Positions 1-64,000 of a DNA stretch of 64,000 nucleotides are shown in pieces; position 1 is the stretch's first letter; every line of letters starts with the position of its first letter. Origin of the DNA: Alcaligenaceae bacterium (lineage in GTDB: Bacteria; Pseudomonadota; Gammaproteobacteria; Burkholderiales; Burkholderiaceae_B); assembly GCA_030538235.1 (NCBI GenBank), contig JAUNUJ010000003.1, positions 289,999 through 353,998 of the forward strand, given 5' to 3'. Under the pieces are notes generated by a model. It was not told the origin of the DNA and did not search any database. It worked only from the letters and a program-made list of their open reading frames with translations. Position numbers and translations under genes: made by a program.

Positions 1-1725
1 GGCGAGGATGCTTTAATCTTGATGCCGACGGGTGCTGGTAAATCGCTTTGTTATCAAATTCCCGGCTTGGTCAGACCAGGTCTTGCGGTGGTGGTATCCC
101 CTTTGGTCGCGCTTATGCATGATCAAGTTGATGCGTTACGCGCTTTAGGTGTCAGTGCGGTGAGTTTGCACTCCGGTATGGAGTGGGATCAATTACGCGC
201 AGCGGAACATGCCTTGGAATGTGGTGAGGTGGAGTTTTTATATGTAGCTCCTGAGCGCTTTGAAAATCCTCGCTTTTTGCGTTTGTTGGACGGTCTGAAG
301 ATCGCTATTTTTGCGATTGATGAAGCGCACTGTGTGTCACAGTGGGGGCATGATTTTAGACCGGCTTATTTGGATTTATCCATTTTGCCCGAGCGTTGGC
401 CTGAGGTGCCTCGGGTTGCCTTAACTGCCACAGCGACAGAGTTAACTCGTCAAGAAATAGTTGAGCGATTACAGCTGCAAGAGGCCGAACAGTTTATCAG
501 CAGTTTTGACCGACCGAATATTCGCTACGAAGTGGTTGAAAAAAATAAAGAAAGACAACAATTACTCAGTTTTATTAATCAACAACATGCGGGTGATTCC
601 GGCATTGTCTACTGTCTTTCCAGACAAAAAACTGAGGGCATCGCTACATTTCTACAAAAAGCGGGTATCAGAGCGTTGGCTTATCACGCTGGCCTTAGTG
701 CTGAAGAGCGTTATGAGAATCAACGTCTGTTTCAACAAGAAGATGGGGTGGTGATAGTTTCAACTATTGCGTTTGGGATGGGGATTAATAAACCGGATGT
801 GCGTTTTGTTGCACATATTGATATACCACGTTCCATTGAAGCTTATTATCAGGAAACCGGTCGCGCTGGTCGGGACGGTTTGCCGGCTACCGCGTGGTTA
901 GCTTATGGTTTACAGGACTTGATGCAGCAACGCAAATTAATTGAATCCTCAAATGGCGATGAGGCGTTCAAGCAGCGATCGGCTGAGGCCTTAAATGCTA
1001 TGCTGGCTTTTTGTGAGACATCGTCTTGTCGACGCCAACGCCTATTAGCTTATTTTGGCGAAGAGGCTGACGCTTGTGGTAATTGCGATATTTGCCTCGA
1101 ACCGCCGGAACTATGGGATGCTACGGTGGCGGCACAAAAATTATTATCAACTATTTATCGTCTGCAACATGAATATGGCGAGGTTAGCGGCGCCAAACAT
1201 CTGATTGATATCTTGCATGGTAAAAACACCGATCGCGTGATTCAACAAAAGCATGATGCGCTGACGGTTTTCGGTATTGGCCGTGACTTGGATGAAGGCC
1301 AATGGCGTGGTCTGATTCGTCAACTTTTGGCGGCAGAGTATTTGGAAATGGAATCAGAGGGTTTTAGGACGACGTATTGTTTAGCTAAAAAAAGCTTTGA
1401 TTTGTTGCTCGGTAAAAAGAAAATTCGTCTAAGAAAAATTAATCCACTCAGTCGAAGTCGTTCCAATAATCAGATGCTGAGTCAAAATCGTCCGGTCTTT
1501 GATTTAACTCCTAGTGACGCCAAGCTCTTTGATGATTTAAAAAAATGGCGCCTAGAAGAGGCTAAAAGCAATGGCGTGCCAGCTTATGTGGTCTTTAAGG
1601 ACGTTACACTCTATCAAATCGTCATCAATAAACCACAAAATCTAGAGGCTTTGGCGCAGATTGAAGGAATTGGCGATAAGAAAATCGCCAATTATGGGGC
1701 CGCCATTCTAAGGCTTTTAAAATAA
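1..1725 (+). CDS. recQ: ATP-dependent DNA helicase RecQ (5' end outside window)
   Basis: 3'-5' superfamily 2 DNA helicase of recombination and repair. The frame is open from the first base, and the first visible residues run straight into Walker A (TGAGKS), so roughly the first 40-50 residues lie upstream; the Met at base 19 is internal. Counted from that Met, the DEAH box is at residues 101-104, followed by the RecQ-type [11 protein letters not shown] loop. A second helicase lobe has the [10 protein letters not shown] arginine-finger motif. Four cysteines (CETSSC, later CGNCDIC) form the zinc site, then a winged-helix RQC domain and a C-terminal HRDC domain (last ~80 residues) follow. All core domains are intact. 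It converges with ruvB and their coding ends overlap by 9 bases. Confidence 0.97.
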
Positions 1726-2796
1726 GCTCGGACTATCGCTGTCCGCGCCACCTAGGCTACTAGGTGCCTTTAGGCCCAGGTGTTGCCAAGCGATCGCCGT
1801 GGCCATACGGCCGCGGGTGGTACGTTGTAAGTAGCCGTTTTGAATCAAATAAGGTTCAATCACATCCTCGATGGTGTCGCGCTCTTCGCCAATCGCGGCA
1901 GCTAAGTTATCAACCCCGACAGGACCGCCATTAAACTTATGAATAATGGTTTCTAGCAACTTTCTATCCATCAGATCTAGGCCCTGAGGGTCGACTTCCA
2001 ACATGCTTAGGGCAGCTTTGGCGGTGGCTTCATCAATGAGACCGTTATTGCGTATATCAGCAAAGTCGCGAACTCGGCGTAACAGTCGATTAGCAATACG
2101 TGGTGTACCGCGTGAGCGATTGGCAATTTCCAGGCTACCGCCGGGGGCTAATTGTACTTTTAATAAATTGGCGCTGCGACTGATGATTTGCTGCAATTCG
2201 CTACTACTATAAAACTCCAGACGTTGAGTAATACCAAAGCGATCGCGCAGAGGATTGGTCAACATGCCCGCGCGAGTCGTTGCACCAACCAAAGTAAATG
2301 GCTGTAAGTCGATTTTGACGCTACGAGCAGCGGGGCCTTCACCAATCAAAATATCAATCTGGAAGTCTTCCAATGCCGGGTAGAGAATTTCCTCGACGAC
2401 TGGTGATAAACGATGGATCTCATCAATAAAAAGCACATCGTTTTTTTCTAGATTGGTTAGGAGAGCAGCGAGATCACCGGCTCGTTCCAATACCGGACCG
2501 GAGGTCTGATGCATCTGCGAACCCATCTCATGAGCAATAATATGCGCTAGGGTGGTTTTACCCAAACCTGGAGGACCGAAGAGGAGAACATGGTCGAGCG
2601 CCTCACCACGTCGTTTGGTGGCTTCGATAAAAATCTCTAATTGCTCGCGAGCACGTGTTTGACCGGTGTAGTCAGCTAGACGCTTCGGGCGTAAGGCGCG
2701 CTCTACCGATTCCTCAGCACCGGAGGCGGATTGGCCGGATACCAAACGCGGTTCCGTCTCTAGTTGTGTGCTTAGATTATCGGAAAAAATTGCCAT
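1717..2796 (-). CDS. ruvB: Holliday junction branch migration ATPase RuvB
   Basis: Hexameric AAA+ motor that drives branch migration of Holliday junctions with RuvA. Walker [10 protein letters not shown] spans residues 74-82 and Walker B DEIH residues 125-128; the sensor region [18 protein letters not shown] and the C-terminal winged helix ([17 protein letters not shown]) are present. The 359 residues include a slightly extended N-terminus before the usual [14 protein letters not shown] core. It is the last gene of a minus-strand run that starts at dusB, 19 nt after ruvA. Its last codons overlap the end of the convergent recQ, and I see no hairpin terminator between them. Confidence 0.98.
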
Positions 2797-2815
2797 AACT
2801 ACCTTTTTAAATCAA

Positions 2816-3394
2816 TTACTTGGACAAAAGCTTTAAGGCTTGTCGAATGCCTTCGGTGACCTCGATGTTTGGGTCCAGCTCTTTGAGTACTTTTTGCAGC
2901 TCTCTTTCTGAATAGCCTAGGGCCATAAGCGCATTGGCAATGTCTTGACGCTGATTGGCAGGGCTAGCACTAGCAGATGTTGTCGGCACAATAGCCCCTA
3001 ATTTACCACGTAATTCTAAAACAATGCGCTCTGCCGTCTTTTTGCCAATGCCCGGTATTTTACAGAGTAAATTCAGATCCTCTTCTTCAACCGCGAGAGC
3101 TAATTGCTCCGCGCTGATGCCGGAAAGAATGGCTAAGCCGGTGCGTGGACCGATGCCGGTGATTTTGATTAGGGTTCTAAAGGTTTGACGTTCAGCATCA
3201 TGGATAAAACCATAGAGTTGTTGTACATCTTCACGCACCACAAAGTGGGTAAATAGTTGCACCTCTTGGCCAAGCTCCGGTAGATCGTACAGATCGTTCA
3301 TCGGTACATGGACATCGTAACCGAGGCCATTGACATCGACGCAGATTAAGGGAGGTGATTTTTCAATTAGTTTGCCGCGTAAACGACCAATCAT
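2816..3394 (-). CDS. ruvA: Holliday junction DNA helicase subunit RuvA
   Basis: Tetrameric junction-binding protein that loads RuvB onto Holliday junctions. The 192 residues show the N-terminal OB fold ([31 protein letters not shown]), two helix-hairpin-helix motifs ([12 protein letters not shown] and [12 protein letters not shown]) and the flexible linker before the small C-terminal domain that contacts RuvB ([15 protein letters not shown]). It lies 20 nt after ruvC and 19 nt before ruvB, so the three are almost certainly cotranscribed. Confidence 0.98.
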
Positions 3395-3414
3395 TTATTG
3401 CTCCGAGAATAAAA

Positions 3415-3960
3415 TTAACCGATTAAACGGCCGCCGCGAATACGATGTTTGACCGTTAAGGTGCTTTTATTATGTTCTTGTAATCGTTGCGATAGGGGCG
3501 AGGCATGGGCATGACAAATAGCACAAGCCAGAGCATCAGCCGGGTCCGATCCGGGTTGAGCCGATAGTTTCAGGATATATTGCACCATGGCCTGGACTTG
3601 TTCTTTTTGAGCGTGACCACGACCTACCACGGCCTTTTTGATTTGTAGTGCTGTGTACTCGGACACCGCTAAGCCTTTTTGCGCCAAGCTAAGCATGGCG
3701 GCACCGCGCGCATGGCCGAGTAACAGAGTCGATTGAGGATTGGTGTTGAGGAAGACTTTTTCGATGACCGCCACCTCGGGATTATACTTTTCAATTACCT
3801 CAAAGAGATGCACACTGATCTCTCTTAGACGTTGATAAAGCTCTTGCCCCGAGGGTACCACAATGGTACCGCTAGCTACATAGCTGAGCTTGGCACCTTC
3901 TTGGTCGATGATGCCGAAGCCGGTTTGACGAAGTCCGGGGTCAATGCCCAAAATCCTCAT
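3415..3960 (-). CDS. ruvC: Crossover junction endodeoxyribonuclease RuvC
   Basis: Holliday junction resolvase, a dimeric RNase H-fold nuclease working with RuvAB. All four acidic residues expected of the active site are visible: Asp7 (GIDPGL), Glu67 (VIEKVF), Asp139 and Asp142 ([10 protein letters not shown]). The length, 181 residues, is typical. It starts 36 nt after purH in the same operon; the purH-ruvC junction is common in Burkholderiales. Confidence 0.98.
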
Positions 3961-3996
3961 GTAGTCTCAAATATCCTCTTTTGATGAGTTTAAGTT

Positions 3997-5589
3997 TTAG
4001 TGACGGAAGTGACGCATTTTAGTGAAGACCATGGCAATACCATGTTCATCGGCTGCGGCAATAACTTCATCATCACGAATACTACCACCCGGTTGGATCA
4101 CACAGTTAGCGCCGGCTTCGACCACCACATCCAAGCCGTCACGGAAGGGGAAGAAGGCATCTGAAGCGACAGCAGTTCCTTTTAAGCTTAAACCATTGGC
4201 CTCTGCCTTGATGGCAGCAATGCGAGAAGAGTCTAAGCGGCTCATTTGACCGGCACCCACGCCCATAGTCATGCCGTCAGCACAGAACACGATGGCATTA
4301 GACTTGACAAAGTGAGCTACTTGCCATGCAAATAACAGATCCTTCATCTGTTTTTCAGTGGGTTGTTGCTTGGTCACCACTTCGATTTGAGTCGGATCTA
4401 AAGGGGTTAGATCAGGGTCTTGGATTAACCAACCACCACCAACACGCTTCGCATCAAAGGCGTTGCGACCGTCACCGGCAGGGATCTCCAAGACGCGGAC
4501 ATTTTTCTTGCTTGCTAAGAACTCCAAGGCTTCTTTACTGTAAGAGGTCGCTAAAAGCACCTCGAGGAACTGTTCACTAACCGCTTTAGCCGTGGCTAAG
4601 TCAACTTCACGGTTAAAGGCGATGATGCCGCCAAAGGCAGAAGTCGGGTCAGTTTTAAAGGCTTTTTGATAGGCCTGTAGAGGACCTTCAGCCATGGCTA
4701 CGCCACAAGGGTTGGCGTGCTTAACGATCACACAAGCAGGTACTTTAAATGAGCGCGCGCATTCCCAAGCGGCATCGGCGTCGGCAATGTTGTTATAAGA
4801 CAGCTCTTTGCCTTGGTGTTGCTTGTAGGTACCAAGTAAACCGGTAGCACCCTGGTTGCTGTCTAAATAGAAGGCAGCACTTTGGTGCGGGTTCTCACCA
4901 TAGCGCATGGCTTGGTGTTGTTTCATTTGTACAGTGATAATATCCGGCCAAGTTTTTTGTGCAGGAGCTTCATGTTGAGCCGGTTCTGCGTCTTCTAGGC
5001 CACTTAAGTAAGAGGCGATGGCACCATCGTAAGCTGAGGTATGGGCGTAGACTTTGGTTGCTAAGCGTAAACGTAAACCGTAGGAGGTTTGGCCTTTTTC
5101 ATCGAGCTCTTTTAGCACTGCTTCGTAGTCTTGAGGGTCGATAATTACTGTTACTCCACCTTTTTCTGTACCGTGGTTCTTAGCCGCAGCGCGCAACATG
5201 GCGGGACCACCGATATCGATATTTTCAACCGCATCGGCAAAAGTACAATCCACTTTAGCAATGGTTTCTTGGAACGGATAAAGATTGACCACCAATAGAT
5301 CAATGGTGTCAATGCCATGCTCAGCAATCGTGCTTAGGTGATTTTCATCATCGCGACGAGCTAATAAGCCACCGTGAACTTTAGGGTGTAGGGTCTTGAC
5401 GCGACCGTCCAGGATTTCGGGAGAACCGGTGTATTCGGCTACTTCAGTTACCTGAAGACCTTCGGATTTTAGAAGTTTGGCGGTACCACCCGTCGATAAA
5501 AGCTTAACGCCACGGGCGCTTAAGGCTTTGGCAAAGTCAACAATACCTGTTTTATCGGATACTGAAAGAAGTGCAGTGATTTGTTTCAT
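3997..5589 (-). CDS. purH: Bifunctional AICAR formyltransferase / IMP cyclohydrolase PurH
   Basis: Carries out the last two steps of de novo purine synthesis: formylation of AICAR using 10-formyl-THF, then cyclisation to IMP. The N-terminal IMP cyclohydrolase (MGS-like) domain begins [20 protein letters not shown] and includes the STGGT phosphate-binding loop. The C-terminal transformylase domain has the conserved KHANPCGVA motif carrying the catalytic Lys-His, and the protein ends in the characteristic [11 protein letters not shown]. The length (530 residues) is normal. It starts 7 nt downstream of fis and so is probably cotranscribed with dusB-fis. Confidence 0.98.
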
Positions 5590-5596
5590 AGTATTT

Positions 5597-5848
5597 TTAT
5601 TTAAGGATTTCGTAGGAAAGAAGTTTTTTGCGTAAGGTGTTGCGCGTAATGCCTAGCATCTCCGCAGCTTTGGATTGGTTAAATTGGCTTTTCTCCATCA
5701 CCATTTCGAGGGTGGCTTTTTCGACGCACTGCATGACCATACTCCAGATCTGAGTGGCCTCTGCCTCGTCTCCCAAGGTGTTGAAATAAGCCTCCAAATG
5801 AGCATGCACACAATCGTGCAACGGTGGGGTTTGGGGCTGCTTACTCAT
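5597..5848 (-). CDS. fis: Fis family nucleoid / DNA-binding protein
   Basis: Small homodimeric DNA-bending protein, 83 residues, shorter than the 98-residue enterobacterial Fis but of the usual length for Burkholderiales. The C-terminal helix-turn-helix is clear ([24 protein letters not shown]); the N-terminal dimerisation part is poorly conserved. It lies 59 nt after dusB and 7 nt before purH. The dusB-fis pairing is conserved across gamma- and betaproteobacteria, which supports the assignment over a generic NtrC-type HTH fragment. Confidence 0.93.
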
Positions 5849-5907
5849 GATTAAAAATCTTTATTTATCAGCTGATTAATTTGTTATTGGGTTTTTATTA
5901 TCGAGAC

Positions 5908-6900
5908 TTAGGCGTTGAGCTCAAGCTCAGCTTGATGGTCAAACCAATCAGCTAGGACTTGACTTTGCAGCTGACAAGACTCGATCGTGTTTAAATGGCG
6001 ACGTAAGGCGTCACTGCTAGGGAAGCGGCTCAAATACCAAGCGATATGCTTACGTGCAGTACGCACTCCCGTGTGAGCGCCGTAAAATTGATAGTGTTCC
6101 TCAAGATGCTCTAATAGCACCTCTTTCATCTCGAGTAGAGTAGGAGGGGCCAGCAACTCGCCGGTACTTAGATAATGGTCAATCTCTCTGAAGATCCAAG
6201 GATTGCCTTGCGAGGCGCGACCAATCATAACGGCATCCGCACCTGTATAGTCTAGCACCTGCTTGGCCTTTTGAGGGCTATCAATATCACCATTAGCTAT
6301 TATAGGTAGTTTGACGAGTTTTTTCACCGCGGCAATGGTTTTATATTCTGCATTACCCTGATAAAAATCACATCGAGTGCGTCCATGAATCGTCAAAGCG
6401 CTAATACCGCTGTCCTCAGCTAGCTGAGCAATTTCTGTGGCATTGATGCTGTCTCGATCCCAACCGGTACGTATTTTAAGGGTGACCGGTGTATCATAAG
6501 GACGACATGCCTTAACTACGGCCTCTAATATCCGGGCGACCAGCTCTTTGTCTCTTAATAAGGCTGAGCCGGTAGCGACCTTGCAGACTTTTTTGGCCGG
6601 GCAACCCATATTGATATCGATGATTTTGGCACCTTTTTCAATATTAAAAACGGCCGCTTGTGCCATCATGTCGGGTTCGGCGCCAAGGATTTGTACCGCA
6701 ATGGGGTCGACTTCGCCTTGGTGGTTTAAGCGTCTGGCGGTCTTGATCGTATCCCATAGTTGGGGGTTGCTGGCGGCCATTTCGGACACAGCATAGCCCG
6801 CCCCTAGGCGCTTACATAAACGCCTAAAGGGTCTATCGGTCACGCCCGCCATGGGTGCAACAAAGACTTTATTGGGTAACTGCCAAGGACCTATCTGCAT
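5908..6900 (-). CDS. dusB: tRNA dihydrouridine synthase DusB
   Basis: FMN-dependent enzyme that reduces uridine to dihydrouridine in the D-loop of tRNAs with NADPH. The TIM barrel begins with the flavin-binding motif VFVAPMAGVTDRPFR and carries the catalytic Cys100 in NMGCPAKKVCK. IHGRTR and the phosphate-binding ANGDIDSP and GADAVMIGRASQGNPW motifs follow. The 330-residue length and linkage to fis favour DusB over DusA or DusC. First gene of the minus-strand run dusB-fis-purH-ruvCAB; its promoter should lie in the 108-base gap shared with the divergent ctaG-like gene. Confidence 0.96.
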   Translation of the reverse strand: MQIGPWQLPNKVFVAPMAGVTDRPFRRLCKRLGAGYAVSEMAASNPQLWDTIKTARRLNHQGEVDPIAVQILGAEPDMMAQAAVFNIEKGAKIIDINMGCPAKKVCKVATGSALLRDKELVARILEAVVKACRPYDTPVTLKIRTGWDRDSINATEIAQLAEDSGISALTIHGRTRCDFYQGNAEYKTIAAVKKLVKLPIIANGDIDSPQKAKQVLDYTGADAVMIGRASQGNPWIFREIDHYLSTGELLAPPTLLEMKEVLLEHLEEHYQFYGAHTGVRTARKHIAWYLSRFPSSDALRRHLNTIESCQLQSQVLADWFDHQAELELNA

Positions 6901-7008
6901 AACTGCTTAATAATATTACGGAAATTAATTTTTTGAGGTAAAATCAATCGAGCATTATAACGCTCATTAGCATCACAAAGACGGTAGTAAAAGCTTTTTC
7001 TTCTTAAT

Positions 7009-7941
7009 ATGAACTTAACACTTGCTCATTGGCTCAGGCCATGGGAGTTTTCTCCGACCTTAATTATTTGCTTTTTGCTCTCAGCCTATCTGTTTTTTAT
7101 GGGTAGTCGCAAAAAGCCAATCAATCTGTCACGCCAGATCTTGTTCTGGTCGGGATGGGTGTTGTTGTATCTCTCTATGCATACCCATGTGGATTACTAC
7201 GCAGAGCGGGTGTTTTTTATCCACCGGGCACAGCATTTGGTTTTACACCACTTGGCGCCGCTGATTATTATGCTGTCTTATCCCGGCCAGGTGATGCGTG
7301 CCGGTATGACGCGCGGTATGCGTTTGCAGCTAAATCGTTTTACTCAATCGGCTTTTGGTCAAGCGCTGATTTATTGGCTTACCCATAAGCTCTTTATTCC
7401 ATTCTTATTTGTCTTTTTGGTGATTATCTGGTTGTTCCCGACGATACAGTTTTATTCGATGTTAAATGTCAATATTTATCGATTTATGAACTGGTCTGTG
7501 GTGCTGAGCGGCATCCTTTACTGGAATTTAATCCTTGATAGACGACCCTATCATCCACCGGTGATTACAGCTAAAAGCCGTTTGGGCCAATGGTGGCAAA
7601 GACGCACTTTGGCCGGTAGTCCGGCCGTGATGTCGCCGTTAGAGCGTGTTTTATCACCTATGTTTACCATGGCACCGCAAATTGTGGCGGGGGCTTATAT
7701 TGCCTTTAACTCGACTGATTTGTATCCGCTGTTTGAAATTTGCGGTCGAGCGCTTCCCATCACCGCAGTGCAAGATCAGGGGTGGGGTGGTCTGATTATG
7801 TGGGTGCCTGCGGGGGCGGTCGAGACCTTCGGGATTTTGGTTGCTGCCATGACTTGGTGGCGTCTCCATGCGCAGGGCAGGATTTATCATAAAAGTGATG
7901 TGACTGCTGCTTATGAGAGTAGACGGGTTAGGCCGGCTTGA
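7009..7941 (+). CDS. Caa3_CtaG family cytochrome c oxidase assembly protein
   Basis: Polytopic inner-membrane protein of 310 residues with about seven hydrophobic segments, matching the Caa3_CtaG family implicated in cytochrome oxidase maturation or copper handling. Recognisable features are the histidine-rich stretch HTHVDYYAERVFFIHRAQHLVLHH, followed by APLIIMLSYPG, and the late segment FEICGRALPI...QGWGGLIMWVPAG. No cox genes are adjacent, so a role in assembling a remotely encoded terminal oxidase is inferred. The start ATG at 7009 puts a hydrophobic segment close to the N-terminus, as usual in the family. Confidence 0.85.
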   Translation: MNLTLAHWLRPWEFSPTLIICFLLSAYLFFMGSRKKPINLSRQILFWSGWVLLYLSMHTHVDYYAERVFFIHRAQHLVLHHLAPLIIMLSYPGQVMRAGMTRGMRLQLNRFTQSAFGQALIYWLTHKLFIPFLFVFLVIIWLFPTIQFYSMLNVNIYRFMNWSVVLSGILYWNLILDRRPYHPPVITAKSRLGQWWQRRTLAGSPAVMSPLERVLSPMFTMAPQIVAGAYIAFNSTDLYPLFEICGRALPITAVQDQGWGGLIMWVPAGAVETFGILVAAMTWWRLHAQGRIYHKSDVTAAYESRRVRPA

Positions 7942-8172
7942 TTTTAAATGCGTGAGGGGTCTCAGCACTACCGTCATGGTTGTTTTTACACGCAAGCTAT
8001 AAGCTCATAAGTAAAGGCTATGGGGCGCTTAATGACGCCTAGTCATTGCCACAATCTTCGCTAAATTTCTAATCGATTAAAGTTGCAAAAATAATGCAAA
8101 GAATTGGCTTCTCAATAACAGAGGCAGTTATGGCGTTAAAAATGTCCCAAAACAACTGAGCATGTAAAAAAA

Positions 8173-8217
8173 TAATCACATGATGGTCATCGCTTTGTCA
8201 TATGGAATCATTAGTCT
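8173..8217 (+). promoter_or_regulatory. Candidate Pho box and promoter for tae4-tai4
   Basis: Two tandem 11-bp units, TGGTCATCGCT (8184-8194) and TTGTCATATGG (8195-8205), match the PhoB half-site pattern NNGTCAT plus 4 bases. A degenerate third unit, TAATCACATGA, precedes them in phase (8173-8183). The box ends 6 nt before TAGTCT (8212-8217), a weak candidate -10. Box-to-hexamer spacing equals that recalled for the E. coli phoA promoter and the other three sites in this window. The tae4 ATG lies 30 nt further on. Function is inferred from sequence pattern only. Confidence 0.55.
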
Positions 8218-8247
8218 TTATTGAAAATGAATTTCGAGGAGCTTATG

Positions 8248-8748
8248 ATGAGCAAAATTGATTTTAAAAAGGCTTGGTTTGCTGCAAACTATATTTATCT
8301 ACCATCAGTTGATTCAGCTGAGCGCGTAGCCAAGATCATCGGTGGCCGTGTTGCTTTTAATATTAAGGATGTCGCTAAAGAGCATCAGTGGCGCAACACC
8401 TGTGCAGTCAGAATGAGTTATATACTTAATCAATCTGGATTAAAGGTGCCTGCCACAATGGGGAAAACATCCTCAGGTGCTGACGGTAGTCATTACTTTT
8501 TTAGAGTAAAGGATCTCACTGTATTTTTAACGACAAATTTGGGTCGTCCCGAAGTTTTGAACAAAAACTCGCAAATTTCCACATTATCAGATAAAAAAGG
8601 GATTCTTTTGTTTGAGGTGTCAGGCTGGGGGGATGCAACGGGGCATGCCACGCTTTTTGATGGTAGTACGTGCTATGACGCATGTTATTTTAACTATGAT
8701 GAAGCAAGGTATCGTAGCAATAGAATTCTTTTTTGGGAGCTCAAGTGA
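8248..8748 (+). CDS. tae4: T6SS peptidoglycan amidase effector, Tae4 family
   Basis: Predicted NlpC/P60-like DL-endopeptidase delivered by T6SS to cut peptide stems in the rival's periplasmic peptidoglycan. Catalytic residues fit Tae4: Cys52 in NTCAVRMSYILN and His133 in GWGDATGHATLFDG; Cys142 and Cys146 (TCYDAC) could form the disulfide seen in the family. There is no signal peptide, as expected for T6SS cargo. The start was chosen at the second ATG of a GCTTATGATGAGC run because GAGGAG (8236-8241) then sits 6 nt upstream; this gives 166 residues, near the family norm. An upstream TTG at 8221 is less likely. The stop overlaps the immunity gene by 4 bases. Confidence 0.9.
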   Translation: MSKIDFKKAWFAANYIYLPSVDSAERVAKIIGGRVAFNIKDVAKEHQWRNTCAVRMSYILNQSGLKVPATMGKTSSGADGSHYFFRVKDLTVFLTTNLGRPEVLNKNSQISTLSDKKGILLFEVSGWGDATGHATLFDGSTCYDACYFNYDEARYRSNRILFWELK

Positions 8749-9221
8749 AAAATCAATTAAAGAAAATCTTTTCGGTGAGAAAATGCGATTTTTTCACTTT
8801 TTTTATCGCTTCAGCGCTCAGCTTGCTTGTGACTATAACGCCTTCACATGCGGCAAACGAAGACAGCATCACAGGGCCACGAGCAGCTGAACGGAGCTAT
8901 GCGCAAAATTTTAAGGACATGGCGCTAGCCCGTTGTCTGGCCAAGGCCTACGAGGGTGATGCGTCCATTTTGAGTGATATAGCGAGTAGTCACAGTGCTT
9001 TAATCGAATGGACTTACTTTGACCTGGAAAATGCGCCTGAAGCCACTATATCTTTGGTTGAGGAGTTTTTGAGTCGGGATTATACAAATCCTCTTGCTGA
9101 AGCTGAAGCCCCGGGTTTGCGATTTGATTTTTTAAAGTGCTTGGATCTCTACCATAGCGCGGAACTGGATGCCTTAACGCAAGCTATGGTGGCAGAACCT
9201 AATGCTCGAATAGCGCCTTAG
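8745..9221 (+). CDS. tai4: T6SS amidase immunity protein, Tai4 family
   Basis: Periplasmic inhibitor protecting against the Tae4 amidase. A GTG start within GTGA overlaps the tae4 stop, implying translational coupling. The 158-residue product begins with a Lys-rich n-region and hydrophobic core (FFTFFIASALSLLVTITPSHA), a convincing Sec signal peptide cleaved near residue 36. The mature part carries the family signature YAQNFKDMALARCLAKAY, an acidic central region, and FDFLKCLDLYHSAELD with the second conserved Cys. Alternative starts upstream would lie inside the effector gene. The pairing with tae4 makes the assignment firm. Confidence 0.88.
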   Translation: MKNQLKKIFSVRKCDFFTFFIASALSLLVTITPSHAANEDSITGPRAAERSYAQNFKDMALARCLAKAYEGDASILSDIASSHSALIEWTYFDLENAPEATISLVEEFLSRDYTNPLAEAEAPGLRFDFLKCLDLYHSAELDALTQAMVAEPNARIAP

Positions 9222-9399
9222 GGATTTTGTGTTGTCTGTCAAGGGATTAGAGACGACGAACCTAGCACTGTGTCGGAAAATCTTTAGCCGATTTACTGTT
9301 GAGTAGGGAAATTGTTTTGCTTTGCATAGCGATTCATACATCTCATCGAATCAAGCAAGGTCAATTGTTTTCAAATGGAGTCAATCAAAGTCTCCCTCA

Positions 9400-9435
9400 A
9401 AAATAAACGCCATTCCGAAATCAGAATGGCGTTAT
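9400..9435 (-). terminator. Rho-independent terminator of the zinc-finger gene
   Basis: A perfect 10-bp stem (AACGCCATTC at 9406-9415 with GAATGGCGTT at 9424-9433) has an 8-base loop. Read on the minus strand it is followed by a T-rich run, so it should end the gene at 9484-9738. It could also stop transcripts from tai4. Confidence 0.75.
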
Positions 9436-9483
9436 ATATAACTTAATCTACAGCGCTAATATAAAATCGCTTATTTCTAATAA

Positions 9484-9738
9484 CTAAGCAGAAGTCACTG
9501 AATCTGCTGCTGCCAAAGTCGTTGAGGTAGGTTCGGTATCAGTCGCGTGCGTAGCTAAGTGCTCAGCTTGTAGGGCATAATGCGCACCACAATAAGCACA
9601 CGTCGCTTCGCCGGTTTGGGTGACATCTAGGAAAACACGTGGGTGCATACTCCAACGTGGTGCCTTTGGACCGGGACAATAAACAGGTAGGTCCTTGGCG
9701 CTGACTTGAATCGTTTCAATTTGCTTTGGTGCAGGCAT
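9484..9738 (-). CDS. zf-CHCC zinc-finger domain protein
   Basis: 84-residue protein with the zf-CHCC pattern found in the NDUFS6-related family: Cys in VYCPG, His in MHPRVFLD, then CAYCGAHY. The central GPKAPRWSMHPRVFLDVTQTGEATCAYCGAHYAL block is typical of proteobacterial copies. A possible role is accessory to respiratory complex I or Fe-S/Zn handling, but that is family inference. The start ATG at 9738 was preferred to an upstream in-frame ATG because a strong GGAGG lies 5 nt before it. The last ~20 residues are low-complexity Thr/Ala/Ser. Monocistronic with its own terminator. Confidence 0.85.
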   Translation of the reverse strand: MPAPKQIETIQVSAKDLPVYCPGPKAPRWSMHPRVFLDVTQTGEATCAYCGAHYALQAEHLATHATDTEPTSTTLAAADSVTSA

Positions 9739-9927
9739 ATCTTCCTCCAGAATTACTATTTGCAAATATTGTACTCTTTAGGCGGGGGGATTTGTGCACT
9801 AATAGTTTAATTGCCTTGTTTTAGCAATTTAAAGTTTAGTCACTTAATTAGAGTAGTGAGTACTGCCTGTAGTAAAATGGTTAGTTACACCATAGATTTT
9901 ATAAAGACATAGGTATTACATATCAAT

Positions 9928-11364
9928 ATGCAGAGTCATTCAAGCAATAACAATAATAATTCAACTACCTCAGAGATTAGCCAATCTGCAGATAGCGAAG
10001 TCTCGACTTTTAGTGATTTCGGTTTGCACGCCGATCTGTTAAAAGCCATTGCTAAAAGCGGCTATACCAAGCCGACACCTATTCAAGCGCAGGCTATCCC
10101 TCCCGTCTTGGCAGGACGTGATGTGATGGGGGCAGCCCAAACCGGTACGGGTAAAACAGCAGCTTTTACGCTACCGGTTTTGCACCGTATTATGCCTTTT
10201 GCCAGCCATAGCACCTCGCCGGCTAGACACCCGGTACGTGCTTTGATCCTGACTCCAACACGTGAGTTGGCTGATCAGGTGGCGGAAAATGTTCAGCGTT
10301 ATTGTAGTACTTCAGCTTTGCGTTCAGCGGCAATCTATGGCGGGGTGGATATTCGCCCCCAAAAAGAGGAGCTGCGACAGGGTTGTGAGTTGTTAATTGC
10401 GACACCCGGTCGTTTATTGGATCACCTTGAGCAAAAAAACGTCAATCTAAGTCAAGTCGGAGTTTTGGTGTTGGATGAAGCTGACCGTATGCTGGATATG
10501 GGCTTTATGCCGGACCTAGAGCGCATTGTCAGTTATTTGCCAAAGCAACGCCAAAACTTGATGTTCTCAGCAACCTTTAGTCCGGAGATTCGTAAGCTTG
10601 CACGCAGCATTTTAAGTGAGCCGGTAGAGATCACGGTAGCTAATAAAAACCAGACCGCTGATACGGTGACTCAGATCGTCTATAACGTTCGCGAACAGGA
10701 TAAACGCTCGGCTTTACTGTATTTGCTGATGACTCACTATTCAGAGCAGGTCATTGTATTTGCCAATACGCGCTTGGAAGTAAATCGCCTGAGCCGTTTC
10801 CTGACTCAAGAGGGTGTGTCTGCCGAGGCTATTCATGGTGATCGCTCGCAGTTTGAGCGTACTAAAACTTTAGAAGATTTCAAGGCCGGTAAGGTGCAGG
10901 TTCTGGTCGCGACTGATGTGGCAGCACGCGGACTGGATGTGGCCGGTTTACCTTGCGTGATTAACTACGACTTGCCATTTAACCCCGAAGACTATGTGCA
11001 TCGTATTGGTCGAACCGGTCGTGCCGGTGCCGAGGGTACAGCCATTGCTTTTTATAATGAAGCTGATGAATCACAGCAATTAGCTAATATTCAGCAAATG
11101 GTCAATAAGGACTTTAAGCGAGAGCGTTTGGAAATTCCTGAGCAGTTTAGAGGTCGCTCCAAAGAGCAGCCGCGACGCTCTTCATATCATCAGCAGACCA
11201 AGCGTGAGCCGATTGATGCCTTTTTCTTTAAGCCCTATGAGCCTGATTTAAGTGATGCGGCGGCACAACCCTCAAAGCCACAAAATCAACAGGATAAAGA
11301 TGAGCCGATGGTCGCGATATTGCTAGGGGGCGGTAGAAAAATCAAAACTCAGGATAAGTCATAA
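9928..11364 (+). CDS. rhlE: DEAD-box ATP-dependent RNA helicase, RhlE type
   Basis: RNA helicase of 478 residues. An Asn/Ser-rich N-terminal tail precedes the Q motif (FGLHADLLKAIAKSGYTKPTPIQAQAIP), Walker A (AQTGTGKT), PTRELADQ, DEAD (VLDEADRML), SAT (FSATFS) and the C-lobe motifs ATDVAARGLDV and HRIGRTGRAG. The C-terminal ~80 residues are basic and polar, as in RhlE-type helicases. Likely role: rRNA maturation or mRNA turnover; pnp lies elsewhere in the window. The Asn-rich N-terminus is encoded by an AAT/AAC run and may be unstructured. Confidence 0.92.
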   Translation: MQSHSSNNNNNSTTSEISQSADSEVSTFSDFGLHADLLKAIAKSGYTKPTPIQAQAIPPVLAGRDVMGAAQTGTGKTAAFTLPVLHRIMPFASHSTSPARHPVRALILTPTRELADQVAENVQRYCSTSALRSAAIYGGVDIRPQKEELRQGCELLIATPGRLLDHLEQKNVNLSQVGVLVLDEADRMLDMGFMPDLERIVSYLPKQRQNLMFSATFSPEIRKLARSILSEPVEITVANKNQTADTVTQIVYNVREQDKRSALLYLLMTHYSEQVIVFANTRLEVNRLSRFLTQEGVSAEAIHGDRSQFERTKTLEDFKAGKVQVLVATDVAARGLDVAGLPCVINYDLPFNPEDYVHRIGRTGRAGAEGTAIAFYNEADESQQLANIQQMVNKDFKRERLEIPEQFRGRSKEQPRRSSYHQQTKREPIDAFFFKPYEPDLSDAAAQPSKPQNQQDKDEPMVAILLGGGRKIKTQDKS

Positions 11365-11389
11365 GCGACTCTAAAGTCTGAAGCCGCTA

Positions 11390-11788
11390 TTAATCCTCGG
11401 CGGCTTCTTCAAGTAATTCAGCGATCGGGGCGGGTCCCTCATCACTTTTAATAATCTGACCGTCTTGCGTGTTGATAATCATGCGCTCAAGATGCCCTAT
11501 GTACGGCAGCATGGTACCAAAAAATAGATTGGTGCCATTTTCCTGAATCAGGATAGTCGGGAAGTTTTCCACATCCAAATCATCTAATAAGGACTCTTCG
11601 TCCTCAATATCAACCCATAAAAATACATGCTCCGGGAATTTTTCGCTTAATACCTGAAAAGCATCTAAGTAACTATCACAGGTGCGACACCACGCCGCGC
11701 AGTAGCAAACAACGATGCGCTGATTATTGGCCTCAAGTGCCTGTTGAATTTCTTTGGTTTGCTCAAAAGGTTTTATAAAAAAAGACAT
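11390..11788 (-). CDS. Thioredoxin-fold protein with CRTC active site
   Basis: 132-residue cytoplasmic thioredoxin-like protein. The active-site motif is WCRTC (Cys34 and Cys37) in place of WCGPC, and a cis-Pro-like NFPT follows (DVENFPTILIQ). There is no signal peptide, so it should act in the cytoplasm. The acidic C-terminus (ELLEEAAED) is typical of a betaproteobacterial thioredoxin family paralogue. The altered dipeptide between the cysteines predicts a redox potential different from classical thioredoxin; the substrate is unknown. It converges with rhlE and is divergent from the molybdopterin-binding-domain gene. Confidence 0.85.
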   Translation of the reverse strand: MSFFIKPFEQTKEIQQALEANNQRIVVCYCAAWCRTCDSYLDAFQVLSEKFPEHVFLWVDIEDEESLLDDLDVENFPTILIQENGTNLFFGTMLPYIGHLERMIINTQDGQIIKSDEGPAPIAELLEEAAED

Positions 11789-11925
11789 GGATAAACCCGT
11801 AGTACGGAAGCGATTTGATAAACTTCTATTTATATTTTGCCATTCAAGTTATACCTGAATTAGCAAATACAGTCTATTATTATGGGCAATTTAATTAAGA
11901 AGTTTTAATTCACAGGGGAGAACCT

Positions 11926-12720
11926 ATGCCTAAGTCTAGAAAATTCGGTTTAGTAATTGTAGGCGATGAAATCTTATCCGGTCGTCGACAGGACAAGCAT
12001 TTGAGCAAGGTGATCGAATTGCTCGATACTCGTGGTATGGAGCTGTCTTGGGCGCGTTTAGTAGGCGATGATACCGACGAATTGGTTCGTATCTATAAGG
12101 AAACATTTGCTAGCGGCGATGTTGTTTTTTCGACCGGCGGCATTGGTGCGACTCCCGATGATAAGACCCGTGAGGCAGCGGCTCAAGCCTTGGGTGTGCC
12201 TTTGGTGCTGCATCCTGAGGCGGAAGCTTTGATTATGGAGTACGTCAATAGCAGAGCAGCCATTGGCAAGATCGATCAGGATATCGGGGCACCGGAAAAT
12301 CAGCGCCGTCTGGCCATGGGCGTATTCCCCGAGGGTGCCGAGATTGTGCCTAATTTCTTTAATCGTATCCCCGGTTTCTTTATCAAGGATCATACTTTTG
12401 TGCCCGGTTTCCCCGAAATGGCTTGGTCCATGTTTGAGTGGGTCTTGGACAATAAGTACCTCGAATTGCAAAATAATCCGACCAAAACCATGGCGGTTAA
12501 TGTCTACCATTTACCTGAGTCGCGCATTGCCCCGTCATTAGAGGAAATTGAGCTCCGCTGGGGTGATGTGACAACCTTTAGCCTACCGAAAATGGCCACG
12601 GGCGATACCCCGGGTTTTATCGATTTAGGGGTCAGAGGTAAAAATGATCTGTCTCTCAAAGAGGCCTATGACTTCTTGCGTGGCGAAGTGCTGCGAGTTG
12701 GTGGCCGTTTTAGTTATTAA
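11926..12720 (+). CDS. Molybdopterin-binding (MoCF/CinA-like) domain protein
   Basis: 264-residue protein with the MoCF_biosynth fold shared by MogA, MoeA and the N-terminus of CinA. The opening KFGLVIVGDEILSGRRQDKHLSKVIELL and the phosphate-binding FSTGGIGATPDDKTREAAAQALG are diagnostic. It lacks the CinA C-terminal deamidase domain, so it is the short stand-alone form common in Burkholderiales; whether it binds molybdopterin or acts on NAD-derived nucleotides is unknown. A GGGGAG sequence lies just before the start. Confidence 0.85.
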   Translation: MPKSRKFGLVIVGDEILSGRRQDKHLSKVIELLDTRGMELSWARLVGDDTDELVRIYKETFASGDVVFSTGGIGATPDDKTREAAAQALGVPLVLHPEAEALIMEYVNSRAAIGKIDQDIGAPENQRRLAMGVFPEGAEIVPNFFNRIPGFFIKDHTFVPGFPEMAWSMFEWVLDNKYLELQNNPTKTMAVNVYHLPESRIAPSLEEIELRWGDVTTFSLPKMATGDTPGFIDLGVRGKNDLSLKEAYDFLRGEVLRVGGRFSY

Positions 12721-12754
12721 TTACAGAGGCATTCACTAAGTTTGTCTTGACCCT

Positions 12755-13519
12755 ATGTCCTCAGAATCTCCTAAATACTCCATTCAGGTACTTGAAAGAG
12801 CGACTTTATTAGTCGAGTTGCTCGCGCAGTCCTCAGAGCCTTTAAGTCTCAAGGACTTAGTTGCCCGAAGTGGTTTAAATATCTCCACTTGCCATCGCAT
12901 CTTAAATGATCTTGTGATTGGTCAGTTTGTAGAGCATTTAGCCGGTGGTCGCTACCAACTGGGTTTGCGCCTATTGGAGTTGGGTAATCTGGTAAAAAAC
13001 CGTCTCAATATCCAGGAGTTGGCCTATCCTCAAATGCAGGAGCTGCATCGAATAACCGGTGAAACGATTAATCTCTCCATCCGGCAGGGTGATGATATTG
13101 TCTATATCGAACGCTGTTGGAGCGGACAGTCGGGGATTCATGTGGTGAGACCGATTGGGGGGCGCGCACCTTTACATCTGACCGCTGTGGGTAAGCTTTT
13201 CTTAGCCGATCTGGATGCGGTCGAGTTACTCGACTATGTTAAGCGTACCGGTATACCTGCCAGCACCTCCAAGAGTGTTAATGAATTACAACGATTAAAA
13301 AATGAATTAGCCGCTGTTCATCAACAAGGCTTTGCCATTGACAACGAAGAGTTAGAAGAGGGGGTACGTTGTTTGGCAGCTGCCATCTTTAATGAGCAGG
13401 GTAAAGTGGTCGCCGGTTTATCCTTATCAGCGCTAGCACAGCGTATTCAATATGCTTGGAGTCAGGATCTTAAACGTGCCGCAAAAGACATCTCTCGTGA
13501 GTTGGGGTGTTATCTATAA
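12755..13519 (+). CDS. IclR family transcriptional regulator
   Basis: 254-residue regulator. The N-terminal winged helix-turn-helix (SLKDLVARSGLNISTCHRILNDLVIGQFVEHLAGGRYQLGLRLLELG) precedes the IclR effector-binding domain (GETINLSIRQGDDIVYIERC, RPIGGRAPLHLTAVGKLFLA, EELEEGVRCLAAAIFNEQGKVVAGLSLSA). The ligand cannot be told from sequence. It stands between the molybdopterin-domain gene and the phasin gene, on the same strand as both; the next gene has its own strong promoter, so a regulatory link to phaP is possible but unproven. Confidence 0.92.
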   Translation: MSSESPKYSIQVLERATLLVELLAQSSEPLSLKDLVARSGLNISTCHRILNDLVIGQFVEHLAGGRYQLGLRLLELGNLVKNRLNIQELAYPQMQELHRITGETINLSIRQGDDIVYIERCWSGQSGIHVVRPIGGRAPLHLTAVGKLFLADLDAVELLDYVKRTGIPASTSKSVNELQRLKNELAAVHQQGFAIDNEELEEGVRCLAAAIFNEQGKVVAGLSLSALAQRIQYAWSQDLKRAAKDISRELGCYL

Positions 13520-13563
13520 GCTTATGTAGTTGTTTGATCTATATGAAGTTTCTTTTATGCAAC

Positions 13564-13618
13564 GCATTTTGTGCATCGCAACAAAATGCTTGACACAAGA
13601 ATAGAACTTTGGAATAAT
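13564..13618 (+). promoter_or_regulatory. Phasin promoter with abutting inverted repeat
   Basis: TTGACA (13590-13595), a 17-base spacer and AATAAT (13613-13618) form a near-consensus sigma-70 promoter. A perfect 9-bp inverted repeat, GCATTTTGT (13564-13572) and ACAAAATGC (13581-13589), directly abuts the -35 box. Downstream, TGTTGC and GCAACA (13625-13639) flank a 3-base spacer, and the GCAACA element recurs near 13660. These dyads are candidate operators; PhaR-type repressors of phasin genes bind CTGC/GCAG-like dyads, so the downstream one is the better PhaR candidate. That link is inference. Confidence 0.7.
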
Positions 13619-13718
13619 AGCAATTGTTGCGCTGCAACACGAGTTTAAAAATAATGGCTGCAACAACAATTGAAGTATTCAAATCTATCACTGTCTCGTA
13701 CTACTTAAGGAAATTATT

Positions 13719-14297
13719 ATGAATAACCAAGTTCAACAGCAATTATTAGAGCGCCAAAAAGAAGCTATCGATACTTTCGTATCTGTTCAAGGTTCTTTAT
13801 TCAGCGGTTTCGAAAAACTAGTTGATTTAAACCTAAAAGCTATCAAAAGCGTTATCGCTGAAGCTGCTGACCAAACTCAACAAGTTGCTGAGTTAAAAGA
13901 CCCTCAAGAAGCTGCTAGCTACGTTGCTGCTATCGCTCAGCCTAACGCTGAAAAAGCAGTTGCTTACACTCAAGACGTTTACGCTATCATGAACGAAGTT
14001 AGCAAAGAGCTAATCAAGTTAACTGAAGAGCAAGTTGCTGAGTCTCAAAAGAAAATGGAAGAAGCTTTAGAGCAATTCGCTAAAAACGCTCCTACCGGTT
14101 CTGAAAGCGCTATCGCTTTACTAAAATCTAGCTTTGCTACTGCTAGCAACGCTTACGATTCTATCAACAAAGCTGCTAAACAAGCTGCTGAAGTTGCTCA
14201 GAACAACTTAGCTGCTGCTACTAACGCGACTTTAAAAGCAACTGAAAATGCGACTAAAGTTGCTACTAAAACAGCTGCTAAAGTTGCTGCTAAGTAA
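13719..14297 (+). CDS. phaP: Phasin family protein (PHA granule-associated)
   Basis: Amphipathic helical protein that coats polyhydroxyalkanoate granules. The 192 residues are almost wholly helical, without Cys or Trp, and match the Phasin_2 pattern (QQQLLERQKEAIDTFVSVQGSLFSGFEKLVDLNLKAIKSVIAEAADQ). The tail is Ala/Lys/Thr-rich, ending in repeats such as ATKVATKTAAKVAAK, resembling the Ala-Lys tails of phasins that also bind DNA. Codon use is strongly restricted (GCT Ala, TTA/CTA Leu, AAA Lys), suggesting very high expression, which agrees with the near-consensus promoter and strong terminator. An AAGGAAATTATT sequence precedes the ATG. Confidence 0.93.
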   Translation: MNNQVQQQLLERQKEAIDTFVSVQGSLFSGFEKLVDLNLKAIKSVIAEAADQTQQVAELKDPQEAASYVAAIAQPNAEKAVAYTQDVYAIMNEVSKELIKLTEEQVAESQKKMEEALEQFAKNAPTGSESAIALLKSSFATASNAYDSINKAAKQAAEVAQNNLAAATNATLKATENATKVATKTAAKVAAK

Positions 14298-14351
14298 TTA
14301 GTATTAGGCTAATTTAGCTTGAGGCTGAGCTTCAAGTTTTAGCTAAGGTAC

Positions 14352-14390
14352 AAAATGCCCCTAGATCAATCGCGATCTAGGGGCATTTTT
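14352..14390 (+). terminator. Strong Rho-independent terminator after the phasin gene
   Basis: A perfect 16-bp stem (14352-14367 with 14374-14389) encloses a 6-base loop, centred on CCCTAGATC and GATCTAGGG and ending in a T run. The flanking A run makes it potentially bidirectional. Confidence 0.9.
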
Positions 14391-14527
14391 ATTTGTTGAA
14401 GTATAAGCTAGGGCGCTGTAAAGATTTTGGCCCCTTGGGAGCCAGATCGATACGCAGTCAATTGCGCTTAGCTTTAAAATCCAAAATCAATCATACAATT
14501 TATAAGCGCTAGTGAAATAATTAATAC

Positions 14528-15580
14528 CTAAACACCACTCGCTTTAATCGAATTGACACAATCTTTGACTAGCTGTGGTCCTTTGTAAATCAAACCGGTA
14601 TAAATTTGCACCAGATCAGCACCGGCTTCGAGCTTTTCGACAGCGTCACGGCCTTGGTTAATACCACCGACACCGATAATTGCCACATCAGGGCCCAAGT
14701 GACGGCGTAAGGTTTTAATCACTTCTAGAGACATGGCATGAACCGGAGGGCCTGATAAACCACCGGTTTCATTTGCATGGTCAAAACCCTGCACATACTC
14801 TCTGGACAAGGTGGTGTTAGTCGCAATGATACCGTCCAGCTTATGCTCACGCACAACGTTGCAAATAACGATGCATTGCTCTTCACTGATATCGGGCGCG
14901 ATTTTTAATAGGATAGGCACTTGTTTAGACTGCGCTTGGGCCAGTACCTCGCGCTCTTCGACCAAGGCGCTCAGCAGTTTGTTGAGTTCATCCTCACCTT
15001 GTAAAGAGCGCAGATTTTCGGTGTTTGGTGAGGAAATATTGACCGTGATATAGTCAGCGTGGGCATAGACCCCGCGCAAACCAATTAAATAATCATCAAC
15101 AGCGTGTTCAATAGGTGTCGCGGCATTTTTGCCGATATTTAAACCTAAAATACCGCCATGGTCACGGTAGCGATGCTTTTGTACATTGGCTAAAAAGGTG
15201 TCGAGACCCTGATTATTAAAACCCATGCGGTTAATCAGACACTCTCTTTCGGGAATACGGAATAGGCGTGGCTGAGGATTACCGGCTTGGGCTTTTGGTG
15301 TCACCGTACCCACTTCAATAAAGCCAAAACCTAAAGAGCCTAGCGCATCGATAAATTCGCCATTTTTATCCAAACCGGCAGCTAAGCCGACCGGATTTAA
15401 AAAGGTTAGTCCCATCACTTTTTTTGGAATTTGCGGCACATTGGCAGTTAGACAATTTTTTAATAAATTGATGCTGGAAACTTTACTCAACATATCTAAG
15501 GTCTTATGGTGAGCAGTTTCGGCGTCCAGACGAAATAACAGTGGACGCACCAGCGGATAAAAGTTGAAATTTGAAAGCAT
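14528..15580 (-). CDS. pyrD: Dihydroorotate dehydrogenase (quinone), class 2
   Basis: Membrane-associated flavoenzyme that oxidises dihydroorotate to orotate with ubiquinone, in pyrimidine synthesis. The N-terminal membrane-binding extension ([20 protein letters not shown]), [19 protein letters not shown], the class 2 active-site serine in NISSPNT, and FMN-binding GVGGI with [10 protein letters not shown] are all present. ATG at 15580 was preferred to a TTG two codons upstream; this gives 350 residues. It lies 34 nt after bpt, at the end of the nudix-aat-bpt-pyrD run. Confidence 0.97.
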
Positions 15581-15614
15581 ACTCAATACGGCCTAAAAAA
15601 TAATAATTAAGTTC

Positions 15615-16322
15615 TTATAACTGATTATAAGGAATCCAAGCACCATCACGGAAAATCTCGGCGGGTTGATAGTCTATTTTATAGTTTAGTTTGCTACAAT
15701 CCTCAACCCAATAGCCCAGATAAAGCCATTGTTTTGAGGAGATTTTACATAAATCCACTTGGCATAAAATACCGTAGTGGCCCAAGCTGTTTTTATCCTC
15801 GGGATCATAAAAGGTATAAACAGCTGAGATACCATCATCGATAATATCAATTAAGGACACCATTTTTAATTGATTATCTTGGTCGCGATATTCCAGAAGA
15901 GCGCTGTTAACGTAGCTATTTAAAATAAAGTCCCGATAATCTGCACGCATCCGCGAGGCTTCGGCTTGCTCCCCATGACGCGCTGTTTGATAGCGCATAT
16001 AGAGTTCAACATGTTCATCGTCCCAGCGTAAGGGGAGTTGACGACATTGCAGGTGTCGGTTCTTACTAATAATGCGTTTAAAACGCTTTGAAATCTCAAA
16101 CTTTGCTACTTCAACACGTAGCGACAAACAGGCACTGCAACTACCACAATGAGGTCGATAAACAAAAGCACCACTACGTCTAAAACCCTGACGTAGCAAA
16201 GGTCCGAAATATTTGCTATTAACCTCATGAGGCGGCACAATGATCTGCGAGCTTGATTGCATATCTTCTAGATAGCTGCATTTACCGGGGGGCGAAAGAT
16301 GAAGGTCAAAGGATTTAGTCAT
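15615..16322 (-). CDS. bpt: Leucyltransferase Bpt (aspartate/glutamate N-degron)
   Basis: Transfers leucine from Leu-tRNA to proteins with N-terminal Asp or Glu, creating a primary N-degron for ClpS/ClpAP. The 235 residues show the ATE-family N-terminal domain with a Cys cluster (CGSCSACLSLRV) and the C-terminal GNAT-like domain (SAVYTFYDPEDKNSLGHYGILCQVD, then WLYLGYWVEDCSKLNYK). It starts 8 nt after aat, which encodes the other bacterial N-degron transferase. Confidence 0.95.
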   Translation of the reverse strand: MTKSFDLHLSPPGKCSYLEDMQSSSQIIVPPHEVNSKYFGPLLRQGFRRSGAFVYRPHCGSCSACLSLRVEVAKFEISKRFKRIISKNRHLQCRQLPLRWDDEHVELYMRYQTARHGEQAEASRMRADYRDFILNSYVNSALLEYRDQDNQLKMVSLIDIIDDGISAVYTFYDPEDKNSLGHYGILCQVDLCKISSKQWLYLGYWVEDCSKLNYKIDYQPAEIFRDGAWIPYNQL

Positions 16323-16330
16323 GAGCGATT

Positions 16331-17122
16331 TCAGTAAGACTGGCTTTGTGCATGACGCTTTATCACATCGTCTTGGATATAGTGACCATTAAATGAGATG
16401 CGTCCTGCGGGTAGGGCAGTAATTTGTGCACTCTGGCTGAGTTGATGGAGATGGAATTCATAATCTGAGCGAGAAATCAGGGTGGCTCCTAGGCTTCTTA
16501 AGTATGCTGAGTCTTGTTGGCAGTCAATTAGTTCAATACCCAGATTAGTCAGAAATTTGACTGCATGACTAAAAGCAATGCGTGATGCTTGTGATTGCTT
16601 GCTAAACATGGATTCGCCGCAAAATATCCTGCCCATCCGGACCCCATAAAGTCCACCCACTAAATCACCATCTTGCCAAGTCTCGAAACTATGGGCAAGG
16701 CCTTGACGATGTAATTCACTATACGCTTCAATGATTTCCTCGGAGATCCAAGCGCCGTCAAATTCTTGGCGTCGAGGTAATATGGCACAATTCCTGATAA
16801 CCTCTTCGAAACGGTGATTGATAGTGACTTGAATGTCAGCTTGCGGGTTATGTTCTTCGCGGATAATGCGCTTAAGAAGTTTTTTAAAGTTTTTTGATAT
16901 ATGTAAATCTTGTGGACGTAAAATCATACGCTCGGCCGGTGCCCACCAGAGTGTGACTTGCTCACCGACAGGACTGCAAGGGTAATAGCCGTGATGATAG
17001 GCGCGCCAAACCAGTTTGGCTGTGACCCTTTCACTGACCGCAATCAGACCATCGGGGTCATCCAAGGCGAAGTGACTCGGTGGTAATTCACTCTCTTCAT
17101 CAATTAAGTAAAGCGGGGTCAT
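16331..17122 (-). CDS. aat: Leucyl/phenylalanyl-tRNA-protein transferase
   Basis: Adds Leu or Phe from aminoacyl-tRNA to proteins with N-terminal Arg or Lys, marking them for ClpS/ClpAP degradation. Family motifs are visible: FALDDPDGLIAVS, WRAYHHGYYPC, WWAPAERMILRP, AHSFETWQDGDLVGGLYGVRMGRIFCGESMFS and IDCQQDSAYLRSLGA. The 263-residue length is slightly longer than E. coli Aat at the C-terminus. It starts 2 nt after the Nudix gene ends and lies 8 nt before bpt. Confidence 0.96.
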   Translation of the reverse strand: MTPLYLIDEESELPPSHFALDDPDGLIAVSERVTAKLVWRAYHHGYYPCSPVGEQVTLWWAPAERMILRPQDLHISKNFKKLLKRIIREEHNPQADIQVTINHRFEEVIRNCAILPRRQEFDGAWISEEIIEAYSELHRQGLAHSFETWQDGDLVGGLYGVRMGRIFCGESMFSKQSQASRIAFSHAVKFLTNLGIELIDCQQDSAYLRSLGATLISRSDYEFHLHQLSQSAQITALPAGRISFNGHYIQDDVIKRHAQSQSY

Positions 17123-17124
17123 GG

Positions 17125-17697
17125 TTACTCAAGGATGTAGTTAAAGGGCCCGTAGTAGCCTGTGTCCAAAGCCCGCACATAATGCTCCAATGTGGTCTTG
17201 ATGCTTCTAAAGGCCAGATTGTCCCAAGGAATATCCTTTATATCAAAATAGGCAGCCTCTAAGCTTTCAATGCCGGGGTCAAGATGATCGTCAAGGGCTT
17301 CCGCTAAATAATAAAGATGCACCTGATTAGCGCTTGGGACATCAATGATGGTAAATAAATCACCGATCTCAACCAGGGCGCCTGCTTCTTCGAGCGTTTC
17401 TCGCTTAGCGCCGGCCTCACTGCTTTCTGCTAATTCCATGAAACCGGCGGGAAAGGTCCACGTGTCATAGCGTGGTTCGATAGCACGTTTGCAGAGTAGG
17501 ATCTTGTTCTGATAGACCGGAATGGCACCGACCACTAAGAGTGGGTTGCGGTAGTGAACCGCACCGCATTCTAAGCAGGTGTCACGTGGCATATTGTCCT
17601 CAGGTGGTATGATTCGACTGAGTTTTGAGCCGCATTGAGTGCAAAAGTTTTGCTTAACAGGGGCAGGGAAGAAAAAAGATACGTCGTGTTTGTTCAT
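17125..17697 (-). CDS. Nudix hydrolase with N-terminal zinc ribbon
   Basis: 190-residue NDP-X pyrophosphohydrolase. An N-terminal zinc ribbon (CTQCGSKL, then CLECGAVHYRNP) is followed by the Nudix box from GFMELAESSEAG to KRETLEEAGA, which fits the GX5EX7REUXEEXGU pattern. The domain order resembles NudC-like NADH/NAD-capped RNA hydrolases without their N-terminal domain; the substrate is unknown. First gene of the nudix-aat-bpt-pyrD run, so cotranscription with the N-degron transferases is likely. Confidence 0.9.
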   Translation of the reverse strand: MNKHDVSFFFPAPVKQNFCTQCGSKLSRIIPPEDNMPRDTCLECGAVHYRNPLLVVGAIPVYQNKILLCKRAIEPRYDTWTFPAGFMELAESSEAGAKRETLEEAGALVEIGDLFTIIDVPSANQVHLYYLAEALDDHLDPGIESLEAAYFDIKDIPWDNLAFRSIKTTLEHYVRALDTGYYGPFNYILE

Positions 17698-17753
17698 TAG
17701 CTAATCTTTATGAGATTTTTTACTATTAACTTCTTTGTGCTTTCTACTATAGC

Positions 17754-20006
17754 CTAGTTTAATCCCAAGGCAGTAGCTTCTTGCTTAAGTACTTGGGAGG
17801 CCTTGTACATCTGCTTGAGCGGGAAACGCATGCTGATATAGTCTTGACCGGATTCGATCGGTGGCGGTTCGTCTTGACAGTGAAAAGGCTTTAAAGTCAG
17901 CATGTTGTAAACATAGTCAATGTTCTTTTCCAGATCCTCAGGGATATCATCAAATTGAATCATCAGAGGCACCATGGAGTTAATTTGACTGGCTAGCGCA
18001 TCGGCTTCCAGCAAGATACGGTTCAGACGAATAATATCCATCTGGCGTCTATCGGGTTCGCTCATCATGCGATTTAAACTATCCGTAAAGAGCGCATAGG
18101 CATCTTGCATTTTTTTGCGTGATAAGTGCATGGCTAATAAGCTCGGTTCTGTCGGCTCTGCTATACGCTGCTCTTTGGGCAAGGCTTGTAGCACCCGTAC
18201 ATAGGCAATCGTGTCGTGCAAGTAGTGATAAAGCGCGTCAATTGTGTTGCTAACGTACTTGGGCAGCTGATCTCTTTCCCACCAAGGTAGTAGAAAACTA
18301 AAGACAAAAGTAATCGCCGAAGCAATCAGGGTATCCAATGCGCGTTCACCCACCAACCAATAAAAACCGGGGGTGAGAAAGTGGAAACCAATCAAGATAT
18401 AGACCGTGATAAAAACCGAACCGAGTCGGAAATTGTCCTTGATGTAGGTGTTGCCTAAAATCATCGCCACAAACATCACTGTCATAATCACAAAGTTATT
18501 ATTAGTAATGGCAAACAGTCCGATGGTGATTATGCAACCAATCAAGGTGCCGATTAAACGCCAGCTTGTTCGTTGTTGAGTTAGCGTAAAACCGGGGCGC
18601 ATGATGAGTAATACAGTGACCAGAATCCAATTGGTGTGATTACTAAGGTTCTGATAGACGCTGTCTTCTAGCGGCATTAAAAATAATAAGGCAGTGCCTA
18701 ACTGCACAAAGAGGACAGCAGCAGTAACACGCAGTGAATAACGTACAATCGCCGACTTTAGACCCATTTTGAGCTGATTTAATAGTCGCGAAAATGAATA
18801 GTCATTGGTCGAACGAAATTGTAGCAAGGAAGGACTGATGGTCACGGCTTCCTTGGCACTTGCTACACACTCATGCCCGGACTGTCTGGGATCCGGCGGT
18901 CCTTGGAAGTTTTTAACATAGCGTAGGTTATTACTGATTTCTTCAACATTAAAGTGCGTGTTTCTCAGGCGACGATAAATTTGAATCACTAAGCTATAAA
19001 TTTCGGGTTCTTCCTGTGGCAGGTTGTGTGCTCGAAACTGCTCGATTTCAAATTCCAAGGCACGTAACTCGGCCTTGACACTACTACGATAAGAAAGCGG
19101 TTCATTACGAATTAAGTCGGTGGCTGCGTGGTTTAGAGTGGCACTCAAAATAACCAAGGTGTCGCGCATAAAAAGCAAGGCATCATGGTCGCTCAACTTT
19201 TTTCGCAAATACTGATAGTCAGTATGAGTAGCCACCATATTGTCCATAATGGCTACCATCCGGTTAAAGATATTCCATAGCCGGGTCCGCTGTTCGTAAG
19301 TACTGCTTTCATCTGAGCTGGGTAAATGGCGCAAAATCATGTCTCGAGCCGCTTGTTGAGTCTCAATCATGCGCGAGGTTTGATTGATTAGTTTATGGAA
19401 ACTTTTATCTAAATCGCGCTCTACATCATATAAACGGGCACGGGCCAACATGTAATTAGCGGTGGCATACAAAGCGCTGGCGATTATTAAACGCTGTTCG
19501 TACTTCCGAAATAGATAACTGATGCTGACACTAAAGAACCAATAGGAGGTACAGCCCAGAAAGGTCAATGCGCTATGCACCATGGCTTCATCATAGGGTT
19601 TGACAAAGTTATGGTTCATCAAAATAGCCAGTAAGGCTGCAAATCCAATCAAGGTGCCGGATTTGCCATAGACCGCTAGAATCGAATACAGGAAAACCAA
19701 TGCGGTAATCATGACCCAAGAGACTTCGTGGTAGGGGCCGAGCAGGTTGACAAAAAAGGTCCCGACACTACATAACATCAAAGTCGCTAAGAGCTCATTG
19801 CTGCGAGCTCTCAAGCTATAGGCTGCCGGTGGATCGACAATCGACATGCAGAGCACGCCACTGGCAAAAGCCACCCCATGCTCATAGTCCTGCAAAAGAC
19901 CGAAAAACACGAAGATGGCAACAAACAAACCGAAAGCCTTACGCACGCCGAAATACAGCTCCGGACTGTGGAAGAACTTATTGAGGGTATCGGTTCCTAT
20001 GTGCAC
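17754..20006 (-). CDS. FUSC family inner-membrane protein (YccS/YhfK-like)
   Basis: 750-residue membrane protein with two clusters of about six transmembrane segments (residues ~25-170 and ~410-560) and large soluble regions between and after them, the layout of the YccS/YhfK/FUSC family related to aromatic-acid exporters. The second cluster contains FVQLGTALLFLMPLEDSVYQNLSNHTNWILVTVLLIMRPGFTLTQQRTSWRLIGTLIGC, characteristic of the FUSC domain. The GTG start at 20006 (VHIGTDTLNKFFHSPELYFGVRKAFGL) fits the family N-terminus. The substrate is unknown. It is transcribed away from ilvB. Confidence 0.88.
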   Translation of the reverse strand: MHIGTDTLNKFFHSPELYFGVRKAFGLFVAIFVFFGLLQDYEHGVAFASGVLCMSIVDPPAAYSLRARSNELLATLMLCSVGTFFVNLLGPYHEVSWVMITALVFLYSILAVYGKSGTLIGFAALLAILMNHNFVKPYDEAMVHSALTFLGCTSYWFFSVSISYLFRKYEQRLIIASALYATANYMLARARLYDVERDLDKSFHKLINQTSRMIETQQAARDMILRHLPSSDESSTYEQRTRLWNIFNRMVAIMDNMVATHTDYQYLRKKLSDHDALLFMRDTLVILSATLNHAATDLIRNEPLSYRSSVKAELRALEFEIEQFRAHNLPQEEPEIYSLVIQIYRRLRNTHFNVEEISNNLRYVKNFQGPPDPRQSGHECVASAKEAVTISPSLLQFRSTNDYSFSRLLNQLKMGLKSAIVRYSLRVTAAVLFVQLGTALLFLMPLEDSVYQNLSNHTNWILVTVLLIMRPGFTLTQQRTSWRLIGTLIGCIITIGLFAITNNNFVIMTVMFVAMILGNTYIKDNFRLGSVFITVYILIGFHFLTPGFYWLVGERALDTLIASAITFVFSFLLPWWERDQLPKYVSNTIDALYHYLHDTIAYVRVLQALPKEQRIAEPTEPSLLAMHLSRKKMQDAYALFTDSLNRMMSEPDRRQMDIIRLNRILLEADALASQINSMVPLMIQFDDIPEDLEKNIDYVYNMLTLKPFHCQDEPPPIESGQDYISMRFPLKQMYKASQVLKQEATALGLN

Positions 20007-20577
20007 TTTGCAATCACCTAAATCTTAGCGCATGAAAACAAGCTCTTATTATAAACATTTGTAGTGCTTTCTTTGAGTTTTGAGGCAGTGGTTGCGCGAC
20101 TGCATTTTGATTTATCGAGTAGGGAGGGTTTAATCCGCCTAAAGTGTGGTGTTTTATCTATGATTTAACTGACAAATAAGCTGATTTTAGCTCCTGCCAT
20201 TGATTTTTTGATGGCAATGGGCTAATGTTTCACTTTGTGTCTTTTTTTATCATAAAAAAGCACTGGACTTATAGACGATAAATACTCAGTTACCCATTGA
20301 GTATCAGTGACAAGTCACACACATTGTCATAGCGCTATAGCCCTAAGTTTAGAAAAAATCTGTCGTATCTTGCCACAAGCAAATTCGCAGACTCCGTTTC
20401 TGACTTTTATGCATAGTTTTAATGCGATGTACAAGCCTCTGAAGGCCTTTATCGAGCTGAATAGCTGTTGTGGGTGGCGACTCTCCGTGAGGGTCAAAGC
20501 GCTGCGATGGCCTTCCGGTTGCGACAGATGCCGCTTCGTCAGGTGTGCGATGTACCGGTTATGAAAGGAATATAAAA
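20007..20577 (+). other. Long structured intergenic leader upstream of ilvB
   Basis: 570 bases separate the FUSC gene from ilvB. Dyads include TGCCAT/ATGGCA (20195-20200 and 20211-20216), a perfect ATACTCA/TGAGTAT pair (20282-20288 and 20298-20304), and a 7-bp stem GACTCTC/GAGGGTC with a 3-base loop (20479-20495). A reading frame ends at 20564, 13 nt before ilvB, but lacks a ribosome binding site and any run of Ile, Leu or Val codons, so I do not call a classical attenuation peptide. A promoter plus structured 5' UTR controlling ilvBHC is the likely content. Confidence 0.45.
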
Positions 20578-22305
20578 ATGGAACAATTAACGGGCGCAGA
20601 GATTGTTGTTCGCTGTCTGGCCGAACAAGGTGTTGAGCATATCTTCGGTTATCCGGGTGGCGCAGTACTATATATCTATGACGCTATTTTCAGTCAAAAA
20701 GATTTTCAGCACATTCTAGTGCGTCATGAGCAGGCTGCTGTTCACGCTGCCGACGCTTACTCCCGCTCTTCTAATAAAGTCGGCGTTGCTTTAGTCACCA
20801 GTGGCCCTGGTCTGACCAATGCCGTGACCGGTTTGGCGACGGCCTATATGGACTCGATTCCTATGGTCCTGATTAGTGGCCAGGTTGGCACCAAGATGAT
20901 TGGCGAAGACGCTTTCCAAGAATGTGATGCGGTGGGTATTACCCGTCCTTGTGTTAAACACAATTTCCTCGTGCGTGATGTCAAAGACTTAGCCGACACC
21001 ATGCGCAAGGCTTTCCATATCGCCAGCACTGGCCGACCTGGTCCGGTCTTGGTTGATATCCCCAAAGACGTTACCATCGATACGTGGCGCTATGCTCCCC
21101 CTAAGAGCGAGGTTAAAATGCGTTCGTACAATCCGGTGGTCAAAGGGCACCAAGGTCAGATTAAAAAAGCTGTTATGGCCTTACGTTCAGCTTCCCGCCC
21201 TATGGTTTATGCGGGTGGTGGTGTGATCTTGTCGGATGCTGCAGAGGAACTACGTGAGTTAGTTGATCTGCTCGACGCCCCATGTACGACTACCTTGATG
21301 GCGTTAGGCGGTCTTAATGCCAGCCATCCTAATTATGTCGGGATGCCGGGCATGCATGGTAACTATGAAGCCAATATGTCCATGCAAAACAGCGATGTGC
21401 TAATTTGTGTGGGCGCGCGTTTTGATGACCGTGTCGTTGCTAATCCTAAGCATTTCGGTCAGGTACAGCGCAAAATTATTCATATTGACGTGGACCCGTC
21501 TTCTATTTCCAAGCGCGTTAGAGCCGACTTGCCGATTGTGGGCAATGTCAAAGACGTGCTGCAAGAGATGAATTCACAACTACGTGAGCTCAAAGGTAAT
21601 TCTGAGAAACCGGCTAAAAACATTGATGGTTGGTGGGAGCAAATTAATCAGTGGCGTGATCGTAAGTGTCTAGCTTATACGCAGTCTGATGATATTATCA
21701 AGCCTCAGTTTGTGGTTGAAAAGCTCTGGGAAGTGACCGGCGGTGAGGCCTTTGTCAGTTCAGACGTTGGTCAGCATCAGATGTTTGCTGCACAGTATTA
21801 CGGTTTTGAAAAACCACGTCGATGGTTGAATTCCGGTGGTCTAGGTACCATGGGTGTCGGTCTACCGTATGCTATGGGCGCCCAGATGGCTAATCCCGAC
21901 GGCATGTTTGCTTGTATTACCGGCGAAGGCTCGATCCAGATGAATATCCAGGAACTAGCCACTTGTAAGCAATACGGCTTTACTCCTAAGATTATTTGTC
22001 TCAATAATGGCTACCTCGGGATGGTAAGACAGTGGCAAGAGCTTGATTATGGTTCTCGTTATTCTGAGTCTTATATGGATTCTATCCCGGATTTCGTAAA
22101 GTTAGCCGAGAGCTATGGTCATGTCGGCATTCAGGTCACTAGGGTTGCCGACGTTGAGCCGGCGCTGCGTGAAGCTTTCTTTGGCGCTCACAAAAAGCGT
22201 CTGGTTTTCCTCGATTTCATAACCGATCCCGAGACCAATGTATGGCCAATGGTTAAAGCGGGCAAGGGATTAACTGAAATGTTAATCGACGGTATTGATG
22301 CATAG
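20578..22305 (+). CDS. ilvB: Acetolactate synthase large subunit
   Basis: TPP- and FAD-dependent enzyme for the first common step of branched-chain amino acid synthesis, joining pyruvate to pyruvate or 2-ketobutyrate. From ATG 20578 it has 575 residues, with catalytic Glu51 (VRHEQAAVHAADAY), SGPGLTNAVTG, the FAD/central domain and the TPP-Mg motif GEGSIQMNIQELATCKQYGFTPKIICLNN. An in-frame GTG 33 nt upstream was rejected because AAAGGA sits 8 nt before 20578. First gene of the ilvB-ilvH-ilvC operon. Confidence 0.97.
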   Translation: MEQLTGAEIVVRCLAEQGVEHIFGYPGGAVLYIYDAIFSQKDFQHILVRHEQAAVHAADAYSRSSNKVGVALVTSGPGLTNAVTGLATAYMDSIPMVLISGQVGTKMIGEDAFQECDAVGITRPCVKHNFLVRDVKDLADTMRKAFHIASTGRPGPVLVDIPKDVTIDTWRYAPPKSEVKMRSYNPVVKGHQGQIKKAVMALRSASRPMVYAGGGVILSDAAEELRELVDLLDAPCTTTLMALGGLNASHPNYVGMPGMHGNYEANMSMQNSDVLICVGARFDDRVVANPKHFGQVQRKIIHIDVDPSSISKRVRADLPIVGNVKDVLQEMNSQLRELKGNSEKPAKNIDGWWEQINQWRDRKCLAYTQSDDIIKPQFVVEKLWEVTGGEAFVSSDVGQHQMFAAQYYGFEKPRRWLNSGGLGTMGVGLPYAMGAQMANPDGMFACITGEGSIQMNIQELATCKQYGFTPKIICLNNGYLGMVRQWQELDYGSRYSESYMDSIPDFVKLAESYGHVGIQVTRVADVEPALREAFFGAHKKRLVFLDFITDPETNVWPMVKAGKGLTEMLIDGIDA

Positions 22306-22314
22306 GGGTGAGAC

Positions 22315-22806
22315 ATGAAACACGTAATTTCGATTTTATTAGAAAACGAGCCGGGTGCTTTATCTCGCGTAGTCGGTTTATTCTCCGCTCGTGGTTATAA
22401 CATTGAGACTCTGACAGTGGCACCGACAGAGGATCCGAGCTTATCGCGTCTGACCATTATGACCAATGGCTCTGAAGAAGTGATAGAGCAAATTACCAAG
22501 CACTTGAATCGTTTAGTCGATGTAGTCAAAGTCGTGGATTTGACTGAGGCGCCGATGGTTGAGCGTGAGCTTATGTTGATCAAGGTGCGCGCAGTTGGCA
22601 AGGAGCGCGAAGAGGTTTCCCGTCTTACGGAGATCTTCCGTGGGCGCATTCTTGATGTCACTGACAAGACCTTCACTATTGAGTTAACCGGTGTTCAGCA
22701 CAAAATCGATGCCTTTATCGAGGCTATTGAGCCGGGCGCTATTTTAGAAACTGTGCGTAGTGGTGTGACCGGTGTCGGTCGCGGTAATCGTATTTTAAAA
22801 GTTTAA
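22315..22806 (+). CDS. ilvH: Acetolactate synthase small (regulatory) subunit
   Basis: 163-residue regulatory subunit that confers valine feedback inhibition on IlvB. The N-terminal ACT domain (MKHVISILLENEPGALSRVVGLFSARGYNIETLTVAPTEDPSLSRLTI) and the C-terminal ALS_ss_C domain ending GAILETVRSGVTGVGRGNRILKV are complete. It starts 9 nt after ilvB, so coupled expression is expected. Confidence 0.97.
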   Translation: MKHVISILLENEPGALSRVVGLFSARGYNIETLTVAPTEDPSLSRLTIMTNGSEEVIEQITKHLNRLVDVVKVVDLTEAPMVERELMLIKVRAVGKEREEVSRLTEIFRGRILDVTDKTFTIELTGVQHKIDAFIEAIEPGAILETVRSGVTGVGRGNRILKV

Positions 22807-23877
<1,071 letters not shown>

Positions 23878-23881
23878 TTAC

Positions 23882-24679
23882 GTGTTATTTACGGTATTAG
23901 GAACCGGTAGCTCCGCGCAGCTGCCGGTTTATAACTGTCAATGCCCTGCTTGCGAGCGGGCACGGGCAGATAGTCGTTTTATTAGACGTCCCGCCAGTGC
24001 TATGTTGCAAATTGGTTGGGACGTTTATTTATTTGATAGCGGCCTAATGGATTTGCGCGAGCGTTTTCCGCTGCCGACTAGCGATAGTGATTCCTCTCCT
24101 CGGCTTAAAGCTATTTTTCAAACGCATTATCATGCAGATCATGCCCAAGGTTTATTAAGTCTGCGGTGGGGTGTAAATATGTCATTACCGATCTATGGAC
24201 CGGTGGACAACGAGGGTTTCGCTGATCTCTATAGAAATCCCGGTGTTCTAGATTTTTCTCCTACCTTAGAACCTTTTCAGCGGCTTAGTCTGAGTGGTCA
24301 AAATCGCCAGACAGTGGATATTACCGCTTTACCCTTAGAGCATTCGAGACCGACGCTGGGTTATTTAATCGAAGCACCCCAAGGCAAAGCTGTGGCCTAT
24401 TTAACGGACACTAAAGGCTTATCTCCACGAGTAATCGAATTGCTACGCGCTGCTGAAGTGGATTATTTATTGATTGACTGTACTTTCGCACCAAGCGTCG
24501 ACGCTAAGGGTCATAACAATCTTGATGAGGCGCAAGCTTTGCAGTCACAGGTGCAGGCTAAAGCCTTTTATTTGACGCATATTGATCATAGTTTGGACAG
24601 TTATCTGATCAAACATCCGGAACAATTATTACCGGGTGTGCGATTGGCTCAGGATGGTATGAGTTTTAACTTGATTTGA
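23882..24679 (+). CDS. PhnP-like metallo-beta-lactamase phosphodiesterase
   Basis: 265-residue metallo-hydrolase closely resembling PhnP, the phosphoribosyl 1,2-cyclic phosphate phosphodiesterase: a zinc-site-like CQCPACERARADSRFIRRPAS near the N-terminus, the metal motif THYHADHAQGLLSLRWGV, IYGP, NPGVLDFSPTLEPF, ALPLEHSRPTLGYLIEA, and YLTDTKGL. No phosphonate C-P lyase genes are present, so its natural substrate here is open; housekeeping RNA or nucleotide cyclic phosphates are possible. The GTG start lies only 4 nt after the ilvC stop, so it probably rides on the ilv operon. Confidence 0.85.
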   Translation: MLFTVLGTGSSAQLPVYNCQCPACERARADSRFIRRPASAMLQIGWDVYLFDSGLMDLRERFPLPTSDSDSSPRLKAIFQTHYHADHAQGLLSLRWGVNMSLPIYGPVDNEGFADLYRNPGVLDFSPTLEPFQRLSLSGQNRQTVDITALPLEHSRPTLGYLIEAPQGKAVAYLTDTKGLSPRVIELLRAAEVDYLLIDCTFAPSVDAKGHNNLDEAQALQSQVQAKAFYLTHIDHSLDSYLIKHPEQLLPGVRLAQDGMSFNLI

Positions 24680-24752
24680 GCCTAAACTTACAGTCAACGT
24701 TAAGTTGATTAGCAGCATAGGTAGAGCTCTCGGGATTGAAACAGTAGAGGCG

Positions 24753-25250
24753 ATGAAGAAAGTTCTGATTATCGGTTGCCCCGGCAGCGGCAAGAGCACT
24801 TTTGCTAAGGCTTTGCACCGAAAAACCGCTTTGCCACTAATTCACTTGGACCGACTCTATTGGCATGCAGACGGTACAGCGCTTGAACGGGGTATTTTTA
24901 AAGAGCGTTTGCGCGATGTCTTGGCCCAAGAATCTTGGATTATTGATGGCAATTATGGCTCTACGTTGTCCATGCGATTAGCTGCCTGTGACACGGTGTT
25001 TTTTCTGGATTATCCGACCGCAGTTTGTTTAGCGGGCGTATTGACTAGAAAGGGTCAAGCTCGTTCTGATCTGCCCTGGATAGAATTATCAAAAGACGAC
25101 GATGAAGAGTTTTTACAATTAATTAGAGACTATCCTCAACATCAACGACCGCAGGTTTTGGATTTATTAAGTCAATATCCCGACAAGCAACAGCGGATTT
25201 TTAACAGCCGCCAAGCGGCCTCAGAGTATTTAGAGACTTTATCGTCATAG
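24753..25250 (+). CDS. Adenylate kinase-like P-loop NTPase (FlaR/topology-modulation type)
   Basis: 165-residue small kinase with Walker A IIGCPGSGKSTFAKAL, the LIHLDRLYWHADG element and WIIDGNYGSTLSMRLAACDTVFFLDYP that define the adenylate kinase-like family often annotated as topology modulation protein. The true substrate is unknown. The ATG at 24753 fits the usual MKKVLIIGCPGSGKS start; upstream in-frame codons would add an unrelated segment. The AGAGG before it is unusually close, about 2 nt. Confidence 0.8.
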   Translation: MKKVLIIGCPGSGKSTFAKALHRKTALPLIHLDRLYWHADGTALERGIFKERLRDVLAQESWIIDGNYGSTLSMRLAACDTVFFLDYPTAVCLAGVLTRKGQARSDLPWIELSKDDDEEFLQLIRDYPQHQRPQVLDLLSQYPDKQQRIFNSRQAASEYLETLSS

Positions 25251-25267
25251 AGTTTTAAACATAAAAA

Positions 25268-25305
25268 TCCCGAGTAATTAACACCGTGGTGAAATTAGCT
25301 CGGGA
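25268..25305 (-). terminator. Terminator of the nitroreductase gene
   Basis: A long interrupted hairpin has outer stem TCCCGAG/CTCGGGA (25268-25274 with 25299-25305), then TAATT/AATTA with one bulged base, and an inner CACC/GGTG. On the minus strand it is followed by TTTTTAT. It may also act on the convergent kinase gene. Confidence 0.75.
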
Positions 25306-25366
25306 CCGGATAGACTTAATTTTTGTTTAGCTAGTTGCTAATACAATCAATTTTCCGCTCAAGTGT

Positions 25367-25963
25367 TTAGGCGCCAAATACGCGGAAACGAGCGTCATCA
25401 TCCATATATGTTTTATCGCCGGCAGGGCTTTCAATGCTACCGAAAGGCATTTGGGCACGTAAAACCCAGCCTTCAGGAATATTCCAACGTTGAGCGACGT
25501 CAGCGTCAATCACCGGATTGTAATGCTGCAAAGAAGCACCGATATTAACTTCAGCAAGAGCTAACCAAACCGCATACTGCGTTATACCGGTAGAGTGCTC
25601 GGACCAGATCGGGAAGTTATCTGCATACAGAGGGAATTGTTTTTGTAAGTTTTCGATGGGCTCTTTATCTTCGTAAAATAAGATGGTGCCTTTAGCAGCT
25701 TTGAAGCCATCGACTTTTTTGTCGGTTGCTGTAAAATCACCGTCACCAACTAGGATGCGTAAGGTTTCGCGGGTGATTTCCCATAATGCATCATGCTCTT
25801 CATCTAAAAGAACAACCACGCGTGAACTTTGAGAGTTAAAAGAAGAAGGGGTTTCTTTTACAATGTTTTTGACCAGTTGAGCAACTTCGTCATTAGACTG
25901 GGTGATGTTCTTACCTAAATGGTAAATCGAACGACGTTTTTTTGCTAAATCTAATAAACTCAT
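25367..25963 (-). CDS. Nitroreductase family protein
   Basis: 198-residue FMN-dependent oxidoreductase. The N-terminal SLLDLAKKRRSIYHLGKN is the FMN-phosphate-binding Arg motif of the family, followed by KETPSSFNSQSSRVVVLL and the C-terminal GASLQHYNPVIDADVAQRWNIPEGWVLRAQMPFGSIESPAGDK. This resembles the YdgI/Frm2-like NAD(P)H nitroreductases reported to act on quinones, nitro compounds or fatty-acid signals; the substrate cannot be chosen from sequence. Monocistronic, with its own terminator. Confidence 0.9.
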   Translation of the reverse strand: MSLLDLAKKRRSIYHLGKNITQSNDEVAQLVKNIVKETPSSFNSQSSRVVVLLDEEHDALWEITRETLRILVGDGDFTATDKKVDGFKAAKGTILFYEDKEPIENLQKQFPLYADNFPIWSEHSTGITQYAVWLALAEVNIGASLQHYNPVIDADVAQRWNIPEGWVLRAQMPFGSIESPAGDKTYMDDDARFRVFGA

Positions 25964-26422
25964 GAAATCTCCGAATAATGAGGTCGATAAAGACTAAAGA
26001 ATTCAGCAAGATATCCCACTGGGTCACCACAAAGAAAGACCAAGGGTGAGATATGCCGCTGTGGGAGAGGAGGATCTTTAGCTTTATCGAGGGTTATATT
26101 TTAAGGATTTACTACATAATAGAGAACTATTAAACCATGATTAGCTTATAGCCAAATGTTATAAGAATGCAAAACACATGATTTTATATAGTCAGGATAT
26201 TATAACTGCATAGGCAAATAATAGGCTATTGAGACCCTAATATCTAATCGTTTAAAATTAACTGTGCCATAGTCAAACTTTATCGGAACCTTAGTGGCTA
26301 GGATAGCTGATGATGGTTGAAGCTTAGTTTTCTTTACTGTCTAAGCAAAGCTTGGGGGCGGTACGTGTTACCATTAAAGTTTCCCGTTCTAAACGAAATC
26401 TCTCAATTTAATAGGTACTTAA
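25964..26422. other. Intergenic region between divergent nitroreductase and psd
   Basis: About 460 AT-rich bases without a supportable reading frame, tRNA or strong hairpin. It must hold the two divergent promoters. I see no clear operator or riboswitch. Confidence 0.5.
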
Positions 26423-27082
26423 GTGAGTAATCAGTTAACAAATAATAATCAAAAACGTCCTATCTTGGCTAAAGAGGGTTGGCCATTTATTGCGCTTGCT
26501 GTGGTCTTAGCAATTGTCACCAGCTTAATCAACTCGTGGTTGGGTTTATTATTTATCTTGGTCGCGATTTTTGTGATTCAGTTTTTTCGGGATCCGAGTC
26601 GTCAAGCGCCGGTAGGCGACAGTTTGGTGTTATCACCTGCCGATGGTCGTATTGTGGCGGTTGAAGAGGTGGATGATCCCTATGCCGGTAGACGCGCGCT
26701 TAAAATCAGTGTGTTTATGAATGTTTTTAATGTGCATTCGAACCAGATGCCAGTGAGTGGTCGCATAGCAAAAGTTGAGTATTTCAAGGGCAAATTTGTT
26801 AATGCCGATTTAGACAAAGCTTCCGTAGAAAATGAACGTAATGCGATTGTCATCGAGCGTGCTGATGGGCAGCTCGTGACCTCTGTACAGGTGGCAGGTT
26901 TAGTGGCTAGACGCATTTTATGTTATGTCAATGAGGGACAGCAGTTGATGGCAGCGGATCGTTATGGATTTATTCGCTTTGGTTCACGTGTCGATGTGTA
27001 TTTGCCCCTAACTGCTAAGCCATTGGTAGCGATCGGCGACACGGTGTCACATACCATCACCATCTTGGCTGAATTGGAGTAA
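26423..27082 (+). CDS. psd: Phosphatidylserine decarboxylase proenzyme (short type)
   Basis: Makes phosphatidylethanolamine from phosphatidylserine at the inner membrane. The 219-residue proenzyme has a hydrophobic N-terminal anchor (residues ~20-53), [30 protein letters not shown] with the catalytic His, and the self-cleavage site Gly187-Ser188 in [16 protein letters not shown] that generates the pyruvoyl group. It belongs to the short psd type found with pssA in many Burkholderiales. GTG start; the gene ends 2 nt before pssA. Confidence 0.95.
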
Positions 27083-27084
27083 TT

Positions 27085-27942
27085 ATGTTAGATGAGCCAA
27101 AAGAGCTTGCTCAAGAGGTAGACCAAAAGCCCGTCGAAGAAGTTCAGGCTTCAAGCAACTTTATTGATAATTTGATGGAAGAACCGGTTTTGGTCAATTC
27201 CTCAAATGTGCCTAAACGCGGTATTTACCTGCTGCCTAACGCCATCACCACGGCAAATTTATTTGCCGGTTTTTTTGCTATTATGCAGGCCATGAATCAT
27301 CGCTTCGAATTAGCGGCGCTAGCGATCTTCGCAGCCATGGTGATGGATGGCATGGATGGGCGCATTGCGCGTTTGACTAACACCCAATCGTCATTTGGTG
27401 AGCAGTATGACTCCATGGCGGATATGGTCTCCTTTGGTGTAGCGCCGGCTTTGGTTATGTACACCTATACTTTGCATGATTTGGGTCGTTGGGGTTGGTT
27501 GGCTGCCTTTATTTATGTCGCGGGGGCAGCGCTTCGTCTGGCCCGTTTTAATAGCAATATAAATATTGTCGACAGTCGCTTTTTTCAGGGTTTACCAAGC
27601 CCAGCGGCGGCAGCGCTGACCGCCGGCTTTGTTTGGCTATCGGTAGACAATCGTTTACCGATTTCTGACCCGCATGCTTGGGTGGCTTTTGTGATTACGG
27701 TGTATGCCGGTCTGACCATGATTTCAAATGCGCCGTTTTTCAGTGGTAAATCCGGTTTTTTAAATGAGAAAAAATCACCGGCACTGCTGATGACGATGTT
27801 GGTTCTGGTTTTTGCCTTGCTGATGCTAAATGCACCGGTGGTGATTACCTTGGTGTTTTTATCCTATACCCTTTCGGGATGGGTGGTTATGTTTTTACGT
27901 TGGCGCAAGGCTAAACACCTGCGTGTTAAAAGAGATCGCTAA
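27085..27942 (+). CDS. pssA: CDP-diacylglycerol-serine O-phosphatidyltransferase
   Basis: Integral membrane enzyme making phosphatidylserine from CDP-DAG and serine, the substrate of the adjacent Psd. The CDP-alcohol phosphatidyltransferase motif is intact, from DGMDGRIAR to GEQYDSMAD (DGx2ARx8Gx3Dx3D). About eight hydrophobic segments follow an acidic N-terminal extension of ~45 residues. It starts 2 nt after psd and is followed by a terminator, so psd-pssA is a two-gene phosphatidylethanolamine operon. Confidence 0.96.
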   Translation: MLDEPKELAQEVDQKPVEEVQASSNFIDNLMEEPVLVNSSNVPKRGIYLLPNAITTANLFAGFFAIMQAMNHRFELAALAIFAAMVMDGMDGRIARLTNTQSSFGEQYDSMADMVSFGVAPALVMYTYTLHDLGRWGWLAAFIYVAGAALRLARFNSNINIVDSRFFQGLPSPAAAALTAGFVWLSVDNRLPISDPHAWVAFVITVYAGLTMISNAPFFSGKSGFLNEKKSPALLMTMLVLVFALLMLNAPVVITLVFLSYTLSGWVVMFLRWRKAKHLRVKRDR

Positions 27943-27954
27943 TGACCCACCCCC

Positions 27955-27987
27955 AAACCCCTTATTGTTTAAGACGATAAGGGGTTT
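27955..27987 (+). terminator. Terminator after pssA
   Basis: Perfect 11-bp stem AAACCCCTTAT (27955-27965) with ATAAGGGGTTT (27977-27987) and an 11-base loop. The T tract is short (TTTAGTTTAA). Confidence 0.7.
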
Positions 27988-28152
27988 AGTTTAATGAGCA
28001 AAAAATAAAACGTCGTGTTGTATTTATTAGCCCTTAGATTAATGACTGCCTAAGCAGTTAATTGCCTGTATAATGCATCTATTTATTGTTTGCGATTTTA
28101 AAAGCCAAAACCCCCAAACCCAAAGTTTTCTAATCATCAGGTATTGTTATTC

Positions 28153-29673
28153 ATGATGTTCAGCCAGCGTCGTAGTTTACTACCCAAGATCCCCACTTTG
28201 TTCAAACAGCGGTCTTTATCATTGTTACTGGTGGTGACGTTAAGTGCCTGTCAGACGGTGAGCGTTAATTCACCGGAAATGCAGAGCATTATTCCCTTAG
28301 AGTGGCCTCAAGAGCGACAGCAAAGCGGTACGGTCGGGGTGGATCCGCAACAATTAGCTTGGTGGGATTACTTTAACGATCCGATGTTACGTCAAGTGAT
28401 TGCCGATGCCTTAGCGCATAATCGTGATTTAAAACTGGCTGTACTGCGAGTTGCTGAGGCTGAGGCGATTTTGCAGCTTAGGCGTTCTGATTTATGGCCG
28501 ACCACTGGGCTTGATGGTCAAGCGTCGCGACGGGGGCTACCCGCTGAGTTGAGTCCTACAGGCGCATCACAAGTCGGTGCCGAATATGGTTTGATGGTTG
28601 GACTTAATAGTTGGGAACTGGACTTATGGGGTCGTATTCGCCATCTTAATGACGCTGCATTAGAGGAGTTTTTGGCGGGATCCTATGCCCGTCATGCGGT
28701 TCAGGCCGGATTGATTGCTGAGGTGGCGCGAGTGTATCTGTCGCTACAAACCCTAGATGAGCAGATTGATATTGCTCAAAAGAGTATAGCCTCACGCCAG
28801 GAATCCTATCGTATTTTTAAGCGACGTTATGAGGTCGGTGCGTCTTCTTTATTAGAGCTGACGCAGGTTGAGACCTTATTGATGCAGGCACGAGTCTTGT
28901 TATCACAGCTGCAGCAGCAACGTGGCGATTTACTTAATGCTTTCCGGGTACTGGTCGCTAAACCGAGTGATTTCAATGCGCCGGGTATGATCACAAAAGC
29001 TTCTTACCCAAAAGGTGGAGCTGTCGATACCGCCTTTAGTCCGATTGCTGTCGGGCTGCCTTCAGAGGTTCTATTGCAACGACCGGATATTGTCGCTGCG
29101 GAGCACCGTTTGCGAGCTTCCAGAGCAAATATCGCGGCAGCTAGAGCAGCTTATTTCCCACGCATTGCCTTAACCGCCGGTGCCGGTACAGCAAGTGCTC
29201 AACTTAAAGGCTTGTTTGATGGGGGTAGTGGTACTTGGTTGTTTGCTCCGGTGATTTCGCTAGCTATTTTTGATGGTGGTGCACGTGCGGCCAATCTTCA
29301 AGCATCAGAGATTCGTTCACAAATGGCTGTGGTCGAATACGAAAAAGCCATTCAACAGGCCTTTAAAGAAGTCTCTGATGCCTTAAATCATCGCTTGCGT
29401 TTGCAGGAACAAGTGCATTTAGGGCAGCGTGTGGTGCAGATTCAACAGGAGCGTGCACGCTTGGCACAACTACGTTATGACAGTGGTGCTGTCAGCTATC
29501 TGGATGTCTTGGATGCACAGCGCGATCTTTTGACTGCACGTCAGCAATTAGCACAAGACCAGGGTGGTTTACGTTTAAGCGAAGTGGCATTGTACAGTGC
29601 TTTGGGTGGTGGTACTCAGGTGGCATCTGATTATGTTTTGCCGATGATGCTGACTGATGAACAGGAAAGCTAA
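28153..29673 (+). CDS. Outer-membrane efflux lipoprotein (NodT/OprM-like factor)
   Basis: TolC-family trimeric outer-membrane channel of a tripartite exporter, about 506 residues. A signal peptide with lipobox (LLLVVTLSACQT) predicts lipidation at the Cys. Two OEP repeats follow: WWDYFNDPMLRQVIADALAHNRDLKLAVLRVAEAEA, then LPSEVLLQRPDIVAAEHRLRASRANIAAARAAYFPRIALTAGAG, both typical of NodT proteins, and a second coiled-coil repeat ends in LRYDSGAVSYLDVLDAQRDLL. ATG 28153 was chosen over the TTG at 28144. It heads an operon with HlyD, double-ATPase ABC and permease genes. Confidence 0.92.
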   Translation: MMFSQRRSLLPKIPTLFKQRSLSLLLVVTLSACQTVSVNSPEMQSIIPLEWPQERQQSGTVGVDPQQLAWWDYFNDPMLRQVIADALAHNRDLKLAVLRVAEAEAILQLRRSDLWPTTGLDGQASRRGLPAELSPTGASQVGAEYGLMVGLNSWELDLWGRIRHLNDAALEEFLAGSYARHAVQAGLIAEVARVYLSLQTLDEQIDIAQKSIASRQESYRIFKRRYEVGASSLLELTQVETLLMQARVLLSQLQQQRGDLLNAFRVLVAKPSDFNAPGMITKASYPKGGAVDTAFSPIAVGLPSEVLLQRPDIVAAEHRLRASRANIAAARAAYFPRIALTAGAGTASAQLKGLFDGGSGTWLFAPVISLAIFDGGARAANLQASEIRSQMAVVEYEKAIQQAFKEVSDALNHRLRLQEQVHLGQRVVQIQQERARLAQLRYDSGAVSYLDVLDAQRDLLTARQQLAQDQGGLRLSEVALYSALGGGTQVASDYVLPMMLTDEQES

Positions 29674-29727
29674 TCAACCCCATATGGCATAGGCTATGAG
29701 ATTATTTAATAAGAGGAAGTGTGAATA

Positions 29728-30822
29728 ATGGCAGTAAATCGTCAATTTGGTGCTTGGATCAAGTGGGGACTACTCATCGCTATTGTGGCAGCCGCTGTTT
29801 ATTATTTGACCTCATCAGGGGAGGACGAATTAGGTGAAAACTTTCCTTCCGGCAATGGTCGAATTGAGGCAACTGAGATCAATTTAGCCTCGAAGTTCGC
29901 CGGTCGCCTCTCTGAGGTGTTGGTACAAGAGGGCGAATACATTAAAGCAGGTCAAGCCTTGGCGACTCTGGAGTCGAGTAGTATGCAGGCGCAGTTGAGT
30001 GAGGCCAAGGCAAGGCATCAGGAAGTATTGCAATCTGTGGCTACCGCAGAAGCTCAGGTGGCGTTAAGACAGAGTGAGTTGGCTGCAGTTGAAGCCGGTG
30101 TCAAGCAAAGCGAAGCGGCACTGGGTGCAGCTCGTAGTCGCTATAATCGTACTCGGATGTTAAGCCGAGAAGGTGCAGCCTCCAAGCAAGAGCTGGATGA
30201 TGACCGTGCCCAGTTAATACATGCCGAATCGTCGGTCACCGCGGCTAAGGCTCAAGTGGTGTCAGCACAAGCTGCGATTGATGCCGCTAAATCAGAATTG
30301 GTGACCATTGATTCGCGTATCGAGGCGGCCTTGGCGACCATTCAACGGATTGAATCGGATATTGAGGATACCACCCTATTAGCGCCTCGTGATGGTCGTG
30401 TGCAGTTGCGTTTAGCTGAACCGGGAGAAGTAGTAGCTGCTGGTACTCGCGTTTTGAATATGGTGGACTTATCTGATGTTTCTATGACTTTTTTCTTGCC
30501 AGAAACCGTGGCAGGACGTATTGCTATTGGCAGTGAAGCAAGAATTGTGCTAGATGCCGCACCGCAAACACCGATTCCGGCAATCATTACTTTTGTCGCC
30601 GATATCGCGCAATTTACCCCTAAGACAGTAGAAACTGCTAGCGAACGTCAAAAGTTAATGTTTCGTGTCAAAGCGCAAATCCCTCGTGAATTGTTGTTAT
30701 CTTATTTGGACTATGTCAAAACCGGTTTGCCCGGTGTCGCTTATGTGCGTTTAGATCAGCGAGAAGACTGGCCGGTACATTTACAAACACGGTTTACTGC
30801 AGAGGTAGGGCGTGAGCAGTAA
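29728..30822 (+). CDS. HlyD/YbhG-type periplasmic adaptor
   Basis: 364-residue membrane fusion protein linking the ABC transporter to the outer-membrane factor. One N-terminal transmembrane segment (residues ~12-28) is followed by a biotinyl-lipoyl half ([41 protein letters not shown]), a long coiled-coil hairpin (residues ~75-205, rich in Ala, Glu, Gln, Ser) and the second lipoyl half [35 protein letters not shown]. The gene overlaps the next by 11 bases. The arrangement matches E. coli yhiI-rbbA-yhhJ. Confidence 0.93.
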
Positions 30823-33553
30823 GCAAACACCGGTGATCAGATTATCAAATGTCAGTCTGAGCTACGGCAAAACCTTAGCGCTTAATAATCTAAGCTTGGA
30901 AATACCAAGCGGTCAAATGGTTGGCATGATCGGCCCTGACGGTGTCGGTAAGTCCAGCTTATTGTCTTTAGTTTCCGGTTCCCGCGTGATCCAACAAGGT
31001 GAGGTGTGGGTATTCGATGGGGATATGCGTAAAAAGTCTCATCGTGATGTAACTTGTCCGCGTATTGCTTATATGCCCCAGGGCTTAGGTAAAAACCTTT
31101 ACCACACGCTCACTGTCGAGCAGAACCTACAGTTTTTTGCTCGCTTATTTGGTCATAATGCCAAAGAACGGCGTCGTCGCATTGATGATTTGACTCGTAG
31201 TACCGGTCTTTATAATTTTCTGGGCCGACCAGCCGGTAAGCTTTCTGGTGGGATGAAGCAAAAGCTAGGTTTATGCTGTTCATTGATTCATGATCCTGAT
31301 CTATTGATTTTAGACGAGCCGACAACTGGCGTGGATCCTTTAGCGCGGTCGCAATTTTGGGATCTGATTGAGAGGATTCGCTCTTTACGTCCTCATATGA
31401 GCGTGATTGTAGCTACCGCCTATATGGACGAAGCGCAGGGTTTTGACTGGCTAGTGGCGATGGATGAGGGGCAAGTATTGGCCACCGGTAGTCCGCAAGA
31501 GTTAATGCAACAAAGCAATAGTCATAGCCTTGAGGAGGCTTTTTTAAGGTTATTGCCCGAAGAAAAAACAGCAGATCACCAAGAGGTGATTATTCCACCA
31601 TTGGACATTGATGATGAAGTTGCCATTGAAGCCAAACATCTAACTAGACGTTTTGGCGATTTTGTGGCGGTGGATGATGTCAGTTTTAAAATTCGACGCG
31701 GCGAGATCTTCGGCTTTCTGGGGTCCAATGGCTGCGGCAAATCTACTACCATGAAAATGTTGACCGGTTTATTAGCGATGTCCGAGGGACAGGTTTGGTT
31801 GTTTGGGGACGAGGTCGATCCGAATAATCTGGATGCACGACGTCGCGTTGGCTATATGTCGCAGTCATTCTCTCTTTATAGTGAGTTGACTGTCTTGCAG
31901 AATTTGGTGATGCATGCCAAGATTTTTAATGTGCCTGCCACCGAGGTTGACGAACGCGTTGAGGAGATGCTAGAGCGTTTTGAGCTTAAAGAGCTTAAGC
32001 ATACCTTACCGGATAATCTACCCTTAGGTGTACGGCAAAGACTCTCTCTAGCAGTGGCTATGGTGCACAAGCCGGAGTTGCTGATTTTGGATGAACCGAC
32101 TTCCGGCGTGGATCCGGTGGCGCGCGATAAGTTCTGGTCATACTTGCTTGAGTTATCGCGCCGGGATCATGTGACGATTTTTATCTCAACCCATTTTATG
32201 AATGAGGCCATGCGCTGCGATCGCATGTCGATGATGCATGCCGGTAAGGTGTTAGATAGTGATACACCGGCCGCGTTAGTAGAAAAACGCGGGGCAGATA
32301 GTCTGGAAGAAGCCTTTATCGGTTACTTATTAGAAGCTGAAGTCGATGATGTCGTGACTGATCAAGAGGCTGCTATTTTACAAGCGAGTGATGATGCGGC
32401 GCCTATTAAATCGGCGACTAAACAGGTCAGAGGTTTTAGTTTTCAGCGTTGGTATAGCTTTGTTTGGCGTGAGGCCTTGGAGCTACGGCGCGATCCCATC
32501 ACCTTGCTGTTGGCTTTGCTGGGGTCGGTTATCTTAATGGCGGTCATAGGTTTCGGTATGACGTCGGATATTACTAACCTTAGCTATGGGGTGCTAGATC
32601 GTGACCAGAGCACCGTCAGTCGTAGTTATAGTTTAAATCTATCCGGTTCGCGTTATTTTACTGAGCATGAACCTATTGTTGATTATGAGGATCTTGACCG
32701 GCGCATGCGCTCCGGTGAGTTGAGTCTGGCTTTGGAAATACCGGCTGATTTCAGTCGCAAGCTTTTGCGAGGTGAGCCGGTAGAAATTGGTGCCTGGATT
32801 GATGGAGCCATGCCGACTAGAGCCGAGACGGTGCAAGGCTATGTGGCCGGTATGCATGCGCATTGGTTAGGGACGGCTGCTGCCGCAATGGGTATGGCAC
32901 CGCAGGTTCGTTTGAGTATTGAAAGTCGCTATCGCTACAATCCGGACGTACAAAGCTTGCCCGCCATGGTGCCTGCTGTGATGCCGATGTTGCTCTTAAT
33001 GATGCCGGCGATGTTGGCGGCTTTGGGCGTCGTACGAGAAAAAGAACGCGGTACGATTTTAAACGTTTACGTGACGCCGGTAACCCGTGCAGAATTTATT
33101 CTGGGTAAGCAAGTGCCTTATTTTATCTTGGGTATGTTGAATTATATATGCCTCTTATTAATGGCTATCTATCTCTTTAAAGTGCCATTAACCGGCAGTT
33201 TATGGGCTCTGAATTGGTCCATGGTGTTTTTCTTGATTATCGCTACCGGCGTGGGGTTGTTAATATCAGCCTTAACAAAAAATCAGACGGCGGCGCTTTT
33301 TCTATCAATGATTCTGACCATGATTCCAACCACGCAGTTTTCGGGCTTAACTAATCCAGTGAGCTCAATGGAAGGTGGGGCGCGTTTGCTTGGTGAGATT
33401 AGTCCGGCGACCTATATGTTTATGATTAGTCGTGGGGTCTTTAATAAGGCGCTGGGTTTTCAGGAGTTGCAGGAGTATATTCAACCCCTACAAATTGCTG
33501 CAGTTGTCGTAGTGATCGCCGCTATTTTGTTAATGAAAAAGCAGGAGCGCTAA
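30812..33553 (+). CDS. RbbA-like fused ABC transporter (ATPase-ATPase-permease)
   Basis: 913-residue fusion of two ABC ATPase domains and an ABC-2 membrane domain. The first ATPase has Walker [10 protein letters not shown], signature LSGGMKQKL and [10 protein letters not shown]; the second has GSNGCGKST, a looser signature LPLGVRQRL, and [10 protein letters not shown]. From about residue 545 there is an ABC-2 permease: one segment near [18 protein letters not shown], a large periplasmic loop, then five segments. The GTG start overlaps the adaptor gene. E. coli RbbA is ribosome-associated, but the operon context (adaptor plus outer-membrane factor) favours export of drugs or metabolites. Confidence 0.93.
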
Positions 33554-33554
33554 C

Positions 33555-34727
33555 ATGTCAGAAAGCGCCGTTAGAACACGCAATAACAAAAAGACGCCAA
33601 GCCATCGTGCCTTACTTAATATTTGGTTATTGGGTATTAAGGAGTTTTGGAGTCTGTTGCGTGAGCCGATGATGTTGATCCTAATCGTGTATATGTTCAG
33701 CTTATCGATTTATAGTTCAGCTAAAGCGATTCCGGATACCTTGAATCATGCAGCGATTGCGATTGTGGATGAGGATCAATCGATGTTATCTACACGTATC
33801 GTTGCGGCCTTTTACCCACCATATTTTACGTCTCCTAAAATGATCACCTATGATCAGATGGATGTGGAGCTTGATAACGGCAGTAGCACGTTTGTGTTGA
33901 ATATACCGCATGGTCTGCAACGTCGTGTTTTGTCTGGTGAGCCTGCAGAGGTGCAGCTCAATATCGATGCGACTCGCATGTCCCAAGCCTTTACCGGCAA
34001 TGGCTATATCAGTCAAATCATTAATCAGGAAGTAACCGAGTTTGCTCAACGTTATCGGGGAGAGGCTCAGCTGCCGGTAGAATTGAGTTTGCGTGCGCGC
34101 TTTAATCCGGTGCTTGACCCGACCTGGTTTGGCGGTATTGTGCAAGTGGTCAACAATATTTCCATGTTGTCTTTGATTTTGACCGGTGCCGCCTTGATTC
34201 GTGAGCGTGAACGAGGAACTATTGAGCACCTGTTGGTAATGCCGGTCACGTCGGCTGAGATTATGATGTCTAAAATCTGGTCGATGAGTGTGGTGGTATT
34301 GGTCGCCGCCTTGTCATCGCTAATTTTTGTAGTGCAAAAAGGCCTAGGCGTACCGATCGAAGGCTCGATTTTGTTATTTGCGGCCGGTGCGGCAGTTTTT
34401 TTGTTTTCAATTACATCAATGGGGATATTTATGGCAACCATTGCCAATAATATGCCGCAGTTTGCCATGCTGTTGATTATTACCTTGATGCCGATGCAAA
34501 TGCTTTCCGGGGGCGTATCACCTCGTGAATCGATGCCGGATTTGGTACAGTATGTGATGTTACTGGCGCCGACCAGTCATTTTATTGACTTGAGTCAGGC
34601 GATTTTATTTCGTGGTGCCGGTTTTGATGTGGTCTGGGTGCAGTTTGTGGCCTTGGCGGCAATCGGTATGGTGCTTAATTGGCTGTCTTTGCGACGCTTT
34701 AAAGAGGCCATTGTACAAATGGCCTAA
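33555..34727 (+). CDS. ABC-2 type permease (YhhJ-like)
   Basis: 390-residue membrane subunit: one N-terminal transmembrane segment (LLREPMMLILIVYMFSLSIYSSA), a large periplasmic domain, then five segments with the ABC-2 element RERERGTIEHLLVMPVTSAEIMMSKIW. It starts 1 nt after the fused transporter gene and so is translationally linked to it. Together the two would supply both membrane halves of the exporter. Confidence 0.92.
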   Translation: MSESAVRTRNNKKTPSHRALLNIWLLGIKEFWSLLREPMMLILIVYMFSLSIYSSAKAIPDTLNHAAIAIVDEDQSMLSTRIVAAFYPPYFTSPKMITYDQMDVELDNGSSTFVLNIPHGLQRRVLSGEPAEVQLNIDATRMSQAFTGNGYISQIINQEVTEFAQRYRGEAQLPVELSLRARFNPVLDPTWFGGIVQVVNNISMLSLILTGAALIRERERGTIEHLLVMPVTSAEIMMSKIWSMSVVVLVAALSSLIFVVQKGLGVPIEGSILLFAAGAAVFLFSITSMGIFMATIANNMPQFAMLLIITLMPMQMLSGGVSPRESMPDLVQYVMLLAPTSHFIDLSQAILFRGAGFDVVWVQFVALAAIGMVLNWLSLRRFKEAIVQMA

Positions 34728-34733
34728 AGACGT

Positions 34734-34769
34734 CAAGCCGGCACGCTTATGAACGCATTCCGGCTTGAT
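34734..34769 (+). terminator. Hairpin terminator between convergent efflux operon and lipoprotein gene
   Basis: Nine-bp stem TCAAGCCGG (34734-34742) with CCGGCTTGA (34761-34769) and an 18-base loop. No T run follows directly on either strand, so termination may be weak. Confidence 0.45.
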
Positions 34770-34834
34770 TCATGAGAAGTGTTTTGATTAGATGATTGGT
34801 TTAGACTTAAAGTTTCGGGTTGTTAGCTTCGAAC

Positions 34835-35398
34835 TTAACAACCATAAAAGAAGCAATCGCGTTCGAACATTGGATCCGGGCCGGTGTGCCAACGAGTGAC
34901 TTGCTGACCGTCTCGGCCCATATAAATGTGTAATAGCTGATTCCAGTGATTTGCTTCTTTGAAACGATAGCTCCAGATTTGCTCTCGCTTCTCGCCCAAT
35001 CCTAGGGTCTGTATTTCAGCCGGGTGGCCAAACTCACAGAGTACATCTTGGGCACTCCAACGACCGCTATCCAGTTTTCTGAAGTTTTTTGGGGTGAGGA
35101 CAGAATACACCGAATCAATTAAATTGCCATCAGCTCCCACATCAGCGCCATAAACGTACTGGCCCATCGGTTGGTAACTCCAGACTAAGCGCTGACCGCC
35201 ATCAGGACGATCGCAGCTGTAATTGGCTTGACCCATAATACGTAGAGCTTCCATCGCTGGTGCATTGGCGGGGACATCCCTATAACTTGCACAAGCGGTG
35301 AGAGAAGCAACTAATCCAACTAAAACAATAGGACGGAAAAGGCCTTTGCCCGTGGCCTTTATTCGAGTTTGCGGCATTTTAATCACAGATTTCATCAT
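34835..35398 (-). CDS. Predicted outer-membrane lipoprotein, BamE-like repeats
   Basis: 187-residue predicted lipoprotein with signal sequence and lipobox SLTACASY. The mature part holds stretches reminiscent of BamE/SmpA-type folds (VWSYQPMGQYVYGADVGADGNLIDSVYSVLT, then LCEFGHPAEIQTLGLGEKREQIWSYRF), where two-strand elements carry a conserved WSY/WXY. It ends in a Cys-containing tail (ERDCFFYGC) not typical of BamE. It may be an envelope-assembly accessory protein, but function is unknown. Two adjacent ATGs (35398 and 35395) are possible starts. Upstream lies 290 bases shared with divergent rpsO, holding no other visible gene. Confidence 0.75.
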   Translation of the reverse strand: MMKSVIKMPQTRIKATGKGLFRPIVLVGLVASLTACASYRDVPANAPAMEALRIMGQANYSCDRPDGGQRLVWSYQPMGQYVYGADVGADGNLIDSVYSVLTPKNFRKLDSGRWSAQDVLCEFGHPAEIQTLGLGEKREQIWSYRFKEANHWNQLLHIYMGRDGQQVTRWHTGPDPMFERDCFFYGC

Positions 35399-35688
35399 TT
35401 TCTCTTAGGTGGCAGTTTTAAACACGACTTAAATAGTAAAACAGAGTATAATTATCGATTGACTAAATCAAAAACCACAGTACTGAGACACGTAAGTGTT
35501 TCATTTGTAGCAGCGACAGTTGTGGGTGATATAGTGCATTTCTATGCGATTAGTTTAGCAGATGTTATAAATCACTTGTGTTGCAGTGTGTTTAGATTAA
35601 GTCTCAATTTTTTGTTGTACCAAATTAGTTTTTTTTATCTCACGTTGACGGCCTGTCCGTGTCAACGCTAGTTATAAGGATATGTATT

Positions 35689-35958
35689 ATGTCAGTTGCA
35701 AATATTGATAAAGCAAAAATCGTTTCTGAATTTGCTCGCAAAGAGGGCGATACCGGTTCACCTGAAGTTCAGATCGCTTTACTTACAGCTCGTATTAATG
35801 AGCTAGGTTCACACTTCAAAGAGCACGCCAAGGATCACCACTCGCGTCGCGGTTTATTGCGTATGGTTAGTCGTCGTCGTAAGTTACTTGATTACTTAAG
35901 AAAAACCAGCCCTAACGCTTACCGTGATCTAATTGGTAAACTCGGTTTACGTAAGTAA
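35689..35958 (+). CDS. rpsO: 30S ribosomal protein S15
   Basis: 89-residue S15 binding 16S rRNA at the platform. It begins [36 protein letters not shown] and ends in the conserved [31 protein letters not shown] 35689 is chosen because AAGGA lies 8 nt upstream and the length is exactly that of the family; an upstream in-frame start would add 10 unrelated residues. It precedes pnp, the conserved rpsO-pnp order. Confidence 0.98.
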
Positions 35959-35989
35959 TTGACCGGGTCTTTAGAAGTATAAGATTCAA

Positions 35990-36025
35990 AGCCGTGCACA
36001 GATAATCTCTTGTGCGCGGCTTTTT
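35990..36025 (+). terminator. Terminator between rpsO and pnp
   Basis: Eleven-bp stem AGCCGTGCACA (35990-36000) with TGTGCGCGGCT (36011-36021), one T-G wobble, a 10-base loop and a T5 tail. E. coli has a comparable partial terminator between these genes. Confidence 0.85.
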
Positions 36026-36032
36026 ATTGTTA

Positions 36033-36078
36033 GTCCGACGAGTTATATAGAACCGTGATATAGCTCGCGGTTTCGGAC
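36033..36078 (+). promoter_or_regulatory. pnp leader stem-loop
   Basis: Long hairpin: GTCCGA (36033-36038) pairs with TCGGAC (36073-36078), then CGAGTTATAT (36039-36048) pairs with ATATAGCTCG (36058-36067), with a 5-base bulge on the 3' side and a 9-base loop. It sits ~25 nt before the pnp start, like the RNase III-processed hairpin through which E. coli PNPase autoregulates. The regulatory role here is inferred by position and shape. Confidence 0.65.
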
Positions 36079-36102
36079 AATTTTGTAGATTAAGGAATCC
36101 AC

Positions 36103-38253
36103 ATGTTTAATAAATTTACTCAATCCTTCCAGTATGGTGAGCATACTGTTACCTTGGAAACCGGTGAGATTGCTCGCCAGGCTTCCGGTGCTGTCTTAGC
36201 TTCTATGGGTGATACGGTTGTATTAGCCACCGTTGTTGCTGCCAAAGACGCAAAACCTGGTCAGGATTTCTTCCCACTGACAGTGGACTATATTGAAAAA
36301 GCCTATGCAGCCGGTATGATTCCCGGCGGTTTCTTTAAGCGTGAGGCCAAGCCCTCCGAAAAGGAAACTCTAACCTCTCGTTTAATTGACCGTCCTTTAC
36401 GTCCATTATTCCCTGAGGGTTTTTATAACGAAGTACAAGTGATTGTGCATGTTATGTCTGTTGATCCAGAAATCGATCCTGATATCGTTGCTTTAATTGC
36501 AAGCTCTGCTGCAGTCGCGATTTCCGGCATTCCTTTTGATGGTCCTATCGGCGCTGCTCGCGTTGGTTACTTAAACGGTAACTATGTGCTAAACCCGAGT
36601 GCTAGTCAGTTGGACGAGTCTCAGATGAATTTAGTCGTTGCCGGTACGGAAGCGGCTGTATTGATGGTTGAGTCAGAAGCTCAGCAATTATCTGAAGAAG
36701 TGATGTTGGGTGGCGTGGTCTATGGTCACGAGCAAATGCAAGCTGCGATCAATGCCATTAACGAATTAGTTGAAAAAGCCGGTAAACCTGCTTGGGAGTG
36801 GGAAGCTGCTCCTAAAAACGAAAGCCTAGTAGCGCAAATTCGAGAAGCGGCTGTAGAGGGTCTTCAAGCGGCTTATAAAATTCGTGAAAAACAATCCCGT
36901 AGCAGCCAAATCAAACAGGTTCACGCTGAAGTTCAAGAGAAATTAGCTGCAGCCGCTGCTGAAAAAGATGAATCTATTGATGCGGTAGAAGTTGAAGATA
37001 TTCTTTTCTCTTTAGAGTCTGAGATTGTTCGCAGCCAGATTTTAAATGGCGAGCCACGTATTGATGGTCGCGATACTCGTACAGTTCGTCCTATTTCAAT
37101 CCGTTTAGGCGTATTACCACGCACTCACGGTAGCGTATTGTTTACCCGTGGTGAAACTCAAGCGATTGTGGTTGCAACCTTAGGTACTAAGCAAGACGAG
37201 CAGATTATTGATTCAGTGATGGGTGATGCACGTGAGCACTTTATGTTGCACTACAACTTTCCTCCATTCTCAACCGGTGAGACCGGTCGCGTAGGTACGC
37301 CTAAGCGTCGTGAGATTGGTCATGGTCGTTTAGCTAAACGCGCTTTAGTTGCGACATTACCTAATCACGATGATTTCCAGTACACCATCCGCTTAGTATC
37401 GGAGATTACTGAATCTAACGGTTCATCCTCCATGGCTTCTGTGTGTGGTGGTAGCTTAGCGTTGATGGATGCCGGTGTGCCGGTTCAAGATCACGTTGCC
37501 GGTGTGGCCATGGGTCTGATTAAAGAAGATAATAAGTTCGCTGTGCTGACTGATATTCTCGGTGATGAGGATCACTTAGGTGATATGGACTTTAAAGTAG
37601 CAGGTACCAAAGCCGGTATTACTGCTTTACAGATGGACATCAAGATCCAGGGCATCACGAAAGAAATTATGCAGGCTGCTTTAGCACAGGCTAAAGAGGG
37701 TCGTATGCATATTCTTGGCAAAATGGAAGAAGCCATTACCGGTTCGCGTGATGAGCTATCAAGCTTTGCGCCTCGTATGTTGACCGTTAAAATCAATCCT
37801 GAAAAAATCCGTGACGTCATCGGCAAGGGTGGTGCAACTATCCGTGCTTTAACTGAAGAAACTGGTAGCCAGATTGATATTAGCGATGATGGTTTAGTGA
37901 CTATTTCCAGCGCTGATCTGGATAAAGCCAAAGAAGCTGAGCGTCGTATTTTAGAAATCACAGCTGAAGTTGAAGTGAATCAGGTGTACGAAGGGACTGT
38001 TCAGCGTATGTTGGACTTCGGTGCCATTGTACAGATTTTACCGGGTCGCGATGGCTTGCTGCATATCTCTGAAATTGCTAACTACCGCATTAACGATATT
38101 AACGATGTATTATCTGTTGGTCAGAAGCTACGCGTTAAAGTAATCGAAGCTGATGAGCGTGGCCGTATTCGCTTATCAATTAAGGCCTTAGGCGGCATCG
38201 AAAACGAAGAGAACTTACTGAGTTCTGCAGCTGACGCCGGTTCAGAGGAGTAA
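36103..38253 (+). CDS. pnp: Polyribonucleotide nucleotidyltransferase (PNPase)
   Basis: 3'-5' phosphorolytic exoribonuclease of the RNA degradosome, 716 residues. Two RNase PH domains (first with [31 protein letters not shown]; second with [17 protein letters not shown]-like residues and the catalytic SDxxMA-type region near [25 protein letters not shown]) flank an all-alpha domain. A KH domain ([17 protein letters not shown]) and an S1 domain ([28 protein letters not shown]) follow. All domains are intact. It lies 144 nt after rpsO. Confidence 0.98.
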
Positions 38254-38290
38254 TGTCGGCAATTTGAGTCAAACATAGGGTTTGTGACGA

Positions 38291-38323
38291 AAACCCCACG
38301 TTTCTAATTAAATTGTGGGGTTT
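38291..38323 (+). terminator. Terminator after pnp
   Basis: Nine-bp stem AAACCCCAC (38291-38299) with GTGGGGTTT (38315-38323) and a 15-base loop; the T tract is short. Confidence 0.65.
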
Positions 38324-38357
38324 AACATACAAATATGATATTTGACTCGTAACCTGC

Positions 38358-38385
38358 TTGCATTATTTGATAGGCTCTGTATAAT
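38358..38385 (+). promoter_or_regulatory. Sigma-70 promoter of tRNA-Pro
   Basis: TTGCAT (38358-38363), a 16-base spacer, and a perfect TATAAT (38380-38385) lie 16 nt before the mature tRNA 5' end. Confidence 0.75.
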
Positions 38386-38401
38386 AGATAGCTTAACAAG
38401 T

Positions 38402-38478
<77 letters not shown>

Positions 38479-38733
38479 TTAAACCCTTTTATAGCTAAAT
38501 GGATTTAATGAATTGAAACTAGCCGTTAATCTTTATTGATTGGCGGCTTTTTTTGTCCCCCTTTTTTGCTCTCAATCCGTTGCTCTCTTCTGCGGCTCCT
38601 TCCTTTTACTTCGACTAAAGACTTTTCAAAAAAATAACCTGATAGGCGATGCTATGATGACTGTTATGGCCTTCATGGATAAGCTGTTTTCTATGCTCAG
38701 AGTCATTCATTGTTAAGTTTCGGAGATATGCTT

Positions 38734-39618
38734 ATGATCAAACTGATTATTCCGCAGCGCACGCGCAATATTGGAAATTTTGAGGTCGGTCGCGTCTTGC
38801 CCTTTGCTAAACATCGGATGGTGGGTCCGTATATTTTTTTCGACCGTATGGGTCCCCAAGATCTTAAGCCAGATTTGCCTCTAGACGCCGACGTACTACC
38901 GCACCCACACATTGGCTTATCAACCATCACGTATTTGTTTGATGGTGAGATTATGCACCGTGATAGTGTGGGTTCAGAGCAAGCCATACGTGCGGGTGAG
39001 GTCAACTGGATGACTGCGGGCAAGGGGATCACTCATTCAGAGCGTTTTGAAAAGGCCAGAAGAGAGGGCGACTATTTGGATGGTATTCAAGCCTGGGTCG
39101 CATTGCCTGAGGAGCGTGAGGAGATGGAACCCGGTTTTTGGCACTTTGATGAAGCGAGCATGCCAGTATTTGATGATAAGGGCGTTTCCGGACGTTTAAT
39201 CGCGGGTGAGCTAGAGGGACTGGTTTCACCCGTGCCGGTTGAGTCGCCGCAGTTTTATGTGCATTGGCAATTGCAGCAAGGTGGAAAAGTCACCTTGGTT
39301 GCGGAGTATAGTGAACGCGCCATTTATGTGGTTAGTGGTGAGGTTAGTGTGGGGCATCAGCGCATAGAGGCCGGTCAGATGGCGGTGTTAGAGCCCACTA
39401 AATCGGTTGATATTATGGCCCATACTGATGCTGTCGTCATGGGCCTTGGTGGCGAGTCGTTGGGACCGCGCTACATTGATTGGAATTTTGTTTCTTCTTC
39501 GCCGGAACGCTTAGAGCAGGCAAGAACTGATTGGCAAGCTGGTCGTATGAAGTTACCGGACCTTGATAATCAGGAGTTCATTGAAATACCTCCCAAATTG
39601 GGTCGTTATACCTCTTAA
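38734..39618 (+). CDS. Pirin family cupin protein
   Basis: 294-residue bicupin with the metal-binding pattern PHPHIGLSTITYLFDGEIMHRDSVG and an N-terminal core RVLPFAKHRMVGPYIFFDRMGP typical of pirins. Bacterial pirins include quercetin dioxygenases and regulators of central metabolism; the role here is unknown. The start at 38734 is preferred to two upstream in-frame codons because CGGAG lies 8 nt before it. The 255 bases between the tRNA and this gene show no other gene. Confidence 0.9.
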   Translation: MIKLIIPQRTRNIGNFEVGRVLPFAKHRMVGPYIFFDRMGPQDLKPDLPLDADVLPHPHIGLSTITYLFDGEIMHRDSVGSEQAIRAGEVNWMTAGKGITHSERFEKARREGDYLDGIQAWVALPEEREEMEPGFWHFDEASMPVFDDKGVSGRLIAGELEGLVSPVPVESPQFYVHWQLQQGGKVTLVAEYSERAIYVVSGEVSVGHQRIEAGQMAVLEPTKSVDIMAHTDAVVMGLGGESLGPRYIDWNFVSSSPERLEQARTDWQAGRMKLPDLDNQEFIEIPPKLGRYTS

Positions 39619-39644
39619 TCGTTTGGGGGGCTTGGGTTGTTTAG

Positions 39645-39681
39645 GTGCAGGCCTTAGTCTAGACTAGACCTGCACATTTTT
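39645..39681 (+). terminator. Terminator of pirin gene overlapping the glycosyltransferase stop
   Basis: GTGCAGG (39645-39651) pairs with CCTGCAC (39669-39675), enclosing a self-complementary TAGTCTAGACTA; ATTTTT follows. The 3' arm is formed by the last codons of the convergent gene ending at 39664. Confidence 0.6.
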
Positions 39682-40698
39682 CGATTTAGCCCATAAGCTA
39701 TCCACTAGCGCTTGACTATCAGTATAGTTACCTTCTTTAAGCCAAGCGGCAACTTCATCGGCTACCGGTGGAAAAACGGCCCTAGCCGGATTGGGGTGCT
39801 CAAGCCACTGTGCTAGAGACGCTTTCTCAAAGTCTTTAAAGACCACAGCACGATTTAAATCTTCCAAAATTTTGCCATTAGAATATTGTTCGACCTGTTT
39901 GGCTAGCGCTTTAGTGTAGATCTTTTTGCCTAAAACCATGGCCTCACTGCAGAGGCCGAAACCGGTGTTGCAAATGACACCGGCACAAGCAGCTAGATCT
40001 TTGGGGAAGTTCTCGCGACTCAAGGGTTTAAGTAACACATTTTTATCCTGAACGCTGTCATTGCCCTTACGATAAAGGATAAAGCGTTGCTGCGGTATCT
40101 TATGTAGCCATGGCACAACTTGTTCAGTTTCTTCAAACGGCAGGTACACCAGAATAAAGTCATCTTCACTGGTGCTTTGCTGATGGTCCATGGAAATCAG
40201 TGGCGGGATAATTGGTGCGTCGTAGGCGGCCCAATGCACCCCCAGATAGTGCTTGGCGGGAGCAAAGCTTTTCAGCGCTTGTGCGAGCAGGGGGGTGCCT
40301 TCGGTGCCGGGGATCGGATAGCATAAGGCATATTGATGGGCCAGACCGACTGAGGGCACACCTTGCAGTTTGGCGGCCCAAGCAGTGAGCGGTTCAAAGT
40401 CTGTTAAAACCAAATCATAGTCTTTGACATTGAGCTTTCTCAGATCATTGAGAAAACTTAATGGAGCAGCTTGAGTAACGGTTTTAAACCAGTTAACCGC
40501 ACCCTGATGACTATAAAATGAAAAGCCTTTAAAAGCTCGGTAATCACCGAACATTTCCATATCAAAATAAGCGTCATTTGTACGACCACTAAAGACAAAA
40601 TCAATCTCACAGCCTACTGCCAGTAGTGCCGGCAGCATAACGCGGGCGCGAGTAATATGACCATTGCCCGTACCCTGAACACCATAAAGAATTCGCAC
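39664..40698 (-). CDS. Glycosyltransferase family protein (MJ1255/MurG-like GT-B)
   Basis: 344-residue GT-B-fold transferase. The Gly-rich N-terminus MRILYGVQGTGNGHITRARVMLPALLAVGCEIDFVFSGR is the acceptor-side loop of the UDP-glycosyltransferase/MurG superfamily (MJ1255 subgroup). The C-terminal lobe includes GVICNTGFGLCSEAMVLGKKIYTKALAKQVEQYSNGKIL, the donor-nucleotide region. It starts 29 nt after the PAP2 phosphatase gene in a two-gene operon, behind a candidate Pho box, suggesting synthesis of a glycolipid or glycan under low phosphate (inference). Confidence 0.82.
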   Translation of the reverse strand: MRILYGVQGTGNGHITRARVMLPALLAVGCEIDFVFSGRTNDAYFDMEMFGDYRAFKGFSFYSHQGAVNWFKTVTQAAPLSFLNDLRKLNVKDYDLVLTDFEPLTAWAAKLQGVPSVGLAHQYALCYPIPGTEGTPLLAQALKSFAPAKHYLGVHWAAYDAPIIPPLISMDHQQSTSEDDFILVYLPFEETEQVVPWLHKIPQQRFILYRKGNDSVQDKNVLLKPLSRENFPKDLAACAGVICNTGFGLCSEAMVLGKKIYTKALAKQVEQYSNGKILEDLNRAVVFKDFEKASLAQWLEHPNPARAVFPPVADEVAAWLKEGNYTDSQALVDSLWAKSKNVQV

Positions 40699-40727
40699 GT
40701 ATAAAACTCAGAACTTATAAAAAATGA

Positions 40728-41261
40728 TTAAGCGACAACAATTGCTAAGGCACCCCAAGCGCAAGCTAAACCGAGAATCATGCCGGCTAGGATATCACCG
40801 GGGTAATGTACCCCTAAAATCACCCGCGACAGACCAACTAGGGTAGCAAACAAGTAGGCCGGTACAGCCAAGGCAGGATATAGAGCCACCACGATGGTTG
40901 CAAAGACAAAGGCGGCAGCTGTGTGGCCTGAGGGGAAACTGAATTTGTCTGAAGGCGTGATTAGGCTCACGACGTCGACGATTTTGTGACAAGGTCGGTC
41001 ACGCTTAATACTGTTTTTGAGTACAAAATAAATTGGTAGCTCAAAGCAATAAGCAATCACACCAGCGTAGAAAAGTGTTTTACCCTCTGGGCCACCCCAA
41101 ATCATCATGGCCATACCAACCACTGCATAGAGGGGACCATTGCCCATGGTAGAGAGGATTTGACTTAAAAGAGCAATTACCTTTTTCTGGTTATGCGCAG
41201 ATAACCAGAAAAATAATCTTGTGTCAGTGGCACCTAATAACTCTAACGTACTCGGTTTCAT
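40728..41261 (-). CDS. PAP2-family membrane phosphatase
   Basis: 177-residue polytopic membrane phosphatase. The three active-site motifs of the family are present: KNSIKRDRP (KX6RP), PSGHT, and SRVILGVHYPGD (SRX5HX3D). Such enzymes dephosphorylate phosphatidate, phosphatidylglycerophosphate or undecaprenyl pyrophosphate. About five hydrophobic segments surround them. First gene of the PAP2-glycosyltransferase operon; a candidate Pho box lies ~60-80 nt upstream of the start, the strongest of the four in the window. Confidence 0.9.
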   Translation of the reverse strand: MKPSTLELLGATDTRLFFWLSAHNQKKVIALLSQILSTMGNGPLYAVVGMAMMIWGGPEGKTLFYAGVIAYCFELPIYFVLKNSIKRDRPCHKIVDVVSLITPSDKFSFPSGHTAAAFVFATIVVALYPALAVPAYLFATLVGLSRVILGVHYPGDILAGMILGLACAWGALAIVVA

Positions 41262-41306
41262 TGAAGACTCCTGTCAATTACACACTAATCCCTATCAACT
41301 GAGAAA

Positions 41307-41340
41307 ATAGTAACACTGTGTAATGACAACTTTATGACAT
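41307..41340 (-). promoter_or_regulatory. Candidate Pho box and promoter for the PAP2-glycosyltransferase operon
   Basis: Read on the minus strand, ATGTCATAAAG is followed directly by TTGTCATTACA (plus-strand 41319-41340), two PhoB half-sites nearly matching the phoA box as I recall it. Six bases later comes TACTAT (41307-41312) as -10, 45 nt before the PAP2 start codon. The overlapping AT-rich inverted repeat CTTTATGACAT/ATGTCATAAAG (41330-41358) adds one opposite-facing half-site. Confidence 0.7.
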
Positions 41341-41382
41341 TTATTTAATGTCATAAAGGACAAAAAACAACAAAACGTGTGG

Positions 41383-43191
41383 TTAATCCTCTACTTGACC
41401 GTGATATTTGGTTTTACCGTCGTCGCCATTGCTGAAACGAACCTCCTCCGGATAGGGGTAAAAATCGTCCATTTGACCTGACTTTATACGGTTCTTTTTG
41501 CCTTGCCAAAAATCAGCGTTGAGTAGCTCGTGGTGATGTTTCATAAAGGTTTTGCGGACCACTGGATCGCCCAAGAGGAAGGTGCCGAACTCCTCGGGAA
41601 AGACATCGTATCTGTCGACCGGATACCAGACCTCGCCGGACAGCTCCAATTCAGGATAAGGTGCCGGCGGGATGTCTCTGAAATTACAGTCGGTCATGTA
41701 TTCGATTTCGTCATAGTCATAGAAAATCACACGCCCAAAGCGAGTCAGACCGAAGTTCTTGAAGAGCATATCACCCGGGAAAATATTGGCGGAGGCTAGT
41801 TCCTTGAGGGCGTTGCCATAATCGACAATGACACGTTCCTTTTCTTGGTCCGTGGCCTGTTGTAAATAGATATTGAGCGGTTTCAAGCGACGTTCAACAT
41901 AGCAATGCTTGACGATAATGAAATCTTCGGTTTCTTCCAGCTGTGAAGGCGCCAATTCGCGTAGCTCCTCGATCATTTCCTCACTACAGCGATGTCGCGG
42001 AATAGCGACATTGGAGTATTCAAGCGTATCAGCCATGCGACCTACACGGTCGTGCTTTTTAACCAACAGGTATTTAGCACGCACATAGTCTTGATCAAAG
42101 TCTTTATTAGGACCGAATTTATCTTTAATTATTTTAAAAACAAAGGGGAAAGAGGGGAGCGTAAACACGGTCATGACTAGTCCCTTAATCCCGGGGGCAA
42201 GAATAAACTGATCTTCTGAATAGTGCAGATGTTGCAAAAAGTCTCGCCAAAAGATGTTTTTACTTTGCTTATGTAAGCCAAGCATGGCGTACATATCGGC
42301 CTTGTTGCGCATTGGCATTAATTGCAATAAGAAGTTCACATAACCCGATGGCACATCCATAGAGACCAGAAAATATGCTCTGGCAAAAGAGAAAAGTACT
42401 GATATATGCTGTGGATTAAATAATGCCGCATCCACCTCAAGTTGTCCCTTGCTGTTATGCATAATGGCAATCGCAAAGGGATGACGGGCGTGACCATTCA
42501 TGACCTGCCCCATAATATAGGAGCATTTATTACGGTAAAAGGGAGATTGTAAGATTTGTACGTGCAGGTTAAGCTCATTGAGAATATACCCCTCACCCAA
42601 ATGTTCCAAGAGTGCTTGGTGAATATTTTCTACATCACGTTCTTTGTCAGCAAAGGGGACTTTCCAATCATAGAAATCCAATACTTTTGAAAAGCAGTTA
42701 CGCAAATCCCCATTTTGAGGATAAAAAGATTTGAAAGTGCCGCGATCGGAGTCAATGTACTCAGTGGCGGCCGCCGGTTTGACGAAAATAAATTGATTTC
42801 GATAATAGGCTTTGTCCAGTAACTTGGTTGAGACCGAGTTAAAGAATGTCTCTGCCAATTCCGGTTGATAATGGTCGACTAATAAGGCGATATAAGCGGT
42901 TTTAGCGAAACGCCAAGTATCTTCATGCAAAATTACTTCTTGGTAATTTTCTCTTAACTCGGCAATGGTTTCCAGAACCCGCTCATCGTAGACTTGAATA
43001 CGATCAGCGACTAAGCGTTGAATCTGTTGCCAGTCACGATTCTCAAAAGCCTCTTTGGCGTGGGCTGAGAAGGATCTGAAAATACGATAGTGTTTATTGA
43101 AACCGCGCAAAATGGTTTCAGCGATGTCGTGAGCGGTATCCAAAAATTCGGGATCAGCTTTGCAATGGTCGGGTAAGGTGTTGATAGACAT
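41383..43191 (-). CDS. aceK: Isocitrate dehydrogenase kinase/phosphatase
   Basis: Bifunctional enzyme that phosphorylates and dephosphorylates isocitrate dehydrogenase, setting flux into the glyoxylate bypass. The 602-residue length is typical. Visible family blocks are the N-terminal regulatory part, FKVIKDKFGPNKDF-type ATP-binding region (FPFVFKIIKDKFGPNKDFDQDYVRAKY), LVKKHDRVGRMADTLEYSNVAIP, and the active-site stretch GDMLFKNFGLTRFGRVIFYDYDEIEYMTDCNFRDIP. It is separated from icd by only the Sel1 gene. No aceA or aceB is in the window. Confidence 0.97.
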   Translation of the reverse strand: MSINTLPDHCKADPEFLDTAHDIAETILRGFNKHYRIFRSFSAHAKEAFENRDWQQIQRLVADRIQVYDERVLETIAELRENYQEVILHEDTWRFAKTAYIALLVDHYQPELAETFFNSVSTKLLDKAYYRNQFIFVKPAAATEYIDSDRGTFKSFYPQNGDLRNCFSKVLDFYDWKVPFADKERDVENIHQALLEHLGEGYILNELNLHVQILQSPFYRNKCSYIMGQVMNGHARHPFAIAIMHNSKGQLEVDAALFNPQHISVLFSFARAYFLVSMDVPSGYVNFLLQLMPMRNKADMYAMLGLHKQSKNIFWRDFLQHLHYSEDQFILAPGIKGLVMTVFTLPSFPFVFKIIKDKFGPNKDFDQDYVRAKYLLVKKHDRVGRMADTLEYSNVAIPRHRCSEEMIEELRELAPSQLEETEDFIIVKHCYVERRLKPLNIYLQQATDQEKERVIVDYGNALKELASANIFPGDMLFKNFGLTRFGRVIFYDYDEIEYMTDCNFRDIPPAPYPELELSGEVWYPVDRYDVFPEEFGTFLLGDPVVRKTFMKHHHELLNADFWQGKKNRIKSGQMDDFYPYPEEVRFSNGDDGKTKYHGQVED

Positions 43192-43261
43192 AAATTACTA
43201 AGTATGAAGAGATTTTGAATGTCGAGACTTAATTTTAATAATAAATCTATAGTAGGCTAAA

Positions 43262-43300
43262 AGTGCAGCAATGACTATTAGTACTAATCTCTACTGCACT
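43262..43300 (-). terminator. Hairpin after the Sel1 gene
   Basis: AGTGCAG (43262-43268) pairs with CTGCACT (43294-43300); a perfect inner 12-bp palindrome, ATTAGTACTAAT, lies at 43277-43288. On the minus strand TTTTAG follows. It lies just past the end of the Sel1 gene and before aceK, so it may reduce read-through between them or act as an aceK operator. Confidence 0.45.
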
Positions 43301-43323
43301 GCACAAAAGACCATTTATTAAAG

Positions 43324-43899
43324 CTAATTTTTGCGCTGCTCATAGTAGATACAGCCACTTTGGCTACCTAAATCACAGGCTTTTTTGTAGAGTTGTTGCG
43401 ATTTTTGTAAATCACGCTCTACGCCGGTCCCGTCGTAGTACATACTGCCTAAAGCGGTGACGGCTTCAGCATGTTCGTGTTCAGCAGCCGCTTCAAACCA
43501 AGCGACCGCGGCTTGATAGTCTTGCTTGCCCATAATTAAGGCCCAACCTAGGGCGGTTTGGGCACTGGCTACGCCCTGAGTGGCGGGTTTCTGTAGCCAT
43601 TTGATCGCTTCGTCAAAGTCTTGGGTACCACCTAATCCCTGGATATAGAGTTCTGCGAGACGAATGTTGGCATCGGCATAACCACCTTCGGCTGAGCGGC
43701 GATACCACACTAGTGCTTTGTCAGGATCTGAGTGACCGAGGGCGCCACTAAGATATAAATTAGCAAGTTGAAATTGGGCAGCGACATCACCGGCCTCGGC
43801 TGCTTGTTCAATGTTTTGTAAGTTATTGCTGTCCTGGGCTAGAGTAGGATAGTGAAAAAGCAAAGCCAAGCCTAAGAGTAGGGTCTTAATATATGTCAT
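43324..43899 (-). CDS. Secreted Sel1-repeat (tetratricopeptide-like) protein
   Basis: 191-residue periplasmic protein with signal peptide (MTYIKTLLLGLALLFHYPTLA) and four Sel1 repeats, e.g. AAQFQLANLYLSGALGHSDPDKALVWYRRSAEGGY and AEAVTALGSMYYDGTGVERDLQKSQQLYKKACDLG. Sel1 proteins scaffold other proteins; no partner can be named. Start 43899 was chosen because it begins the signal peptide; an upstream ATG would add 12 polar residues. The C-terminal GSQSGCIYYEQRKN contains two Cys (with KKACDLG) that may form a disulfide. Confidence 0.85.
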   Translation of the reverse strand: MTYIKTLLLGLALLFHYPTLAQDSNNLQNIEQAAEAGDVAAQFQLANLYLSGALGHSDPDKALVWYRRSAEGGYADANIRLAELYIQGLGGTQDFDEAIKWLQKPATQGVASAQTALGWALIMGKQDYQAAVAWFEAAAEHEHAEAVTALGSMYYDGTGVERDLQKSQQLYKKACDLGSQSGCIYYEQRKN

Positions 43900-43967
43900 A
43901 ACTGAGATCCTCGCGGTGCTGGTTAATTTATGCACATATATTCCATATTACCCTTATGGGTATAAAA

Positions 43968-44004
43968 AAACCGAGTTAAAAGCATAAAGCCTTTAACTCG
44001 GTTT
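43968..44004 (-). terminator. Strong terminator after icd
   Basis: Thirteen-bp perfect stem (43968-43980 with 43992-44004), core CCGAGTTAAA/TTTAACTCGG, 11-base loop, with a run of T on the minus strand. It should end icd before the Sel1 gene. Confidence 0.9.
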
Positions 44005-44043
44005 GTTCTGTAAAAATTAAACGCTACAGAGTAGCTTAATTAA

Positions 44044-45300
44044 TTACATATGGTCGATCATAACCTGACCGAATTCAGAGCAGCTAACCTGAGTAGCACC
44101 CTCTAGGGCACGAGCGAAGTCATAAGTTACTTTCTTAGACTTAATGGCATCGCCCATCGAAGAGATCACTAAATCAGCGGCTTCAGTCCAGCCCATGTGA
44201 CGTAACATCATTTCGGCAGAAAGAATCACTGAACCTGGGTTAACCATGTCTCTACCTGCGTACTTAGGTGCAGTACCGTGAGTTGCTTCAAACATCGCAA
44301 CGGTATCAGAAAGGTTAGCACCCGGTGCAATACCGATACCACCAACTTGAGCTGCTAAGGCGTCAGAAATGTAGTCACCGTTTAGGTTTAGTGTAGCGAT
44401 TACAGAGTACTCTTCAGGGCGTAATAAAATCTGCTGTAAGAAAGCATCAGCGATGTTGTCTTTTACAATGATTTCTTTGCCGGTTTTAGGGTTCTTGAAA
44501 GAGCACCATGGGCCGCCATCGATAAGCTCAGCACCGAACTCTTCGCGAGCTAATTCATAACCCCAATCGCGGAAGCCACCCTCGGTGAACTTCATGATGT
44601 TGCCCTTGTGAACTAGGGTAACGCTGTCGCGATTATTGTCAATTGCGTATTGAATAGCTTGACGAACTAAACGCTTAGTACCTTCTTTGGAAACTGGTTT
44701 AATACCGATGCCTGAAGTTTCAGGGAAGCGGATTTGCTTAACGCCTAACTCGTCCTGAAGGAACTTGATTAATTTCTTAGCGTTATCAGATTCAGCTTCG
44801 AACTCGATACCGGCGTAGATGTCCTCAGAGTTTTCACGGAAGATAACCATATTGGTTTTCTCAGGCTCTTTAACAGGAGAAGGAACACCTTCGAAGTACT
44901 GGATAGGGCGTAAGCAAAGATACAGATCTAACTGTTGACGTAGCGCAACGTTAAGTGAACGGATACCGCCGCCAACCGGTGTGGTTAGAGGGCCCTTGAT
45001 AGAAACAACATACTCTTTAACTGCGTCAAGAGTCTCTTCGGGCAACCAAACGTCAGGGCCGTAAACTTGAGTAGACTTCTCGCCTGCGTAAACTTCCATC
45101 CAGTGAATTTTACGCTCGCCACCGTATGACTTTTCAACAGCGGCGTCAATAACTTTGATCATAACCGGGCTAACATCAACACCAATACCATCACCCTCAA
45201 TGTAAGGGATAATCGGGTTGTTAGGAACGTTTAAGGTATGATCGGCATTGACAGTTATTTTTTCGCCGTTTGCCGGCACTTTGATGTGTTGGTAAGACAT
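44044..45300 (-). CDS. icd: NADP-dependent isocitrate dehydrogenase
   Basis: Homodimeric TCA-cycle enzyme, 418 residues, of the E. coli type. The phosphorylatable Ser115 lies in [15 protein letters not shown], identical to the site targeted by AceK, whose gene is nearby. [36 protein letters not shown], the Mg-binding DAFLQQ-region and [26 protein letters not shown] are intact. ATG 45300 was chosen: GGAG lies 6 nt upstream, and a start 4 codons earlier would bury that ribosome site. Codon use is that of a highly expressed gene. Confidence 0.98.
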
Positions 45301-45451
45301 GCTTTTCTCCATAACTGGTTTGCAATAAACAGACTAGTTAAATAATCGTTAATATAAAAGACAAAGCAACATGCGACGTTAACAGAGAATTTTTAAAGCA
45401 TCGTCGCTCTGTATCGGTCTAAAGTTGGCTGTTATATACTTCTTATTGTCT

Positions 45452-45467
45452 AGTCTTATATAAGACT
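45452..45467. promoter_or_regulatory. Perfect 16-bp palindrome between icd and DUF1841 gene
   Basis: AGTCTTATATAAGACT is a perfect dyad ~150 bases upstream of the icd start and ~67 bases before the divergent DUF1841 start. It fits an operator for a dimeric repressor, GntR-like in form; the nearby TATTAT (45484-45489) could be the -10 for DUF1841, which would place the dyad over its -35. The regulator is not identifiable. Confidence 0.5.
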
Positions 45468-45533
45468 GGTTTAGTGTACCCTATTATCATCTAAATTACT
45501 GCTAATTTCGGTGAACTGTAATAAATTATTTAT

Positions 45534-45968
45534 ATGGCAATTTTTAATCCGACACGTGAACAAGTCCGCGATTTTTTTATTAAGACGTGGCAAAAGTATC
45601 AACAAAAAGCAGTCCTTAGCGGCATGGAGAAAATCGCTTTGGGCTGGATCATGAAGCACCCCGAGTACCATGCTATTTTGGATAATCCCGAGGCTAAAAG
45701 CAAAGACTTCACGGTGGCCGAGGGGCAGACTAATCCATTTCTTCATCTATCAATGCACATTGCCATTGAAGAGCAAATCTCCATTGATAGTCCACCAGGA
45801 ATTCGCACGGCTTTTGAGCATTTAAGTGCAAAGCTCGATGAGCATGAAGCGCATCATGAAATTATGGAGTGTCTGGGTCAAGTCATTTGGCAAGCACAAC
45901 GTGATCGCGGACCGCTTGATCAGCAACTCTATATAGAGCTATTGAAGCAACGAATTAACACGCATTAG
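45534..45968 (+). CDS. DUF1841 family protein
   Basis: 144-residue cytoplasmic helical protein matching DUF1841, found in beta- and gammaproteobacteria: MAIFNPTREQVRDFFIKTWQKYQQ, LGWIMKHPEYHAILDNPE, NPFLHLSMHIAIEEQISIDSPPGIR and HEIMECLGQVIWQAQRD. Function is unknown. The conserved His/Glu pattern (HLSMHIAIEEQ, HEAHHEIME) could bind metal, but this is speculation. It lies 15 nt before moxR, so it is likely cotranscribed with the MoxR-VWA pair. Confidence 0.88.
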   Translation: MAIFNPTREQVRDFFIKTWQKYQQKAVLSGMEKIALGWIMKHPEYHAILDNPEAKSKDFTVAEGQTNPFLHLSMHIAIEEQISIDSPPGIRTAFEHLSAKLDEHEAHHEIMECLGQVIWQAQRDRGPLDQQLYIELLKQRINTH

Positions 45969-45983
45969 TGACAGGAAACTAGT

Positions 45984-46829
45984 ATGAATTTAAATCAATC
46001 ATTTCAGAGCACGGATAGCTATATTGCTACTGACGATTTACGGTTGGCGGTAAATGCTGCACTTAGCTTGCAACGTCCTTTATTAATTAAGGGTGAGCCA
46101 GGCACCGGTAAGACCATGCTGGCTGAGGAAGTGGCCAAGTATTTAGAGCGTCCTCTATTGCAATGGCACATTAAGTCCACTACCAAAGCTCAACAGGGGC
46201 TCTATGAATATGATGCGGTCTCGCGTTTACGTGATTCACAGTTGGGTGATGAGCGGGTAAAAGACATCGCTAACTATATTCGTCCGGGTGTTTTGTGGCA
46301 GGCCTTTGAATCTGAAGAGCCGGCAGTGGTGTTGATTGATGAAATTGACAAGGCTGATATCGAGTTCCCCAATGATTTATTGCGCGAACTCGATCAAATG
46401 GAATTTCATGTCTATGAAACCGCCCGTACCATTGAGGCCAAGCACCGTCCCTTAGTGATTATTACCTCTAATAATGAAAAGGACTTACCGGATGCTTTTT
46501 TGCGTCGCTGTTTTTTTCACTACATTGAATTTCCTGATGCAGAGACGCTTAAACAAATTGTCGGCGTGCATTATCCGGATATTGATAGTGACTTAGTCAG
46601 TAGTGCAATGACTCGATTCTTTGAGTTGCGTGAGATTCCCGGACTCAAGAAAAAGCCTTCAACTTCGGAATTTTTAGATTGGTTGGCTTTATTAAGTGCT
46701 TCTGCAATTACTCCTCAAAGTCTGGAAAAAGGCGATTTGTATTTGGCCGGTGCGTTAATTAAAAATGAACAAGACATGTCCTTAGTAGAGCGTTTAGTCG
46801 CCATGGCCGGTGGTTTGGGTCGACGCTAG
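45984..46829 (+). CDS. MoxR-type AAA+ ATPase
   Basis: 281-residue AAA+ chaperone-like ATPase. Walker A GEPGTGKTMLAEEVA, Walker B VVLIDEIDKAD, sensor 1 VIITSNNEKDLPDAFLRRC and a helical lid are present. MoxR proteins act with VWA-domain partners to insert cofactors or activate complexes, and the next gene encodes such a partner. A specific target cannot be deduced; relatives next to VWA (CoxE-like) proteins are widespread in Burkholderiales. Confidence 0.93.
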   Translation: MNLNQSFQSTDSYIATDDLRLAVNAALSLQRPLLIKGEPGTGKTMLAEEVAKYLERPLLQWHIKSTTKAQQGLYEYDAVSRLRDSQLGDERVKDIANYIRPGVLWQAFESEEPAVVLIDEIDKADIEFPNDLLRELDQMEFHVYETARTIEAKHRPLVIITSNNEKDLPDAFLRRCFFHYIEFPDAETLKQIVGVHYPDIDSDLVSSAMTRFFELREIPGLKKKPSTSEFLDWLALLSASAITPQSLEKGDLYLAGALIKNEQDMSLVERLVAMAGGLGRR

Positions 46830-46843
46830 GGTAGGCGTAAATT

Positions 46844-48013
46844 ATGTTGATTAGTTTCTTTTACCTATTAAGACAATACGGTATTCCGGTGTCAATCAAT
46901 GAATTATTGACATTGATTGAGGTGTTGCGTCGCCCGATTATGGCGCCAACCCTAGATGATTTTTATCGTACGGCGCGGATGACGATGGTAAAGGATGAGA
47001 GTCATTTTGACCGTTATGATCAGGCCTTTGCCGCTTTTGTCAAAAAAGCTCAACCCATTATCGAGCAGTACAAGGAAATCCCTGAGCATTGGTTATTGGC
47101 CGAATTTAAAAAGCACTTAACAGAAGAGCAAAAAGCGGCCATTGAAAAGCACGGCTGGGACAAACTGATGGCGCTATTCAAGGAGCGTCTCGAAGAGCAA
47201 AAAGAGCGTCATGCAGGCGGTAGCAAATGGATTGGCACCGGTGGTACATCGCCTTTTGGGCATAGCGGCTATCATCCTGAGGGGATTCGTATGGGTGGTC
47301 CTTCGGCAGGTCATCGCACCGCGGTTAAGGTCTGGGAAGAGCGCAATTTCCGTGAATACGACAGTAGTCAGGAGCTCGGTATTCGCAATTTTAAAATGGC
47401 TTTGCGCCGCTTACGACGCTTTGCGCGAGAGGGGGCAGCAGAGGAGCTGGACCTCGAAGGCACAATTCGTGGTACCGCAAAAAATGCCGGTCATCTGGAC
47501 CTGCAGATGATGCCTGAGCGCCATAATACGGTCAAGGTGTTGATGTTGTTGGATTCTGGCGGTAGCATGGATGACCATATTGCGATTGTGGAGGAGCTAT
47601 TTTCCGCAGCCCGTAGTGAGTTCAAGCATTTAGAAGCCTATTATTTTCATAATTGTTTGTACGAAAGGGTCTGGCGTTATGAAGCGGGTCGTCGAGTCTA
47701 TAAGAGTACTTGGGATTTGTTGCGCAGCTATAACGAGGATTGGCGCCTAATTTTTGTAGGCGATGCAGCCATGAGTCCCTATGAGATTATGCACCCTGGT
47801 GGCTCGGTGGAGCATTACAACAAAGAGCCCGGCGGTGTTTGGGTGAGACGGGCGGTTGAGCATTGGCCCAAATCCGTCTGGTTAAATCCTGAGCCGCAAA
47901 GGCATTGGCAATATCATCATTCGACAAAAATGTTGCACGAATTGGTGGGTGGTCGTATGTACGGTTTGAAGATGTCAGACATTGATGAAGCCATGCGTTT
48001 TTTATCTAAATAA
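46844..48013 (+). CDS. VWA (CoxE-like) domain protein, MoxR partner
   Basis: 389-residue protein with a C-terminal von Willebrand A-like domain. The MIDAS motif appears as MLLDSGGSMDDH in place of DXSXS, a variant common in this family, followed by HNCLYERVWR, then IFVGDAAMSPYEI. The N-terminal half (LISFFYLLRQYGIPVSINELLTLIEVLRR) is typical of CoxE-like partners, with a Gly-rich segment GGSKWIGTGGTSPFGHSGYHPEG in the middle. It starts 14 nt after moxR and is presumably cotranscribed. Confidence 0.92.
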   Translation: MLISFFYLLRQYGIPVSINELLTLIEVLRRPIMAPTLDDFYRTARMTMVKDESHFDRYDQAFAAFVKKAQPIIEQYKEIPEHWLLAEFKKHLTEEQKAAIEKHGWDKLMALFKERLEEQKERHAGGSKWIGTGGTSPFGHSGYHPEGIRMGGPSAGHRTAVKVWEERNFREYDSSQELGIRNFKMALRRLRRFAREGAAEELDLEGTIRGTAKNAGHLDLQMMPERHNTVKVLMLLDSGGSMDDHIAIVEELFSAARSEFKHLEAYYFHNCLYERVWRYEAGRRVYKSTWDLLRSYNEDWRLIFVGDAAMSPYEIMHPGGSVEHYNKEPGGVWVRRAVEHWPKSVWLNPEPQRHWQYHHSTKMLHELVGGRMYGLKMSDIDEAMRFLSK

Positions 48014-48104
48014 CGTCATTTGTGGCAGATTCGAAACAAAAAGGTAACATTTATGCAACAAAATACGCTTAAAGATCAGATGCTCTGGACAAGCAGTAGT
48101 TCAC

Positions 48105-48133
48105 TTGCTATAGTTATGAACTTAACCTAATAC
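48105..48133 (+). promoter_or_regulatory. Candidate promoter of the tRNA-Leu/tRNA-Ser pair
   Basis: TTGCTA (48105-48110), a 17-base spacer and TAATAC (48128-48133) lie 10 nt before tRNA-Leu. The -10 is only partly consensus. Confidence 0.4.
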
Positions 48134-48143
48134 ATTAGATAAA

Positions 48144-48231
48144 GCACTCGTGGTGAAATAGGTAGACACAAGAGACTTAAAATCTCTCGGACATTGCGTC
48201 CGTGCCGGTTCGATTCCGGCCGAGTGCACCA
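48144..48231 (+). tRNA. tRNA-Leu (anticodon TAA)
   Basis: 88-base type II tRNA including CCA. Acceptor GCACTCG pairs with CGAGTGC; anticodon stem AGAGA/TCTCT with loop CTTAAAA reads TAA; the variable arm (CGGACATTGCGTCCG) and TYC arm GCCGGTTCGATTCCGGC are clear. It lies 6 nt before tRNA-Ser. Confidence 0.97.
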
Positions 48232-48237
48232 CAGACT

Positions 48238-48328
48238 GGAAGCTTGGCAGAGCGGTTGAATGCACCGGTCTTGAAAACCGGCGAGGGTTAATAGCCCTCC
48301 GTGAGTTCGAATCTCACAGCTTCCGCCA
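48238..48328 (+). tRNA. tRNA-Ser (anticodon TGA)
   Basis: 91-base type II tRNA including CCA. Acceptor GGAAGCT pairs with AGCTTCC; anticodon stem CCGGT/ACCGG with loop CTTGAAA reads TGA; a long variable arm follows. It directly follows tRNA-Leu and precedes a terminator. Confidence 0.97.
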
Positions 48329-48364
48329 AAATTTAATTTACTGCATTAAGTTATAAGTACATTG

Positions 48365-48396
48365 AAACCCCGTAGACTTAGAGTTTACGGGGTTTT
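48365..48396 (+). terminator. Terminator after the tRNA pair
   Basis: Ten-bp stem AAACCCCGTA (48365-48374) with TACGGGGTTT (48386-48395), an 11-base loop, then a T-rich tail. Confidence 0.8.
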
Positions 48397-48589
48397 GTTA
48401 TTTCTAGATGCATGTGTTCCTTAGGCTATTTTGCTCTTTCTAGGTGCTTTGACATAGTATCGATAGAAATAAAGATACCCTGAGTCGTATTAGCAATTCA
48501 TTGCAATAAATCCTTAATATCTTTTCTTTATAATTTCGCTCGCCGGCAATTTCTACCCTAATCCGGTATCAGTGGAGCATTAATTATCA

Positions 48590-48907
48590 ATGAAAAGTAG
48601 TCAGTTGAAATCGTTTTGGGTCTTAGATAAAAAGCGTGAACGCCTAACAAAGATTTTCAAACAATATCCCGAAATCAAAAGCGCACAAGTTTTTGGTGCA
48701 GATAAAAACAGCGAAGAGGTTGGTTTGGACATCCTGATTAGCTACTCGCGTGGTACCTCTTTATTTTCTTTGAGTGGTCTGCAATACGATATAGAGCAGC
48801 TATTTGATGGCTTACATGTCAATCTGATTAGCCAGCGACGTTATCGTGCCAATGCCGCTCGCGCCAAATCTAAAATGGCTTGGCTCTATCAGCAAGAAAA
48901 CTGCTAA
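48590..48907 (+). CDS. Degenerate MNT-like nucleotidyltransferase-domain protein
   Basis: 105-residue protein resembling the minimal nucleotidyltransferases of the DNA polymerase beta superfamily: KIFKQYPEIKSAQVFG, then ISYSRGTSLFSLSGLQYDIEQLFDGLHVNLIS, which lines up with the usual LVEFEPGTSLFDL...VDLVT block. Key residues are altered: the GS motif is GA (VFGADK), the first Asp of the DxD pair is Gly (GLDILI) and the third carboxylate is Asn (HVNLIS). It is probably catalytically inactive. No HEPN toxin gene lies beside it; it is isolated between the tRNA pair and the T6SS island. Confidence 0.7.
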   Translation: MKSSQLKSFWVLDKKRERLTKIFKQYPEIKSAQVFGADKNSEEVGLDILISYSRGTSLFSLSGLQYDIEQLFDGLHVNLISQRRYRANAARAKSKMAWLYQQENC

Positions 48908-48996
48908 TCAACATGACGAATTAGTTGGAAGTGGGTTGGCGATGCTCGCTATCAAACCAAACGTCTAATCCCTCCCTTAGCTGTTAATTGTCAATA

Positions 48997-49041
48997 TCTG
49001 CAATAAATCTGCAATCATTTGGTCATAAACTATGGTGATTA
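48997..49041 (+). promoter_or_regulatory. Weaker candidate Pho box upstream of the DUF3540 gene
   Basis: Three in-phase 11-bp units: CTGCAATAAAT (48997-49007), CTGCAATCATT (49008-49018) and TGGTCATAAAC (49019-49029). The first two match CTGTCAT at 5 of 7 positions, the third better. Six bases later comes GATTAT (49036-49041), 38 nt before the start codon. Confidence 0.4.
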
Positions 49042-49079
49042 TTCTTCTTAATTTAGGCTCATAGCAGGAGCTTTTAACC

Positions 49080-49832
49080 ATGCAAGCAAAGCAACAACCT
49101 CAATCCCAACACCTGAACAGCCACGACCCTGAAAACCTAAGCCTAACAAGGGTCCAGCAGCTGTCAAAAACTGTCGGTGAATTAGAGCAGTTATTGCGAT
49201 CTCAGCAAGTCTCCGCACCAATAAATGAGCCGCTACACACCTTGGCTGAGGTCACTGAAGTACTTGAGGATGAAAGCGGTGTAGAGCACGCCTATTTGGT
49301 CAAAGTCGATGGCCTAAAATACCTCTGCGAAAAGGCGGCGAGCTGTCTTTTAATGCCTAGACCCGGGGATAGTGTTTTAATTAGCGGTCCGGATCGCGAG
49401 CATCTATATATTATTGCCATTATCAAGCAAGCTGCGCCGGAGCATGCCGAGCTGCGTCTTAGTGGTCAATTAACGATTCATACTGAGCAGTTTTCGCTTC
49501 AAGCCGCTAAAACCATTCAATTACAATCCCCCCATCTTGAGCTGAAAGCACAGACGGCACAGTGTGTTGTTGATAGCGCCGATTATGTCGGCAAGGAATT
49601 ACGCTCTACCATCAGTATCACGCGCATGGTCGGCAAGGTCTATGAGGTCATTGTCGATAGACTTTCGCAAATGAGCCGCAATAGCTTCAGAATTACTGAG
49701 CAAGTCGAACAGGCTCGTGCCGGCACCATTGATTATCAAGCTGAAGATAGTGCCCGCATCCACTCCAAATATACGATGGTGACGGCAAAAGAATTAGTTA
49801 AAGTCGATAGTGAGCAAATCCATATGGGTTAA
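49080..49832 (+). CDS. DUF3540 domain protein of the T6SS island
   Basis: 250-residue protein matching DUF3540, a family that co-occurs with VgrG, DUF2169, DUF4150 and pentapeptide genes in T6SS cargo loci. Visible core: a beta-rich region (HAYLVKVDGLKYLCEKAASCLLMPRPGDSVLISGPDREHLYIIAIIKQA), then a repeat-like stretch (LRLSGQLTIHTEQFSLQAAKTIQLQSPHLELKAQTAQ) resembling phage spike beta-helices. The N-terminal ~30 residues are Gln/Ser-rich and probably disordered. Exact role unknown; it may help assemble or stabilise the spike. First gene of the island. Confidence 0.8.
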   Translation: MQAKQQPQSQHLNSHDPENLSLTRVQQLSKTVGELEQLLRSQQVSAPINEPLHTLAEVTEVLEDESGVEHAYLVKVDGLKYLCEKAASCLLMPRPGDSVLISGPDREHLYIIAIIKQAAPEHAELRLSGQLTIHTEQFSLQAAKTIQLQSPHLELKAQTAQCVVDSADYVGKELRSTISITRMVGKVYEVIVDRLSQMSRNSFRITEQVEQARAGTIDYQAEDSARIHSKYTMVTAKELVKVDSEQIHMG

Positions 49833-49930
49833 TTGCTCTGAGAGCGTGACGGTTGATTAAAGCGTATCAAATTATTACCGAAATAGACTACATCAAGTCT
49901 AAGCTAAGGCGCTTACGGCTCTGTTATATG

Positions 49931-49986
49931 TCGTCACGATCTTGTCATATCTCTGTCATCACTTTGCCATAAAGTTGGACTAGACT
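49931..49986 (+). promoter_or_regulatory. Candidate four-unit Pho box and promoter for the first vgrG
   Basis: Four consecutive in-phase 11-bp units: TCGTCACGATC (49931-49941), TTGTCATATCT (49942-49952), CTGTCATCACT (49953-49963) and TTGCCATAAAG (49964-49974). The middle two hold near-perfect PhoB half-sites. Six bases later TAGACT (49981-49986) is a possible -10. The vgrG ATG is 85 nt further on. Confidence 0.65.
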
Positions 49987-50071
49987 GCCTTCCTGAATAG
50001 AGCCTTTTATTAAAAACCCTGCTTAGGCATCGATGCTTTGAACAGGCGTTTTGCCTTTTCCGGAATTAAAG

Positions 50072-52417
50072 ATGACTACACGACATATGCATGCAAGCAC
50101 TACCTTGGGTGATGAGCTGAAGTTCAAGTCACTTGAGGGTGTTGAAAAGCTGTCCGACTTATTTCATTACACCGTGGATTTAGTGGCCGAGCGTTGCGAT
50201 TTGGATTTGGAGCAGTTGCTTGGCACCATGCTGGATATCCGTGTTGAGATTGAGCAGGGTAAGCGTTATTTTCAGGGTTTAATCACTCAAGTGCAGTATT
50301 TGGCAGCAGTCGATACCAATGACCGAGAGCATATTTATCGTTTTGAAGTAAACCCTTGGTTATGGTTGGCGACACAAAACACAGATAATCGCATTTTTCA
50401 AAACCTAACGGTACCCGCGATAATCGAAAAAGTTTTAACCAAATACCCATTTAGTTATGAGTTGCAGCTGCAAGAGGATTATCGAGAATGGCCGTATTGC
50501 GTGCAATACGATGAAAGTGACTTTCACTTTATTAGTCGTTTGATGGAGTTAGAGGGTATTTACTATTGCTTTGAGCACCAAGATGGTAATCATAAATTAT
50601 GCCTAGTTGATAGCTCAAGCGCACACAAAACCTTGCCTGGCGCAACGTCGTTAATCAATTATCATGCCGATGATCAATCGATTCCATCCCATGGCCCGAT
50701 TATTCGTGACTGGGCTTTTGTGGACAGTCTTTATAGTAATACGCATACGATGATTGACTACGACTTCGAGAAATCCTCACTCAAACTCGATGTGAGCTAT
50801 TCGTTAAATAAAAATCGTGGCAAAACCATGGAAGTCTATGAGCCCTTAGTCGGTTATTTTGAATTGGATGATGGTGAGAAATATGTACGTGTCGCGGCTG
50901 AAAGTGAGGCTTGGAAGTCGCATACGATTACGGCAGTCAGTAACTATCCTTTGCTTAGTTGTGGACATACATTTGAGGTTGAGCGACTTAGAGCGGCAGA
51001 AAATCCCTATTTGATTATTGGCACTGAGTTCAAATTAGCAGAAAACTTATACGCCACCGATGGCGGGGCAGAGTCGACGGGACATCAGATGCAAGTTACG
51101 CTATATGCGATGCCGCATCATACTCAGTTTAGAGCGCCTAAAATTACCCCTATTCCAAAGGCTCAAGGTCCAATGACGGCCAAAGTAGTCGGTATTCAGG
51201 GTGAAGAAATTTGGACCGATCAATATGGCCGAATCAAGGTGCAATTTCATTGGGATCGCGAGGGCAGATATGACGACAATAGCTCTTGCTGGTTACGCGT
51301 CTCCAGTCCATGGGCCGGTGGCGGTTTTGGTGGGGTGCAAATTCCGCGGATCAATGATGAGGTGATTGTCGGCTTTGTCGGAGGGCAATTGGATCGGCCC
51401 ATGGTCGTTGGTCGAGTGTACAACGCGGAAAACATGCCGGCCTTAGACTTCCCGGCTAATGCCACGCAAAGCGGTACGGTGACGCGTTCTAAATTTGGTG
51501 ATTCCTCTACGGCCAATTCCATGCTCCTTGAAGATAAACCGGGTGCGGAGATGCTCGGTTTTCAAGCACAAAAAGATATGGATGCCCTGATTAAAAATAA
51601 TGAAGACATCAATGTTGCCGGCCAGCAGCTTGGTGAGCACGGTGGTGCCACCGATCTGAGCGTGGGCGGCTTTGACGATAATATTTTTAAAGCTGCTTCC
51701 ACCGAATCAAATCTGGCCAATCAAGTGCGCGCGATTTTGGGTAAATCAGATGAAACGGTGAACGGCCCTCGTAGCCACCAAATTGGCAGCGATGCGATGA
51801 TAACCATGCAACGTGGTTTTGTACAAAACGTGGTGGGGGGGTTGGCTAATTATACCTATGGTGCAGGTCGTGATCGAACGGTTGAAACTGACTATACCCA
51901 TAGTGCGGATAGCACGGTAACGCGCAAGGTTTCCGGTAGCGAAACATCTACCGTGGGCTCAGGTTATAGCAAAACAGTTAGTGATGGCCCCATGGAAATT
52001 GAAAGTGGACCAACGGAAATCACGGTATCTGGCGATACGGTGATTGACTCCAAGGTCAATCACGATAGTGAAGCGGGAGCCAATGTCACTGTGATGGCAC
52101 CAAGCTTAGGTCAGTCGGCACCGACAGTGACTGAACAATATCAAAATGAAATTCTTATTACCGGTTTCAAAGAATTAATGGCTTTGCAAAGCACTAGCCG
52201 AGGTGATTTTAGTATTGGTATCAGCGGTATCAGTGAAGCGATGCAAGTGAATAAATTGAACTTGGCGGCGATCAAGGTAGGGCTTAGCGTCAAACAAGCC
52301 GAGTCAAGTCAATTAAAAGGTGAAATTATGGGGGTCAAGCTCAAAGTGGTTGGCCGAAAGGGTCAAAACACAGTGGTTAAAAATGAGCTGACAGGTATCA
52401 CCATTGATAACCCCTAG
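50072..52417 (+). CDS. vgrG: T6SS spike protein VgrG (first copy)
   Basis: Trimeric spike that caps the T6SS tube and carries PAAR and effectors. From ATG 50072 (CGGA ~7 nt upstream; a TTG 21 nt earlier is rejected) it has 781 residues: gp27-like hub (residues ~1-360), OB/gp5 region GIQGEEIWTDQYGRIKVQFHWDREG (from ~residue 373) through SSPWAGGGFGGVQIPR and GRVYNAENMP, then a beta-helical gp5-like stem with VSG/TVG repeats. The C-terminus (MGVKLKVVGRKGQ...NELTGITIDNP) has counterparts in the other two VgrGs here. No enzymatic extension is seen. A four-unit Pho box precedes it. Confidence 0.95.
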   Translation: MTTRHMHASTTLGDELKFKSLEGVEKLSDLFHYTVDLVAERCDLDLEQLLGTMLDIRVEIEQGKRYFQGLITQVQYLAAVDTNDREHIYRFEVNPWLWLATQNTDNRIFQNLTVPAIIEKVLTKYPFSYELQLQEDYREWPYCVQYDESDFHFISRLMELEGIYYCFEHQDGNHKLCLVDSSSAHKTLPGATSLINYHADDQSIPSHGPIIRDWAFVDSLYSNTHTMIDYDFEKSSLKLDVSYSLNKNRGKTMEVYEPLVGYFELDDGEKYVRVAAESEAWKSHTITAVSNYPLLSCGHTFEVERLRAAENPYLIIGTEFKLAENLYATDGGAESTGHQMQVTLYAMPHHTQFRAPKITPIPKAQGPMTAKVVGIQGEEIWTDQYGRIKVQFHWDREGRYDDNSSCWLRVSSPWAGGGFGGVQIPRINDEVIVGFVGGQLDRPMVVGRVYNAENMPALDFPANATQSGTVTRSKFGDSSTANSMLLEDKPGAEMLGFQAQKDMDALIKNNEDINVAGQQLGEHGGATDLSVGGFDDNIFKAASTESNLANQVRAILGKSDETVNGPRSHQIGSDAMITMQRGFVQNVVGGLANYTYGAGRDRTVETDYTHSADSTVTRKVSGSETSTVGSGYSKTVSDGPMEIESGPTEITVSGDTVIDSKVNHDSEAGANVTVMAPSLGQSAPTVTEQYQNEILITGFKELMALQSTSRGDFSIGISGISEAMQVNKLNLAAIKVGLSVKQAESSQLKGEIMGVKLKVVGRKGQNTVVKNELTGITIDNP

Positions 52418-52437
52418 CGCTCATTAAAGGATTAACG

Positions 52438-52830
52438 ATGTTAGCAACGAATCAAATGATTGGTCTGGATTTGGCTTTTCCGGATGTGTGTAAAACACCA
52501 CCGGCGCTGTTGCCTATACCTTATCCTGATCTGGCTTTTCCGATGGCAGCGATACCGGTAGCGGTTACGCTCTTATTTAATAATGCCTTTGCCCACAATT
52601 TGGCGACGCAAATACCGTTGACCCTCGGCGATTTTGCTGGGGTGGCTCTGGGTCTGATTTCAAGCACAGTGGCAGCCTCAAGTCGACGTCTATTAATGAA
52701 TTCTTATAGCACATTGCTATTTGGCACACCGGCGAATCGTATGTGTTGTGGTGGACCTCAGAATCGTATGAACACGCTTGGTTTTACCTTGGTGCCCAGT
52801 TGTCCACATATTTTGATCTTGGCAGCTTAG
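52438..52830 (+). CDS. PAAR-like (DUF4150) spike-tip protein
   Basis: 130-residue protein of the DUF4150/PAAR-like type that sharpens the VgrG tip and often recruits effectors. Family marks: LDLAFPDVCKTPPALLPIPYPDLAFP at the N-terminus, LFNNAFAHNLATQIPLTLGDFAGVALG, and FGTPANRMCCGGPQNRMNTLGFTLVPSCPHILIL at the end. The Cys/His residues expected to bind zinc in canonical PAAR are only partly matched, as usual for this subgroup. It lies 20 nt after the first vgrG and 24 nt before the second. Confidence 0.88.
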   Translation: MLATNQMIGLDLAFPDVCKTPPALLPIPYPDLAFPMAAIPVAVTLLFNNAFAHNLATQIPLTLGDFAGVALGLISSTVAASSRRLLMNSYSTLLFGTPANRMCCGGPQNRMNTLGFTLVPSCPHILILAA

Positions 52831-52854
52831 TCAATACAGACAAAGAAGAGCATG

Positions 52855-55200
52855 ATGAAAACTATCTTTAAAATCAGTGGTCCTTTTGCAGAGCAAGCAT
52901 TGTTATTTCGTTCACTCAGCGGTAGCGAAGCGATTTCTTCTCTGTATGAGTTCAAGCTGCAGTTCCTCTGTGAGGATATAGGCTTTGATGCCAATGCTCT
53001 GATTGGCAAGGAGATCACATTAACGGTTGATATCGAAGAGAAGCAGCGTTATTTGAGCGGTCTGGTTACTCGTCTCAAGCGCATCGGACAGGAAACGGTG
53101 ACCGAACGCTATTTTATCTATGAGGCAAGTATCCGACCTTGGTTGTGGTTAGCGACACAAACGAATCAATATAAAATCCACCAAAAGAAAACCATCCCTC
53201 AGGTCATCCGTGAAACCCTCGAAGACTATCCCTTTGACTTAGAATTTAGGACGGTCGGTAGTTACCGAGAGTGGGGCTACTGTGTGCAATACGATGAAAC
53301 GGATTTTGAGTTTGTCAGTCGTCTGATGGAGCACGAGGGCCTCTATTATTGGTTTGAGCATAAGCTCGGACAGCATAAATTGATTATTGCTGATAATCGT
53401 CAAACTCATCAGCCGGTGGCAGCTTACGATTGTTTAAAATTTTACGATCGTCGTGCCGGTTTGGACCATGAAGAAGCGCACTTTTATCAATGGCAGGCGC
53501 GTTTAAATTTATCACCTAATAAATACGCTGCGGTTGATTACAATCTCAACAAACCTAATGTGAATTTATCAGTTCAAAAGAATTCCTCACAAAGTCACCA
53601 TCACGGTGTGTCGTTAGAAATTTACCAAGCGATTGGTGATTATGCTGAGTTGGAAGATGGCGAACATTATGCTGCCATTAATATTGAAATCTTTGAAGCA
53701 CAGCGTAAAACCATTCAGGCAATCTCAAATAGCCCCTTATTGACGGTGTCATCGCTAATTAGCTTAGAGCGTCACCCGGATGCAGCACAAAACCAACCAT
53801 ATTTAATAACTGCCATTGATTATGATTTGGCAGAAGCGTCTTATGCAACTCATGACACTCAACAAGCTAGCTCAGAGTGCCAAGTCACCTTGATTCCAGC
53901 CACGGTGCAATACCGACAGCCAAAATTGACCGCTATTCCTTATACCTATGGGCCGCAGACGGCAGTCGTGGTAGGGCCGGCAGGGGAATCTATCTGGACT
54001 GATGAATACGGTCGGGTCAAGGTGAAGTTTCATTGGGATACCGCGTTGATTGACGATGGCGACAGTTCTTGCTGGGTTCGTGTTTCCAGCCCTTGGGCTG
54101 GGGGCGGTTTTGGCGGCATGCAGATCCCCCGCGTTAACGAAGAAGTGATTGTCGATTTTCTCGGTGGACACCCTGATCGTCCGGTGATTGTCGGTCGTCT
54201 TTATAATGCAGACAATATGCCACCGGTAGAGTTGCCGGCCAATGCCACGGTGAGTGGGTTCCATACGCGAACCAAGGACGGTGGTGCCGATCAGGCTAAC
54301 TCAGTGTTATTTGAAGATGCGCTGGGCAATGAATTGGTGAAAATGGTTGCCCAGAAGTCGATGGACTATTTTGTTAAAAATAACAGCAAACACCAAGTTG
54401 GCGGCTCTTCGGCGACCAATATCGGTGGTGCTCATCAATGGTCTTTTGGCGGTTTGCTCAAAAAGGCGGTTAGCGGTAATACCACCTACCAACATGAAAG
54501 TGGTCATACCTTAACAGTGAGTGGTGATAGCAAAGATACCGTGCACCAGCGTCAACGCCGCAGTTACACCGGTCCTAATACTGAAACGACCGGGGGTGCA
54601 GAGCAATTAACCGTGGCAGCAGAGCCGGCTATTCATTCCTATGAAAGCGGTTATAAGCAAAGCATTACCGGTTTGCGCAAAGATACAGTGTCAGCTAATA
54701 AACACAGTAATTTCCAAGATGCGGAAGATGTGCAGGTCGGCGGGGCCACGAGCTTGACCGTAGCGGGCGGTGAGATGTACCAAAATGCCAAATCCATTGA
54801 TATGAAAACCGCAGATTACTCGATGAACTCAGGCGGAGCAATCACCGATCTGAGTGTTAGCCATAAGGTTGAAGCCGGTGCCTCCGAAAAGCAGATCAGC
54901 ATGGAAAATACTGTCGATGCGGTGGCACAAAAGACCGAATTTATCACCGCAACACAGTTTGCTCTTAATATAGTCGATGAAAAACTCACCTTTAGCAATA
55001 TTGATCTCAGCAGTTTTAAGGTCAATATGGTCGGTTTAGATGCTAGCCAACAAGTCCTAAAAGCAGCAGCATATGGTTTGCAAATTAAATTGGTGGCTAC
55101 TGTTGATGACAAAGAGCAAACAGCAGGAAGCTTAGTCGGTATCGATTTTTCTAAAATGTCCAATCAGAAAGTGTTACGCGCCATTGCGCTAAAGCTGTAG
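52855..55200 (+). CDS. vgrG: T6SS spike protein VgrG (second copy)
   Basis: Paralogue of the first VgrG, 781 residues. Hub (MKTIFKISGPFAEQALLFRSLSGSEAISSLYEFKLQ...), OB region GPAGESIWTDEYGRVKVKFHWDT, SSPWAGGGFGGMQIPR, GRLYNADNMPPVELPANAT, and a stem with motifs such as SGDSKDTVH and VGGATSLTVAGGEMYQNAKSIDMKT. C-terminal tail: YGLQIKLVATVDDKEQTAGSLVGIDFSKM. Two adjacent ATGs exist; the second (52855) is spaced better from AAGAGC. It is 7 nt from the DUF2169 gene. Carrying two VgrGs with different stems suggests mixed trimers or alternative cargo. Confidence 0.94.
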   Translation: MKTIFKISGPFAEQALLFRSLSGSEAISSLYEFKLQFLCEDIGFDANALIGKEITLTVDIEEKQRYLSGLVTRLKRIGQETVTERYFIYEASIRPWLWLATQTNQYKIHQKKTIPQVIRETLEDYPFDLEFRTVGSYREWGYCVQYDETDFEFVSRLMEHEGLYYWFEHKLGQHKLIIADNRQTHQPVAAYDCLKFYDRRAGLDHEEAHFYQWQARLNLSPNKYAAVDYNLNKPNVNLSVQKNSSQSHHHGVSLEIYQAIGDYAELEDGEHYAAINIEIFEAQRKTIQAISNSPLLTVSSLISLERHPDAAQNQPYLITAIDYDLAEASYATHDTQQASSECQVTLIPATVQYRQPKLTAIPYTYGPQTAVVVGPAGESIWTDEYGRVKVKFHWDTALIDDGDSSCWVRVSSPWAGGGFGGMQIPRVNEEVIVDFLGGHPDRPVIVGRLYNADNMPPVELPANATVSGFHTRTKDGGADQANSVLFEDALGNELVKMVAQKSMDYFVKNNSKHQVGGSSATNIGGAHQWSFGGLLKKAVSGNTTYQHESGHTLTVSGDSKDTVHQRQRRSYTGPNTETTGGAEQLTVAAEPAIHSYESGYKQSITGLRKDTVSANKHSNFQDAEDVQVGGATSLTVAGGEMYQNAKSIDMKTADYSMNSGGAITDLSVSHKVEAGASEKQISMENTVDAVAQKTEFITATQFALNIVDEKLTFSNIDLSSFKVNMVGLDASQQVLKAAAYGLQIKLVATVDDKEQTAGSLVGIDFSKMSNQKVLRAIALKL

Positions 55201-55207
55201 GGTAGTC

Positions 55208-57817
55208 ATGAAAATTACTAAAGCGACTCCTCTCAGTCTTCAAGTCAGGCCCTATCGTTGGCGAGGTCAATCGCGCATCGGTTTAAGCGTCTTGGTGATG
55301 GTTGACGCGTCCGCAGTGACACCGATTCTGGAGACTGAAACGATTCTCTGGGAAATTGCTAAAAGTAAGATGGATTGTGGGGGCGTTCTTGAGTACGGAG
55401 TGCCCAAAGTGAATCCGGAATTCCTCGTCTCGGGCATCGCTTATAGTGCCTTTGCTGAGAGTAAAAGCGAATTGGATGTGACGGTGCAGGTCAATGATAA
55501 GGTGCGCACTCTCCGTGTGTTTGGTGAGCGTCAGTATCAAGATAGAAAAATCAGTGCGCCCGCTACTTTTGAGCAAATGCCCTTAAGTTGGTCTCACAGT
55601 TATGGTGGCGGCCAGTATTTAAATAATCCGGAGGGCAAGGGTTGGATAGATTTAAATGAGCATCAGAGTACTGACAAGATCCCGCTGCCTAATTTAGAAA
55701 ACCCTGAGCATCTTCTCGTGGACCCGACGCGCGCGCATGTCGCCTATAATTTTGGCGCCCAATCCATGATGTGGCCGGCGCGTTTTAGCAAAATCGGTAG
55801 TTACAGTGAGGAGTGGAAAAAGACGGATTTTCCTGGCTTTTTCCCGGATATGGACCCCGGGATCTTTAACGCGGCACAAGTAGAGCAAATCTGGCCGGAA
55901 CTCAGCGAGTTGCCGCCAAATACCGAGTTTGCTGTTAGCAATATGAACCCGGACAAGGCGATCTGGAAAGGTCGAGTGCCTGCTTGGCGTGGTCGTTGCT
56001 TGTTAAAAATGCAAAAATCCCCTGAGGATGAGATGATCACTCAGGAAGCCTTCTTAAAGCTTAAAACGCTTTGGTTAATTCCGCATCTTGAGAAGTATTT
56101 GTTGATATTCCAAGAGTCCGTGCCTTGTTGGCATGACGATGGCTCAGAAATTAAGCACGTCTTGGCGGCACTGGAATGGGCTCATTCACCCAAAGAGCAG
56201 TCACATTATTTGGACTTTATGGACGAGCGTGAGGATTTTGAGCGTTCGGCTTTATTGGCTTATGCGGATGAGGATTTGCTGCCGGAAAATGTGCAGTATC
56301 ACGGCTTGGAACCGAAGCCCGCCAACTTGGGGGCGATGAGTGACAAGCTGCATAAGTTACAACATTATATGCACAGTCTTGCTCGTGAGCATATTGAGGG
56401 CATGGGTTTGGAAGCGGATTACTATTTGCCCGAACAAGTCGGTCCGCAACCGCGTCCAGATTTGCGCTATTTGCCCGAACAGCAACGTTGGCAAGACCAA
56501 CGGATTGAGCAGATGCGTCAACACTTCAATCAGGTTAAAGAAGCGCGTCAACGTCATGCCCTTAGTCGAGGGTTAGACCAGGAGCTCAATGAGCTGAGCG
56601 GTACGGATGAGTTGTATGAACGCATGCGCCGTGATGCAGAACAGGTCAAAGTTGATGAGCGAAGTGAGCAGAGCAGATTGAGTCAGCTAAGTCGGATGCA
56701 AGCTCGGCAAAGCCTTCATGAGGATGCGCGTCTGCAAAAGCTCGAAAAACGTATGTGGTCAATGACCGCACATTATGAGCAAGGCAAATATGTTTTAAGC
56801 AACAGCCGACAGCAAGACCGCACGCGTTTACTGGAGAAAATTGCCGGGGGCGAGTCGTTAGAGGCTCTAAACTTGAGCGGAGTGGATCTGTCAGGCTTGA
56901 TTTTTAGGGATTTGGATTTTTCCTATGTGATTTTTAAACAAGCGAATCTCAGTCAAACCAAGTTTGAAAATTGTCGCTTTCAGGAAACGGCGTTTTGCTT
57001 TGCAAACTTGCAAGAAACCGAGTTTAGGCAATGTCAATTTGATAACAGTAACCTCAATCAATGCCATTTCAAGCAGGCACGCTTTGAGGACTGTCAATTT
57101 AGTAAGCTGATGCTCAGTCAACTAGTCTTTGAGCAGTGCGAATTCGATGCCTGTCATTTCAATGAGAGTATTTGGCAAAATCTTGAGCTAGTTAATTCAA
57201 CATTAAAGCAATGCGCCGCTGACGGTTTTGCTTTGTTGCATAGCCGTCTTCAGACATCACAATTTGATGCCTGTGAGTGGCTTCGTTGTGCGATGACTCA
57301 ATGCCAACTCAGCCAATGTGATTTTGATGATAACTATATTTTCAGAATGGCATTGACCTATGTCAGCTTGGAGCAGCTTAGCTTTAGATCGTCGTGGCTG
57401 GAGGCCTTGTCTATTGTTAGTGAGCAAACCCTGCTGCGCGTGGATTTTTCTGATACTTATATCAAAAACAGTTGCCTTCGCGGATTAAATTTTAAGGCCT
57501 GCCAATTTGATCGCGCCATTATTGAAAACAGTGAGTTCTCTACGTCGAGCTTTACAGATAGCACGGCGGTCGCCATGGAAACTCCGGATTCTGTGTTTAT
57601 GCGGACGCGTTTTGTTGGCGCGGATTTCACTGATGCCAATTTAACTCATGGCACGTTCACCAATGCTGAGTTTTCAGCCGTGAATTTCACTCGCGTGAAT
57701 TTCTTCCGTTGCGAGATGGGTCATACCACCATTCATGCAGATTGCATTGAACATGATAATTATCTAGAGCAAATCCAATTAGAGCCAAGCGCAAGAGAGG
57801 TCAGTGATGGTGCTTGA
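55208..57817 (+). CDS. DUF2169 adaptor with coiled middle and pentapeptide repeats
   Basis: 869-residue protein in three parts: an N-terminal DUF2169 domain (KITKATPLSLQVRPYRWRGQSRIGLSVLVMVDA; LSWSHSYGGGQYLNNPEGKGWIDLNEHQ), known in T6SS loci as an effector-PAAR adaptor; a charged, Arg/Gln/Glu-rich stretch (residues ~400-540) predicted as coiled coil; and a C-terminal pentapeptide-repeat solenoid from ~residue 545 (e.g. LSGVDLSGLIFRDLDFSYVIFKQANLSQTKFENCRF). Its stop overlaps the next gene by 11 bases. Likely chaperone or adaptor loading the VgrG-Rhs toxin, by analogy with described DUF2169 proteins. Confidence 0.88.
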   Translation: MKITKATPLSLQVRPYRWRGQSRIGLSVLVMVDASAVTPILETETILWEIAKSKMDCGGVLEYGVPKVNPEFLVSGIAYSAFAESKSELDVTVQVNDKVRTLRVFGERQYQDRKISAPATFEQMPLSWSHSYGGGQYLNNPEGKGWIDLNEHQSTDKIPLPNLENPEHLLVDPTRAHVAYNFGAQSMMWPARFSKIGSYSEEWKKTDFPGFFPDMDPGIFNAAQVEQIWPELSELPPNTEFAVSNMNPDKAIWKGRVPAWRGRCLLKMQKSPEDEMITQEAFLKLKTLWLIPHLEKYLLIFQESVPCWHDDGSEIKHVLAALEWAHSPKEQSHYLDFMDEREDFERSALLAYADEDLLPENVQYHGLEPKPANLGAMSDKLHKLQHYMHSLAREHIEGMGLEADYYLPEQVGPQPRPDLRYLPEQQRWQDQRIEQMRQHFNQVKEARQRHALSRGLDQELNELSGTDELYERMRRDAEQVKVDERSEQSRLSQLSRMQARQSLHEDARLQKLEKRMWSMTAHYEQGKYVLSNSRQQDRTRLLEKIAGGESLEALNLSGVDLSGLIFRDLDFSYVIFKQANLSQTKFENCRFQETAFCFANLQETEFRQCQFDNSNLNQCHFKQARFEDCQFSKLMLSQLVFEQCEFDACHFNESIWQNLELVNSTLKQCAADGFALLHSRLQTSQFDACEWLRCAMTQCQLSQCDFDDNYIFRMALTYVSLEQLSFRSSWLEALSIVSEQTLLRVDFSDTYIKNSCLRGLNFKACQFDRAIIENSEFSTSSFTDSTAVAMETPDSVFMRTRFVGADFTDANLTHGTFTNAEFSAVNFTRVNFFRCEMGHTTIHADCIEHDNYLEQIQLEPSAREVSDGA

Positions 57818-58910
57818 TCAAGCGATACTTAAAGAGTGGTTGGCTAATGGCGTACCGATTCGCAATCTTGATTTCTCTGGTGTAGTCTTTGAGCAATGGG
57901 ATTTCTCAGGGGTGGTCTTTGATCAAGTTGATTTTAGCGGCGCTCAGTTGATTGATGTGCGTCTTAATCAAAGCGTTTTTAATGAGTGTAATTTTAACGA
58001 TGTGCAGTTTCTTTCTTGCCATGCCGACAAGGCTTTGTTTAATCAATGTCAGTTTCAACAAGCGCAGATCCATGATTGTTTCCTACCTGGGGTGAAATGG
58101 CAGGCTTCGGCGCTGGATCAGAGCGTTATTAATAAGAGTTATTTAAGAGAGGCAGGCTTTCTAAACTCCTCACTTGACGAGGTCAGCCTCAAGGCACTGG
58201 AACTTAGTGAGACGCTGTTTGCGAATGTTACTTTTAAAGACACACGTTTGTTCAATTGCCAGCTTTATAAATCAATTTTTTATGATTTGGATTGTCGAGA
58301 GTTGCAACTAGATAGTTGTCAGTTAAAGCATATCGTGTGGTCTAAATCTAATTTAAGTGGTCTTATATTTGAAGCGCAAGATTTAAGTCTGTGTGTCTTC
58401 ACAGATTGTGATTTGAGTTTTAGCTCATTTAAACAAAGCAATTTAAGCCAAGCCTCTTTTAAAGGCGCCAATTTGACTCGGGCAAATTTTGATGGGGTAA
58501 AGGCACCTTATGGTGTTTTTGTTGAGGCCTATGGTCAAAATTTGAGTGCTCAGTCGGCTTATTTTAGGCAGGCTGTTTTTGTCGAAGCAAATTTTGAGCA
58601 AGCCAATTTTGATCACAGCGATCTTGCTATGACAGTTTGGCACAAAGCGAGCGCAGTCAATTGTCGTTTTGAACATTGCGATCTGGATCATAGCGATTTT
58701 TCATTTAGTCATTTAAGTGGGAGTAGTTTTGAGCAAGCTAAGCTACTTCAAACCCGTTTTCATCGTGCATTAACTGATCAGCCGGACTTAAAAAAGCGTG
58801 CGGGTGCCTTAGAAAAAGATGAGGCTCTGTACGAAGCTGAGTTATGGTCTGAGCAGCGTCGTCACCCATCCCGGTTATCACACAATGTCTCAGAAACTAA
58901 AAGGCCTTAA
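57807..58910 (+). CDS. Pentapeptide-repeat protein of the T6SS island
   Basis: 367-residue protein made almost entirely of pentapeptide repeats forming a right-handed quadrilateral beta-helix (FSGVVFEQWDFSGVVFDQVDFSGAQL, NLSQASFKGANLTRANFDG, NFEQANFDHSDLAMTVW). The start ATG 57807 has AGAGAGG 6 nt upstream, inside the end of the DUF2169 gene. Related pentapeptide proteins are common in this gene neighbourhood; exact role unknown. The acidic/basic tail (QPDLKKRAGALEKDEALYEAELWSEQRR) lacks repeats. Confidence 0.87.
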   Translation: MVLDQAILKEWLANGVPIRNLDFSGVVFEQWDFSGVVFDQVDFSGAQLIDVRLNQSVFNECNFNDVQFLSCHADKALFNQCQFQQAQIHDCFLPGVKWQASALDQSVINKSYLREAGFLNSSLDEVSLKALELSETLFANVTFKDTRLFNCQLYKSIFYDLDCRELQLDSCQLKHIVWSKSNLSGLIFEAQDLSLCVFTDCDLSFSSFKQSNLSQASFKGANLTRANFDGVKAPYGVFVEAYGQNLSAQSAYFRQAVFVEANFEQANFDHSDLAMTVWHKASAVNCRFEHCDLDHSDFSFSHLSGSSFEQAKLLQTRFHRALTDQPDLKKRAGALEKDEALYEAELWSEQRRHPSRLSHNVSETKRP

Positions 58911-58912
58911 CC

Positions 58913-61900
58913 ATGAATCGTGTCGTCAATCTTAAAACTATTTTTGCTGAGCGTTTGCGATTCCTCTCACTCAAAGGGAGTGAAGAGCTTTCCACTTTAT
59001 TTAAATACCGACTTGAGGCCGTCTCTGAGGTTTCGCCGATTGAGCAGAGTCAGCTCCCAGGCACCAATGTCACGCTTGAAATTGATACGGGCGCGAGACC
59101 TCGTTATTTGAACGGGATGGTGTCGACGGTTCGTTTAGCCAGTGAAAAAATTGCTGACAACAAAAAATACTTTATCTATGAACTGATTGTCGTGCCGCAA
59201 CTTTGGTACAGCACTCAAAGTAAGAATAGTCGCATTTTCCAAGATATGTCAGCGCTAGATGTGGTGCGTGAGGTCCTGCAGTCGTATGAGTTATTGATTG
59301 AAGAAAAGCTGATTGAGTCGTATCGCCAATGGTCTTATTGTGTTCAATACAATGAGACTGATTTTGCCTTTGTCAGTCGCTTACTGGAGCATGAGGGAAT
59401 CTACTACTGGTTCCGCCATGAGGATGACAAACATTATATGGTCTTAAGTGACTATAAAGAGGGTCATCCTAAATTGCCGGTTAATGGCACGGCTTATTAC
59501 TATGCTGAAGACGAAATGGTTTACGCCAAAGAGCAGCATATTTTTGATTGGCAGACAGGCGGTCAATTAACCGCCAGTAGTTACACCACACAGGACTATA
59601 ACTTTGAAAATCCACGGGGTGATTTAAGCGGATCCAGTCGTCGTTTCAAACAACACACCGGTGGCAAGGAGTTGAGCGTTTATGAGCCTTTTGGCGGCTA
59701 TGTCTCTGCTGAGGAGTCAGAGCATTATGCGCGTGTCCATTTGGAGTCGATTCAAGCATTGCAGCAATTTGCCGAAGCTCGAACCCGCTTAAGGGATTTA
59801 GCGGCCGGTTACACCATGGAATTACAAAACGCACCATATCCAGGGGATAACGGTGAGTATTTGGTGATAAAGGCAAATTACGATATCTCTATGGAATCCT
59901 ATGTTTCAGGCTCGGATGATACGTATTACTTTGAGATTTCGGCTAGCTTTATTCCTAAAGAGACACAGTTTCGCGCTCCGCGAATTCACCGGGAACCCAA
60001 AATGGGTGGTCCTCAAACCGCCGTGGTCACAGGACCGGCCGGTGAGGAGATCTGGACCGATAAGTACGGTCGAATTAAGGTGCAGTTTCATTGGGATCGT
60101 GATGGTCAGTTGGATGAAAACAGCTCATGTTGGGTGCGTGTGTCATCACCTTGGGCCGGTTCCGGCTTTGGTGGGGTGCAAATTCCTCGTGTGGGTGAAG
60201 AAGTGGTGGTTGATTTTGTTGATGGTCAACCCGATCGTCCGGTGGTGATTGGTCGAGTCTATAACAACTTAAATATGCCGCCGGTTAATTTGCCCGATGA
60301 TGCGACGCAAAGCGGTTTTTTTACTCGTAGTAAAAACGGCGATGCGAGTAATGCCAATCGCTTGATGTTCGATGACCGTCCAGGTCAAGAAATGCTGTCT
60401 TTTATCGCTGAGCGAGACATGAATACGCATGTCAAGGATAAACAGACTCAGAAAATCGTCGGTAATGTGCTGTCGGCGATTGCCGGCTATCGTTCGCATA
60501 CCGCCCATAGTACCTCTGATGTTGTTTTAAAGAGTGGGCGCGATGCAAATTATGAATCGGATCACCAGCGAACGATTGACACGCAATTAACAGAATCGAT
60601 CGGGGGTAGTTTACAAGAAGACTATCTGGACGGAGTAGATGAAACCATTACCGGTACTTTTGACAGTACGGTATCCGGTGCGGCGACTCATACCGTACAG
60701 GGCTTCCATCTGAATACCCAAGCCTCCGATGATGAAGAGGTTGCTGGTAGCGTCGAGCAAACTATCGGAGCTGCAGAAACGGTGACCATAAAATCATCCT
60801 CCAAACTGCAAACCGGTTCTTTGTCTTGGACCACCCCGAGTTTAGCCATGACGGCGACTGAAACAGATACTAAGCTACAGTCGGCTGCCGATATTAAGAT
60901 AACTTCCTCGGCCGAGGTGGCGCAACAAGCGTCGGCCTCAATCTCCCATAAGGCACCGCTTTCTTTTAAGGCTCAGGTCACTTATAGCAATATGACCATG
61001 AATCACCAAAAGGATGTGCCGTTTAGTTTTGCCTTGACTGGTTTTAAAGAAAGCGCCGGGGCTAATGCCTTTTCTATGAATGTCGCCGATATTAGCGGCG
61101 TTATCAATACGAGCAGCGATCAATTCTTTGCGGCTAACGCGATGGGCGTTAATCTACAGCTGATTGGCACAGAAAGCAAAGCTGGTTTAACGGCAACGGA
61201 TTTAATTGGAATTCTTTATATTAAAGGCTTTAAACAGTGGATTAGCGGCGCTGGCGCAGGTTCAGGCGCCGGTGCGGGTGGTGGTGGCAAGGGCAATGGC
61301 GATGGTGCTGATGGTAATGGCGGCAAGAATTCCGGTGATGGTAAAAATCAGACTTCAGAAAACTCGGCTTGCGATAACAAGAGTTGTTCGAATCTAGGTC
61401 GATCGAAGAAATCAATCGATTTCGCCTTAGGTGATGAGCGTTTTACCCATGTGGATTTTGCTTTACCTGGGGTGATGCCGATTGTTTGGGCCCGTCAGTA
61501 TCGTTCGAATTGTTATGCCTATGATCGTGAGGGACCCTTAAGTGCCTTGGGACCGCGTTGGAATACGTCTTTTTTACAGTATATTTATTTGGAAGAGGCT
61601 AAGCCGGTTTTAGTTTCGGATGAGAGTCGCTTAGCCTATTGTCCTCAGGCGTTGCCTTTGCATGAAGAAATTTACGATCGTAAAGAAGAGTTATTCTGGT
61701 CTCAGCCAGCGCCTAATTTAATTGAGATACGGCGTAAGGACCACAGTGTGATGCGCTTTACTCAAATGGGGGCGGTCTATCGTTTAACACAGATAAGTGA
61801 CGCACAAAGCAATACGATCACGTTGCATTATGATGAGCGTGCTCGTTTAGGGCGTCTAGAAAGTGATCTTTTTACGGTGCATCTGCGTTATACGGAGCAG

Positions 61901-64000
61901 GGTCAGATTCATCAGATTTATTACTACGAGACCGACGCTGTTACTGGTAGTAAAAGAGAGCAGGTCTTGGCTTCTTATCGTTATGATGCTGAGGACAATC
62001 TTATCGAGGCCACAGACCGTTATGAATTAAGCAATCGTTATCAATACCAAGCACATCATTTGATTACTCGCTACGAGGATAAAACTGGACGCGGTGTTAA
62101 TTTAGCTTGGACCATGGATGGTGAGATTGGGCGATGCACTCATGAGGAGCATGATGATGGCTCGGATGCCTTAACTATTCGCTATGACCGGGCCAATCTC
62201 AGTACCTATGTCACTGACGGCTTGGGTCAAACGACCAAGTATATTTTTAACGCTGAAAATTACTTGATGGCGATTTATTATTGTGACGGTACCAGTCGCA
62301 TTAATGAACGTGATGTCTTTAATAACATCACGCAAGTAAAGTATCAAGATGGCACTATCAGCCGCTTTATCTATGATGTTTTTGATAACTTGGTGGAAGT
62401 GGTACAGCCTGACGATAGCCGGATTCGTTATCGCTATGATGCGGATAATCACCTGATTCTTCTTGAAGAGCCTAACGGTAGCCAATGGCACCGCGCCTAT
62501 AATGAACAGCATTTAGTAGCCGCTGAAACGGATCCGCTTGGTCATGTGACCCGATACCAATACAATACCAAGGGTCAAGTAATACGTATTGAAGATGCTA
62601 AAGGCGGCAATAAACACTTGTCCTACCATATGACTGGTGAGGTGGCTTCTTTCCGTGATTGTTCGGGTAAAACGACCAAGTGGGATTATGATTTCCTAGG
62701 TCGTTTAATTAAACTGACTGAAGCCAGCGGTACTACCGAAGAATATACCTATGATCGTTATGGTGAATTGGCCAAGGTAGCTCGCAGTGGTGTCAATCCG
62801 ATTTACTTGGAGCACGATGCCGAGGGTCGTTTATTAAAATTTATCGACGGCTTGGATCGCGTGACGGCCTATCGCTACAACCCGGCAGGCCGCGTGCAAG
62901 CGCGTATTGATGCTTTGAATCATGAGGTCAATTACCAATACGATCCCCTTGGTCGTTTAGCGCTCCTTGTCAATGAAAACGATGACAGTTACCGTTTCAG
63001 CTATGATTCCCTAGGTCGTTTGGTGCATGAGCGTGCCTTTGACGGTAAAGAAAAGCAGTATCACGTTAATAAGCAAACGGGTCGCCTTGATGGTGTGACC
63101 TTTGAAGACCATCACATTGCCTATGAGTATGATGTGATGGGTCAATTGACTAAGGTCTTGAGCGTCGATGAAGAGCGCGAGTTTGCCTATGATGTGAGCG
63201 GTCGTTTGGTCTTTGCTAAAAACCCGCATGCCTTAAATCATTTTATCCTTGATGCCTTAGGCAATGTGGTGGAAGAAACGCATCAATACGATGTGTTCGG
63301 TCATCAACTGAGTAAGCAATGGCAATACGAATACGATGAGTTGTCCAATCTTATCCGTACCACGCGTCCCGATGGTCGTGAGGTGGATTATTTGCGCTAC
63401 GGTTCCGGGCATTTGCACGGCATGTTGTTGGATAAAGAGCGTCTTATCGATGTGGAGCGTGACAATAACCACCGCGAGATTAGCCGTCATTGGGCGCAAA
63501 CAATGTTGCAAACGACGACCTACGACGAGGCCGGTCGTTTGGTTCAACAACATACGCAATCCGGTCAGTACGTCAAGCAAAGTATTTTGCAACGTGATTA
63601 TCACTACGATGGCGCCAACCAACTCAACGGCATTAAGGATAGTCGCAAAGGGGAAATAAGCTATCAGTATGACCCGATTGGCCGTTTACTGAAGGCCAAT
63701 GGTCCGCTCGGTGAGGAACGTTTCAGTTTTGATCCGGCGCATAATCTGTTAAGTAAACAGGATGAGCAACAACGCCGCCACACACCGGACAACACCTTGC
63801 CAAGTGGCGTCTCCAAGGTGGTCGGTAATTTACTGAAGCGCATTAGTGGCTATCACTTTGATTATGACGCCCGCGGTAATTTAACTCGTAAAGAAAGCCA
63901 CAAAGGCATTCAGACTTTTAGCTGGGATGCACATAATCAATTAACACGCAGTACGTCCTTTAGCAGTGCCACTGAACCTAAGCTGTGTACCGATTATCTT
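58913..64000 (+). CDS. VgrG-Rhs fusion, polymorphic toxin (3' end outside window)
   Basis: Open frame of 1,696 codons from ATG 58913 to the last base, with no stop. Residues ~1-460: VgrG hub and OB region (GPAGEEIWTDKYGRIKVQFHW, SSPWAGSGFGGVQIPR, GRVYNNLNMPPVNLPDDAT); ~460-775: spike stem; ~777-810: Gly-rich linker (SGAGAGSGAGAGGGGKG); from ~829 an Rhs shell with an N-terminal DFALPGVMPIVWARQYRSN block, then many YD repeats (YDARGNLTRK, YDSLGRLVHE). The Rhs core and the variable C-terminal toxin and immunity gene lie downstream of the window. It starts 2 nt after the pentapeptide gene ends, so is cotranscribed. The frame was followed by hand. Confidence 0.93.
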   Translation, partial: MNRVVNLKTIFAERLRFLSLKGSEELSTLFKYRLEAVSEVSPIEQSQLPGTNVTLEIDTGARPRYLNGMVSTVRLASEKIADNKKYFIYELIVVPQLWYSTQSKNSRIFQDMSALDVVREVLQSYELLIEEKLIESYRQWSYCVQYNETDFAFVSRLLEHEGIYYWFRHEDDKHYMVLSDYKEGHPKLPVNGTAYYYAEDEMVYAKEQHIFDWQTGGQLTASSYTTQDYNFENPRGDLSGSSRRFKQHTGGKELSVYEPFGGYVSAEESEHYARVHLESIQALQQFAEARTRLRDLAAGYTMELQNAPYPGDNGEYLVIKANYDISMESYVSGSDDTYYFEISASFIPKETQFRAPRIHREPKMGGPQTAVVTGPAGEEIWTDKYGRIKVQFHWDRDGQLDENSSCWVRVSSPWAGSGFGGVQIPRVGEEVVVDFVDGQPDRPVVIGRVYNNLNMPPVNLPDDATQSGFFTRSKNGDASNANRLMFDDRPGQEMLSFIAERDMNTHVKDKQTQKIVGNVLSAIAGYRSHTAHSTSDVVLKSGRDANYESDHQRTIDTQLTESIGGSLQEDYLDGVDETITGTFDSTVSGAATHTVQGFHLNTQASDDEEVAGSVEQTIGAAETVTIKSSSKLQTGSLSWTTPSLAMTATETDTKLQSAADIKITSSAEVAQQASASISHKAPLSFKAQVTYSNMTMNHQKDVPFSFALTGFKESAGANAFSMNVADISGVINTSSDQFFAANAMGVNLQLIGTESKAGLTATDLIGILYIKGFKQWISGAGAGSGAGAGGGGKGNGDGADGNGGKNSGDGKNQTSENSACDNKSCSNLGRSKKSIDFALGDERFTHVDFALPGVMPIVWARQYRSNCYAYDREGPLSALGPRWNTSFLQYIYLEEAKPVLVSDESRLAYCPQALPLHEEIYDRKEELFWSQPAPNLIEIRRKDHSVMRFTQMGAVYRLTQISDAQSNTITLHYDERARLGRLESDLFTVHLRYTEQGQIHQIYYYETDAVTGSKREQVLASYRYDAEDNLIEATDRYELSNRYQYQAHHLITRYEDKTGRGVNLAWTMDGEIGRCTHEEHDDGSDALTIRYDRANLSTYVTDGLGQTTKYIFNAENYLMAIYYCDGTSRINERDVFNNITQVKYQDGTISRFIYDVFDNLVEVVQPDDSRIRYRYDADNHLILLEEPNGSQWHRAYNEQHLVAAETDPLGHVTRYQYNTKGQVIRIEDAKGGNKHLSYHMTGEVASFRDCSGKTTKWDYDFLGRLIKLTEASGTTEEYTYDRYGELAKVARSGVNPIYLEHDAEGRLLKFIDGLDRVTAYRYNPAGRVQARIDALNHEVNYQYDPLGRLALLVNENDDSYRFSYDSLGRLVHERAFDGKEKQYHVNKQTGRLDGVTFEDHHIAYEYDVMGQLTKVLSVDEEREFAYDVSGRLVFAKNPHALNHFILDALGNVVEETHQYDVFGHQLSKQWQYEYDELSNLIRTTRPDGREVDYLRYGSGHLHGMLLDKERLIDVERDNNHREISRHWAQTMLQTTTYDEAGRLVQQHTQSGQYVKQSILQRDYHYDGANQLNGIKDSRKGEISYQYDPIGRLLKANGPLGEERFSFDPAHNLLSKQDEQQRRHTPDNTLPSGVSKVVGNLLKRISGYHFDYDARGNLTRKESHKGIQTFSWDAHNQLTRSTSFSSATEPKLCTDYL

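Follow-up and report, generated by a model that had tools for sequence, protein, structure and literature searches.

Control of T6SS genes by PhoB reportedly includes the PhoB-EsrC control of the evp T6SS of Edwardsiella tarda in a 2011 study by Chakraborty, and the PitA study by Zhao from 2023 is said to have found the H2- and H3-T6SS of Pseudomonas aeruginosa raised by low phosphate and PhoB. The promoters of the E. coli K-12 genes pstS and phoA are alike in that 11-bp direct repeats of a CTGTCAT-type 7-mer replace the -35 region and end 10 nt before the -10 hexamer, with four units followed by TATTTT at pstS and two units followed by TATAGT at phoA. It is established that PhoR of E. coli phosphorylates PhoB at low phosphate, and that PhoB binds the repeats in tandem, replaces the -35 region and recruits sigma70 (PMC4415409, PMC4971064). 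For P. aeruginosa it is described that PhoB raises the H2- and H3-T6SS by way of quorum sensing (PMC10482370, PMC12351708), that several H3-T6SS proteins are increased in the proteome at low phosphate with H2 unchanged (PMC9769906) and that the promoter of the T6SS regulator gene amrZ is also bound by PhoB (PMC8041468); in E. tarda, PhoB is described as lowering T6SS expression at low phosphate, either directly or via EsrC (PMC4415409). The initial annotation of the locus treated here had named a PhoB-T6SS link for a few genera such as Edwardsiella, which is confirmed by the reviews, and Pseudomonas has to be added. In many cases it is not known what sets off a given T6SS, and the published phosphate links covered here are indirect or opposite in direction. 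A genome note reports a T6SS in Oligella urethralis, and the word phosphate is absent from its available text (PMC10868213). A non-exhaustive literature search of partly accessible sources revealed no report of Pho boxes on T6SS promoters of Oligella or other Alcaligenaceae.

The window, that is the whole stretch of 64,000 nucleotides that was analysed, belongs to the 2.43-Mb genome (2,428,409 bases) of an Oligella close to O. urethralis. Directly upstream of its first vgrG gene, the units TCGTCACGATC at 49931, TTGTCATATCT at 49942, CTGTCATCACT at 49953 and TTGCCATAAAG at 49964 follow each other, and the six nucleotides TTGGAC separate the fourth unit from the hexamer TAGACT. Coordinates and phase were read directly from the DNA and are those given by the initial annotation, which had described four consecutive 11-bp units in exact phase at 49931..49986. 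Its comparison with the phoA promoter holds for the 10-nt gap, but the four-unit layout is that of pstS, since phoA has two units. The predicted promoter comprises four 11-nt direct repeats of a CTGTCAT-like 7-mer, at least two being expected of a Pho box, and the box takes the place of the -35 region at a distance of 10 nt from a sigma70-type -10 hexamer. The two inner units are stronger than the outer ones, TCGTCAC and TTGCCAT. No TTGACA-like hexamer was detected 16, 17 or 18 nt from TAGACT, for which reason an ordinary sigma70 promoter relying on a -35 region of its own was rejected at vgrG1. Unlike the arrays of E. coli pstS and phoA, that of Oligella is located before T6SS spike genes and not before genes of phosphate uptake. 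The first vgrG probably starts with the ATG at 50072, the TTG at 50051 being the alternative. The genes behind the array are T6SS spike and cargo genes (Table 1), including the DUF2169-pentapeptide protein that we take to be of the effector-loading adaptor type. Transfer RNA genes are usual insertion places for islands, and the genes for tRNA-Leu and tRNA-Ser (48144-48328) are found close to the edge of the DUF3540-vgrG-Rhs island.

Table 1. Predicted promoter elements and genes of the window discussed in the text.
Feature	Coordinates	Strand	Description
Pho-box-like pair before tae4	8184..8217	+	TGGTCAT/TTGTCAT, 10 nt, TAGTCT; 1 mismatch; array score 20.6, two-unit score 12.2
Tae4-type T6SS amidase effector	8245..8748	+	PF14113, E 1.2e-26
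Tai4-type immunity protein	8733..9221	+	PF16695, E 7.1e-34
Glycosyltransferase after PAP2 phosphatase	39664-40698	-	PF13528
PAP2-superfamily phosphatase	40728..41261	-	PF01569
Pho box before PAP2 gene	41307..41340	-	ATGTCAT/TTGTCAT, 10 nt, TACTAT; 0 mismatches; score 26.2
Weaker three-unit array	48998..49042	+	CTGCAAT, CTGCAAT, TGGTCAT, 10 nt, GATTAT; score 13.9 (Markov p 0.006), reached by 1.1% of the real pieces
DUF3540 gene	49080..49832	+	PF12059; directly upstream of the vgrG1 array; weak array of its own
Four-unit Pho box	49931..49974	+	TCGTCAC, TTGTCAT, CTGTCAT, TTGCCAT, each followed by 4 nt; 11-bp phase; read directly
Predicted -10 hexamer TAGACT	49981..49986	+	10 nt past the last 7-mer; gap equal to that of E. 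coli phoA/pstS
vgrG1	50072..52417	+	TIGR03361 (520 bits), PF05954; first gene of the predicted PhoB-activated operon
Tox-PAAR-like tip protein	52438..52830	+	PF13665
vgrG2	52852..55200	+	PF05954, PF22178
DUF2169-pentapeptide protein	55208..57817	+	PF09937 and pentapeptide models
Pentapeptide-repeat protein	57804..58910	+	PF13599, PF00805
vgrG3-Rhs fusion	58913..64000	+	open at the window end, which is the contig end; Rhs part by eye; own array score 0.8

The genome encodes phoB, on whose presence the initial annotation depended, as well as phoR, pstS and phoU. PhoB matches TIGR02154 at 368.9 bits (cut-off 296.2) and PhoR matches TIGR02966 at 375.4 (cut-off 334.2), and both fall under the cut-offs of the PRK models NF007546 and NF008235. 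The recognition helix RTVDVHIRRLRKALE of PhoB is identical to that of E. coli PhoB (1gxp), and four other aligned OmpR-type regulators of the genome differ from it at this helix; the alignment covered PhoB and these four out of 12 genomic matches to the PhoB model, the other seven being weaker. The 10-nt geometry of the vgrG1 site is shared by the sites of phoB, pstS, phoU, ppk2 and the PAP2 gene in the same genome, and in O. urethralis the boxes of pstS, phoU and PAP2 show no mismatch and that of phoB shows one. Among nine loci inspected in other genera, with the genes named by eye from protein starts, a PstS-like gene of one genome (G017) is preceded by a zero-mismatch site and a PhoU-like gene of the same genome by a one-mismatch site, and in another (G016) a site with one mismatch lies ahead of a PstS-like gene. 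With respect to the window, the tae4-type gene had no NCBIfam match at 1e-5, and the PAP2 and glycosyltransferase genes behind a perfect Pho box (39664-41340, minus strand) are found in the same arrangement in O. urethralis; this pair looks like phosphate-sparing lipid remodelling.

A weight matrix of the repeat unit and the -10 hexamer was trained only on the phoB, pstS and phoU promoters of four Oligella genomes (eleven sites). It recovered the E. coli promoters phoA (21.4) and pstS (26.2) and therefore behaves as a PhoB matrix. Two Oligella genomes in which neither hcp nor the vgrG query was found (G005 and G007) contain 9 and 15 motif matches compared with 4 each in the control, which fits a motif belonging to PhoB and not to the T6SS. 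A version of the matrix restricted to the last two units assigned 17.4 to the vgrG1 site and higher values of 24.7-28.7 to the training promoters; the resulting ranks are biased, as the motif itself had served to select many of the loci. By chance, a genome is expected to contain about 3 matches as good as the vgrG1 site, 23 as good as that of the contig-4 vgrG, 27 as good as that of contig 2 and 63 as good as that of tae4, and these four sites therefore rest on the array and its context. Since the two-unit matrix was too weak to separate single sites, it was replaced by an array score.

The array score was calculated for 20 promoters of 430 bp each and compared with 6000 order-2 Markov pieces for which these same 20 upstream sequences, with the sites in them, had served as the source. 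The scoring with a PhoB matrix that the initial annotation had proposed, carried out with phoB, pstS and phoU promoters of the genus, turned out in its favour: the vgrG1 array reached 30.3, and this value as well as those of hcp1 (31.1), the contig-4 vgrG (26.2) and hcp2 (24.5) was attained by none of the 6000 Markov pieces. The tssJ-led core operon (20.7) and tae4 followed, each with a Markov p of 0.0003, and lower scores were obtained for the lipoprotein gene that is divergent from tssJ and followed by an FHA-type gene (13.2, p 0.009), and for tssA, the middle unit of which is lost in this genome (9.8, p 0.039). No array was detected at vgrG3-Rhs, tssB, tssC, tssE and tssF or at the contig-4 DUF2169 gene (score 3.2). 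Among 1502 real pieces, a set of which some of the sites are themselves a part, the share reaching the respective score was 0.13% for vgrG1, 0 for hcp1, 0.27% for the contig-4 vgrG, 0.7-0.9% for hcp2, tssJ and tae4 and 1.1-1.3% for the DUF3540 and lipoprotein genes. The contig-4 array is located about 350 bp upstream of its vgrG. A three-unit array on contig 2 falls outside the 430-bp test because it lies about 540 bp upstream of its vgrG, with an hcp remnant in between, and the promoter score of this gene was 4.3. The order of array, hcp remnant and vgrG at 8430-9017 of contig 2 appears as if the spike gene had inherited a tube-gene promoter. The genome contains a core T6SS, with TssB on contig 10 amid core-type genes, most of which were read by eye. 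The initial annotation covered a single promoter; like elements are carried by hcp1, hcp2, the second vgrG cluster, tae4 and the tssJ operon, and an array confined to the vgrG cargo island was thus ruled out.

A wider set consisted of 80 genes from nine stretches of the same genome, each preceded by 50 bp or more of non-coding DNA, and ten of these genes scored at least 13. These comprised 6 of 9 T6SS genes, 3 of 6 phosphate genes and 1 of 65 others (Fisher p 3e-6 for T6SS versus other), with the kinds of genes and the threshold picked after the scores had been seen, some kinds assigned by eye and a few frames that may not be genes. The set takes in stretches chosen for pstS, phoB or the contig-4 vgrG and leaves out hcp1 and hcp2. 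The T6SS genes below the threshold were tssA, tssB and the contig-4 DUF2169 gene; the phosphate genes above it were PAP2 and the training genes pstS and phoB, and those below it pstC, phoR and an exopolyphosphatase-like gene.

A search of both strands found the perfect pattern YTGTCATN4YTGTCAY at a single place in the window and nowhere in 40 order-3 Markov copies of this stretch, and the vgrG1 core represents its only zero-mismatch occurrence in the genome. On the strength of these data and of the array score, a chance repeat was rejected at vgrG1. With up to two mismatches, the same pattern gave 105 matches in the genome versus 71 in the reversed control, and lone imperfect matches therefore mean little. 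Inclusion of the -10 hexamer (NTGTCATN5TGTCATN10TANNNT) resulted in 103 versus 51 matches at up to three mismatches in this genome, in 115 versus 25 at up to two mismatches in seven other Oligella genomes, with 26 versus 1 in G002 alone, and in 51 versus 17 in six genomes from other genera of the family, one of which (G016) had more control than motif matches (6 versus 4). Of 34 listed matches with up to two mismatches, 33 were inspected with their surroundings, the omitted one overlapping another. Eight were located upstream of the T6SS genes vgrG1 (two overlapping), hcp1 (two sites), hcp2, tae4, contig-4 vgrG and contig-2 vgrG, five upstream of phoB, pstS, phoU, ppk2 and the PAP2 phosphatase gene, and 20 at neither T6SS nor known phosphate genes, several of them within reading frames.

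Related genomes were searched for comparable arrays. The nearest named VgrG proteins are those of O. urethralis DSM 7531 (78%), as which the genome G002 was taken, and Taylorella asinigenitalis (65%), whose vgrG has no array. At vgrG1 of O. urethralis the phase, the position and TAGACT are kept, the units are weak (8.3 with the two-unit matrix) and the bases between them are changed; its second vgrG has an array of 15.2 with the -10 hexamer shifted by one base. Four-unit arrays precede hcp in O. urethralis and in Oligella G001, in which no vgrG was found and tae4 is present in two pieces on two contigs, with an array of 25.9 ahead of the first piece. Oligella G006 has a vgrG array of 23.7, and no array was found at its hcp; the hcp locus of Oligella G004 was cut short. 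Three-unit arrays with a less clear -10 hexamer were detected at tssA of O. urethralis and Oligella G004. Other genera were represented by six genomes that possess a close hcp (73-84%), and the genes in them were named by eye from protein starts. One of these genomes (G011) has arrays at tssJ (22.9), at a divergent lipoprotein gene (22.6), at two vgrG genes (18.5 and 21.3) and, extending across the listed start, at tssA (19.4). These five arrays of at least 17 at T6SS sites compare with a mean of 0.1 in 20 Markov copies. Two arrays (18.3 and 17.3), one of them upstream of vgrG, were found in G017 and a single weak site (12.3) before tssA in G008; G012, G015 and G016 contained no array of at least 17 in 13-15 kb each, mostly around hcp, so that other T6SS loci may be missed.

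Considering its sequence and geometry, the matrix match, the recurrence across species and the presence of PhoB and PhoR, the vgrG1 element is very probably a genuine PhoB-dependent promoter and, together with the like elements, would make the T6SS a directly PhoB-activated branch of the Pho regulon. The Pho box that the initial annotation had placed upstream of the first vgrG is thus supported as a prediction from sequence. When phosphate is short, PhoR would phosphorylate PhoB, which would line up head to tail on the 11-bp direct repeats. In place of the -35 region, its downstream protomer would recruit sigma70 to TAGACT, and vgrG1 and the genes behind it would be switched on. Similar elements would drive hcp1, hcp2, the contig-4 vgrG cluster, tae4-tai4 and the tssJ-led core operon, and it is this recurrence of the same element that suggests a T6SS branch of the Pho regulon.

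PhoB might instead bind the array and repress vgrG1, as reported for the T6SS of Edwardsiella, or act only jointly with another regulator; in E. tarda, PhoB is described as reducing T6SS expression when phosphate is low, either by itself or through EsrC (PMC4415409). The vgrG1 box, however, ends 10 nt before the -10 hexamer, at the place of a -35 region, as in E. coli phoA and pstS and in the organism's own phoB and pstS, and a good -35 hexamer is missing at 16-18 nt, so that this reading appears quite improbable. Similarly little is to be expected of a different regulator of the OmpR/PhoB family that is dedicated to the T6SS and reads the TGTCAT repeats. AGTCAT and CGTCAT are commoner in T6SS units than in phoB and pstS units, and the dozen matches to the PhoB model provide candidates; yet phoB, pstS and phoU share motif and geometry with the T6SS sites, the AGT variant also occurs at phoU and ppk2, and inspection by eye of the listed T6SS stretches brought up no regulator gene, which is weak evidence. 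As the E. coli-type helix is present in PhoB only among the five regulators aligned, this candidate was graded unlikely.

Repeats that are due to chance or decay and lack a function would agree with the values of the DUF3540 gene, the lipoprotein gene beside tssJ and tssA, which are near chance level when the 20 promoters tested are allowed for. Hardly any credence can be given to this explanation in view of the unique perfect core, the score unmatched by the Markov pieces and the enrichment among T6SS promoters, the latter with grouping and threshold chosen post hoc, and also in view of O. urethralis, which keeps phase and position at vgrG1 while inter-unit bases have changed. Direct activation by PhoB thus is the preferred explanation of the array.

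With regard to the known systems, the predicted rise of expression by low phosphate and PhoB resembles that of the H2- and H3-T6SS of P. aeruginosa, and a tie of PhoB to a T6SS promoter is shared with the evp T6SS of E. tarda. Unlike P. aeruginosa, where a review places quorum-sensing regulators in between (PMC10482370), the boxes of Oligella are located on the T6SS promoters themselves, and unlike E. tarda, for which lowered expression and an involvement of EsrC are reported, the geometry predicts direct activation of several operons. Edwardsiella and Pseudomonas already provide examples of PhoB control of a T6SS; its exertion through Pho boxes placed directly on many T6SS promoters seems to be a new variation. 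It is reasonably likely that the T6SS of Oligella and of one or more further genera of the family, from core operons, tube and spikes to an amidase effector, belongs directly to the Pho regulon, with phosphate hunger as a main trigger of contact killing. The promoter sequences suggest that Oligella, which is found in people, may fire its T6SS on neighbours once phosphate runs out, and perhaps, as a guess, killing serves as a phosphate source by feeding on lysed neighbours. If true, this direct wiring of several promoters would make starvation-driven killing and the use of prey as a phosphate source testable, and might explain an apparent silence of the T6SS of a urogenital genus in rich medium.

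Additional sites were observed apart from the T6SS genes. An array-like site around position 19101 of contig 8 (minus strand, score 26.5), about 410 bp before torC-torA-like cytochrome and molybdoenzyme genes, may belong to another regulator. The highest score of all (32.0) was obtained for a four-unit array before the gene for a 352-aa membrane protein in Oligella G001 (G001:C30 469-524), and a four-unit array precedes the gene for a small exported protein of 86 aa in O. urethralis (G002:C4:43563). In three Oligella genomes (C10:307137, G006 and G002), a one-mismatch site precedes a gene that contains MRLVNRTF and resembles a MaoC/phosphate acyltransferase fusion.
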